DNA from: Anaeromicrobium sp.
GTDB taxonomy: Bacteria; Bacillota; Clostridia; Peptostreptococcales; Thermotaleaceae
Length of the DNA stretch: 38,837 nt
Direction: 5' to 3'
Assembly (NCBI RefSeq): GCF_025210435.1
Contig: NZ_JAOART010000064.1
Location: forward strand, 1-38,837
Shown here: one piece after another, positions 1 through 38,837 of the stretch
Layout of the letters: each line of letters opens with the position of its first letter
How positions within the stretch are numbered: the stretch's first letter is position 1
Translations under genes and position numbers: made by a program
Notes under the pieces: generated by a model
The model's input: the letters and a program-made list of their open reading frames with translations, nothing else
Database searches by the model: none
What the model was told of the DNA's origin: nothing

Positions 1-102
1 GCATAAGATGTTGTGACGTTCCAGGGTTCCAAAGATTTTCAATATATTTTCCCTTATAGGCAAGTTACTGTATAAAACAAATTTAAAACCAATAAATCTA
101 TA
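1..102 (+). repeat. Family A repeat, copy A0 (right half only, cut by window edge)
   Basis: This is the right half of the interspersed hairpin repeat defined at 102-338. It has the conserved TGTTGTGACGTTCC core, the right arm AAAGATTTTCAATATATT, the CCCTTATAGGCAAG block and an AAATCTAT end. Its left half lies outside the window. It abuts A1 with a shared TATA junction, so the two copies are in tandem. Confidence 0.85.
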
Positions 103-338
103 TAGATTTCTGGTGTATAAACTTGCTTTATGCGGGCCTATTTCAGGAAAATATATTGAAAATCTTTTCCATTGAAGTCCTTGTCACAAGCGAAAGTGTG
201 AATCTTCGTATATAGGTTCACGTGTCATGTTGGAGTAGAATAGGATGTTGTGACGTTCCAGGGTTCCAAAGATTTTCAATATATTGTCCCTTATAGGCAA
301 GTTACTGTATAAATAAATCTTAGTGTTACGAAATCTAT
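102..338 (+). repeat. Family A repeat, copy A1
   Basis: A near-complete copy of a roughly 235 bp element with ends ATAGATTTC...GAAATCTAT flanked by TA. Inside lie a long arm (GAAAATCTTTTCC against AAAGATTTTC), a TCACA-8-TGTGA hairpin, a GAATCT/AGGTTC hairpin and a TTGTGAC box. A1 carries ATTG in the left inner helix but GGGT on the right, so this helix is mispaired here, unlike in the other copies. It lies between the window edge and the terminator of the sigma-54 activator gene. Short open frames inside it are not considered genes. Confidence 0.88.
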
Positions 339-350
339 AAATATGATATG

Positions 351-405
351 TGAAAAAAAGTAATGAAGTTCCCATACAAAGGGGAAAGACTTCATTACTT
401 TTTTT
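351..405 (-). terminator. Bidirectional intrinsic terminator of the sigma-54 activator gene
   Basis: A long stem pairs AAGTAATGAAGT with ACTTCATTACTT. An inner stem pairs TTCCC with GGGAA. A-runs and T-runs flank it, so it can terminate in both directions. It lies directly downstream of the minus-strand activator gene that stops at 410. Confidence 0.85.
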
Positions 406-409
406 ACGT

Positions 410-2440
410 TTATTTAGGGTGATTACAGAGAAATTTCAATCCTGACTGAGTAATTCGAGTACCACCTCTGCCCTTTACGATTTTAACCAAATTCTCAGTC
501 TCCATTTTTTTCAGCAGATTTCGCACTTCATATTCACTTAAGTTAACACCCCTTTTCTGTAAGATAAGTGAAATATCTTTTCTGCTTGATTTTCTGTTAT
601 CCTCATGGGCTTCTTTTAAATAGTTTAAAATAGCCATTTCTTCAGACATATTTTCATTAGATTCTAATGGAGTATTTTTCATATCTGTATAAATCTCATC
701 TTTCATATATTCAGGCAAGCCATTTAACTCGAAGCCATCAGACATATGGATCATATACTGGATGCAGTTCATTAACTCACGAATGTTTCCTTTCCAATCT
801 CTGCTAGAAAACACATCCATCAGATTCTTAGGTATATCTCTTTGGGTGTTATTTAGCTTCATATAATGTTTAATGAAAAATAAGATATCACCATTTCTCT
901 CCCTAAGAGGAGGGACCCTAATATTGATCACATTAAGTCTAAAGAAAAGGTCTTCTCGAAATGCCTTCTCTCTCACTAGGGTGTATAGGTTTTTATTAGT
1001 TGCTCCTATAATTCGAATATTGATTGGAATAATATCAGTTCCACCCACACGTATTATTTCCCTTTCTTGAAGAACTCGTAATAGTTTTACTTGTACCTCT
1101 TTTGAAATTTCACCCAATTCATCTAGGAAAATAGTACCTCCATTTGCCATTTCAAAGAGACCGATTTTACCATTGTTATTAGCTCCAGTAAATGCGCCTT
1201 TTTCGTATCCGAACAACTCACTTTCTAAAAGTGTACTATTTAGGGCACCGCAGTTAAATCCTACGAATGGTCCACTTTTTCGCTGGGAATGATTATGTAT
1301 GGCTTGAGCCAGCAATTCTTTACCCGTTCCACTTTCTCCCTCAATGAGAATATCATCATCGGTTTGTGCTGCTTTCTTTGCAAAATTTTTTAATTCCTTA
1401 ATTTGGGGGCTGTTACCAAGGATGTCCTCAAAGAAATATTTTGCCACATGGCCTTTATTTTTTGTTGACCGGTAAATGACTTTATTTTCATTTTGGATTT
1501 TTTCACTTTCTTTAAAACTAATCACACCACCGATGAAAATTTCCTTAGTATAGAGAGGATATTTGTTTATTAGATAATGGGTAGTATTTATTTTGATTAT
1601 GGCATTCTCAATTATACTCTTGTCATGGATATCCCTTAATTTTTCATGGGAGCAAAATACACTCAAATCGCATCCTAAATATAATTGTTCAAATCCTTTA
1701 AAAATGGCTTCTGCATTTTTATTGATTATATTTATCCGGTTGTGTTTATCATAAATAATGAGTCCCTGGTCAATGATGTTCAACAATAAATCTAAGTGTT
1801 CTGAGTTGTTAAAAGAACTATCTATGATGGAAATTAGGCCTGGACTTCTTGGTTTTATAAGTTCAACATAGGAGTGTAGAATCTTTTTTGTAATATTGTT
1901 TAGCATATTTAGTTTAATAAGCATATCAAATATGGTTGAAATATCAACGACGGTTTCTTTTATATCAATAAAGCTATTGTCTTCATTAGGTACAAGTTGA
2001 GGCTCTCCAGGAGTAATAATTGTGTCAATGTTATGAAATACCTGTTTATCACTACCAGGGTAATAGGGTAGGAATTGCAAGTGACTAGCCCCTAATTCGT
2101 ACATCATGGAAATACTTTGATTTGTGGTTCCCCTATGGGTATTTACAACAACAACTCTTGAACCAAATGGTATTGAAATGATTTTTTCATATTGTGTTTT
2201 TAAGAGTGTTCTTCGAATAACAATAATTTGAGTTTCAGGCATTAGAAAACGAGCAACGTTTAGTGCCATCTTTTGAGTGGGAACTAAAACAATATCGCAA
2301 TCGATAAACTGCATATTGTCTTTTGTGTAAAGGATCAGATTAAAATCAATAAATTTTCCCAAAAGGTCCTTTAATTGATTTTGAAGATTTACTCCAGCTT
2401 TTCTATTGATAGTAGAAACTACAACTCTAGGTCTGCGCAA
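410..2440 (-). CDS. Sigma-54-dependent transcriptional activator (PrpR-type N-terminus, PAS, AAA+, winged-helix-like C-terminus)
   Basis: An enhancer-binding protein of 676 residues that remodels sigma-54 RNA polymerase by ATP hydrolysis. Residues 1-190 resemble the PrpR-type effector domain. Residues 215-310 look like a PAS domain. The AAA+ core runs from about 340 to 575, with Walker A GESGTGKE (368-375), the sigma-54 contact loop GAFTGA (415-420) and Walker B GTIFLDE (435-441). The C-terminus (598-676) reads like a winged helix (SEYEVRNLLKKME...GRGGTRIT) rather than the usual Fis helix-turn-helix. The start is a TTG preceded by GAGGTGA with a 6-base gap. No partner operon lies beside it, and I found no convincing -24/-12 promoter in the intergenic DNA, so its target is unknown. 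The AAA+ call is certain; the effector domain call is moderate. Confidence 0.93.
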   Translation of the reverse strand: MRRPRVVVSTINRKAGVNLQNQLKDLLGKFIDFNLILYTKDNMQFIDCDIVLVPTQKMALNVARFLMPETQIIVIRRTLLKTQYEKIISIPFGSRVVVVNTHRGTTNQSISMMYELGASHLQFLPYYPGSDKQVFHNIDTIITPGEPQLVPNEDNSFIDIKETVVDISTIFDMLIKLNMLNNITKKILHSYVELIKPRSPGLISIIDSSFNNSEHLDLLLNIIDQGLIIYDKHNRINIINKNAEAIFKGFEQLYLGCDLSVFCSHEKLRDIHDKSIIENAIIKINTTHYLINKYPLYTKEIFIGGVISFKESEKIQNENKVIYRSTKNKGHVAKYFFEDILGNSPQIKELKNFAKKAAQTDDDILIEGESGTGKELLAQAIHNHSQRKSGPFVGFNCGALNSTLLESELFGYEKGAFTGANNNGKIGLFEMANGGTIFLDELGEISKEVQVKLLRVLQEREIIRVGGTDIIPINIRIIGATNKNLYTLVREKAFREDLFFRLNVINIRVPPLRERNGDILFFIKHYMKLNNTQRDIPKNLMDVFSSRDWKGNIRELMNCIQYMIHMSDGFELNGLPEYMKDEIYTDMKNTPLESNENMSEEMAILNYLKEAHEDNRKSSRKDISLILQKRGVNLSEYEVRNLLKKMETENLVKIVKGRGGTRITQSGLKFLCNHPK

Positions 2441-2470
2441 TTAGATTCACCTCAATCAAGTAATATATAG

Positions 2471-2631
2471 TTAGGCATATTCAAAAAATAAATTAGTCAT
2501 TTCACTGGCTATTTGGATTATTTTCTTCGTTATGGATCCCTTACATATGTTTAATATGCTCCCTCACCATGCCTTGAAAATAATCCAAATTCCTCAGAGA
2601 CCTGACTAGTTTATTTTTTTCATATGCCTTA
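2471..2631 (+). repeat. Family B hairpin repeat, copy B1
   Basis: A roughly 160 bp near-palindrome. Its ends are TTAGGCATAT and ATATGCCTTA. Inside, ATAAATTAGTCA pairs with TGACTAGTTTAT, TTGGATTATTTTC pairs with GAAAATAATCCAA, and the apex carries CATATGTTTAATATG. It fills most of the 330-base divergent gap between the activator (minus) and the nitroreductase (plus). The remaining roughly 140 bases (2632-2770) are AT-rich and must hold the nitroreductase promoter, but no clean one was identified. Confidence 0.85.
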
Positions 2632-2770
2632 ATATTATACTAATTGAAGAAGATTAATTGTGTCAACTATGAATTCCATACATCCTTGGCAATAATAAAA
2701 ATAAATGATAATCTATATAGGGATAAAGACAAAAAGGCCTAGATATATGATAATCAAGGGAGATGTACAT

Positions 2771-3334
2771 ATGATAAATGAAACTTTAAAAGTAATAAAA
2801 GATAGAAGAACTACAAGGAAGTTTAAACCAGAACAAATAAGGGAAGAAGAACTAGAAATCATATTAGAAGCAGGAATTTATGCACCAAGTGCCCATAATG
2901 ACCAGCCTTGGAATTTTACTGTAATTCAAAATAAAGAATTAATAGAAGAATTAAATGTGGAGTCAAAGGAGATGTGCAAGGATTTTCCAGATGAATTGAT
3001 CAGGAAAATGGCTAATAATAAAAGGTTTAATATTTTTTACAAAGCCCCCACAATCATAGTAGTATCTGGTAGAGATGATGCTATCATGCCACAGGTAGAT
3101 TGTGCAGCTGCAACACAAAACATGTTGTTGGCAGCAGAATCTATAGATATAGGGGCTTGTTGGAATGGGTTTGTAAGCTTTTTATTTCGTAGTGAAAAGG
3201 GAGAGGAGTATAAGGAAAAATTAAATATACCAAAGGGATATACACCCTATTATGGAGTAGCCCTCGGGTACAAAAAAGTAAGAATATGTAATCCTCCCAC
3301 AAGAAGGGAAAATACAATTCAATATATTAGATAA
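2771..3334 (+). CDS. Nitroreductase family protein
   Basis: A 187-residue FMN-dependent nitroreductase-fold enzyme. Family members reduce nitro groups, quinones or flavins with NAD(P)H. The FMN-phosphate motif RRTTRKF lies near residue 12. APSAHNDQPW follows at about 40, and a glycine-rich C-terminal GVALGYKK is present. The substrate cannot be told from sequence. The ATG at 2771 is chosen because GGGAGATG sits about 7 bases upstream and the protein then begins in the usual MINETLKVIKDRRTTRKF manner. The open frame extends further upstream to 2705 but without a ribosome site. It is monocistronic, ending in the terminator at 3335. Confidence 0.92.
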   Translation: MINETLKVIKDRRTTRKFKPEQIREEELEIILEAGIYAPSAHNDQPWNFTVIQNKELIEELNVESKEMCKDFPDELIRKMANNKRFNIFYKAPTIIVVSGRDDAIMPQVDCAAATQNMLLAAESIDIGACWNGFVSFLFRSEKGEEYKEKLNIPKGYTPYYGVALGYKKVRICNPPTRRENTIQYIR

Positions 3335-3360
3335 AGTCCATGGTTTAATGGGCTTTTTTT
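3335..3360 (+). terminator. Intrinsic terminator of the nitroreductase gene
   Basis: AGTCCAT pairs with ATGGGCT across a six-base loop and is followed by eight T. It begins directly after the stop codon. Confidence 0.88.
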
Positions 3361-3455
3361 ACGCTATATAATATGTGGTATCCTTTTGTCTAGGACTTAA
3401 GAACTAAATATAATTTTTTTCTTTCATATTACAAAATATTACATTTTTCTCACTT

Positions 3456-3483
3456 TTGTCATATTAAAATATAGTAATATACT
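3456..3483 (+). promoter_or_regulatory. Likely sigma-A promoter of the spo0E-like gene
   Basis: TTGTCA at 3456-3461 and TATACT at 3478-3483 with a 16-base spacer. The implied start of transcription lies just before the AAAGGGG ribosome site at 3497-3503, so the leader is very short. Confidence 0.5.
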
Positions 3484-3511
3484 AAATTCAGCTTGGAAAG
3501 GGGACTAGTTG

Positions 3512-3688
3512 TTGAAGAAAGGGAAAATAGTAAAGGTACAGATAGAAAAATATAAAAGAGACCTTAATACTATTTTAGAAGATGATAACGTTAATTTAGT
3601 TGATGGAGAAATTTTAAGAATAAGTAAGCAGCTAGATGAGTTAATAGTTGAATACTGTAGAGAAAATAAGAAGTGCGAACAAAATTGA
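3512..3688 (+). CDS. Spo0E-like aspartyl-phosphate phosphatase (small)
   Basis: A 58-residue protein starting with TTG, with AAAGGGG upstream. A second in-frame TTG at 3509 is an equally possible start. Residues 34-50 read ILRISKQLDELIVEYCR. This matches the Spo0E family signature, in which a Ser-x-x-Leu-Asp helix docks on Spo0A~P and removes the phosphate, delaying sporulation. The length fits the two-helix hairpin family, usually 50-90 residues. The gene stands alone between its own promoter and terminator. It is easy to miss because it is short and lacks ATG. The family call is good; the exact partner kinase/regulator is inferred from the family. Confidence 0.82.
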   Translation: MKKGKIVKVQIEKYKRDLNTILEDDNVNLVDGEILRISKQLDELIVEYCRENKKCEQN

Positions 3689-3691
3689 TAC

Positions 3692-3732
3692 AAAGAGCTC
3701 TGACTAGGTAAAAACTAGTTAAGAGCTTTTTA
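3692..3732 (+). terminator. Intrinsic terminator of the spo0E-like gene
   Basis: AGAGCTCTGACTAG pairs imperfectly with CTAGTTAAGAGCT and is followed by a T-run. Confidence 0.82.
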
Positions 3733-3751
3733 TATTATAAAATTATTGTCA

Positions 3752-3780
3752 TTGTATTGATAAATTTACTCATGTATAAT
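3752..3780 (+). promoter_or_regulatory. Likely promoter of the CGGC-type gene
   Basis: TTGTAT at 3752-3757, a 17-base spacer and a perfect TATAAT at 3775-3780, about 28 bases upstream of the start codon. Confidence 0.55.
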
Positions 3781-3808
3781 TTATATAAAAAAGATTGGGA
3801 GTATTTAA

Positions 3809-4156
3809 ATGAAAATAGGAATAATTATAAGAAAAGAAACGGCAGATAGATGTACTGGTAAAGGTTGTATGAGGGCCTTTTTCAAAAAAGAAGATTCCTT
3901 TAAAAGATATGAAGGTATGGAAGATGTGGAACTTGTGGCATTCATGCATAGTGGTGGAGATTTAGAGTACAAAATAAATAAGTTAAAGGAATTAGGTGTA
4001 GATGTGATTCATCTTTCAACTTGCATGAGGGGAAAATATGAAAATTATGAAGGATTAGCCCATGAACTCTCTAAGGATTTTCATGTTGTAGGCTATACCC
4101 ATGGTTCTGAGAATGGAAAGAGTAGGGATACGGTAAGTATAATAAGGCAAAAATAG
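3809..4156 (+). CDS. CGGC-domain-like protein lacking the CGGC motif
   Basis: A 115-residue protein resembling the small CGGC-domain family. It begins MKIGIIIRKETADRCTGKGC and then has FFKKEDSFKRYEG, as in the family, and the later HLSTCMRGKYE segment is also family-like. Where typical members read a CGGC cysteine pair after the central strand, this protein has AFMHSGGDLEYK, so the cysteines are replaced. Three cysteines remain (near 15, 20 and 72) and could bind metal or a redox centre. Its function is unknown. It is monocistronic, with its own promoter and a very strong terminator. Confidence 0.7.
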   Translation: MKIGIIIRKETADRCTGKGCMRAFFKKEDSFKRYEGMEDVELVAFMHSGGDLEYKINKLKELGVDVIHLSTCMRGKYENYEGLAHELSKDFHVVGYTHGSENGKSRDTVSIIRQK

Positions 4157-4162
4157 GATTTT

Positions 4163-4206
4163 AAAAGGATTTATTAGTTAATATTAACTAATAAATCCTT
4201 TTCTTT
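4163..4206 (+). terminator. Strong palindromic terminator
   Basis: A perfect 40-base inverted repeat: AAAAGGATTTATTAGTTAAT pairs with its own complement, flanked by A- and T-runs. It separates the CGGC-like gene from the padR promoter that begins six bases later. Confidence 0.88.
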
Positions 4207-4211
4207 ATATG

Positions 4212-4259
4212 TTGACAAAAGAGTATTATAATAGTAATATATTCTACAAGTGGAATATA
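4212..4259 (+). promoter_or_regulatory. padR promoter with overlapping operator-like palindrome
   Basis: A consensus TTGACA at 4212-4217, a 17-base spacer and TAATAT at 4235-4240. A perfect 7-base inverted repeat, TATATTC (4238-4244) and GAATATA (4253-4259), separated by 8 bases, overlaps the -10 box and the transcription start. This is where an autoregulating PadR dimer would bind. Confidence 0.7.
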
Positions 4260-4274
4260 AATAGGAGGTGCAAA

Positions 4275-4823
4275 ATGTCACTAAAACACGGCATACTAGG
4301 ATTACTATCATATAGCCCCATGAGTGGATATGATTTAATGAAGTATTTTAATGAATCTATTAATTTTTTTTGGAGCGCTCAAGGGAGTCAAATATATAGG
4401 GAATTAGATAAACTTCAAAGGGATGAATTTATAGAAGTTAATAGGGTTATACAAGAGAAAAGGCCTAATAAGAAAATATTTTCTATCACAGAAAGGGGAA
4501 AAGGTGAATTTGTTAGATGGGTAAATGAATTTTCACTAAAAGAAATTAATAAGACTAGGGATATTATAACTATGAAAATATTCTTTGGAGCTTCAGCAGA
4601 TAAGGAAATACTTATTAATAACCTAATAAAGTTTAAAAAATCAATTGAGGAAGAATACAAAAGTCTTTCCCAGGTAAAGGAAAATTTGCACAAGTTTCAA
4701 AGAAACGTGGACAATAAAAAAGAATCTTTATTTTGGGATTTAACCATATCAAAGGGATTAAAAAGTATGAGGGCAAATATGGAATGGGCAGAGGAAGCAA
4801 TAGGAATGATAAGGGAGTATTAA
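4275..4823 (+). CDS. PadR family transcriptional regulator
   Basis: A 182-residue PadR-type repressor. The N-terminal winged helix opens with the family hallmark LKHGILGLLSYSPMSGYDLMKYF and continues with QIYRELDKLQRDEFIEV, then the wing FSITERGKGEF. The C-terminal half (about 95-182) is the helical dimerisation domain of the longer, Vir-like PadR subclass. ATG 4275 is chosen because AGGAGGTG precedes it; an upstream in-frame ATG at 4209 lies inside the promoter. The next gene starts 11 bases after the stop, so the regulator and the flavodoxin fusion form one operon that is probably self-repressed. The inducer is unknown. Confidence 0.92.
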   Translation: MSLKHGILGLLSYSPMSGYDLMKYFNESINFFWSAQGSQIYRELDKLQRDEFIEVNRVIQEKRPNKKIFSITERGKGEFVRWVNEFSLKEINKTRDIITMKIFFGASADKEILINNLIKFKKSIEEEYKSLSQVKENLHKFQRNVDNKKESLFWDLTISKGLKSMRANMEWAEEAIGMIREY

Positions 4824-4834
4824 GGAGGAGTAAT

Positions 4835-6493
4835 ATGAAATCTGTATTAGTATTAAATGGTAGTCCTAGGGGAAAAAAGGGAAATACACAAAAACTAGTA
4901 GACAGATTTTTACAGGGAATAAGAGATACAAATGAAAATATAAATATAGACCAAATATATTTAAAGGATGAACACATTAAAAATTGTATTGGATGTTTCA
5001 CCTGTTGGGAAAAGACTCCAGGAAAATGTATACACGAAGATTCTATGGGTAGATTATTAAAAAAATATATAGACGGAGATATTATAATATGGGCAACACC
5101 CTTGTACCACTATAATATGACATCCATATTAAAGGTATTTGTAGAAAGAACATTACCTGTTAATAAACCTGACATAATAAAGAAAGATAATATATATACC
5201 CATCCTCAGCGTTATGAATTAGGAAATAAAAAGCACATACTCATAAGTAATTGTGGATTCCCACAATATGAAAATTTCAGTGTACTAATAGATGAATTCA
5301 AGAGGATTACAGGTAATCGTTTAAGTGAAACAATCCTATGTGTAGAAGGGGAATTACTAAGAGTAACTCCACTAGAGAGTAAAATAAAATGGTATTTAGA
5401 TAGTGTGCATAAATCTGCAATAGAGTTTATAAGAGATGGAGAATTTTCTAAGGAGACTAGGAGGACTTTAAAAGAACCCCTAATGGCCATAGACAAATTT
5501 GTAGAAATGGCTAATCTTAGTTGGCATGTGAATGAAGATTATGGGAAGGATAGTGAAGATAAGGAGTCTAAGGCATATAAATTCTTAAAACTTATGGCCC
5601 TTAGTATGAATGAAAAAGAGGCTAAAGATTTAGACCACATAATAGGATTTCATTTTACAGACTTAGATGAAGAATACTATTTAACTATCAAAGATGAAAA
5701 ATGTATAGCCCACAGGGGAAATGTTACAGATTTTACTACTAAGATAATAACTACTTTTAAAGTGTGGAAGGAAATATCAGAGGGACATTTAGATGGACCA
5801 AAAGCCATGATGGAAGGTTTATATAAAATAGAAGGTAGCCTTCAATTCTTAATGAAATTTAATAAATTATTTTCATCTAATAGGGGAAAAGAAGAAAAGG
5901 GAAAATCACCTAAAAAGGTATTTGGATTAAATGGAGAGAAATGGTTAGCAATAGGTTTTATACCTTGGAATTTATCTTGGATATTTATTAAAAGAAATAT
6001 GTTTTTAGGAGTTTGGTTGCCATTTTTAATAAGTTTAGGCGTACTTATAGTAAAAAGAAATAGTAAGCATATTACCTATTTTGAAAAGTTAAGTTTCTTT
6101 TATTTTTGTCAATTGATTTTCATTAGTAAATTAAATTCACAATTTATTAATGAAAAGGGAATAATTCTAAATTATATGGCTATAGGCATAATATGGCTAA
6201 CATCAACTATAACCAGCGTGTCCCTTACAGGTGAATACTCAAAGTATAGGTATGATGTATCCATGGAGAATAATAAAATCTTTGAGAAAACGAATAAAAT
6301 TATGACCTTATTTTGGGCATTCATATTCTTTATACAAGGAATTATTGTGATTACTTTAAAAGGTTATGGATTGATTAAGTATTATCCCTGTGTATATGTA
6401 CTATTGTTAGTTGCTGGAGCATTCACTAAATGGTTTCCAAACTGGTACCCCCAATATGTGGCTAGGGGAAAGAAACTCTTTATAAAACCATAG
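4835..6493 (+). CDS. Three-part fusion: flavodoxin-like NAD(P)H oxidoreductase, SCP2-like domain, membrane domain
   Basis: A 552-residue protein with three regions. Residues 1-200 are a flavodoxin-fold NADPH-dependent FMN reductase (VLVLNGSPRGKKGNTQKLVD phosphate loop; CIGCFTCWEKTPGKC Cys-rich segment; WATPLYHYNMTSILK). Residues about 235-345 resemble an SCP2 sterol-carrier domain (HFTDLDEEYYLTIKDEKC, then the GP..MMEGLYKIEGSLQFLMKF helix). Residues 369-540 contain about six hydrophobic segments and should be membrane-embedded. The family role would be quinone, nitro or disulfide reduction; joining a lipid-binding fold and membrane helices suggests a membrane-soluble substrate, which is inference. 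The ATG follows AAGGAGGAG, 11 bases after padR. A terminator follows. Confidence 0.8.
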   Translation: MKSVLVLNGSPRGKKGNTQKLVDRFLQGIRDTNENINIDQIYLKDEHIKNCIGCFTCWEKTPGKCIHEDSMGRLLKKYIDGDIIIWATPLYHYNMTSILKVFVERTLPVNKPDIIKKDNIYTHPQRYELGNKKHILISNCGFPQYENFSVLIDEFKRITGNRLSETILCVEGELLRVTPLESKIKWYLDSVHKSAIEFIRDGEFSKETRRTLKEPLMAIDKFVEMANLSWHVNEDYGKDSEDKESKAYKFLKLMALSMNEKEAKDLDHIIGFHFTDLDEEYYLTIKDEKCIAHRGNVTDFTTKIITTFKVWKEISEGHLDGPKAMMEGLYKIEGSLQFLMKFNKLFSSNRGKEEKGKSPKKVFGLNGEKWLAIGFIPWNLSWIFIKRNMFLGVWLPFLISLGVLIVKRNSKHITYFEKLSFFYFCQLIFISKLNSQFINEKGIILNYMAIGIIWLTSTITSVSLTGEYSKYRYDVSMENNKIFEKTNKIMTLFWAFIFFIQGIIVITLKGYGLIKYYPCVYVLLLVAGAFTKWFPNWYPQYVARGKKLFIKP

Positions 6494-6511
6494 GCCGTAT
6501 GCCTAAATAAT

Positions 6512-6550
6512 AAAAAATTCCTAGTGAATATATAACTAGGAATTTTTTGT
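6512..6550 (+). terminator. Intrinsic terminator of the padR operon
   Basis: AAAAAATTCCTAGT pairs with ACTAGGAATTTTTT, giving a stem with both A and T runs. Confidence 0.88.
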
Positions 6551-6627
6551 TATTTATATTGAAATTGTACTAAAATACCTATCCTGTGTAACATAATAAG
6601 AAAAGGATGAATATAAATGGTATTAAA

Positions 6628-6642
6628 TGAAAATGATTATCA
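6628..6642 (+). promoter_or_regulatory. Fur-box-like site upstream of asnB
   Basis: TGAAAATGATTATCA matches the 7-1-7 Fur box TGATAATnATTATCA at 13 of 14 defined bases. It lies 26 bases before the asnB start, between the likely promoter region and the ribosome site. No other iron gene lies nearby, so the assignment is tentative. Confidence 0.4.
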
Positions 6643-6667
6643 ATAAATAAAGAGAGGGGATAAAATT

Positions 6668-8512
6668 ATGTGCGGAATTGCTGGATGGATAAATAATGAA
6701 AGAAATATTAATGGTGAAATAAATATAATGGAGAATATGACAGATATGCTCAAGAGAAGAGGGCCTGATGATAGGGGATTTTATGTATGTAAAAATGCAT
6801 TACTGGGCCATAGACGTTTAGTAATTGTAGATCCAGAAGGTGGAAGACAGCCAATGACAAGGCAACTAGGAGATAATAAATATACCATTGTATATAATGG
6901 TGAATTGTACAATACAGAAGAAGTAAGAGAAAAGTTAAAGGCAAAGGGACATAAATTTGAAGCCTATTCAGATACGGAAGTTCTTTTAGTTTCATACATG
7001 GAATGGGGAGAAGATTGCTTAAAACATATTAATGGAATTTTTGCCTTTGGAGTATGGGATGAAAAAAATAAAAGTTTATTTTTAGGAAGGGACCCCCTAG
7101 GAGTAAAACCCTTATTTTATACTCATAAAAACCATAACCTAATCTTTGGGTCAGAGATAAAAGCCCTATTAGAACATCCCATGGTAGAACCTGTTATAGA
7201 TAGGGAAGGATTGTTAGAAATTTTTGGACTTGGACCAGCAAGATCATTGGGAAGTGGAGTTTTTAAATATATAAAGGAGATTCCTCCAGGCAACTATTTA
7301 GTATATAGAGATGACACTTTAGTATTAAAAGAATACTGGAAATTAGAAGCTAAGGACCATGAAGAAGATATGAATACTACAGTTGATCATACAAGAAGTC
7401 TCCTAATAGATGCCATTGAAAGACAATTAGTATCGGATGTTCCTGTATGTACTTTCCTATCAGGTGGATTAGATTCTAGTGCCATATCAGCCATAACAGC
7501 AAATTATTTTAAAAGGAATAAAAGGGGCATATTGAATACTTTTTCAATTGCATATGAAGACAATGATAAATATTTTAAAGCAAATGAGTATCAACCAAAT
7601 TCAGATGATATATGGGCTGAGAAAATGGCTAAGTTTATTAATAGCAATCACCATAATATAGCCATTAATAACTTAGAGTTGGCACGAGCACTAAAAGATG
7701 CTGTTAAGGCCAGTGATTTACCTGGTATGGCAGATATAGATTCATCCTTATATCTTTTTTGCAAGGAAGTTAGAAAGAAATCAACGGTAGCCCTTTCTGG
7801 AGAATGTGCCGATGAAATATTTGGAGGATATCCCTGGTATAGACGAGAAGCTGATATAAATGCCAATACTTTTCCCTGGTCAAAGCATGTGAAGGAACGT
7901 AGAAATATATTGGCCAAGGGACTAAAGAATCTGCCCTTAGAAGAGTATGTGGCTCAAAAATATGAAGATACTCTAAAACAGGTTCCTAAAATAAAAGGAG
8001 AAACCGCAGAGGAAGCTAGGATGAGGGAACTTTTTTATCTCAATATGAAATGGTTCATGGTTACCTTGTTAAATAGAAAGGATCGCATGAGTATGGCAAA
8101 TAGTCTAGAAGTTAGAGTACCCTTTGCCGATTATAGGCTTGTTGAATATGCATTTAATATTCCAAATGAAATGAAATTTTGTGATGGAAGGGAGAAAGGT
8201 CTTTTAAGGAGAGCATTAAAGGGAATTTTGCCAAAGGATATTATAGAAAGAAAAAAGAGCCCATATCCTAAAACCCACCATAGTATATATACAGAAGCTG
8301 TACAAAGATGGATGGGAGAAATTTTGAAAGATAAGAATTCACCCATACTAGAAATTATAGATAGGGATAAGGTATATGACATTGTTAAAACAGGAGGGAA
8401 ATCATTTACTAAACCATGGTTTGGCCAGCTCATGACAGGACCACAGATGATTGCATATTTAATTCAGATGGATACATGGATGAGGGAATATAAGGTGAAA
8501 ATTATAGAATAA
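6668..8512 (+). CDS. asnB: Asparagine synthase (glutamine-hydrolysing)
   Basis: 614 residues, the usual length of bacterial AsnB. It converts aspartate, glutamine and ATP to asparagine, glutamate and AMP. The protein begins MCGIAGW, so Cys2 is the free N-terminal nucleophile of the class II glutaminase. The glutaminase domain (about 2-210) has RRGPDDRGFY, GHRRLVIVDPEGG and YNGELYN. The synthetase domain has the PP-loop SGGLDSS near residue 264, then SGECADEIFGGYPW and RKDRMSMANSLEVRVPF. AGAGAGGGG precedes the start at a good distance. It is monocistronic with a terminator at 8524. Possible Fur control is noted at 6628. The family includes homologues amidating other substrates, but overall this looks like a standard AsnB. 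Confidence 0.92.
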   Translation: MCGIAGWINNERNINGEINIMENMTDMLKRRGPDDRGFYVCKNALLGHRRLVIVDPEGGRQPMTRQLGDNKYTIVYNGELYNTEEVREKLKAKGHKFEAYSDTEVLLVSYMEWGEDCLKHINGIFAFGVWDEKNKSLFLGRDPLGVKPLFYTHKNHNLIFGSEIKALLEHPMVEPVIDREGLLEIFGLGPARSLGSGVFKYIKEIPPGNYLVYRDDTLVLKEYWKLEAKDHEEDMNTTVDHTRSLLIDAIERQLVSDVPVCTFLSGGLDSSAISAITANYFKRNKRGILNTFSIAYEDNDKYFKANEYQPNSDDIWAEKMAKFINSNHHNIAINNLELARALKDAVKASDLPGMADIDSSLYLFCKEVRKKSTVALSGECADEIFGGYPWYRREADINANTFPWSKHVKERRNILAKGLKNLPLEEYVAQKYEDTLKQVPKIKGETAEEARMRELFYLNMKWFMVTLLNRKDRMSMANSLEVRVPFADYRLVEYAFNIPNEMKFCDGREKGLLRRALKGILPKDIIERKKSPYPKTHHSIYTEAVQRWMGEILKDKNSPILEIIDRDKVYDIVKTGGKSFTKPWFGQLMTGPQMIAYLIQMDTWMREYKVKIIE

Positions 8513-8523
8513 TGGACTTTTGA

Positions 8524-8555
8524 AGGTTCCTGGTAAAAAAACTAGGAGCTTTTTC
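8524..8555 (+). terminator. Intrinsic terminator of asnB
   Basis: GTTCCTGGT pairs with ACTAGGAGC across an A-rich loop and is followed by a T-run. The family A copy starts five bases later. Confidence 0.82.
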
Positions 8556-8559
8556 ATTT

Positions 8560-8792
8560 ATAGATTTCGTATTTATAAACCAGCTTTATATGTGCCTATT
8601 TCAGGAAACTATTGAAAATCTTTTCCACCCAAGTCCTTGTCACAAGCGAAAGTGTGAATCTTCGTAGATATGTTCATGAGTCATGCCCAAGTATCATAAG
8701 ATGTTGTGACGTTCCAGGGTTCCAAAGATTTTCAATAGTTTCCCTTATAGGCAAGTTACTGCATAAAGAAATCTTAGCATTACGAAATCTAT
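8560..8792 (+). repeat. Family A repeat, copy A2 (reference copy with clean ends)
   Basis: 233 bp. The terminal inverted repeat ATAGATTTCGTA / TACGAAATCTAT is perfect over 12 bases, with TA at both borders. The long arm reads AAACTATTG on the left and CAATAGTTT on the right, so both arms changed together relative to the AATATATTG/CAATATATT copies. The inner helix is ACCC/GGGT. It fills most of the 447-base gap between asnB and sulP. A 62-codon open frame inside it is treated as chance. Confidence 0.92.
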
Positions 8793-8959
8793 ATTTATAA
8801 AAGTTATTATATTAAAGAAAAACTAAGGACTTTTCTAATATTTGAATAAAAACCATATATTATGGAGTGTAAAGGTGGATAGGCGATATTTTCTAGTTGA
8901 GTAAAAAGGTGTATAATTACCATGTTTGACAAAAATAACTTCGTGAGGATGGACAAAAA

Positions 8960-10612
8960 ATGTTTAAACCAAAAATTTTTACTTGTTTAAAATCATATTC
9001 AAAGGAACAATTTTATAGGGATATAATAGCAGGAATAATAGTGGCTATTATAGCTATACCCCTATCCGTAGCATTAGGGATAGCATCGGGGGTAGGACCA
9101 GAGCAGGGTCTTATTACTGCTACCATAGGAGGTTTTTTAGTATCATTACTAGGGGGAAGCCGTGTTCAAGTGGCAGGGCCTACAGGAGCATTTGTAGTTA
9201 TTGTTTATGGAATAATAGAAAAGTACGGTATAGAAGGGTTAGCTATTGCCACCATAATGGGAGGGATAATCCTTGTTTTAATGGGAATTGGAAAATTAGG
9301 AAGTCTAATAAAGTTCATTCCATACCCTATTACTACAGGATTTACTAGTGGTATAGCCCTAGTAATATTTTCTACTCAGATAAAGGACTTTCTAGGACTA
9401 GATATAAAAAAGGTTCCATCTGAGTTTATTGAAAAATGGTTAGTATATATAGAAAACTTTTCTTATTTAAACCCCCAAGCTTTGTCACTTGGAGTATTAA
9501 CCATATGTATATTGGTAATAGTTCCTAGGATAAATAAAAAAATACCAGGTGCACTAGTTGCAATTATAATAACTACTTTTATAGCTAATATATTTAAATT
9601 AGATGTAAATACTATAGGATTACAATTTGGAACTATTAAATCTCAGGGGTTACATTTAAGAACCATGCCAATAGACTTAAATACTATACAAATGTTATTG
9701 ATGCCAGCTGTGGCCATTGCCCTATTAGGCGGGGTAGAATCTCTATTATCAGCAGTTGTGGCAGATGGTATGATAGGTGGTAATCACAGGTCTAATACAG
9801 AATTAATAGGTCAGGGGATTGCAAATGTATTTTCAGGATTACTTGGAGGGATTCCAGTAACGGGAGCCATAGCAAGAACTTCTGCCAATGTTAAATTAGG
9901 AGGGCGTACACCTGTGGCTGGTATAGTCCATGCCCTAGTGGTATTCATAATCATGACTTTTTTCATGCCTCTATTTAGTTATGTACCTATGGCTACATTA
10001 GCAGGAATCTTAATAATTGTAGCTTATAATATGGGAGAGTGGCATGGATTTACTAATTTACATAAATATCCTAAGAGTGATGCCTTTGTATTTTTAATAA
10101 CATTTCTATTAACAGTAATTATAGATTTGATAGTGGCAATAGAAGTGGGAATGGTATTGGCTTCCTTCCTATTTATGATAAGAATGTCCAGAATATCGAA
10201 TACATCCCTAGTAGTTCACTCAGAAAGTAATTGGGGAGATGAGTTGCGTATACCTAAGGACAAAATATTTAAGGAACATGTAATGTATTATGAAATAGAA
10301 GGCCCCTTTTTCTTTGGAGCTGCTGATAAGTTCATACAGGCCATAAAGGTCATACACTCCATGCCTAAAGTATTGATCCTAAGTTTAAAGGGTGTGCCAA
10401 CTATAGATGCCACAGGATATTATGCCTTAGAACAGTTTTGTAATGAGTGTTTAAGAAGTAATACGGAGCCCATATTTTTAGGTTTAAATGAAGAATTAGA
10501 AAGTAGGCTAAGTAAATATGGATTCATAGAATCGGTAGGAGAACATCGTTTTTATAAGGATTTAAACGAGGCAAAAGAATATTTAAAGGGATTAGAATTT
10601 AGTAAAAATTAA
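8960..10612 (+). CDS. SulP family anion transporter with STAS domain
   Basis: A 550-residue SLC26/SulP-type membrane transporter. The N-terminal membrane domain (about 20-410) begins YRDIIAGIIVAIIAIPLSVALGIASGVGPEQGL, the conserved first-helix signature, and includes the GGSRVQVAGPTGAFVVIV segment. A C-terminal cytosolic STAS domain (about 435-550) follows, with VLILSLKGVPTIDATG carrying the usual strand-to-helix turn. Family substrates are sulfate, bicarbonate or dicarboxylates; which applies here is not visible. A ribosome site GAGGATGG lies 7 bases before the ATG. It is convergent with the HD-domain gene across a shared terminator. Confidence 0.92.
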   Translation: MFKPKIFTCLKSYSKEQFYRDIIAGIIVAIIAIPLSVALGIASGVGPEQGLITATIGGFLVSLLGGSRVQVAGPTGAFVVIVYGIIEKYGIEGLAIATIMGGIILVLMGIGKLGSLIKFIPYPITTGFTSGIALVIFSTQIKDFLGLDIKKVPSEFIEKWLVYIENFSYLNPQALSLGVLTICILVIVPRINKKIPGALVAIIITTFIANIFKLDVNTIGLQFGTIKSQGLHLRTMPIDLNTIQMLLMPAVAIALLGGVESLLSAVVADGMIGGNHRSNTELIGQGIANVFSGLLGGIPVTGAIARTSANVKLGGRTPVAGIVHALVVFIIMTFFMPLFSYVPMATLAGILIIVAYNMGEWHGFTNLHKYPKSDAFVFLITFLLTVIIDLIVAIEVGMVLASFLFMIRMSRISNTSLVVHSESNWGDELRIPKDKIFKEHVMYYEIEGPFFFGAADKFIQAIKVIHSMPKVLILSLKGVPTIDATGYYALEQFCNECLRSNTEPIFLGLNEELESRLSKYGFIESVGEHRFYKDLNEAKEYLKGLEFSKN

Positions 10613-10662
10613 ACATATAAAAATAGGCCTTTAGTTTAATCTAAGGGCCTATTTTTATATGT
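10613..10662. terminator. Bidirectional terminator between convergent genes
   Basis: A long palindrome: ACATATAAAAATAGGCC on the left pairs with GGCCTATTTTTATATGT on the right, with a further CTTTAG/CTAAGG pairing at the tip. It serves sulP on the plus strand and the HD gene on the minus strand. Confidence 0.9.
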
Positions 10663-10665
10663 TTT

Positions 10666-11307
10666 TTAAAGTTCATCCCCACATAGATAATCCCTACATT
10701 TATTGATAAATATTTCCACGTTTTTTTCTTGAGCAGCTATAGCTTCCTTTGAGGTTAAGCCCCTTCCTAGTCTGTCACATAGAGATAAAAGGGCCATATC
10801 ATCTATATTAGTTTCAGCAACCATCCTTTTTATATTAGCAAAGGGTAGATTTTTTACAACAAAGAGAATTTGCATATGCCATCTTACCATTTTAGATACC
10901 ATATTAATAATATGTTCATCTGCACCTAATTCTTTTAGAAAGTCCTTTGACATCTTTTCTCCAAATTTATCATGGTCATAGGCTGTAATTCGTCCCCTCC
11001 TGATCTTTGTGGCAGGGACCTTACCTATATCATGGAGTAATGCTGCCCACATGAAAGCCTTTGGGTTAGTACTGTTATCCTTTCTAAGGGCTCCATTATC
11101 AACTACTAGCATGGTATGGTTCCAAACATTTCCTTCAGGATGATGTTTAGGAGATTGTTCTATTTTCTTTAAATCACTTAGCATGGTAAAGGGATATTTA
11201 CTCAGTGTTGGTTCTTCTTTAAATATTCTGTTAAAATAAATAGAAGGTAATTCATCTTCCATTAAATGTTTTTCAAAATCCTCATATATATTTTGTAATT
11301 CATTCAT
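10666..11307 (-). CDS. HD-domain phosphohydrolase
   Basis: A 213-residue metal-dependent phosphohydrolase of the HD/HDIG type. Metal ligands appear in HPEGNVWNHTM (about 57-67), ALLHDIGKVPA (about 89-99) and the later DHDKFG and WH motifs. The HPEGNVWNHTMLVVD arrangement resembles the HD module attached to some CCA-adding tRNA nucleotidyltransferases, but no nucleotidyltransferase domain is present. The substrate is unknown; family members act on nucleotides, cyclic phosphates or tRNA ends. The ATG at 11307 is preceded by GGGGGT about 10 bases upstream. It stands alone, convergent with sulP. Confidence 0.85.
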   Translation of the reverse strand: MNELQNIYEDFEKHLMEDELPSIYFNRIFKEEPTLSKYPFTMLSDLKKIEQSPKHHPEGNVWNHTMLVVDNGALRKDNSTNPKAFMWAALLHDIGKVPATKIRRGRITAYDHDKFGEKMSKDFLKELGADEHIINMVSKMVRWHMQILFVVKNLPFANIKRMVAETNIDDMALLSLCDRLGRGLTSKEAIAAQEKNVEIFINKCRDYLCGDEL

Positions 11308-11371
11308 ATTTGTTATTTACCCCCATAAGTAATAATAGTCTTATTTTAACAAAGGGATAGGATTTTTTAAA

Positions 11372-11581
11372 TTAAGAATATTGCCAAGAACCATCTTCAG
11401 TACATACCAATCTTGTACCATCTGGTTTTTCAATGGTTGATCCTACTCCATGTTTTGCCCCTTCATAGGTACAATAAGCCCCCTTAGTATCTGTAGGAAC
11501 TTTTTTAGAAGTAATATTTATATTGTTTTCAAGCTGTACCACGTTTATATTAGTGTTATTTTCAATTTTATTATTATCCAT
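11372..11581 (-). CDS. Small protein with a C-terminal Cys pair, DUF1496-like
   Basis: A 69-residue protein with no signal peptide or membrane segment. The first 28 residues are Asn-rich and poorly structured. The C-terminal part, CTYEGAKHGVGSTI...GTRLVCTEDGSWQYS, resembles the small DUF1496 fold, in which a Cys-Tyr-x-Gly strand is followed by a second Cys. The ribosome site AAAGGA lies 9 bases before ATG. The function is not known. The codon use and spacing look real, but the protein is short. Confidence 0.6.
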   Translation of the reverse strand: MDNNKIENNTNINVVQLENNINITSKKVPTDTKGAYCTYEGAKHGVGSTIEKPDGTRLVCTEDGSWQYS

Positions 11582-11690
11582 TTTAACATTCCTTTCATAT
11601 TTTTTTATAAATCTATATATGAGAGTATAATATAAGTATGTGTAATTCTTTTTTTAAAATTCAATTTTAGAAATTGAAATATATTGGAAA

Positions 11691-11727
11691 TAAAAATCTG
11701 ACACCTATAGAATTTAGATGTCAGATA
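11691..11727 (-). terminator. Terminator of the activase operon
   Basis: ATCTGACACCTA pairs with TAGATGTCAGAT (one mismatch). On the minus strand the stem is followed by TTTTTA. It lies 20 bases past the last stop of the operon. Confidence 0.8.
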
Positions 11728-11745
11728 TAAAGTAGGATAAAAATC

Positions 11746-12726
11746 CTATGCAAATTTTTCATTAGATTGGGCAGCATTACTATAGCGACCACACTTATCT
11801 CCCCAATTGGATATTAATTTATCATCCTTATAAAATTTAACTACTTCACATAAATTTGGACAATTGTTACATTCGAAAGTACTAACCGTATAGTCACTAT
11901 TAGCTATGTCAAAACCAGAGAAATTAGTTCTTTTAGTTTTTGCAACTTCTTCCTTTGCAAGGAGGGCCACACCTACGGCTCCCATCACGTGGTGATAGGG
12001 GGGGACTAGGATTTTTTCTCCTAGTAATTCCTCAAAGGCTCGTACTATGCCCTTATTAGCAGCCACTCCTCCTTGAAATACTATGGGTCCATTTAGGGTT
12101 TTGCCCTTTCCAAGATTATTTAAGTAGTTTCTGGCTAGGGCTTCGCAAAGACCGTTTATTATATCCTCTTGATTATGGCCAAGTTGTTGTTTGTGGATCA
12201 TATCTGATTCAGCAAAAACGGCACATCTACCTGCTATTCTAATTTTTGATTTTGAATTAAGGGCCATATGACCAAAATCTTCTATGGGTATTCCAAGTCT
12301 TTCTGCCTGTCTATCCAAAAAGGACCCTGTTCCGGCAGCACACACAGTATTCATACCAAAGTCGTGTAATATGCCATCACGCAAAAGGATTATTTTTGAA
12401 TCCTGACCTCCTATTTCTATGATAGTATTTACATTTGGTACAAAGTGAATGGCAGCACGGGCATGGGCTGTAATTTCATTTTTTACCACATCTGCACCTA
12501 CCATTATTCCACCTAAATTTCTACCACTGCCTGTAGTTCCCACTCCAGAGATATTTAATTCTTCAGTTATATTATCTTTTAATTTTTTCAAACCATCCTT
12601 GATGGTTTTTATAGGATTTCCTTGAGTTCTTATGTAAAGGGAATCGAGGACATTATTTTTTTCGTCTATTAGAACTAAATTAGTACTAACAGAACCAATA
12701 TCAATTCCAAGATATGCTTTTTTCAT
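11746..12726 (-). CDS. Acyl-CoA dehydratase activase (BadF/BadG/BcrA/BcrD-type ATPase)
   Basis: A 326-residue ATPase of the ASKHA (actin/hexokinase) fold. Family members use ATP to push an electron from a [4Fe-4S] cluster into a radical-type dehydratase or reductase. The phosphate-1 loop YLGIDIGSVSTNLVLID opens the protein. IIEIGGQDSKII is the phosphate-2 loop. The cluster cysteines are in NTVCAAGTGSFLD and GRCAVFAESD. FQGGVAANKG is the adenosine loop. A C-terminal tail adds CNNCPNLCEVV...DKCGRY, an extra Cys set seen in the clostridial subgroup. It is the last gene of three that overlap (26 bases with the gene before), so translation is probably coupled. The electron acceptor is unknown. Confidence 0.88.
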   Translation of the reverse strand: MKKAYLGIDIGSVSTNLVLIDEKNNVLDSLYIRTQGNPIKTIKDGLKKLKDNITEELNISGVGTTGSGRNLGGIMVGADVVKNEITAHARAAIHFVPNVNTIIEIGGQDSKIILLRDGILHDFGMNTVCAAGTGSFLDRQAERLGIPIEDFGHMALNSKSKIRIAGRCAVFAESDMIHKQQLGHNQEDIINGLCEALARNYLNNLGKGKTLNGPIVFQGGVAANKGIVRAFEELLGEKILVPPYHHVMGAVGVALLAKEEVAKTKRTNFSGFDIANSDYTVSTFECNNCPNLCEVVKFYKDDKLISNWGDKCGRYSNAAQSNEKFA

Positions 12727-13801
12727 TTTTAAAATTATCCCTCCTGCTTGTTAGAAGATCTATATAGGCTTCAAGCCTAGTTAAATAACCTGCTTCTCCT
12801 GTCATTTCATCTATTATTAAACTAAGTACGGGTATATTATATTTTTCTTGTATATTAGGAAAAAGACTCATGGAAACAATTTCAGGCATACATGAAAAGG
12901 GCATTAGGTGTATTACACCATCCAAATTAGCTTGAGAATAAAGTATGGAATTTCCAATGGTCTCTCTGCAATGGCCTCCTATTCCAGTAGATACAAAGGG
13001 TTTTGCCACCTTTATTACATGGTTATCCTTAAATCCTAATGATCCTAAAACTACATGTTCCCAAAACCATTTTGAAATGGATAGGGATTTATGAACTTCC
13101 ACTCCCATATTGTTTAATTTTTTAGATAGGTTTAAGTTTGAAAAATCGTCAATTACAGTGTAAATTTCTCCCACAATACCTATTTTTATAGGGTTAGCAT
13201 TTTTATTTAAATTAAACTTACTTAACTTATTTTTAGCAATTTTAACTTTTTTAAACATTTCTTTTGTACCATATGAATTTTCTAAATCAGTTTTTAATTC
13301 ATGAAAAAATTCATGGAGGGGAAAATCACAATAGGGTGAATTTTTTAAAATCCAATCTTCTATGTATTCTAATTCCCTAAGTATATTAAGGGCCCTTAAT
13401 ACAACTTTAGATATTTTTATAGGATTATTAATAGAAGTCACATTATATATCCTATTGAGAAACTCACCATATTTTTTATCTGGGGCTTCTAATAATACGA
13501 AATCCACATTATGGTTTAAGTCCTTTAGTATTTCCTTTAGAACTTGGCTATAGAGACCAAATCTACAAGGTCCAAAGCTAGTGGTCATAATAACCGTGTC
13601 TGCACCCTGTTCTATGGACTCTATTATATTTCCCAAATTTAGTTTCATGGGAAAACACATGAGTTCAGGAGAATATCGTGTACCTAGTTCTAATGTTCTT
13701 TTACTACTCTTAGGTGGTATTACCACATCCACATTTAAATCTTGGGCCATGGCCTTTACGGGTAAGTACATATTACCCATGTGAGGAAAAGTTAGTTTCA
13801 T
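12701..13801 (-). CDS. 2-hydroxyacyl-CoA dehydratase-like protein (activase-associated component)
   Basis: A 366-residue protein like the HgdB-type C-terminal part of the large clostridial activase-related proteins. Visible motifs include ELGTRYSPELMCFPMKLNLG, TTSFGPCRFGLYSQV, GIVGEIYTVIDDF and HLMPFSCMPEIVS, with Cys positions suited to holding an Fe-S cluster. These are followed by DEMTGEAGYLTRLEAYIDLL, a motif shared with the neighbouring protein. The start has GGAGG 8 bases upstream and overlaps the preceding gene by 29 bases. It probably forms a complex with its two neighbours. Whether it dehydrates an acyl-CoA is not established for this subfamily. Confidence 0.8.
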   Translation of the reverse strand: MKLTFPHMGNMYLPVKAMAQDLNVDVVIPPKSSKRTLELGTRYSPELMCFPMKLNLGNIIESIEQGADTVIMTTSFGPCRFGLYSQVLKEILKDLNHNVDFVLLEAPDKKYGEFLNRIYNVTSINNPIKISKVVLRALNILRELEYIEDWILKNSPYCDFPLHEFFHELKTDLENSYGTKEMFKKVKIAKNKLSKFNLNKNANPIKIGIVGEIYTVIDDFSNLNLSKKLNNMGVEVHKSLSISKWFWEHVVLGSLGFKDNHVIKVAKPFVSTGIGGHCRETIGNSILYSQANLDGVIHLMPFSCMPEIVSMSLFPNIQEKYNIPVLSLIIDEMTGEAGYLTRLEAYIDLLTSRRDNFKNEKSISWN

Positions 13802-14753
13802 AATCTTGCCTCCATTTGATCATATCTATAAAAGCTTCAATCCTAGTATTTAGTCCTGCTTCTCCCGTATGCTCATCTAGGTTGATTAACATAAATCCCT
13901 TCTTTGTATTTCTCCTTATCTTTCTTTCTACTATTTCTGCAATGACAGAGTCAATTCCACAGCCAAAGGATGAAAGATATACTATACCCTGTACTTCATC
14001 CATATTTAGGGCACATAGGGCAGATCCTAGAGTATGTCTAGCTAATGTCCAAAAGATTTTTTTATCCCTATCAAAATCAAGACCTTTAATATGTTTAAAA
14101 TCCATGTTATCCTGGGTGATTACTTGAAAACCAAAGGAATGGATTTTGTTTATTAAGTTCATACTGAGATAGTGATCATAGAGCACATAACTATGTCCTA
14201 GTACTAAAATTTTTTTGGGGAATTCATTTTTAACAAAATCTGTAGAAGATAAGGATTCCCTTAAGGGTAACATATCTAAACTAAATTTATGTCTATAATC
14301 CTTTAAGGCATTTAAACCATCATTAAAAGCATTTTTCAATACTTTTTTATTAGAGGTTATGGGACTACCTATTTCATACACAGTTTTTAAAAGATTACTG
14401 CGATTTTTATGAAAATCCACATTTGTATAAATGGTGGGTGGAAGTTCATTTATAGAACTTTTTACTAGTTCTGGTACGGAGCAGAATTTAGGACATATAT
14501 ATTCACCCTTATTTACACTAGTTAATTTAGGTAAAAATAACATGTCAACCTTATTCTTTAAATTTAAAATATGTCCAAGATAAACCTTTAGGGGAAGACA
14601 CGCTTCATCTACACAATGGAGTGTACCCTTATCTAAAATTTCCTTATTAGTAGGATCAGAAAAGACAACATGGGTACCTAAGGACTCAAAAAATCCTTTC
14701 CAAAGGGGATGATACATGTAATATCCCAATCCTCTAGGAATTCCAATTTTCAT
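13773..14753 (-). CDS. DUF2229-type acyl-CoA dehydratase activase-related protein
   Basis: 326 residues. It begins MKIGIPRGLGYYMYHPLWKGFFESLG, the DUF2229 opening. HCVDEACLPLKVYLGHIL and ICPKFCSVPELV follow with conserved cysteines. VYLSSFGCGIDSVIAE and INLDEHTGEAGLNTRIEAFIDMI match the motif near the end of the next gene product. ATG 14753 is chosen because AAGGTGAT lies 8 bases upstream; the upstream GTG and ATG codons fall in the ribosome site. It is the first gene of the operon. In many clostridia these three pieces are one protein of about 1400 residues; here they are separate. The function of the family is not defined. Confidence 0.8.
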   Translation of the reverse strand: MKIGIPRGLGYYMYHPLWKGFFESLGTHVVFSDPTNKEILDKGTLHCVDEACLPLKVYLGHILNLKNKVDMLFLPKLTSVNKGEYICPKFCSVPELVKSSINELPPTIYTNVDFHKNRSNLLKTVYEIGSPITSNKKVLKNAFNDGLNALKDYRHKFSLDMLPLRESLSSTDFVKNEFPKKILVLGHSYVLYDHYLSMNLINKIHSFGFQVITQDNMDFKHIKGLDFDRDKKIFWTLARHTLGSALCALNMDEVQGIVYLSSFGCGIDSVIAEIVERKIRRNTKKGFMLINLDEHTGEAGLNTRIEAFIDMIKWRQDYETNFSSHG

Positions 14754-14851
14754 AAAATACATCACCTTTTTTATAATTTTTATACTTCTGTAGTATTAAC
14801 ATTTTTTGAAATTATAAACATAAATTACATTTTAAATTGAAATTAATACAT

Positions 14852-14886
14852 AAAAAGACTATAGGAAAAATTCCTATAGTCTTTTT
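14852..14886. terminator. Intrinsic terminator downstream of the ABC-F gene
   Basis: AAAAAGACTATAGG pairs with CCTATAGTCTTTTT. Repeat B2 sits exactly between it and the stop codon of the ABC-F gene. Confidence 0.85.
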
Positions 14887-15047
14887 AAGGCATATTCAAA
14901 AAATAAATTAGACATTTCACTGGTTATTTGAATTATTTTCTTCGTTATGGAATCGCTTACATATGTTTAATATGCTGGCTCACCATGCCTTGAAAATAAT
15001 CCAAATGCCTCAGTGAGTTGACTAGTTTATTTCTTTCATATGCCTAA
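14887..15047 (+). repeat. Family B hairpin repeat, copy B2
   Basis: Same orientation as B1, with ends AAGGCATAT and ATATGCCTAA. The arm reads GAATTATTTTC on the left and GAAAATAATCC on the right, a single mispair compared with B1. It lies flush between the ABC-F stop codon (15048) and its terminator (ends 14886), as if inserted into the 3' untranslated region. Confidence 0.88.
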
Positions 15048-16598
15048 TTAAACGATTTTAGTTGTCCAGTCTTCTATATTCCATACATCTTCTACTATAT
15101 CCATGTAGAATTCAGGTTCATGGGAAACTAGTAAAACAGTTCCTTTAAAGGCCTGAATTGCTCTTTTTAATTCTTCCTTAGCATCCACATCTAAGTGGTT
15201 AGTAGGCTCATCTAGTACAAGGAAGTTAATATCCTTAAGCATTATTTTACAAAGCCTTACTTTAGCAGCTTCACCACCGCTTAGGACTTTCATTTGACTA
15301 GTAATATGATCATTTGTAAGACCACATTTAGCTAAGGCCTGTCTTACTTCAAAGTTTGACATACTAGGATAAGTATTCCAAATCTCATCTATGGCAGTAT
15401 TTGAATTATCCCTTGCAGATTCCTGTTCAAAATATCCTATTTCTAAATAGTCTCCTAAGTCCACTTTGCCATTAAAGGGTTTGATTTTTCCTATTAAAGT
15501 TTTAAGTAGGGTAGATTTTCCAAGACCATTAACACCTTTTAATGCAATCTTTTTACCACGGATTAATTGTACATTTAAAGGACTAGTTAGGGCTTCATCA
15601 TATCCTAGGACTAGATCATTGGCTTCAAATACAATTTTTGAAGGAACTCTAGCTTCATTAAATCTAAATTCAGGCTTTACCTTATCCCTTGGTCTTTCTA
15701 TTTTAACCATCTTATCTAATTTTTTCTGTCTACTTTTAGCCATGTTTGTAGTAGCTACTCTAGCCTTGTTTTTAGCTATGAAGGTTTCTAAACTTTTAAT
15801 TTCCTTTTGCTGTTTTTGGAAGGCCTGTTCTATTTGTCTTTTCTTTAAATTGTACATGTTCTGAAAGTCATCATAGTTACCCTTGTATCTAGTAATACTT
15901 CCGTTTTCCATGTGGTATATAACCGTTGATACGGAGTTTACAAAGGCAATATCATGGGATACTAGGATAAAACTATTTTCATAATTTTGTAGATAAGTCT
16001 TTAACCACTCAATATGATCCTCATCTAAATAGTTAGTAGGCTCATCTAGGATTAATATGGTAGGACTTTCTAATAATAACTTAGTAAGTAAAACCTTAGT
16101 TCTTTGGCCACCACTAAGTTGGGATACGTCCTTATCAAGGCCAATATCTCTAAGTCCTAATCCATTTGCAACCTCATCTATTTTAGAATCTATGGCATAA
16201 AATCCACTTAATTCTAAAGTATCCTGGATAGTAGAAGTCTCCTCCATAAGTTTTGTCATTTCTTCATCAGTAGCACTACCCATTTGGTCATACATTTCAA
16301 GCATATCCTTTTCTAGTTGAAACATACCATCAAAGGCAGTTCTTAGTACATCCCTTATGGATTTTCCCTTTTCAAGGACTGTGTGCTGATCTAAATATCC
16401 AACACTTACCTTATTTGCCCAACGAATAGTTCCTTCATCTGGCATTAATTTTTTAGTAATTATATTTAAGAATGTGGATTTTCCTTCTCCATTTGCACCT
16501 ACTAGGGTAATGTGTTCTCCCTTTTTTAATCTAAAGGACACATCTTCTAATATGACTCTTGAACCAAATCCGTGATTTACATTTTCTACTAGTAACAT
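15048..16598 (-). CDS. ABC-F family ATPase (two ABC domains)
   Basis: A 516-residue soluble protein with two nucleotide-binding domains and no membrane helices. ABC-F proteins bind the ribosomal E site and act in translation or antibiotic protection. Domain 1 has Walker A GANGEGKST (about 34-42), signature LSGGQRTK and Walker B ILILDEPTNYLD. The charged linker (about 240-310: LKKRQIEQAFQKQQKEIKSLE...) is the P-site-tRNA interaction motif. Domain 2 has GVNGLGKST, LSGGEAAK and LVLDEPTNHLD. The length fits the YkpA/YbiT-like housekeeping group rather than a known resistance class, but I cannot assign the subclass firmly. GAGGTG lies 6 bases before ATG. Confidence 0.92.
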   Translation of the reverse strand: MLLVENVNHGFGSRVILEDVSFRLKKGEHITLVGANGEGKSTFLNIITKKLMPDEGTIRWANKVSVGYLDQHTVLEKGKSIRDVLRTAFDGMFQLEKDMLEMYDQMGSATDEEMTKLMEETSTIQDTLELSGFYAIDSKIDEVANGLGLRDIGLDKDVSQLSGGQRTKVLLTKLLLESPTILILDEPTNYLDEDHIEWLKTYLQNYENSFILVSHDIAFVNSVSTVIYHMENGSITRYKGNYDDFQNMYNLKKRQIEQAFQKQQKEIKSLETFIAKNKARVATTNMAKSRQKKLDKMVKIERPRDKVKPEFRFNEARVPSKIVFEANDLVLGYDEALTSPLNVQLIRGKKIALKGVNGLGKSTLLKTLIGKIKPFNGKVDLGDYLEIGYFEQESARDNSNTAIDEIWNTYPSMSNFEVRQALAKCGLTNDHITSQMKVLSGGEAAKVRLCKIMLKDINFLVLDEPTNHLDVDAKEELKRAIQAFKGTVLLVSHEPEFYMDIVEDVWNIEDWTTKIV

Positions 16599-16683
16599 TT
16601 AAACACCTCATTATATATAGTCCATATAATTTTATAAAAAATCTTGTATAATTTCAAATGGAAAATAGAGAAACTTTTATTTA

Positions 16684-16924
16684 ATAGATTTATTATGTAT
16701 AAACCAGCTTCATGTGTGCCTATTTCAGAAAAATATATTGAAAATTTTTTCCATTGAAGTCCTTGTCACAAGCTAAAGGGTGAATCTTCGTAAGATAGGT
16801 TCATGAGTCATGTTAGAGTATCATAGGATGTTGTGACGTTCCTCAATTCCAAAAATTTTCAATATATTTTCCCTTATAGGCAAATAACCAGTGAAATGAC
16901 TAATTTATTTTCTGAATATGCCTA
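16684..16924 (+). repeat. Chimeric repeat: family A copy A3 joined to a family B end
   Basis: Left end ATAGATTTAT and a normal A body run to CCCTTATAGGCA (16869-16880). The A right end is then missing and is replaced by AATAACCAGTGAAATGAC...AATATGCCTAA (16882-16924), the terminal 43 bases of family B in B3 orientation. The A part has compensated arms: GAAAATTTTTTCC pairs with CCAAAAATTTTC, and the inner helix is ATTG/CAAT instead of ACCC/GGGT. Confidence 0.85.
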
Positions 16925-16927
16925 ATA

Positions 16928-16936
16928 TGATATAAT
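16928..16936 (+). promoter_or_regulatory. Extended -10 promoter of the IclR gene
   Basis: TGATATAAT (TG-n-TATAAT) lies four bases after the chimeric repeat. The -35 position (about 16908-16913) would fall inside the B-derived end and is weak, so the repeat may contribute to this promoter. Confidence 0.5.
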
Positions 16937-16965
16937 CTAATCTATCAGTGAAAGTAGGTGGCAAA

Positions 16966-17745
16966 ATGGCTGAAGAAAGTTCAGTTAATCAAAGTTTAAA
17001 TAAAGCATTAGATATCCTAAATTATTTTGATGAAAAAAATCCAAGTAGGGGACTTAGCCAGTTAGCAAAGGTATCTGGTTATCCTAAGGCTACTGTATAT
17101 AGAATTTTAAATACTTTTGAAAAAAATGGTTTTTTAAGAAAAGTCCATATAGATGGAAAGGCAAATCAGTATGAATTAGGAATAAGGTTTTTAGAACTAG
17201 GTTCTATTGTTTCTGAAAATCTAGAAATAGTAGACGTGGCTAGACCCTTTATGAAAGAATTAAGGGATAATATAAATGAGGATGTACAAATGGTAATGAG
17301 AGAAGAAAATCATGTATACTATGTGGAAAAATTCATGTGTTCTCATCCTGTAAGACTTTTTACTAAAAAGGGAAGAAAAGCAGGCTTTACTGCTGGGGCT
17401 TGTCCAAGGGCCATACTGTCATTTTTAGATGATCATGAGATAAATATTTTATTAGGTGAAGAAGAGTTTATAAAATATACAGAAGGCACTATTGTGGAAA
17501 AGGAAAAACTGTGGCATATGATAAGGGAAAGTAGAGAGGTAGGATACACTATAAGTTATGGGGAAATGGAGGCACATACTATAGGAATAGGGGTTCCCAT
17601 ATACGATTATAAAGAAAATGTAGTGGGAGCCATATCTATAGCAGGTCCTGATCAAAGGTTTACAAAGGACAAGTTACCCTATTTAATAGAAAAAACTTTA
17701 AATACGGCTAATAGTATATCTAGGGCCCTAGGTTATAGAGGCTAG
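16966..17745 (+). CDS. IclR family transcriptional regulator
   Basis: A 259-residue regulator. The N-terminal winged helix reads SLNKALDILNYFDEKNPSRGLSQLAKVSGYPKATVYRILNTFEKNGFL. A C-terminal effector domain (about 80-255) follows, with the family segments DVARPFMKELR, GACPRAILSFL, GYTISYGEMEAHTIGIGVPIYD and VVGAISIAGP. IclR proteins bind small acids or sugars and usually control neighbouring catabolic genes; none is adjacent here. The ATG at 16966 is chosen because TAGGTGG precedes it by 4 bases; a GTG at 16948 has no ribosome site. It has its own extended -10 promoter. Confidence 0.92.
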   Translation: MAEESSVNQSLNKALDILNYFDEKNPSRGLSQLAKVSGYPKATVYRILNTFEKNGFLRKVHIDGKANQYELGIRFLELGSIVSENLEIVDVARPFMKELRDNINEDVQMVMREENHVYYVEKFMCSHPVRLFTKKGRKAGFTAGACPRAILSFLDDHEINILLGEEEFIKYTEGTIVEKEKLWHMIRESREVGYTISYGEMEAHTIGIGVPIYDYKENVVGAISIAGPDQRFTKDKLPYLIEKTLNTANSISRALGYRG

Positions 17746-17765
17746 ACTTTAAGAGTCTAGCTTTT
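17741..17765 (+). terminator. Intrinsic terminator overlapping the iclR stop codon
   Basis: GCTAGACT pairs with AGTCTAGC, followed by TTTT. The stem contains the TAG stop. Repeat B3 starts at the next base. Confidence 0.85.
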
Positions 17766-17925
17766 AAGTCATATGAAAGAAATATATTAGTCAGTTCTCT
17801 GAAGGATTTGGATTATTTTCAAGGCATGGTGAGCGAGCATATTAAACATATGTAAGGGATCCATAACGAAGAAAATAATTCAAATAACCAGTGAAATAAC
17901 TAATTTATTTTTTGAATATGCCTAA
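17766..17925 (-). repeat. Family B hairpin repeat, copy B3 (reverse orientation)
   Basis: Reverse complement of B1 and B2, with end AATATGCCTAA at 17915-17925 and a decayed opposite end (TAAGTCATATG). The apex CATATTAAACATATG is kept. Like B2 it touches the 3' side of a terminator. Confidence 0.85.
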
Positions 17926-18018
17926 TGTGCCTAAAAAATAAAGTCAGAATTTTTGTAACAAGATACAATCCCATGGAATATTATATAGTATGAGATCAGT
18001 GTAGGGGATTGGTGATAG

Positions 18019-18315
18019 ATGATTAGTGATATAAAAATAAAGGTAGATGCCTATGAGGTTGTAATTGGTGAATACAGGGAAGAAATGGAAAAACTAATTA
18101 AAAAACTTTCTGAGATAAAGAAAGAATACTATATACTAGAGGTTAGAAAAAAGATAGAAGAATGTATAAGTGGGAGTGAAAAGATAGAAAGAATATCTGA
18201 GGAATATAGATATAAAAGGGATGAAGTATATAAATTACATAATCACATTAATGAACTTGGAAAAGTTATTATATATATTGAGAAGGAATTAAAAGGTATA
18301 CAGAAATTTGTATAA
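18019..18315 (+). CDS. Small hypothetical coiled-coil protein
   Basis: 98 residues, very rich in Glu, Lys and Ile with heptad-like spacing (YREEMEKLIKKLSEIKKEYYILEVRKKIEE), which predicts a helical coiled coil. No known family was recognised. AGGGGA lies 10 bases before the ATG, with a second GGTGAT too close to be used. The stop codon lies in TGTATAAAG, the first bases of a family A fragment, so an insertion may have cut the original C-terminus. It could be a real short gene or the remnant of a longer one. Confidence 0.5.
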   Translation: MISDIKIKVDAYEVVIGEYREEMEKLIKKLSEIKKEYYILEVRKKIEECISGSEKIERISEEYRYKRDEVYKLHNHINELGKVIIYIEKELKGIQKFV

Positions 18316-18341
18316 AGAAAGCTTAGTATTACGAAATCTAT
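18311..18341 (+). repeat. Family A fragment (right end only)
   Basis: TATAAAGAAAGCTTAGTATTACGAAATCTA matches the last roughly 30 bases of family A copies and abuts A4 with a shared TATA junction. It looks like the scar of a tandem pair. Confidence 0.75.
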
Positions 18342-18574
18342 ATAGATTTCTGGTGTATAAACTTGCTTTATGCGGGCCTATTTCAGGAAACCATTGAAAA
18401 TCTTTTCCACCCAAGTCCTTGTCACAAGCGAAAGTGTGAATCTTCGTATATAGGTTCATGAGTCATGTTCAAGGAGCATAGGATGTTGTGACGTTCCAGG
18501 GTTCCAAAGATTTTCAATGGTTTCCCTTATAGGCAAGTTACTGTATAGAGAAAGCTTAGTGTCACGAAATCTAT
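18342..18574 (+). repeat. Family A repeat, copy A4
   Basis: A 233 bp full copy with ends ATAGATTTC and GAAATCTAT. The long arm reads AAACCATTG on the left and CAATGGTTT on the right, a compensated variant. The inner helix is ACCC/GGGT. It lies upstream of the chemoreceptor gene. Confidence 0.9.
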
Positions 18575-18740
18575 AAGCGTAGGCGGTACAGAAATAGTGC
18601 ATAGATTTACTGCATACAAATTTAGACAAAAATATTAAAAATAAGACAATTTTCTATGGATATAATTAAGGAAATGTGGTAAAATGATAGAGTCTTTAGG
18701 GTAGACAGATCTAGAACAAAATATAGTAATTATATGAATG

Positions 18741-18772
18741 GGATGCTAAATGTTGGCATCTCTATTTTTTTT
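18741..18772 (+). terminator. Terminator-like hairpin in the leader of the chemoreceptor gene
   Basis: GGATGCTAA and TTGGCATCT pair around a three-base loop, followed by CTA and eight T. No gene ends upstream within 400 bases except the coiled-coil gene beyond repeat A4. It could end a small RNA or act as an attenuator in a leader that starts near TATAAT at about 18659. No known riboswitch was recognised upstream of it. The rest of the gap 18575-18878 is AT-rich with no gene seen. Confidence 0.6.
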
Positions 18773-18878
18773 GTAAAAATATGCGATTATTTTTCATCGA
18801 TTTAAGATGTAATAATAATACATAAAATTGAATATATGGTAAAATAAGTATGGATATGTGTTTAAAGGGGGGGAAATA

Positions 18879-20951
18879 ATGAACAATTTTAAGATGAAAA
18901 ACAAATTATTAACCATGTTTATGGTGACAGGAGTAATACCAATTCTTTTATTATCTGGATTCTTTTATTATGAAATAGAAGGACATTTGACAAAAGAAAT
19001 TTATGCTAAGAACAACATCTTTTTAGAGCTTACAAAGGAAGAATTAAATAGGTATTTTTCTGAAAGAAAGGGAGATGGAAGAACTTTAGCTAAAAACCAG
19101 TCCATAGAAGAACTTCTAAATATCTATTATGAAGAGGGTTCCTATTCAGAATCATTTTTAACTCAAAAGGTAAGAACTGCAGAATTTCTAAAAACAGTAG
19201 TAAAGGAATATAATTATACGGATATATTTATAACGAATGAAAAGGGTGTAGGTATATTTTCAGTAAATAATAAAAATTTAAAGGGTGCTCAGTTATATAG
19301 AAGAAATTACATAAAGAAATGTTTAGGTGGGAAACAAATCTGGTCTGACCTGTTTTTTTCAGATGTTACAGCAGAGAATATTATGACCCTGTCTACACCT
19401 ATATATTATGAGAATACGGCTGACTTAATTGGTACAGTAAATATTATTATAAATCAAGATAGATTAAATGAAATTGTCCATGGGGGAATAGAGAAAATAG
19501 GTAAAAGTGGAGATTCGTATTTAGTTAACGAGGAAGGTTTGCTTTTTAGTGAGACAAAACAGAACAAATATAAGGAAAATGCAGCTCTTAAGGAAAGTAT
19601 TAATACAAGGGCCATCCAATTATTGTCAAAGGAAATAAAGGCTAATAATAAGGAATATACTCATATGGATAGATATAATGATTATCTAAATAAACCTGTA
19701 TTTGGTAGCTTAGGAGTCATAACCTTAGGAGATAAACCAATGGGCCTAGTAATTGAAGTAGGTGAAGAAGAGGCCTTTGCTCAATTAAAAAATATAAAAA
19801 AGTTAATAGGAATAGTTAATCCCATATTATTGGCAGTAGGAGTAATTTTAGCCTTATTTATGGCTAACTTAATACAAAAACCAATAGTAGAAATAGCTAA
19901 AAAAGCTAAAACAGTAGCTGATTTAGATCTTAGGGAAAATATAGATAAGAAACTTATAAAAAGAAAAGATGAGGTAGGTATAATAGGAGAATCAGTTCAA
20001 TCTATAATAATTAATTTAAGATCCTTTTTAAATCAAGTGGGAGAAACATCAAATCAAGTGGCTGAATCTTCACAAGAACTATCAGCTACAGCAAGGCAGG
20101 TAAACTTAGTTTCAGAGGAAGTGGCAAGAACTATAGAAGAGATAGCCTTAAGTGCAAACAATCAAGCAAAGGATACTCAAATTGGAACAGAAAATGCTTT
20201 AGATTTAGGAACTATTATAGAAAAAAATCAAGAATACCTAGAACAATTAAATAAAAGTTCTAATATTATAGATAGAAATGTTAAGGAAGGACTAGATGTG
20301 GTATATGAATTAGTACAAAAGACTAATACTACAAAAAAGGCAACAGAGGAAATATATAGTACTAGCTTAGAGGCTGATAACAGTTCTGCGGCAATAGGTT
20401 CTGCCAGTGCCCTTATAGCTCAAATAGCAGAGAAAACCAATCTACTTGCTTTAAATGCAGCCATAGAGGCAGCACGGGCTGGTGAGCATGGCAGGGGATT
20501 TTCCGTGGTGGCAGAAGAAATTAGAAAATTAGCAGAACAGTCTACCAAATCTACTAAGGAAATAGATAATATAGTAACGGAACTAATCAATAATTCTAAA
20601 AAGACAGTAAAGTCAGTAGAAACGGTTAAGGAAATAATAGGGAGTCAAGAAGAAAGTGTTAAAAACATAGAATCTAAATATGGTGAAATTTCAGCAAGTG
20701 TAGAAGTATCTCTAGGGGTAATAGGAAGACTTAATGAGTCAGGAGAGACCTTGGAGAAGGGAAAAAATAATATACTAAATATAATGGAAAACCTATCAGC
20801 CCTAGCAGAAGAAAATGCAGCGTCAACAGAAGAAACATCCGCATCAACGGAAGAACAAAGGGCATCTGTTGAGGGAATGGCAAGTTCTAGCGAAGCCTTA
20901 TCAGATCTTGCACAGGAATTACAAAAGGTCATAAGTAAATTTAAAATATAG
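18879..20951 (+). CDS. Methyl-accepting chemotaxis protein (dCache-like sensor)
   Basis: A 690-residue transmembrane chemoreceptor. Membrane segment 1 is at about 10-30. An extracellular Cache-type sensor follows (about 35-300; [16 protein letters not shown] and a second [16 protein letters not shown] repeat). Membrane segment 2 is at about 308-331. A HAMP domain (about 332-385) precedes the cytoplasmic signalling helices, whose hairpin tip reads [37 protein letters not shown] (about 518-555). The C-terminal [16 protein letters not shown] stretch is a typical methylation helix. It relays to CheA through CheW. The ligand is unknown. The ATG at 18879 follows AAAGGGGGG; the upstream in-frame ATG at 18858 lies before that site. 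Confidence 0.94.
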
Positions 20952-21018
20952 ACAAGAAGGCCTCTATAAATGGCCTAGAAATTGGGAAGTTATTATGATA
21001 ATATAAAGATGCCAAAAT

Positions 21019-21125
21019 AAAAACACAGTTCTGGTTGGTAGTCCAGACCTATACTTATGTGTAGCAGTAACCTGCCCCCTTTGGGTTGTCCATTTCTGGT
21101 AATTGAATATTTCAAAGGGGATGAC
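21019..21125 (+). ncRNA. yjdF riboswitch (azaaromatic-binding leader RNA)
   Basis: The leader directly precedes a yjdF gene and folds into visible helices: ACACA (21023-21027) with TGTGT (21058-21062), enclosing TCTGG with CCAGA. CCCCTTTG (21076-21083) is exactly complementary to CAAAGGGG (21113-21120), which contains the ribosome site of yjdF. This gives an obvious route for translational control. The yjdF class is known to bind azaaromatic compounds. The call rests on context and fold, as I cannot run a covariance model. Confidence 0.78.
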
Positions 21126-21128
21126 ATT

Positions 21129-21554
21129 ATGAATATGGTAAAATCAAGGTTTAATGTGATGTTTGAAAAGGGTTTTTGGGTTGCATATTTAGAGGTGTTT
21201 CACAAGGATGAATACCAAGTAGGCAGGTATGTGTTTGGACCAGAGCCTACAGAACCGGAAGTCTTTGAGTTTATAGTTAACAATGATTATTCTAGAGTAA
21301 GATTGTCTAGGGCCTTTAAAGAAAAATCAAAGAAGGAACCACAAAGGATAAATCCAAAGAGAAGACAAAGGGAAGTGGCAAAGGAACGGAATAAAAAAAG
21401 CCCATGTACAAAGGCACAGGAGGCCTTGAAAGTCCATATGGAAGAATGGAAAAGAGTTAGTAATAAAAAGAAAAAAGAGGAGAGACATAAGGAAAAAGAA
21501 GAAAGATATTTAAAGAAGCAATTAAAGAAAAAAGAGAAGAAAAAAGGACATTAG
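21129..21554 (+). CDS. yjdF: YjdF family protein (DUF2992), riboswitch-controlled
   Basis: A 141-residue YjdF homologue. The N-terminal half, VMFEKGFWVAYLEVFHKDEYQVGRYVFGPEPTEPEVFEFI, is the DUF2992 core. The C-terminal half is a highly basic, helical tail (KRRQREVAKERNKK...KEKEERYLKKQLKKKEKKKGH), typical of the family and suited to nucleic-acid contact. It is thought to take part in a response to toxic aromatic compounds, but its biochemical role is unknown. The ATG at 21129 follows AAAGGGG, which lies in the riboswitch expression platform. A start further upstream at 21057 would lie inside the riboswitch. A small membrane gene follows after 19 bases. Confidence 0.88.
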   Translation: MNMVKSRFNVMFEKGFWVAYLEVFHKDEYQVGRYVFGPEPTEPEVFEFIVNNDYSRVRLSRAFKEKSKKEPQRINPKRRQREVAKERNKKSPCTKAQEALKVHMEEWKRVSNKKKKEERHKEKEERYLKKQLKKKEKKKGH

Positions 21555-21573
21555 GGAAGGCATATATGGAAAA

Positions 21574-21942
21574 ATGGATAGATTAAAATATATATTATTA
21601 ACTATTATAACAATAATATTAGGTTTATTATCTAGAAAATTTACTAATATATTTCCACTATATATTGGTGATATATTGTGGGCAACTATGGTCTATTTCA
21701 TATTAAGAAGTATCTTTATAAAGAATATATACAGAAATATAGTTCTATATACGTTAATATTTTCATATACTATAGAACTTTCTCAATTATATAAAAGTCC
21801 CTGGATAAATAAAATAAGAAGTATTAGATTATTTGGGCTAATATTGGGATATGGATTTTTATGGAGTGATCTTATATATTATGCTATAGGAGCCTGTATA
21901 GGATTTTTAGTAGATTATGCTTTTACAAATAGCACAAGCTAA
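21574..21942 (+). CDS. DUF2809 family membrane protein
   Basis: 122 residues with about four membrane segments (ILLTIITIILGLLSR, LYIGDILWATMVYFILRSIF, IVLYTLIFSYTIELSQL, DLIYYAIGACIGFLVDYAF). The GDILWATMVYF and FSYTIELSQLY motifs are DUF2809 hallmarks. The function is unknown. The start at ATG 21574 is best by homology, but the nearest ribosome site (GGGAAGG) is 13 bases away. It is probably co-transcribed with yjdF and ends in the terminator at 21931. Confidence 0.82.
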   Translation: MDRLKYILLTIITIILGLLSRKFTNIFPLYIGDILWATMVYFILRSIFIKNIYRNIVLYTLIFSYTIELSQLYKSPWINKIRSIRLFGLILGYGFLWSDLIYYAIGACIGFLVDYAFTNSTS

Positions 21943-21957
21943 GGGCTTGTGCTATTT
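21931..21957. terminator. Terminator overlapping the DUF2809 stop codon
   Basis: AGCACAAGC pairs with GCTTGTGCT, followed by ATTTT. The TAA stop lies in the loop. It separates convergent genes. Confidence 0.82.
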
Positions 21958-21970
21958 TAAGTATGAATAT

Positions 21971-22906
21971 TTATTTAGAAATTGAACAAGTAATAGATTT
22001 TCTATGATTTATCATGTATAAGATGAGTACATAAAATACCATAGAAATGGCAAATAACTCTTCAATTTTAAATATGTATTTCAAAATAGTAGTATTAACA
22101 TTTAAAGAAGTTAAATAACCTATAGATTTTTTCATAGCTATGGCACTTATTACAAAGGGAAATGTGAAGGCTGAATAACTTGGATAAAATCTAAGACTTA
22201 ATAGTTTAATAGAACGAATAAGGGCATAAAGGGTCATTAGTAGTGATAGACCTAAAAGGCCATAGACTAATGTTTCGTTCTTATGACTAAAAGAGCTCAA
22301 ATATCCTGCTAGACATAAACTTCCTGGAGCTGCCATGATTAAAACAGTAGGCATGGCAGGTTCCTTTGTAATTTTTAATTTTATAAGCCTATATATTACA
22401 ATGGGAAGTAGTATTATGTAACTTGTAAGGCCAAAATAAAATATTATCTTTCCAATATGTTGTAACTTATAAGGAACACAGGTAATACTTCCCACTACTA
22501 TACCCGCATATACTATGAAATAACTAGGAAAAACCTTAGTCATATTAAAATTTAATATATATTTTTTAGTAAAGTCTATGAGTAATAGTATATGTAGACC
22601 TAGACCTAAGGACCATATTAAAAAGGCCATAGTATAATGGAACTTTATAATATAGGTGGACAAAATCATTACGGCCATGGGGAGTGTTAGAAATACACTA
22701 TTAACTATGGGATTTTCTAATTCCTTACTAACTACCTTAGGTAATAGAATTATTTTGAATATTAATAAAAATAAAATACTAAAGCTAAAGAATCCACATA
22801 TATATTTAAAAATTAAGCCATAACTACTCACTAAATTACCACAGGCAGCTAGACCTAGCATTAAACCAGCTATGGGTAAGGGGATTGATTTTATATAATC
22901 CTTCAT
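21971..22906 (-). CDS. TDT family transporter (TehA/SLAC1-like)
   Basis: A 311-residue integral membrane protein with about ten segments. It begins with the family-like SIPLPIAGLMLGLAACGNL, and contains a later PSYFIVYAGIVVGSITCVP and a C-terminal FPFVISAIAMKKS. TDT members export or channel C4-dicarboxylates, sulfite or monovalent anions. The cargo is not evident. Of two near ATGs, 22906 is preferred because AAGGA is 9 bases upstream, while the one at 22915 touches AAGGA. The Shine-Dalgarno overlaps the stop region of the gene before, so the pair is an operon. Confidence 0.85.
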   Translation of the reverse strand: MKDYIKSIPLPIAGLMLGLAACGNLVSSYGLIFKYICGFFSFSILFLLIFKIILLPKVVSKELENPIVNSVFLTLPMAVMILSTYIIKFHYTMAFLIWSLGLGLHILLLIDFTKKYILNFNMTKVFPSYFIVYAGIVVGSITCVPYKLQHIGKIIFYFGLTSYIILLPIVIYRLIKLKITKEPAMPTVLIMAAPGSLCLAGYLSSFSHKNETLVYGLLGLSLLMTLYALIRSIKLLSLRFYPSYSAFTFPFVISAIAMKKSIGYLTSLNVNTTILKYIFKIEELFAISMVFYVLILYMINHRKSITCSISK

Positions 22907-22918
22907 ATTAATCATTCC

Positions 22919-23386
22919 TTAAAAATTAATACTTTCTAAATCTATTATGTTATTATCTATTAATTTTTCTGCAACCCATCGAGATACTAAACCAGTAATA
23001 GTAACACAGTGTTTTTTTCTTTCTGGACTGCCAAATTCAAAATTCCTAACTATGACTCTACAACAGGTACTTTTGTATTCTTTCTTTATAAAGTCATGAA
23101 GTTCTGCTGCTAATGGGAACATGGCATCATTCATAGGTTCACCATGATTTCTACCAAAGGCCATTCCTAGGGCCATTTGACCACCACTAACGGCACCACA
23201 TAAGCATCCTGCTTTTCCCATACCCACAGGGAATCCAGATGCCATTTTAGTTATACTTTCATGGAAAGGCCATCCAAGTAATTCATTTATAGTATGAACT
23301 ACAGATTCTGAACAAAAAAACTCTCCCTTTTGGAAATATCCTTCTGCCCTTTGTTGAACTTTGTCTAATAATTCTTGTTTTTCCAT
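22919..23386 (-). CDS. C_GCAxxG_C_C family redox protein
   Basis: 155 residues. Cysteines are spaced as in the family: FFCSESVVHTIN near 25, then MGKAGCLCGAVSGGQMALG near 57-73, STCCRVIV, and a late KKHCVTITG. Family members are small Cys-rich redox proteins often next to transporters or oxidoreductases and may carry an Fe-S cluster. It is the first gene of a two-gene operon with the TDT transporter and divergent from the MocR regulator. GGAGG lies 9 bases before ATG. Confidence 0.88.
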   Translation of the reverse strand: MEKQELLDKVQQRAEGYFQKGEFFCSESVVHTINELLGWPFHESITKMASGFPVGMGKAGCLCGAVSGGQMALGMAFGRNHGEPMNDAMFPLAAELHDFIKKEYKSTCCRVIVRNFEFGSPERKKHCVTITGLVSRWVAEKLIDNNIIDLESINF

Positions 23387-23507
23387 AAAATCTGCCTCCT
23401 AAAAAATGTTTTATTGAAAAAGTTTATAATTATACAAAAACTATAATAAATTCTTATAGTCGAAATTTGTATAATCATAGGGACTTAATCCTATAGGTAT
23501 ATTATAA

Positions 23508-23561
23508 TTGATATGGAATTACAGAATTTTATAAAAAAAGCAATCTGTATTAATACAGATT
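23508..23561 (+). promoter_or_regulatory. mocR promoter and perfect palindromic operator candidate
   Basis: TTGATA (23508-23513) and TATAAA (23530-23535) with a 16-base spacer are followed at once by a perfect 20-base palindrome, AATCTGTATTAATACAGATT (23542-23561). The position over the transcription start suggests autoregulation, perhaps also control of the divergent operon. Confidence 0.6.
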
Positions 23562-23585
23562 TCAAACCTATAAAAGAGGGATATT

Positions 23586-24914
23586 ATGAGTAAATATTTA
23601 AGCATAATTACATATATAAATGATTTAATAGAAAATCATAAACTAAAGGGAGGAGATAAACTCCCATCCGTAAGAAAACTATCAGAAATATTAAACTGTA
23701 GTCCTCAGACTGTGGTTAGGGCTTACAAGAAACTTGAAAATGATCATATAATATATGCAGTCAAAAAAAGTGGTTATTATTTAGTATCAAAATTAGAGAG
23801 TAAAGAAAATATAATAAAGGAAATAGACTTTTCAACAGTGACACCACATATAGATAGTCTTGCCTATGAGAAATTTAATCATTGTCTCAACCACGTTTTA
23901 AATATATATAAGATGGATTTTAGTAAATATGGAGATCCTCAAGGGTTGGATTCTTTAATAAAAACTATACGAAAATATTTGCAAAATTATCAAATATTCA
24001 CTAAGGAAAGTGAAATATTTATCACATCAGGCACTCAACAGGCTGTAGATTTACTCGTTAAAATGGATTTTAATGAAGGAAAGAAAACCATATTAATAGA
24101 AAATCCCACCTATCATAGAATTATAAAGAGCTTAAAAGTTAAGGGCATAGCTATTAAAACCATAGAAAGAAAAAATAATACAATAGACTTAAATAGATTA
24201 GAAGAAATATTTAAAAGAGAAAATATTAAGTTTTTTTACATAATACCTAGATACCATAATCCCCTAGGAGGGTCACTAGATTTAAAAACTAAAAAGGAAA
24301 TAGTCAGGTTGGCTAATATATATAATGTGTATATAGTTGAGGATGATTATTTAGTAGATTTAGACGAATGTATGAGGAACTATTCCCTGTACAATTTAGA
24401 TATAAATAATAGGGTAATATACCTAAAAACCTTTTCTAAAATATTACTACCAGGTTTAAGAATAAGTACTACCATAATGCCTCCTGATTTATGCAAGAAG
24501 TTTCTAGAATATAAAACCCATGCAGATGTACATACGTCTACCTTAACTCAAGGGGCACTAGACTTATACATTAGAAATGGCATGCTTAATAAATCCATAG
24601 AACAAATGAAAAGCACATATGGGAAAAGAAGAAGGAAAATGAAGGAAGTATGCCATAAATTTCAAAGTCCCAATTATAAAATAAATATTCCTAAGGGAGG
24701 ACTTTTCCTATCTATTGAAGTAAATAAAAAAATTAATTTAAAAGAATTGATAGACCATATGAAGAAATCCAATATTAAATTGAGAAATAGTTCAGAGTGC
24801 TTCTATAATTATGAAGGAAAAATGAATTTATTAACCCTATCCATATCAAGGGTCAATGAGGATGAAATAGAGATGGGACTAAATAAAATATTTCATTATT
24901 TAAATAAATTCTAA
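23586..24914 (+). CDS. MocR-type regulator (GntR winged helix fused to aminotransferase-like domain)
   Basis: 442 residues. The N-terminal GntR helix-turn-helix reads HKLKGGDKLPSVRKLSEILNCSPQTVVRAYKKLENDHIIY. A fold-type I PLP domain follows from about 85: YGDPQGLDSLIKTIRKYL, FITSGTQQAVDLL, the PRYHNPLGG segment in place of the usual PxxQxPTG, EDDYLVDLDE, and YLKTFSKILLPGLRIS with the Lys that should bind PLP. MocR regulators sense PLP, amino acids or amines. It is divergent from the C_GCAxxG_C_C/TDT operon, the most likely target. GAGGG lies 5 bases before ATG. Confidence 0.9.
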   Translation: MSKYLSIITYINDLIENHKLKGGDKLPSVRKLSEILNCSPQTVVRAYKKLENDHIIYAVKKSGYYLVSKLESKENIIKEIDFSTVTPHIDSLAYEKFNHCLNHVLNIYKMDFSKYGDPQGLDSLIKTIRKYLQNYQIFTKESEIFITSGTQQAVDLLVKMDFNEGKKTILIENPTYHRIIKSLKVKGIAIKTIERKNNTIDLNRLEEIFKRENIKFFYIIPRYHNPLGGSLDLKTKKEIVRLANIYNVYIVEDDYLVDLDECMRNYSLYNLDINNRVIYLKTFSKILLPGLRISTTIMPPDLCKKFLEYKTHADVHTSTLTQGALDLYIRNGMLNKSIEQMKSTYGKRRRKMKEVCHKFQSPNYKINIPKGGLFLSIEVNKKINLKELIDHMKKSNIKLRNSSECFYNYEGKMNLLTLSISRVNEDEIEMGLNKIFHYLNKF

Positions 24915-24951
24915 CTTGTTTTATTTTAAATAGTCAATTAAACTAAGGCAG

Positions 24952-24980
24952 TTGGTATTTTTATGAGACAAATCTATTAT
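24952..24980 (+). promoter_or_regulatory. Possible promoter of the Cys-cluster gene
   Basis: TTGGTA, 17 bases, then TATTAT (with TATAAT overlapping three bases on). It lies about 25 bases before the ribosome site GGAGAG. Confidence 0.45.
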
Positions 24981-25005
24981 AATATGAAATATGGAGAGAT
25001 ATGAT

Positions 25006-25566
25006 ATGAATTACAAAGGTATATATGAAAAGGTCTATGAATTAATGGATGTACAATTAATAGATGGAGATTGTGGAAAACTCTGTAACCATCATTGTTG
25101 TAGGACCTATGATGGAGAAGAAAAGATGGGCATATACTTAATGCCTTATGAATATGAGAGCATCCTAAGAAATAGTGAATTTAACAAAAACCTAAAGGTA
25201 GAGAGGCATACTAGTTTTGAATATGACATACCCCCTAATGTAGAATATCTTCACTACATTTATTGTGAAGATGAATTTGGATGTTTAAGGAATTTAAGAC
25301 CTATCCAATGTAGGACTTATCCCTTTGAACCACATATGGAAAAGGGAGAACTATATTTAGTAATAGAAAAGGATCAAATTCACAATTGTCCCCTAATAGA
25401 TAAAATGGACCTGTGGAGGGAAGAATTCATAAAGAGAATATATTTAGGATGGAAAGAGTTAATAGGAATAAAGAAAGTTAGACGTGTAGTTGAATTTGAT
25501 AGTAAACAAAGGTATGATAATAATAACATAAAAATTAAATTATCAGAGTCAGACATATTAATCTAA
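25006..25566 (+). CDS. YkgJ-like cysteine cluster protein
   Basis: 186 residues. A metal- or Fe-S-binding Cys cluster is visible: DGDCGKLCNHHCCRTYDGEE near 22-40, later EDEFGCLRNLRPIQCRTYPFEPH, and HNCPL. The order resembles the CxxxCCRT...CRxYPF pattern of the YkgJ group, which probably binds zinc or a cluster; its function is unknown. The ATG at 25006 is chosen because GGAGAG lies 7 bases upstream; an ATG at 24991 overlaps that site. It is followed after 15 bases by a small PH-like membrane protein. Confidence 0.78.
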   Translation: MNYKGIYEKVYELMDVQLIDGDCGKLCNHHCCRTYDGEEKMGIYLMPYEYESILRNSEFNKNLKVERHTSFEYDIPPNVEYLHYIYCEDEFGCLRNLRPIQCRTYPFEPHMEKGELYLVIEKDQIHNCPLIDKMDLWREEFIKRIYLGWKELIGIKKVRRVVEFDSKQRYDNNNIKIKLSESDILI

Positions 25567-25581
25567 AGAGGATGTGTTAAT

Positions 25582-25947
25582 ATGAGTAATATCATAGGTT
25601 TAATATTAGGAGCTTTAGTTGGATATGTAGTATGGAGGTTAATAGGTTCCTCCTATAGGGTAGAAGGAGATATATTAAAAATCAGGGGTGGTCTTAGGAA
25701 ATATGAGATTCCAATCCATAGTATAAAAAAGATTGTGGAAACACAAAAGGGCAAGCCTCCTAAGGCAGAGGAATCAGAAAAATACATATTTGCCAGTGGA
25801 GCCTATAATTTGGGAACAAAGAATGTAATATTGTATACGGATCATAAAAATTATATGGTATCCTTTACTAATACCTCTAACAAGGAACAGATAATGCACG
25901 ATATAAAAAAGGTTAAGAAAAATATAGTAATTAAAAAAAGACTTTAA
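25582..25947 (+). CDS. Small membrane protein with bacterial PH-like domain
   Basis: 121 residues. Residues 3-22 are a membrane anchor (IIGLILGALVGYVVWRLI). The rest is beta-rich (YRVEGDILKIRGGLRKYEIPIHSIKKIVE...) like short bacterial pleckstrin-homology domains. The C-terminus is basic. GAGGATG lies 8 bases before ATG. It is the second gene of an operon with the Cys-cluster protein. The function is unknown. Confidence 0.65.
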   Translation: MSNIIGLILGALVGYVVWRLIGSSYRVEGDILKIRGGLRKYEIPIHSIKKIVETQKGKPPKAEESEKYIFASGAYNLGTKNVILYTDHKNYMVSFTNTSNKEQIMHDIKKVKKNIVIKKRL

Positions 25948-25950
25948 AAG

Positions 25951-25981
25951 AAACCGATAGATTTTTTCTATCGGTTTTTAT
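25951..25981 (+). terminator. Intrinsic terminator
   Basis: AAACCGATAGA pairs with TCTATCGGTTT, followed by a T-run, four bases after the stop of the PH-like gene. Confidence 0.88.
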
Positions 25982-25992
25982 ATTAGGTTTTT

Positions 25993-26038
25993 ATAGATTT
26001 AGGAAATTGAAACTGGCGCCTACTTCAGGAAAAGATTT
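25993..26038 (+). repeat. Family A fragment (left end only)
   Basis: ATAGATTTAGG, then GGCGCCTACTTCAGGAAAAGATTT, matches the first roughly 45 bases of family A (ATAGATTT...GCCTACTTCAGGAAAA). The rest of the element is missing. Confidence 0.65.
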
Positions 26039-26310
26039 AATTTCTCACAAGTTTAATTACAAAAAAATATATTCGCAATAATTAAAAAAATGAATGAAAT
26101 TATGCATGGTCAGTATAGTTATTATAAGTATAGTAGTTCTTACTTGTAAAAAGAAGAGGCTATTTTCATGTAATCCATTATAAAAAGAACCTTTCATATT
26201 ATAACTATAAAAAAATATGGGTTATAATTTTCAGATAAAAGCAAATGTGAAAAAGGGAGTTTTGATTTGGCAGAAATAACATGAAACAGCAAGTTCTTAA
26301 GTGAAAAATT
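26039..26310. other. AT-rich gap without a recognised gene
   Basis: The 480-base space between the PH-like gene and the small membrane gene holds the A fragment at its left and a promoter at its right. Between them I see only AT-rich DNA, a weak hairpin (ATTATAAC at 26198-26205 with GTTATAAT at 26221-26228, followed by TTTT) and no credible open frame. Confidence 0.5.
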
Positions 26311-26314
26311 TTTA

Positions 26315-26343
26315 TTGAAATTATGTTTGGCCTATTATATTAT
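26315..26343 (+). promoter_or_regulatory. Promoter of the small membrane-protein gene
   Basis: TTGAAA (26315-26320), a 17-base spacer and TATTAT (26338-26343). The leader would be about 75 bases. Confidence 0.55.
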
Positions 26344-26427
26344 GTACTGGCACGAGGGAATATTAGAAATTAAATGACATAATAAATTGCATTAAAGTAT
26401 TAAAAAAATAGATAAGGAGTGGGGAAT

Positions 26428-26769
26428 ATGAAAGGGAGAAAAGGAACGGTTTTAGATTGTTGTTTAAAAGCATTTACAGGATTTGTAGCTTGTGTAACTA
26501 TAGCAGGATTATTAGCTCTTACATTTAGTCTTAGCTGGGTAATATCTAATAATGTATCACCAGAAGTTTCAAGAATAATGACTGTATCATTAGGGGTATT
26601 AATGGTAATAAGAATGGCTGTTATTTACTTTGGTACTCATAAGGCTATGTTTGAAATTAATGAGTCATCTTGGAAAAGAAGATCATTGGCCTTTGTTTAT
26701 AGTCTAGTACCATCTGCTGCAGGTTTAACTGCATTAAGACCTGTTTATGGAAACAAGAGAAATATTTAA
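26428..26769 (+). CDS. Small hypothetical membrane protein
   Basis: 113 residues with two or three hydrophobic segments (AFTGFVACVTIAGLLALTFSLSWVI; RIMTVSLGVLMVIRMAVIYF; LAFVYSLVPSAAGLTAL). A basic N-terminus (MKGRKG) suggests the cytoplasmic side. No family was recognised. The ATG at 26428 is preferred because AAGGAGTGGGG precedes it; a GTG at 26419 lies in that site. Codon use matches the neighbours. It has its own promoter and a strong terminator. Confidence 0.7.
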   Translation: MKGRKGTVLDCCLKAFTGFVACVTIAGLLALTFSLSWVISNNVSPEVSRIMTVSLGVLMVIRMAVIYFGTHKAMFEINESSWKRRSLAFVYSLVPSAAGLTALRPVYGNKRNI

Positions 26770-26773
26770 TATA

Positions 26774-26830
26774 AAAGATAATAGAGAAACTACTTCTTAA
26801 TATAAAAGAGGTAGTTTTTTTATTATCTTT
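26774..26830 (+). terminator. Intrinsic terminator
   Basis: AAACTACTTCT pairs with AGAGGTAGTTT and runs into TTTT. Outer AAAGATAATA pairs with TATTATCTTT. Confidence 0.85.
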
Positions 26831-26956
26831 TATAGTTTGTTAACTGTAGAGGGAAAACTTGATTTTATAAATCCATAGTAATAAAAGGATATTAATAAAA
26901 ATATATATATAAGGGACAGGATATATGTACATTTTTGTTAAGCATGTTAAAAGAAT

Positions 26957-27193
26957 ATAGATTTATCATTTTCAAACTTGAGTTATGTGAGCCTACTTCA
27001 GGAAAATATATTGAAAATCTTTTCCACCCAAGTCCTTGTCACAATCGAAAGTGTGAATCTTCGTAGATAGGTTCATGATTCATGTGGGAGTAACATAGGA
27101 TGTTGTGACGTTCCAGGGTTCCAAAAATTTTCAATATATTTTCCTTCGTAGGAAAGTTACTGTATAAATAAAGCTTAGTGTTGATAAATCTAT
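26957..27193 (+). repeat. Family A repeat, copy A5
   Basis: A 237 bp copy. The ends ATAGATTTATCA and TGATAAATCTAT are a perfect 12-base inverted repeat that differs from A2 (ATAGATTTCGTA/TACGAAATCTAT) on both sides together. It ends 45 bases before the aldehyde oxidoreductase start, so the promoter of that gene must lie in or against the repeat. The remaining gap 26831-26956 shows nothing recognisable. Confidence 0.9.
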
Positions 27194-27238
27194 AATCAAT
27201 TTTCAAGTTGATTTTCTATAAGGGAGAGGAGATGTATT

Positions 27239-29971
27239 ATGTTAAGGAAGGAACTTATTATTAATGGAGAAGAAAAGACCATATTAGTAGAGCCTCATGC
27301 CAGATTATCGGACATACTTAGAAAGCAGATGCTTTTAACTGGTACAAAGGTTGGTTGTAATAAAGGGGAATGTGGTGCTTGTTCTATTATTCTTAACGGA
27401 AAGGTTGTAAGATCCTGTATTACTAGGATGAAGAGAGTTCCAGATGAATCAGAGATTATTACTATTGAAGGGGTAGGGGATAAGGATAATCTTCATCCAC
27501 TTCAAGTAGCTTGGATGGTACATGGTGCTGCTCAATGTGGTTTTTGTACACCAGGATTTATAGTATCAGCAAAGGCTTTATTAGAAGAGAATAACAATCC
27601 ATCAAGGGAAGAAGTTAGAGAGTGGTTCCAAAAGAATAGAAATGTATGTCGTTGCACAGGATATAAACCCCTAGTAGATGCAGTTATGGATGCCGCAAGA
27701 TTAATGAGGGGAGAAATAGAAGTAAAGGATCTTTGGTATGAACTTCCACAAGGAGCTTCCATGTATGGAACAGAGTATGTTCGACCATCGGCCCTAGCTA
27801 AGGTAACTGGTAAGTGGGATTTTGGAGCAGATTTAGGTCTAAAGCTTCCTAAGAATACTCTTCATGCAAAATTAGTACAGGCAAAGGTTTCCCATGCCAA
27901 TATATTATCCATAGATACTTTTGAGGCTCAAAAGGTTCCAGGCGTATATAAGGTTTTAACATACAAAGATGTTAAGGGAACTAATAGGATTAATGGATTG
28001 GCCTTTCCAACTAACAAGGGAGATGGTTTAGATAGACCAATATTATGTGACAAAAAAGTATTTCAATTTGGAGATGCCATAGCCATAGTACTTGGAGAAA
28101 CGGAAAGGGCTGCTAAGGAAGGGGCAGAAAAGGTAAAGGTTCAATTAGAAGAATTACCTGCATATATGAGTGCTCCTGAAGCCATGGATGAAGACGCTAT
28201 TGAAATTCATCCAGGAACACCAAATATCTACTTTGAGAACAAGCTTGTAAAGGGTGAAGAAACAGCTCCTATTATGAAGAGTGCACCATATGTGGTGGAA
28301 GATAGCTTCTATGTTCAAAGACAACCCCATCTACCTATTGAACCAGACGTGGGATTTGCTTATTTAAATGATGAAGGAAAACTTATTATTCATTCTAAAA
28401 GTATTGCCCTTCATTTCCATGCCCTTATGATAGCTGATGGTGTTGGAATGAAAGCTGAAGATGTATTTATTGTTCAAAATAATGCAGGGGGAACCTTTGG
28501 ATACAAATTTAGCCCGACTATGGAAGGTCTATTAGGTGTTGCCACATTGGCTACAAATAGACCTGTATATCTAGAGTTTGATATGTATCAACAAATAACA
28601 TATACAGGTAAAAGAGCTCCATTTTGGACTAATATGAAAATGGCAGCTAATAAGGATGGTAAGATATTGGCTTTAGAGTCTGACTGGAGTGTTGATCACG
28701 GGCCATATTCAGAGTTTGGTGATTTACTTACTATGAGAGGTGTCCAATTTGGTGGAGCTGGATATGATATATCATCCATGAGAGGTAATGGACGTACTGT
28801 ATGTACAAATCATGCCTGGGGATCAGCTTTCCGTGGATATGGTGCTCCTCAAATACTGTTCCCTTCAGAAGTATTAGTAGATGAGTTAGCAGAAAAAATA
28901 GGTATGGATCCCTTTGAATTTAGATATAAAAATGTATATAGAAAGGGAAGTACCACTCCAACAGGTTGTGAACCAGATGTGATTTGTTTACCTGAACTAT
29001 TAGATAAATTGCGACCAGAATATAAAAAAGCCAAAGGAAGGGCTAAAGAAAAGAATGCTAAGAGTAAGGATAAGAAATATGGTGTTGGCCTTGCCCTATC
29101 TATTTATGGTTCAGGGTTAGATGGTGCTGATAGTTCAGAAGCTTGGGCAGAACTTACTCCAAAGGGAGTAACTGTAGGAAATTCATGGGAAGATCATGGT
29201 CAAGGGGCAGATATAGGTACACTAACCTATGCCTATGAAGCTTTAAGACCTTTAAAAATAAGTCCTAAAGAAATTAAGCTAGTTATGAATGATATGACTA
29301 GAACTCCTAATAGTGGACCTGCTGGTGGAAGTCGTTCAAATGTGGTAACAGGTAATGCCACTGTGGCTGCTTGTAGAAATTTAGTTGAAGGAATGAAAAA
29401 GGAAGATGGTACATACAGAACCTATGATGAAATGGTTTCAGAAGGGTTAGATTTAAGATATACGGGTAAATGGACTGCACCATGTACTGATTGTTCTGTT
29501 GAAACGGGTCAAGGTAATCCATTTGCAGCTTATATGTATGGTGTTGTAATGTCAGAAGTGGAAGTAGATCTAAATTCTGGTAAAACCCAAGTAGAAAAGA
29601 TGACCTTATCTGCTGATATAGGTACTATTACTAATAAGTTGGCTGCTGATGGTCAATTATATGGTGGTCTTGCTCAAGGTATTGGTCTAGCCTTAAGTGA
29701 AGATTTTGAAGACTTGAAGAAACACACAACCTTAACAGGATGTGGTATTCCTCAAATTAAGGATGTGCCAGACAATATTCAGTTAATCTATACACAAACC
29801 CCAAGACCAAATGCAGTATTTGGTGCTTCTGGCGCTGGTGAAATGCCCCTTGCAGCTCCCCATGCATCCATAATTAACGCAATTTATAATGCTTCTAATG
29901 TGAGAATAACCCATTTACCAGCTCGTCCAGAAAAGGTATTAGCTGGAATTAAGGAATTAAAGGATAAATAG
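27239..29971 (+). CDS. Molybdenum aldehyde oxidoreductase (Mop-like, xanthine oxidase family)
   Basis: A 910-residue protein with the layout of Desulfovibrio gigas aldehyde oxidoreductase: two [2Fe-2S] domains then the Mo domains, with no FAD domain. It oxidises aldehydes to carboxylic acids in the cytoplasm. The plant-type cluster cysteines are C40, C45, C48 and C60. The second cluster uses C100, C103, C137 and C139; as I recall it, the numbering equals the D. gigas enzyme. The Mo domain shows NAGGTFGYKF, GSAFRGYGAPQ and the catalytic Glu at 868 in GASGAGEMPL. No cofactor-insertion gene is next to it. The ribosome site AGGAG lies 7 bases before ATG. It leads the trs-like cluster, separated from it by repeats A6 and A6b. 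The aldehyde substrate is unknown. Confidence 0.93.
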   Translation: MLRKELIINGEEKTILVEPHARLSDILRKQMLLTGTKVGCNKGECGACSIILNGKVVRSCITRMKRVPDESEIITIEGVGDKDNLHPLQVAWMVHGAAQCGFCTPGFIVSAKALLEENNNPSREEVREWFQKNRNVCRCTGYKPLVDAVMDAARLMRGEIEVKDLWYELPQGASMYGTEYVRPSALAKVTGKWDFGADLGLKLPKNTLHAKLVQAKVSHANILSIDTFEAQKVPGVYKVLTYKDVKGTNRINGLAFPTNKGDGLDRPILCDKKVFQFGDAIAIVLGETERAAKEGAEKVKVQLEELPAYMSAPEAMDEDAIEIHPGTPNIYFENKLVKGEETAPIMKSAPYVVEDSFYVQRQPHLPIEPDVGFAYLNDEGKLIIHSKSIALHFHALMIADGVGMKAEDVFIVQNNAGGTFGYKFSPTMEGLLGVATLATNRPVYLEFDMYQQITYTGKRAPFWTNMKMAANKDGKILALESDWSVDHGPYSEFGDLLTMRGVQFGGAGYDISSMRGNGRTVCTNHAWGSAFRGYGAPQILFPSEVLVDELAEKIGMDPFEFRYKNVYRKGSTTPTGCEPDVICLPELLDKLRPEYKKAKGRAKEKNAKSKDKKYGVGLALSIYGSGLDGADSSEAWAELTPKGVTVGNSWEDHGQGADIGTLTYAYEALRPLKISPKEIKLVMNDMTRTPNSGPAGGSRSNVVTGNATVAACRNLVEGMKKEDGTYRTYDEMVSEGLDLRYTGKWTAPCTDCSVETGQGNPFAAYMYGVVMSEVEVDLNSGKTQVEKMTLSADIGTITNKLAADGQLYGGLAQGIGLALSEDFEDLKKHTTLTGCGIPQIKDVPDNIQLIYTQTPRPNAVFGASGAGEMPLAAPHASIINAIYNASNVRITHLPARPEKVLAGIKELKDK

Positions 29972-29977
29972 AAAATC

Positions 29978-30012
29978 ATTGCAGCCTATGTTTATGTAAA
30001 CATAGGCTGCAA
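29978..30012 (+). terminator. Perfect hairpin after the aldehyde oxidoreductase gene
   Basis: ATTGCAGCCTATGTTTA pairs with its complement, ending AAACATAGGCTGCAAT. It lacks a T-run (AATAAATATA follows), so it may be a weak terminator or an RNA-stabilising 3' hairpin, leaving partial read-through into the next operon possible. Confidence 0.6.
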
Positions 30013-30017
30013 TAAAT

Positions 30018-30254
30018 ATAGATTTCCCAATAAAAAACTGGCTTTATGTGAGCCTACTTCAGGAAAATATATTGAAAATTTTTTCCACCCAAGTCCTTGT
30101 CACAAGCGAAAGTGTGAATCTTCGTAGATAGGTTCATGAGTCATGTTAAAGTAGTATAGGATGTTGTGACGTTCCAGGGTTCCAAAAATTTTCAATATAT
30201 TTTCCCTTGTAGGCAAGTTACTGTATAAAACAAATTCAAAATCAAGAAATCTAT
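30018..30254 (+). repeat. Family A repeat, copy A6
   Basis: 237 bp with ends ATAGATTTC and GAAATCTAT. The long arm GAAAATTTTTTCC pairs with CCAAAAATTTTC, the compensated variant also seen in A3. The inner helix is ACCC/GGGT. Confidence 0.9.
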
Positions 30255-30323
30255 ATAGGTTTATGTGAGCCTATTTTCCTGAGATAGGCCCACATAAATC
30301 TTATTCTGAGTTAATAAATCTAT
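30255..30323 (+). repeat. Family A miniature derivative (A6b)
   Basis: A 69 bp piece in tandem with A6. GGTTTATGTGAGCCTAT pairs with ATAGGCCCACATAAATC around TTTCCTGAG, and it ends AATAAATCTATA. It keeps the outer part of family A and lacks the whole interior. It ends 24 bases before the next gene. Confidence 0.75.
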
Positions 30324-30347
30324 AAAAGAATGTGAAAAGGAAGTTGA

Positions 30348-32624
30348 ATGAGGATGGATTTAGATAAGTTACTGAGTAAACAGGATCTATGTATTACTGA
30401 TAATGCACCACCTTGTAATGGGGCTTGTCCATTACATGTGGATATACTTTCTTTTATAAGGGAAATTAAGGATAAAAATTTTGAGAGGGCCTATAGGATA
30501 TTAAATAAGAAAATACCCTTTACTAGGATAATATGTAGGATTTGTGATCATCCCTGTGAGAGGGTATGTTTGAGAAGGGAATTGGGTGGGCCTATTCAAA
30601 TATCAAAGTTGGAGAAAATAGCCATAGAATATGGGTATACAAAACCTAAGAAGAAATTTGGAATTCCTAGGAAACCTTTTAAAATCGCTGTAATAGGTGG
30701 AGGAATAAGTGGATTGTGTGTAGCCAATGAGTTGGATAAAAAGGGGTATAATGTGACCATATATGAGGCAAAATCTCAACTTGGCGGTAGCCTATGGGAT
30801 TTTCATGAAAAAATTCTTCCAAAGGATATACTAGAAGAAGAAATTAAAGAAATAAGTAAAAAGAAAATCCAAATAAAACTTAATACAGAGGTTGGAAAGG
30901 ATATAAAAATAAATGAAATATTAGGTGAATATGATGGAGTATATTTGGGAACTGGCCTTTGGCCAAAGGAACTTAAAATCAATCCAGTGACCTTTCAAAC
31001 CCAGGTGGATAATCTATTTGCTGGAGGATATGTCTTCAGTGCTAATGATTCTGTAATTGAATCTGTGTCATCTGCCCTAAGGGCAGCCACTTCTATCACT
31101 AGATTTGTAAATAAGAAATCTCTAACGGCAGCTAGGGAAAGGGAAGGTTCTTATGAATCACTATCAAATATGGATATATCACATATTGAACATGTTAGAC
31201 CATATGATTTAAATATGGAAGAGGATCTTAAAGAAAAGGCTTCCCTTGAAGCGGGTAGATGTACCCAGTGTGAGTGCAGAGATTGTGTTAAGGCATGTGC
31301 CCATCTAAATAAATTCAATGTGGATCCCAAAAAGTATATAAGGCATATAAATCATAATGAAAATATTGTACTTGGAAATCATAGGGCCAATAAGATGATT
31401 AATTCTTGTACATTATGTGGTCTATGTGGAGAAGTATGTCCTAATAGCTTAAGTATGAAGGATATAATCATGGAAACAAGGCAAAGTATGGTAAAAAGAA
31501 ATAAGATGCCCCCATCTGCCCATGATTTTGCCTTAAGGGATATGGAATATAATAATAGCCACAATTTTAAGCTTTTAAAACATGGACCAAATATGAAAGA
31601 AAGTGAATATATATTCTTTCCAGGATGTCAACTAAGTGCTTCTGCTCCTTCATATGTGCCTAAGGTTTATGATTATCTTCTGAATAAAATAAAAAAGGTA
31701 GGATTAGGCCTTGGATGTTGCGGTGCACCAGGAGAGTGGTCAGGTAGAATGGATATGTTTAATGAAAATATAGAAAAACTAAAGGATGACTGGATTAAAA
31801 TGGGTAAGCCCATCTTAATACTGGCCTGCTCAACTTGCTATTACATATTTAAAACCTATATGCCTGAAATAAATATAGTATCCCTATGGGATATGATGGT
31901 TGATCTTGGAATCCCATCAGGAAAAAGAGTAGAAAATAAACCTGCTTTAGCTCTTCACGATGCCTGTACAACTAGATATGATAAAAATATCCATGAAAGT
32001 GTAAGAAGAATTATTAAGGACCTTGGATATCATATTGAAGAATTAAATTATTCTAAGGAAAAAACAGAGTGTTGTGGTTATGGAGGATTAGTATATTATG
32101 CCAATAGGGAAATGGCTGAAGATTTTATTGAGAAGAGAATAAATGAAAGTTCTAAAGACTATGTGGCCTATTGTTTCATGTGTAGAGATTTATTTGCATC
32201 AAAGGGAAAAAGAACTCTTCATATTTTAGATCTAATATATGGTGAAAATCTGGACATTCTCTCTCAAAAGAAGGGACCTACCCTTTCAGAAAGACATGAA
32301 AATAGAACCAGATTAAAACTCCATCTATTAAAAACCTTATGGGGAGAAGAAAATCTTCAATTAGATAATAGGGGATTAAATTTGATAATCCCTGAAAATA
32401 CAATGAAAAATATGGAAGATAGATTAATCCTAAAGGAACATATTAATGAGGTTATTGAGTATGGAGAAAAAAATAATAGAAAGTTTTTAAATCCAGAAAA
32501 TAGCCACTTACTTACCTATAAAAAAATTGTGAATGTCACCTATTGGGTGGAATATGAAAAAAGTGAAGATGCCTTTATAATTCACAATGTGTACAGTCAT
32601 AGAATGGAAATATTGGAGGATTAA
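30348..32624 (+). CDS. Flavin/dicluster oxidoreductase with two CCG domains (DVU_1558-like)
   Basis: 758 residues. An N-terminal Cys region (CNGACPLHVDI at 23-33; CRICDHPCERVC at 63-74) resembles the GltD-type Fe-S domain. An FAD fold carries GGGISG at 117-122 but is short and seems to lack the full NAD(P)H domain. Two [4Fe-4S] sites follow: CTQCECRDCVKAC (305-317) and CTLCGLCGEVCP (354-365). Two HdrB/D-like CCG domains have GCCGAPGEW (456-464) with C494/C497, and CCGYGG (575-580) with C609/C612. It probably passes electrons between a flavin and a cysteine-bound cluster, as heterodisulfide reductases do. It is the first gene of a six-gene operon; the next starts 2 bases after the stop. AAGGAAG precedes the ATG. 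Confidence 0.85.
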   Translation: MRMDLDKLLSKQDLCITDNAPPCNGACPLHVDILSFIREIKDKNFERAYRILNKKIPFTRIICRICDHPCERVCLRRELGGPIQISKLEKIAIEYGYTKPKKKFGIPRKPFKIAVIGGGISGLCVANELDKKGYNVTIYEAKSQLGGSLWDFHEKILPKDILEEEIKEISKKKIQIKLNTEVGKDIKINEILGEYDGVYLGTGLWPKELKINPVTFQTQVDNLFAGGYVFSANDSVIESVSSALRAATSITRFVNKKSLTAAREREGSYESLSNMDISHIEHVRPYDLNMEEDLKEKASLEAGRCTQCECRDCVKACAHLNKFNVDPKKYIRHINHNENIVLGNHRANKMINSCTLCGLCGEVCPNSLSMKDIIMETRQSMVKRNKMPPSAHDFALRDMEYNNSHNFKLLKHGPNMKESEYIFFPGCQLSASAPSYVPKVYDYLLNKIKKVGLGLGCCGAPGEWSGRMDMFNENIEKLKDDWIKMGKPILILACSTCYYIFKTYMPEINIVSLWDMMVDLGIPSGKRVENKPALALHDACTTRYDKNIHESVRRIIKDLGYHIEELNYSKEKTECCGYGGLVYYANREMAEDFIEKRINESSKDYVAYCFMCRDLFASKGKRTLHILDLIYGENLDILSQKKGPTLSERHENRTRLKLHLLKTLWGEENLQLDNRGLNLIIPENTMKNMEDRLILKEHINEVIEYGEKNNRKFLNPENSHLLTYKKIVNVTYWVEYEKSEDAFIIHNVYSHRMEILED

Positions 32625-32626
32625 AT

Positions 32627-32836
32627 ATGACATTTAAGAATTATGATGAGGAAATTAAATGGATTTGTTCTAAATGTGGTTCCCCTCTCAAGGAGGAAAA
32701 GGTTAAGCTCATATATTTAGGAGGAGATTTTCAAGTAGAATTATTAAAATGCCCTAATTGTAAATTAGTACTAATTACAGAAAAATTAGCCCAAGGGAAA
32801 ATGCTTTTAGTAGAACAAAATTTAGAGGATAAATAA
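32627..32836 (+). CDS. Small zinc-ribbon redox protein (DVU_1557-like)
   Basis: 69 residues. Two Cys pairs, ICSKCGSPL (about 13-21) and LLKCPNCKLVLI (about 40-51), form a rubredoxin- or zinc-ribbon-like site. The conserved ending (EKLAQGKMLLVEQNLEDK) fits the DVU_1557-type redox protein. It has no catalytic domain and may bind a metal or shuttle electrons for its neighbours. It starts 2 bases after the flavoprotein stop and is followed by the methyltransferase after 13 bases. Confidence 0.8.
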   Translation: MTFKNYDEEIKWICSKCGSPLKEEKVKLIYLGGDFQVELLKCPNCKLVLITEKLAQGKMLLVEQNLEDK

Positions 32837-32849
32837 TAGGGGGAACATT

Positions 32850-33578
32850 ATGTTTTCATGTGGATCTAACTCTGTTTATGAAAGTGAACATATGAGAAAT
32901 GTAACGGGAGATACCATAAGACCAGGTGGATTTGACCTTACAGATAGGGCAGTTCATATATGCAACTTTAAAAATAATCATAGGGTTTTAGATGTGGGAT
33001 GTGGTATGGGTACTACGGTGGCCTACTTAAAGATGAGATACAACCTAGATTCAGTGGGAATTGATCCTTCTAAAAAACTCCTTAAGGAGGGGAAGGTTAA
33101 GAATCCTAATCTAAATCTTTATGAAGGATGGGGAGAAAAACTTCCCTTTAAGAACTGTGAAATGGAGGGAGTATTTTGTGAGTGTACTTTATCCTTAATG
33201 GAAGATAAAGACATGGTTATGAAAGAAATTTATAGGGTCCTAAAGGATAAGGGGTACTTAGCCATTTCTGATGTTTATGCTAGGGAACCTAGATACATAA
33301 ATGAATTGAATGAACTTAATTTAAAAAGTTGTCTAAGGGGAATTCACCATGTGGAAGTTTTAAAGGAAAAACTAATTGAAAGGGGATTTGAGATAAGGTC
33401 CTTTGAAGACCATACAAATTATTTAAAGGAACTGATGGTTAATATTATTTTTCAATATGGTTCCATGAATGTTTTTTGGAATAAAACAGGAAATTGCAAT
33501 ATTGATTCTAATGAATTGAAAAGGATTTTATCAAAGAGTAAAGTTGGATATTTTCTTTTAATTGCTCAAAAAACATAA
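32850..33578 (+). CDS. SAM-dependent methyltransferase (TrsM / DVU_1556-like)
   Basis: A 242-residue class I methyltransferase. Motif I is VLDVGCGMGTTVAYL (about 46-60). The acidic loop GIDPSK follows, then GWGEKLPFKNCEMEGVFCECTLSLMED in the motif II/III region and EIYRVLKDKGYLAISD. The general form resembles the arsenite/ubiquinone-type group, but the Cys pattern of ArsM is not clear. The N-terminus SCGSNSVYESEHMRNVTGDTIRPGG matches what I recall for TrsM-type proteins. The substrate is unknown. AGGGGGAAC lies before ATG. It is third in the operon. Confidence 0.85.
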   Translation: MFSCGSNSVYESEHMRNVTGDTIRPGGFDLTDRAVHICNFKNNHRVLDVGCGMGTTVAYLKMRYNLDSVGIDPSKKLLKEGKVKNPNLNLYEGWGEKLPFKNCEMEGVFCECTLSLMEDKDMVMKEIYRVLKDKGYLAISDVYAREPRYINELNELNLKSCLRGIHHVEVLKEKLIERGFEIRSFEDHTNYLKELMVNIIFQYGSMNVFWNKTGNCNIDSNELKRILSKSKVGYFLLIAQKT

Positions 33579-33590
33579 GGGGGAATTAGT

Positions 33591-34040
33591 ATGAATGAAA
33601 TGGCTTTTCGTATATTTCAACTTGCTTCTAGGGGATACTGCTGTACCCAGATAATGGTCAAATTAGTGTTAGAACAAGAGGAAAGAGAAAATAAAGATTT
33701 AATAAAAGCTCTAAATGGATTATGTGGAGGAATAGGGTCATCAGGAGGAACTTGTGGAGTTTTAACGGGAGGAATTTGTATATTTGGTCTTTATGGTGGG
33801 AAAGAAGATTGTGATAATAATAAGGAAGATTTTAATAATATGATTAAAGAATATATGGAGTGGTTTAAAGAAGAATTTGAAAGTACAGATTGTCTACATA
33901 TAGTTGGAGAACAGCTGTTAGTAGATGAGTCGGGAGAAATATCCTATCCTGTAAAATGTGGAAGCATTATAGAAAAAAGTTTTAATAGGGTTTGGCAGAT
34001 TATGGATGAACATGGTTATGAGTTAGGAGAGAGACAATGA
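33591..34040 (+). CDS. C_GCAxxG_C_C family protein (DVU_1555-like)
   Basis: 149 residues with the family cysteines: YCCTQIMV near 17, LCGGIGSSGGTCGVLTGGICIFGLYGG near 44-70, then DC at about 76, STDCLHI, and VKCGSI. This is the second member of the family in the window (the other is at 22919) and is clearly divergent from it. It likely binds a cluster or acts in electron transfer with the operon's redox proteins. The stop overlaps the next start (ATGA), so translation is coupled. Confidence 0.87.
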   Translation: MNEMAFRIFQLASRGYCCTQIMVKLVLEQEERENKDLIKALNGLCGGIGSSGGTCGVLTGGICIFGLYGGKEDCDNNKEDFNNMIKEYMEWFKEEFESTDCLHIVGEQLLVDESGEISYPVKCGSIIEKSFNRVWQIMDEHGYELGERQ

Positions 34041-35389
34041 TGAAGGGGGAAATCATATTCCAAACAGAAAGCCTTTGTCCCATATGCTTAAAGAAAATTA
34101 AAGCTTACAGATGGAAGGAAGGGGATAGGGTTTATCTAAAGAAAAAATGTGATGATCATGGAGAGTTTAAGACCCTAATATGGAATGGTGACCCTAGTAT
34201 TGATAAATGGATAAGGAAAAAGATACCTAGTAGACCAAAGAAAAGTTTTACGGAGATAGAAAAGGGATGTCCCTTTGATTGTGGAATTTGTAATGATCAT
34301 AGGCAGCATACATGTACAGCTTTAATTGAAGTTACTAATAGGTGTAATTTAGAATGTAGATTTTGTTTTGCTAGCTCAAAAAAAGGAGATCTTCAAGATC
34401 CAAGTCTAGATAAAATAAAATCTTGGTATGAAAGACTTTTAGAAGGAGGGGGCCCTTATAATATACAAATATCTGGAGGAGAGCCTACCCTTAGGGATGA
34501 TTTAGATAAAATAATAGAACTTGGCCATCATATGGGATTTGATTTTATTCAATTAAATACAAATGGATTGAGAATTGCTGAAGATGAGGAGTATGTAAGA
34601 AGATTAAAAAAATCAGGCCTAAATTCAGTTTTTTTACAATTTGATGGTACAAATGACAATATATATAAAAGCCTTAGGGGGAAAAATCTTTTTAAAACTA
34701 AAGTTAAAGCCATTGAAAATTTGGACAAATATAATATAGGAGTTATTCTTGTTCCAACCCTTGTACCCCATGTGAATATGGATAATATAGGAGAGATAAT
34801 TGATTTTGCCATAGACCGTATCCCCCATATAAGGGGAGTACATTTTCAACCTGTTAGTTACTTTGGAAGGTTTACTCCTGAAAGTAATGAAAATACAAGA
34901 ATAACTATTCCAGATATAATAAGGGAAATAGAAAAGCAGACAAGGGGAAGAATCAAAGGAGAAACTCTTAAGGCACCAGGGTGTGAAAATTCTCTTTGTT
35001 CTTTCAACGGAAACTACTTATATAGGGGAAAAAACATATTAAAATCCATATCTAAGGAAAGTTGTTGTGGTGAAGTTCAAAGGGCTGAAGTAGGGGCAAA
35101 AAAGGCTAGGGCCTTCGTGGCTAGAAATTGGAAGCTACCCAATAAGACCTGTAAATGTGGTGAAGATAATTTTCGTGATGTTTCCACCTTCGATGAGATA
35201 TTAAATAACCTAAAAACATACACCTTTAGTATTTCTGGTATGGCCTTTCAAGATGCTTGGAATATTGATTTAGATAGGTTAAAAGATTGTTGTATACATG
35301 TGGTAAGCCAAAAGGGAGATATAATACCATTTTGTGCATACAACCTTACGGACACTAGGGGTAATTACCTATATAGGGGCAAGTGTTGA
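34037..35389 (+). CDS. Radical SAM protein (TrsS / DVU_1554-like) with Tes-like Cys-rich N-terminus
   Basis: 450 residues. The radical SAM cluster is CNLECRFC (C103, C107, C110). The N-terminal 95 residues carry CPIC (14-17), KKCDDHGEF (37-44) and GCPFDCGICNDHRQHTC (77-93). This layout is also found in the tetraether/membrane-spanning lipid synthase type of radical SAM protein. The core has IQISGGEPTLRDDL. Late cysteines (CCGEVQ, TCKCGED, DCCIHV, PFCAYN) could bind further clusters. Related proteins in this neighbourhood are sometimes selenoproteins; here the frame has no internal TGA, so this one uses cysteine. The AGGAGAG site lies 6 bases before ATG. The last base overlaps the CoA ligase ATG. 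Confidence 0.87.
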   Translation: MMKGEIIFQTESLCPICLKKIKAYRWKEGDRVYLKKKCDDHGEFKTLIWNGDPSIDKWIRKKIPSRPKKSFTEIEKGCPFDCGICNDHRQHTCTALIEVTNRCNLECRFCFASSKKGDLQDPSLDKIKSWYERLLEGGGPYNIQISGGEPTLRDDLDKIIELGHHMGFDFIQLNTNGLRIAEDEEYVRRLKKSGLNSVFLQFDGTNDNIYKSLRGKNLFKTKVKAIENLDKYNIGVILVPTLVPHVNMDNIGEIIDFAIDRIPHIRGVHFQPVSYFGRFTPESNENTRITIPDIIREIEKQTRGRIKGETLKAPGCENSLCSFNGNYLYRGKNILKSISKESCCGEVQRAEVGAKKARAFVARNWKLPNKTCKCGEDNFRDVSTFDEILNNLKTYTFSISGMAFQDAWNIDLDRLKDCCIHVVSQKGDIIPFCAYNLTDTRGNYLYRGKC

Positions 35390-36711
35390 TGAATATTACT
35401 CCCCTAGATAAGTGGATAAGAAAAAAGATTGGACATAAAGGCTCTAATGATTTTAGAAGGGAATTAGATAACTATATATTAGATAAACTAAGGGAAAATA
35501 TAGAATATGTAAAAAAAAATAGTGTCTTTTATAAGAATCATTTAAGAGAACTAGGGGAAATATATTCTTTTAATGATTTTGAAAAAATTCCCTTTACTAG
35601 GGATTCCCATATAATGTGTAACCCTAATCACTTTGTTTGTGTGCCACAAAATCATATTAATAGGATAGTTACTTTAAAAACATCTGGAACTACAGGTGAA
35701 AGGAAAAGAATATTTTTCACAAGGGATGATCAAGAATTAACTATTGATTTTTTTAAAATAGGCATGTCAACTTTAGTGCAAAAGGGAGATAGGGTCCTTA
35801 TTTTACTTCCAGGAGAAAGGGAGGGAAGTGTGGGGGATTTACTTAAAAAGGGCCTAAAGAGAATGGGTGTTAAGGCATATATACATGGACCAATATATGA
35901 TCCTGAGAAGGTACTAAAAATAATTAAAAATAAGAAAATAAATTCCCTTGTGGCCATTCCTACTCAAGTCCTTTCCCTTATAAGGAATGAAAAAAATAAA
36001 GATAAGATAAAATTAAAAAGTGTATTATTAAGTACTGATTATGCTCCAAAGGCAGTAATAAATCAAGTAGAAAGGTTTTTTAAATGCAAGGTATATGATC
36101 ATTATGGTATGACTGAAATGGGCCTTGGGGCAGGAGTACAATGTGATGCCTTAGAGGGATTTCATTTAAGGGAAGCTGATTTGTATTTTGAGATTATAAA
36201 TCCTGTCACAAGGGAAGTTGTACCTAAGGGAGAGTATGGGGAAGTGGTGTTTACTACCTTAACAAGAAGGGGTATGCCCCTTATTCGTTATGGTACGGGA
36301 GATATAAGCAGAATTATTAATAAACCCTGTCCCTGTGGCACAGCCCTTAAAAGTTTAGATAGGATAATCTATAGAAGAAAAGGGGCCATTTCCCTTTCAC
36401 AGGGGCACATATTAACTATTGGACAATTGGATGAAATTTTATTTTCAATAAGGGAAATAGGTGATTATGATGGAGTCATGACTAATGATGGAAAAAGGGA
36501 TTGTTTAACAATATATGTGAATATGGAAGATCCTTTGGGTGAAAGGTTATTTCCTCTTATTTATAATAGACTTGAAGAATGTGAAATAATTAAAAAGTTA
36601 ATTAAAGGAGATAAACTTACCCTACATATAAGTATGAAAGGAGAAAGGAAAGATTGTTCTAAGGGCACAGAAAAGCGGAAGATAATAGATAAAAGAATAT
36701 TAAATGTATAG
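35389..36711 (+). CDS. AMP-forming CoA ligase, PaaK-like (DVU_1553-like)
   Basis: 440 residues, the length of phenylacetate-CoA ligases. It would convert a carboxylate, ATP and CoA into acyl-CoA, AMP and PPi. Visible motifs are the phosphate loop TSGTTGERKR (about 96-105), VYDHYGMTEMGLGAG (about 239-253) and LIRYGTGDIS (about 297-306). A small C-terminal domain follows. The substrate acid is unknown. Starts at GTG 35383, TTG 35386 and ATG 35389 are all in frame; ATG is preferred because AGGGG lies 9 bases before it and it overlaps the TGA of the radical SAM gene by one base. It is the last gene of the operon. Repeat A7 follows at once. Confidence 0.88.
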   Translation: MNITPLDKWIRKKIGHKGSNDFRRELDNYILDKLRENIEYVKKNSVFYKNHLRELGEIYSFNDFEKIPFTRDSHIMCNPNHFVCVPQNHINRIVTLKTSGTTGERKRIFFTRDDQELTIDFFKIGMSTLVQKGDRVLILLPGEREGSVGDLLKKGLKRMGVKAYIHGPIYDPEKVLKIIKNKKINSLVAIPTQVLSLIRNEKNKDKIKLKSVLLSTDYAPKAVINQVERFFKCKVYDHYGMTEMGLGAGVQCDALEGFHLREADLYFEIINPVTREVVPKGEYGEVVFTTLTRRGMPLIRYGTGDISRIINKPCPCGTALKSLDRIIYRRKGAISLSQGHILTIGQLDEILFSIREIGDYDGVMTNDGKRDCLTIYVNMEDPLGERLFPLIYNRLEECEIIKKLIKGDKLTLHISMKGERKDCSKGTEKRKIIDKRILNV

Positions 36712-36719
36712 TAAATAAA

Positions 36720-36948
36720 GTCCATGATTTTATGGGGGTTATGTGGGCCTACTTCAGGTAAATGTATTAAAATTTTTTTCCATCGAAGTCACTGTCACAT
36801 GTTAAAGTGTGAATTTTTAAGATAGGTTCACGATTCATGTTGACGAATCATAGGATGTTGTGACGTTCCACGATTCCAAAAAATTTTAATACATTTACCT
36901 TCGTAGGCAAGTTACTGTATGGGTAAAGCTTTAGTTCATAAATTTATA
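36720..36948 (+). repeat. Family A repeat, copy A7 (most diverged)
   Basis: The core boxes are kept (GTGTGAATTTTTAAGATAGG; TGTTGTGACGTTCC). Both arms changed together: GGTAAATGTATTAAAATTTT pairs with AAAATTTTAATACATTTACC. The inner helix is ATCG/CGAT. The outer ends are decayed. The copy separates the trs-like operon from the sirtuin gene and supplies an in-frame ATG (36919) that is probably not the true sirtuin start. Confidence 0.88.
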
Positions 36949-36996
36949 TATGATATAATGAAAAAAATGGATATACTATTTAGTGGGGGTGATCTT

Positions 36997-37731
36997 TTGA
37001 GTGTTGAGATATTGAAAAAAATAATTGATGAAAGTGATAATATTGTGTTCTTTGGAGGAGCTGGCACTTCTACGGAGAGTAATATACCTGATTTTAGAAC
37101 AGCTGATACGGGGTTATATAGTAGTACGGGACAAAAGTATGCACCAGAAGTTATGTTAAGTCATAGTTTTTTTATGAATCATACAAAGGAGTTTTATGAA
37201 TTTTATAAGGAAAAGATGATATATAAGGATGCTTTACCTAATTTGGCCCATGTGGCCCTTGGAAATCTTGAAAAGCGTGGGAAATTAAAGGCCATAATAA
37301 CCCAAAATATTGATGGACTCCATCAAAGGGCTGGTAGTAAAAATGTTTTAGAGCTCCATGGTTCCGTGTACAGAAATTATTGCATGGATTGCAGGGAAAA
37401 GTACTCTTTAGATATAGTGACCCAAAGTAGTGAAGTTGTGCCTAAATGTATAAAATGTGGTGGGATTATAAAACCTGATGTGGTTTTATACGAAGAGGGC
37501 CTTGATAATTATACTATACAAAGGGCTGTAGAATATATAGCAAATGCAGATGTATTGATCGTAGGGGGAACTTCCCTTGTCGTATATCCAGCAGCAGGAT
37601 TAATTGAATATTATAGGGGGAATAAGTTAATACTTATTAATAAAAGTACTACAGCTTATGATAATAGGGCTAACTTATTGATTCAGGATAGTATTGGAAA
37701 AGTATTAAATGTTGCTATAGGTGAGTTATAA
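36997..37731 (+). CDS. cobB: NAD-dependent deacylase (sirtuin, Sir2/CobB family)
   Basis: 244 residues from a TTG start. It removes acetyl or acyl groups from lysines using NAD. FFGGAGTSTESNIPDFR is the NAD loop. TQNIDGLHQRAG and LELHGSVYRN carry the catalytic His. Zinc ligands are in CMDC and CIKC. KPDVVLYEEGLD and VGGTSLVVYPAAG complete the Rossmann part. TTG 36997 is preferred: GGGGGTGATC, a near-perfect anti-ribosomal match, lies 7 bases upstream and the family normally starts shortly before the NAD loop. The frame stays open back to an ATG at 36919, but those 26 residues come from repeat A7 and adjoining DNA. Confidence 0.9.
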   Translation: MSVEILKKIIDESDNIVFFGGAGTSTESNIPDFRTADTGLYSSTGQKYAPEVMLSHSFFMNHTKEFYEFYKEKMIYKDALPNLAHVALGNLEKRGKLKAIITQNIDGLHQRAGSKNVLELHGSVYRNYCMDCREKYSLDIVTQSSEVVPKCIKCGGIIKPDVVLYEEGLDNYTIQRAVEYIANADVLIVGGTSLVVYPAAGLIEYYRGNKLILINKSTTAYDNRANLLIQDSIGKVLNVAIGEL

Positions 37732-37745
37732 GGACTCACCTTTTT
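37720..37745 (+). terminator. Terminator overlapping the sirtuin stop codon
   Basis: GGTGAGT pairs with ACTCACC, followed by five T. The TAA stop is in the loop. Confidence 0.85.
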
Positions 37746-37869
37746 AAATGGAAATAAAAGTAGAGACTTATTGTGTGGACATATTAGATGACCAGACCAT
37801 TTACATTAAAACAGGATTATCTGTATATAAAATTAGAGAATTTAGTACATATATAATTGAAAAACCATT

Positions 37870-38442
37870 CTATATATTTTTTTCTATACATTCTTCATAT
37901 CTAAAACAATCGGTAGTGTGATCATTTACTATGCCCACTGCTTGAAGATAAGAATAGATAATAGTAGTGCCTATGAATTTAAAACCTCTTTTTTTCATAT
38001 CCTTAGATATCTTATCAGAAAGGCTTGTGGAGGCAGGTAAATGTCCTAAAGTGGCCCACCTATTTATAAGGGGCTTATTGTCCACAAAACTCCATATGTA
38101 ATTATCAAAGGAACCAAATTCCCTTTGAACTTCCATAAATCTATTAGCATTATTAATAGATGATTCTATCTTTCTTCTATTTCTAATAATTCCCTTATTG
38201 GATAATAACTCTTCAATCTTTTTTTCATCATATAAGGCAACTTTTTCATAGTCAAAATTATCATATGAAAGCCTATAATTTTCACGCTTTTTAAGGACTG
38301 TTATCCAACTAAGTCCAGCTTGAGCAGATTCAAGGACTAAAAATTCAAAATGAACCCTATCATCATGGACGGGAACTCCCCATTCTTCATCATGATATTT
38401 AATATATAAAGGATCTTTTGTTACCCAACCACATCTTGTCAC
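37870..38442 (-). CDS. tag: DNA-3-methyladenine glycosylase I
   Basis: 190 residues. It removes 3-methyladenine from alkylated DNA in base-excision repair. It begins TRCGWVTKDPLYIKYHDEEWGVPVHDD, as in E. coli Tag, with the Cys and His that bind the family zinc. AGLSWITVLKKRENYR and the late FKFIGTTIIYSYLQAVGIVNDHTTDCFRY are also conserved. The GTG at 38442 is preferred over the TTG at 38448 because AGGAGG lies 8 bases before GTG and only 2 before TTG. It is convergent with the sirtuin gene; no clear terminator of its own was seen. Confidence 0.93.
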   Translation of the reverse strand: MTRCGWVTKDPLYIKYHDEEWGVPVHDDRVHFEFLVLESAQAGLSWITVLKKRENYRLSYDNFDYEKVALYDEKKIEELLSNKGIIRNRRKIESSINNANRFMEVQREFGSFDNYIWSFVDNKPLINRWATLGHLPASTSLSDKISKDMKKRGFKFIGTTIIYSYLQAVGIVNDHTTDCFRYEECIEKNI

Positions 38443-38699
38443 TAGCAAAACCTCCTAAGAACATATGTTTCTGTAAATTATATCATATATTTTCCTAAAG
38501 TAGGCAAATATTTTGAGGATAGAAGTAGGGACTAAGTGGTAAATTTTACTCAAAGTATGTCCATCTAAAATTACATAGATAGTAATTATAGTCCATGATT
38601 TCATGTTTTTTTCTTTGTTTTAGAAAGGATATATGTAAATGATTTAATAAGTAATATGATATAATTAAAGAAAGACAAGTAAGTAGGGAAGTGAAAAAC

Positions 38700-38837
38700 T
38701 TGGCAAAAATTCATGACTTTGATGCTGCCTGGAAATCCATATTGGAAGCATTTGAGGAAGAAGTAGTAGAAGTTCTGTTTCCAGAAATATATTCTAAGAT
38801 ATTATGGGAAGAAGGAACTGAAAGCTTAGATAAGGAA
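38700..38837 (+). CDS. Rpn family recombination-promoting nuclease / putative transposase, N-terminus (cut by window edge)
   Basis: The open frame runs off the right edge. Its 46 visible residues, AKIHDFDAAWKSILEAFEEEVVEVLFPEIY and onwards to TESLDKE, match the start of Rpn/PDDEXK proteins (DxAWKxxLExxFxEFxxxFFPEI...EFLDKE). TTG 38700 follows AGGGAAGTGA; a GTG at 38691 is also in frame. An extended -10 TGATATAAT lies at about 38656-38664. The rest of the protein, including the catalytic residues, is not in the window. Confidence 0.72.
   Translation, partial: MAKIHDFDAAWKSILEAFEEEVVEVLFPEIYSKILWEEGTESLDKE

Follow-up and report, generated by a model that had tools for sequence, protein, structure and literature searches.

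The seven co-directional genes at positions 27239-36711 of the window, by which we mean the whole 38,837-nucleotide stretch of Anaeromicrobium sp. DNA analysed here, may encode, with a probability that we put at about 0.35, two cooperating modules: an aldehyde-oxidising electron chain, and a service module whose product is probably the electron carrier of that chain or a prosthetic group. This reading is supported by the co-occurrence of the aldehyde oxidoreductase (Mop family) with the radical SAM protein TrsS, by a ratio of one service module to several clients, by the lack of an NAD(P) domain, by the tail of the zinc-ribbon protein, and by the metal ligands that TrsS keeps in common with Tes; it is weakened by a genome that has Mop without TrsS, by genomes that have TrsS without Mop, by one locus where the tail is absent, and by the host genome, in which no dedicated NTP transferase-HD was detected. 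This operon has a wide distribution among anaerobes, acetogens and sulfate reducers included, and the families in it bear placeholder names only; as the initial annotation had said, no defined pathway for them was found in the literature searched.

In a profile search each of the seven proteins scored over its curated NCBIfam cut-off. The first gene, like all the others on the forward strand, encodes a Mop-type molybdenum aldehyde oxidoreductase (AOR) of 910 residues (27239..29971; NF045668, 1629 bits against a cut-off of 1100), and 376 bases separate it from the gene of a 758-residue protein with FAD, dicluster and double CCG parts (30348..32624; NF045663, 1004 bits, cut-off 530). Then come a zinc-ribbon or rubredoxin-like four-cysteine protein of 69 residues (32627..32836; NF045645, 96 bits, cut-off 60), a SAM methyltransferase of the DVU_1556 family with 242 residues (32850..33578; NF045667, 251 bits, cut-off 155), a C_GCAxxG_C_C family putative redox protein with 149 residues (33591..34040; NF045669, 156 bits, cut-off 103), the Tes-like TrsS with 450 residues (34037..35389; NF045646, 693 bits, cut-off 490), and a PaaK-like adenylate-forming ligase of the DVU_1553 family with 442 residues counted from a GTG (35383..36711; NF045666, 461 bits, cut-off 300). 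The ligase may start at this GTG (35383) or at an ATG at 35389, the latter giving a 1-base overlap with TrsS. Thus the families assigned in the initial annotation held in the NCBIfam and Pfam searches, its spacings of 2, 13 and 12 bases, an ATGA overlap and a 1-base overlap agree with the open reading frame coordinates, and the DVU_155x-type gene order that it gave is reflected in family names carrying DVU locus tags. The radical SAM, methyltransferase and CCG proteins were not placed by homology in unrelated known pathways.

Is such an arrangement peculiar to this strain? All seven genes are present in 45 of the 80 retrieved loci, many of which end at contig edges, and 39 of these 45 have exactly the order of the window, so that the neighbourhood is conserved well outside the strain. 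The full order recurs in Firmicutes, Desulfobacterota, Chloroflexi, Acidobacteria and the alphaproteobacterium Rhodoplanes, while a spirochaete MAG has AOR, dicluster, zinc-ribbon, C_GCAxxG and TrsS genes in order up to the end of its contig, with no match for the methyltransferase and no ligase as far as that end. The seven-gene arrangement, recurring in its order across several phyla, is not due to chance. Around it, among the 43 loci with more than 7.5 kb on each side, proteins of the XdhC family (32), an NTP transferase-HD (31) and a CobC-like phosphatase (29) lie close to TrsS. The XdhC and NTP transferase partners, which the initial annotation had noted as missing from the window, are therefore near TrsS in most relatives. 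It had proposed a search for the NTP transferase elsewhere in this genome; single-protein searches of the host genome (93% complete) gave an ordinary MocA and an XdhC-like protein under its family cut-off, each a single match on another contig, and no dedicated NTP transferase-HD. The ordinary MocA may cover for the one that is missing.

Co-occurrence of Mop and TrsS is near-obligate. Among 199 Desulfovibrionales genomes, 124 have both, 4 have Mop alone, 3 have TrsS alone and 68 have neither (Fisher p 3e-44, uncorrected for phylogeny), and in 60 relatives including the host genome all eight with Mop over the cut-off also have TrsS over the cut-off. Of the 128 genomes with Mop, those without TrsS number 4, and three of these have contig numbers over 150 and may be incomplete; G066 has Mop and lacks TrsS. 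In the opposite direction, 15 of 26 TrsS genomes chosen for odd or edge-cut context have Mop over its cut-off, and one more (G597) falls 0.3 bits short. TrsS without Mop over the cut-off is seen in a lineage with tandem TrsS (G001, G038, G248), in G261 (locus L102, with NuoEF-like proteins), G259 (locus L086, with an AFOR), G293 and G596, and also in G275, G206 and G601, all at or near contig ends. Copy numbers are not equal: 11 of the 128 Mop genomes have two or three Mop genes and one TrsS match each, and in G042 a second operon with an intact AOR, a broken trsS and no ligase match stands beside a complete one. In the order of G260, where 39 genomes were searched, 4 of the 11 TrsS-positive genomes have the two modules at separate places, and both are kept.

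These ratios bear on one way to connect the enzymes, a linear pathway in which AOR turns a specific aldehyde into an acid (or works in the opposite direction), the ligase forms the CoA thioester of that acid, and the substrate is synthesised or remodelled by TrsS together with the methyltransferase. The closest solved relative of the ligase is a phenylacetate-CoA ligase (4R1L, E 2.5e-32, aligned over residues 26-384), and its adenylation motifs (SGTTG-like, RYRTGD) are conserved; conservation is concentrated in the N-terminal domain, the C-terminal one being weakly conserved. In the methyltransferase E111 and C112 are kept in 60 of 60 sequences and the RPGG positions in 54-60 of 60, and the next-best families are ArsM- and UbiE-like. 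An iron-containing alcohol dehydrogenase family, present within the retrieved sequence of 8 of the 91 sources, could supply the aldehyde. The core of L102 has a MaoC-like protein and lies near HGD-D-cluster and BcrAD-type proteins, and L030 also has HGD-D proteins; in known cases such proteins act on acyl-CoA. Besides, the core of L086 stands beside another kind of aldehyde enzyme (AFOR), and its assembly contains no Mop that reaches the cut-off, which suggests that aldehyde oxidation itself may be the conserved item. However, L086 is a single MAG, HGD-D and MaoC proteins are confined to one to three atypical loci, and no acyl-CoA enzyme occurs among the annotated neighbour families present in at least 4 of the 91 sources, a survey that includes one family (97-150 aa) without a Pfam match and rarer families annotated in part. 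With no recurrent acyl-CoA neighbours, with two or three AORs per TrsS, and with the second set of G042 persisting with a broken trsS and no ligase, the course from aldehyde to acid to acyl-CoA proposed in the initial annotation is not supported as stated. The pathway is somewhat unlikely in our estimation, and a service module shared by several AORs fits the copy numbers and the second set of G042 at least as well.

Alternatively, TrsS, the ligase and the methyltransferase might modify the molybdenum cofactor or aid the assembly of AOR or its partner, beyond the standard cofactor genes. The commonest extra neighbours are indeed molybdenum-cofactor proteins (XdhC family, MocA-HD, MoeA-like), and ModA and ModB are among those of L024. 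AOR itself matches its family over residues 3-905 and has the Pfam domains Fer2, Fer2_2, Ald_Xan_dh_C and MoCoBD_1/2, that is, two [2Fe-2S] domains and molybdenum-cofactor domains with no FAD domain. Its closest solved structures are 1DGJ, which we take to be the AOR of D. desulfuricans, and 1SIJ/1VLB, the MOP of Desulfovibrio gigas, all full-length homologues. A tblastn comparison gives the protein 61% identity with the D. gigas gene, which belongs to an operon with matching gene order, running from a MoeA-like gene and AOR through the ligase to XdhC. Aldehyde oxidation and a cytosine-dinucleotide molybdenum cofactor have been published for this orthologue (PMC3877041), and its crystals, as described in the accessible parts of the papers, contain the cytosine-dinucleotide pyranopterin and Fe-S centres with an oxo ligand, no sulfido ligand, no FAD and no further modification (PMC3877041, PMC10223205). 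The product of the service module is therefore unlikely to be the cofactor of AOR. Since G066 has Mop without TrsS while G259 has TrsS with AFOR and no Mop above its cut-off, a role in maturation seems unlikely.

Where, then, would the electrons go? Residues 17-207 and 209-367 of the dicluster protein align to residues 98-290 and 453-626 of 9BOV, with about 160 residues absent; its FAD portion resembles GltD but has no NAD(P)-binding insert, Fer4_20, Fer4_17 and two CCG domains are found by Pfam, and there is a separate C-terminal domain. These features argue for the assignment of the CCG flavoprotein as the electron taker, as first annotated. With no flavin domain in AOR and no NAD(P)-binding domain in the dicluster protein, NAD(P) is unlikely to be the direct acceptor. 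Tandem sets of AOR, CCG, four-cysteine and C_GCAxxG proteins in Clostridium ljungdahlii are of the same four redox protein kinds, as far as descriptions of the families go, and an electron carrier was suggested by their authors (PMC5640608); the relevant section of that paper makes no mention of TrsS, a ligase or a methyltransferase. In the published work on the D. gigas enzyme, as far as accessible, it is treated alone, with flavodoxin as a putative partner and no mention of the genes around it. Electron flow might also be reversed, the aldehyde enzyme and the dicluster protein being a low-potential source for TrsS for which AFOR, NuoEF with CCG, or HGD-D with its activase substitute elsewhere. 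Aldehydes are oxidised at a very low potential, and at three loci (L086, L102, L030) the core around TrsS does adjoin differing redox modules. Yet AOR is found in D. vulgaris proteomes and is sufficiently abundant in D. gigas for purification, according to the accessible sources, which is odd for a dedicated activator, and it also occurs without TrsS and in several copies per TrsS, so that we regard reversed flow as decidedly improbable.

TrsS has Tes (GDGT-MAS MJ0619) as its closest solved relative (PDB 7TOL, E 3.4e-86), and Tes is also its second-best family (NF045702). AlphaFold2 predicts its structure with a mean pLDDT of 87.8 and a pTM of 0.91. Invariant in 37 sequences are C14, C17, C38 and H41, then C78, C82, C85 and H88, then C103, C107 and C110, and M402; in the alignment they correspond to the metal ligands of Tes, namely the CX2CX20CX2H rubredoxin-type site, the N-terminal CX3CX2C cluster with its His, the CX3CX2C radical SAM cluster and the Met at the C-terminal cluster (PMC9433317). 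C418 and C433, and the unaligned C321, are the putative Cys ligands of that last cluster, so that TrsS would bind one metal in a rubredoxin-type site and, besides, three Fe-S clusters. Differences from Tes are also clear: the score of 374 bits is under the Tes cut-off of 450, residues 310-389 do not align and the region before the C-terminal cluster domain is shorter, V422 takes the place of Tyr459, which is conserved in 1,000 archaeal homologues (PMC9433317), and the gene partners are others. That TrsS is a bacterial Tes-type synthase for membrane-spanning lipids with only an incidental link to AOR is very improbable in view of these differences and of the near-obligate co-occurrence with Mop, even with the metal ligands kept and with bacterial homologues of unknown function remarked on by the Tes authors (PMC9433317). 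Selenocysteine is optional in the family, as its name "(seleno)protein" tells; the window gene has no in-frame TGA, and in the aligned TrsS parts of 90 loci there is only one, in a broken copy in L033.

Returning to the two-module reading, AOR would start the redox chain by oxidising aldehydes, as its D. gigas orthologue is reported to do. The electrons would leave AOR by way of its [2Fe-2S] clusters, enter the dicluster protein with its FAD, Fe-S clusters and CCG domains, and move on, perhaps, through the zinc-ribbon and C_GCAxxG_C_C proteins, the latter keeping C18, C55, C101 and C123 in 60 of 60 sequences. TrsS, the ligase and the methyltransferase would form the service module, assisted in most relatives by the NTP transferase-HD and the CobC-like phosphatase; radical chemistry of the Tes kind, carboxylate adenylation and tailoring, respectively, may give a small and perhaps hydrophobic product, which would either carry electrons for the chain or serve the dicluster or zinc-ribbon proteins as a prosthetic group. 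The docking or attachment point might be the C-terminus of the zinc-ribbon protein, where [LMF]E[DE]K (LEDK in the window) is found in 86 of 86 homologues, chosen by similarity to this tailed protein; a remote homologue in L102 lacks it, and the C-termini of the other six operon proteins, unlike this one, are variable. Such conservation may reflect protein docking and nothing more. It is possible, though less likely than not, that the product of the trs genes is an as yet unrecognised electron carrier or prosthetic group, reserved for molybdenum-dependent aldehyde oxidation in anaerobes and handled by the zinc-ribbon protein via this C-terminus. If so, anaerobic metabolism has one more redox cofactor, and the D. 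gigas enzyme has been assayed for decades without its true partner; if there is no carrier, TrsS still belongs, as a bacterial branch, to the enzymes that couple two sp3 carbons when archaeal lipids are made, and its own substrate is probably a different one. As the D. gigas AOR is a well-studied anchor with structures and assays, the roles of TrsS, the ligase and the methyltransferase are directly testable.

Mycofactocin (PMC3023750) offers a likeness in its radical SAM protein, its small protein with an invariant C-terminus and its client oxidoreductases, found only with the cluster according to the accessible part of that report. Its protein families differ and its parts are unrelated to those here: the mycofactocin radical SAM family TIGR03962 gives 58 bits on TrsS against a cut-off of 265, the small protein of this operon folds as a zinc ribbon, with one remote exception to the conserved tail, and Mop may not be strictly confined to genomes with TrsS. 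As for regulation, the sigma-54 regulon of MopR in Clostridium includes mopR, mop and hyp-moeA, with the function given as "Unknown" (PMC6615313), where mop is matched by name only. No sigma-54 regulator is adjacent to the operon in this window, in contrast to clostridial loci such as L036-L038, in which such a regulator lies 3′ of the operon.

The seven genes that the initial annotation had placed at 27239-36711 are encoded there in one direction, as the open reading frames of the window show, and all seven proteins exceed the curated NCBIfam cut-offs, with concordant Pfam assignments: a Mop-type molybdenum aldehyde oxidoreductase (AOR), a dicluster flavoprotein, a DVU_1557 zinc ribbon, a DVU_1556 methyltransferase, a DVU_1555 C_GCAxxG_C_C protein, the radical SAM protein TrsS and a DVU_1553 ligase. 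Is this order kept beyond the strain of the window, as had been proposed? An alignment of TrsS was used to scan named genomes, which gave at least 588 stretches encoding relatives; the best 80 loci were kept, and their neighbours were counted with profile HMMs trained on these same loci. Around TrsS in these best 80 of at least 588, many of which end at contig edges, were the ligase (73), the C_GCAxxG_C_C protein (68), the zinc ribbon (65), the dicluster protein (63), the methyltransferase (63) and the AOR (51). All seven, each accepted on any profile match of at least 15 bits, are present in 45 of the 80 and stand in the exact order in 39 of those 45, so that the order is indeed conserved elsewhere. 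Among the 43 loci with more than 7.5 kb on both sides, the AOR is found in 39, the dicluster protein in 41, the zinc ribbon in 39, the methyltransferase and the C_GCAxxG_C_C protein in 37 each and the ligase in 40, accompanied by XdhC in 32, an NTP transferase-HD protein in 31, a CobC-like phosphatase in 29 and a MoeA-like protein in 18. The window differs from many relatives here: as the initial annotation had noticed for XdhC and the NTP transferase, none of the downstream XdhC, NTP transferase-HD and phosphatase genes follows the ligase, and a Sir2-type deacylase gene (NCBIfam) lies 3' of it.

The window contains seven almost complete copies of a hairpin-forming dispersed repeat, about 200 bp long. 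Three of them lie before the AOR (26976-27185), between the AOR and dicluster genes (30044-30229) and after the ligase (36738-36931), the others at about 121, 8586, 16712 and 18361; copies are 83-94% identical to that at 26976-27185, and more are found on other contigs of the genome, several of them at the ends of contigs. The repeat resembles a MITE and may account for the absence from the window of the downstream genes that relatives usually have. Rfam at the gathering threshold gave no match inside the operon, and a sigma-54 promoter pattern with up to three mismatches matched the window 34 times, against 42 expected by chance.

The AOR and TrsS also go together at the level of genomes. In 199 genomes of the Desulfovibrionales, the order to which a Halodesulfovibrio carrying one of the loci belongs, a genome was scored Mop-positive on a match to a D. 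gigas fragment at E < 1e-80 and TrsS-positive on a match with E no higher than 1e-60; two TrsS fragments below the cut-off (G129 and G252) were kept, and seven Tes-like matches below 350 bits, none in a Mop genome, were dropped. Both occur in 124 genomes, Mop only in 4, TrsS only in 3 and neither in 68 (Fisher p 3e-44, uncorrected for phylogeny). Among 60 relatives including the window's genome, Mop exceeds the cut-off in 8, and so does TrsS in 8/8 of these; two others, G001 and G038, have TrsS only. TrsS is above the cut-off in 11/39 genomes of the order of G260 and in 7/297 of the order of G259, and Mop is above it in 15/26 TrsS genomes chosen for odd or cut context, with one more short by 0.3 bits. 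Genome G206 was rejected as a TrsS-only case, since its contig starts 396 bases before the dicluster match and the AOR may be cut off. In four genomes of the order of G260 (G260 itself, G290, G291 and G292) the AOR group and the TrsS group lie at separate sites, both retained; G287 and G283 were rejected as further split genomes, their pattern reading like contig breaks. The NTP transferase-HD protein and the phosphatase may not be constant members of the TrsS module: they are placed with TrsS in G290, G291 and G292 but with the AOR in G260, and the window's genome encodes a plain MocA. In one genome of the order of G260, a single protein (L180:12055-13806) carries NTP transferase, HD and histidine-phosphatase domains, which suggests that these steps work together.

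Copy numbers are unequal. Two or three Mop genes accompany a single TrsS match in 11/128 Mop genomes, and genome G042 has, besides a complete operon, a second set with AOR, dicluster protein, zinc ribbon, methyltransferase and C_GCAxxG_C_C protein and a broken trsS, in which no ligase was found. By this pattern, TrsS, ligase and methyltransferase appear to be a service module that two or more clients share. We tentatively favour, at a probability of roughly 0.35, a redox chain together with a service module that would build a carrier or prosthetic group of the chain; gene families and their order, co-occurrence, copy ratios, the absent domain and the conserved ligands and tail are observed, and we infer which way electrons run, what is made and what every protein other than the AOR does.

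A pathway from aldehyde to acyl-CoA is a possible though doubtful alternative. It draws on the clustering of open reading frames from 90 loci and the window, each cluster being annotated through one or two of its members and the rarer clusters in part, where an iron-containing alcohol dehydrogenase stands near the core in 8 sources. Beyond the families named above, at least 4 sources also share an ABC ATPase (14 sources), proteins resembling a molybdate permease (8) and a cysteine desulfurase (7), a family of 97-150 aa that no Pfam entry matches (5) and, in 4 sources each, ModA-like binding proteins and a binding protein with helix-turn-helix; the remaining clusters of this size are antisense shadows of core genes.

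What would the chain consist of? Residues 17-207 and 209-367 of the dicluster protein align to 98-290 and 453-626 of the GltD-containing chain 9BOV, so that about 160 residues are missing at one point; the missing stretch corresponds by position to the NAD(P)-binding domain of GltD-like enzymes. Pfam still recognises FAD-type and Fe-S domains and two CCG domains. With the NAD(P)-binding stretch absent, 'pyridine nucleotide-disulfide oxidoreductase', as the family is called, misleads about the acceptor. The zinc-ribbon protein has [LMF]E[DE]K as its last four residues in 86/86 homologues (80 LEDK, 3 LEEK, 2 MEDK, 1 FEDK), selected by similarity to the window protein, a choice that favours tailed ones, and the tail recurs in all 22 matches reaching the profile end among later loci, some of them counted before. 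The C-termini of the other six operon proteins are variable. A remote zinc-ribbon homologue (locus L102) keeps the four cysteines and has a different tail. At locus L086 the zinc ribbon and the C-terminal domain of the dicluster protein are joined in one chain, and no other part of the dicluster protein was found there; at L194, the L040 locus, that domain gives a match of its own.

The AOR of the window is homologous over its full length to 1DGJ and to the D. gigas enzyme (1SIJ/1VLB). In one genome, an AOR matching residues 1 to 907 is identical to the D. gigas sequence across 206 residues, and the operon of this D. gigas-type AOR runs MoeA-like, AOR, dicluster protein, zinc ribbon, methyltransferase, C_GCAxxG_C_C protein, TrsS, ligase, XdhC. 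The D. gigas structures are described with a pyranopterin cytosine dinucleotide, an oxo in place of the sulfido ligand and no FAD, and flavodoxin is named as putative partner (PMC3877041, PMC10223205). That the system serves maturation of the AOR is improbable in our judgement, and that it exists for electron supply to TrsS more improbable still.

TrsS resembles the tetraether lipid synthase Tes, which is its second-best NCBIfam (374 bits, below the cut-off of 450) and its closest solved structure (7TOL, E 3.4e-86). The ligands named in Tes are invariant in 37 TrsS sequences: C14, C17, C38 and H41; C78, C82, C85 and H88; C103, C107 and C110; and M402. C418 and C433, invariant in TrsS, are probably ligands of the C-terminal cluster; the Met of that cluster in Tes is reported as dispensable for activity (M439A; PMC9433317). 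The Tes residue Tyr459, which 1,000 archaeal homologues conserve, is matched in the alignment by V422 of the window TrsS. Therefore the chemistry of TrsS need not equal that of Tes, and this position speaks against a lipid synthase, which is in any case a very remote prospect. A pterin role, after the pterin methyltransferase for which the Pfam N-terminal domain is named, was dropped because the founding MJ0619 has since been reassigned as a lipid synthase (PMC9433317). The AlphaFold2 model of TrsS is confident (mean pLDDT 87.8, pTM 0.91), and no selenocysteine was seen in the aligned parts of unbroken TrsS from 90 loci.

In the literature, TrsS is named in a table entry of a selenoproteome review, the sole such paper among the matches listed (PMC13188914). 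A search covering few subscription papers found none on DVU1551, 1552, 1554, 1555, 1556 or 1557 and, among the matches listed for aldehyde oxidoreductase combined with radical SAM, no title on this system; DVU1553 does not occur among the matches listed, and text search found DVU1558 once, in one paper (PMC3114432). Two studies include DVU1559 in their protein tables (PMC10920352, PMC11784015), the main text of a D. vulgaris transposon study, as far as available, has no DVU155x tag, and in a sigma-54 regulon paper MopR is listed together with mop and moeA under 'Unknown' (PMC6615313).

Several loci depart from the common plan. L086, from a MAG, has AFOR and, by eye, a MoeA-like reading frame upstream of the core, with no Mop above the cut-off in its assembly; in the tree, its TrsS joins the one from L097, a Mop-linked locus (support 0.97; deeper nodes 0.32 and 0.52). 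An AFOR swap as a general rule was rejected: the L040 genome has Mop elsewhere, L182 has Mop on the contig that carries an AFOR fragment, and only the MAG remains. L102 has NuoE/NuoF-like, CCG and MaoC-like proteins beside the core. Two TrsS copies in tandem occur at L030 (G001), L029 (G038) and L213 (G248), with a ligase match at L030 and L213, L029 being a short contig. At L030, from the window's own genus, they stand with three HGD-D proteins, a BcrAD-type ATPase, a SufBD protein and a methyltransferase. The tandem system may be a separate pathway. In the tree, the TrsS of L102, L030, L029 and L213 fall together (support 0.79), next to the remaining 109 sequences (support 0.72).

Elsewhere in the window, an azaaromatic (yjdF) riboswitch at 21007-21109 (90.6 bits) overlaps the start of the open reading frame 21057-21554, and a second C_GCAxxG_C_C protein (22919-23386, - strand) adjoins a gene resembling tellurite-resistance/dicarboxylate transporters. 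Within 11746-14765 (- strand), a CoA-dehydratase-type activase gene lies next to two open reading frames without NCBIfam match, which together possibly encode an HGD-D type enzyme.
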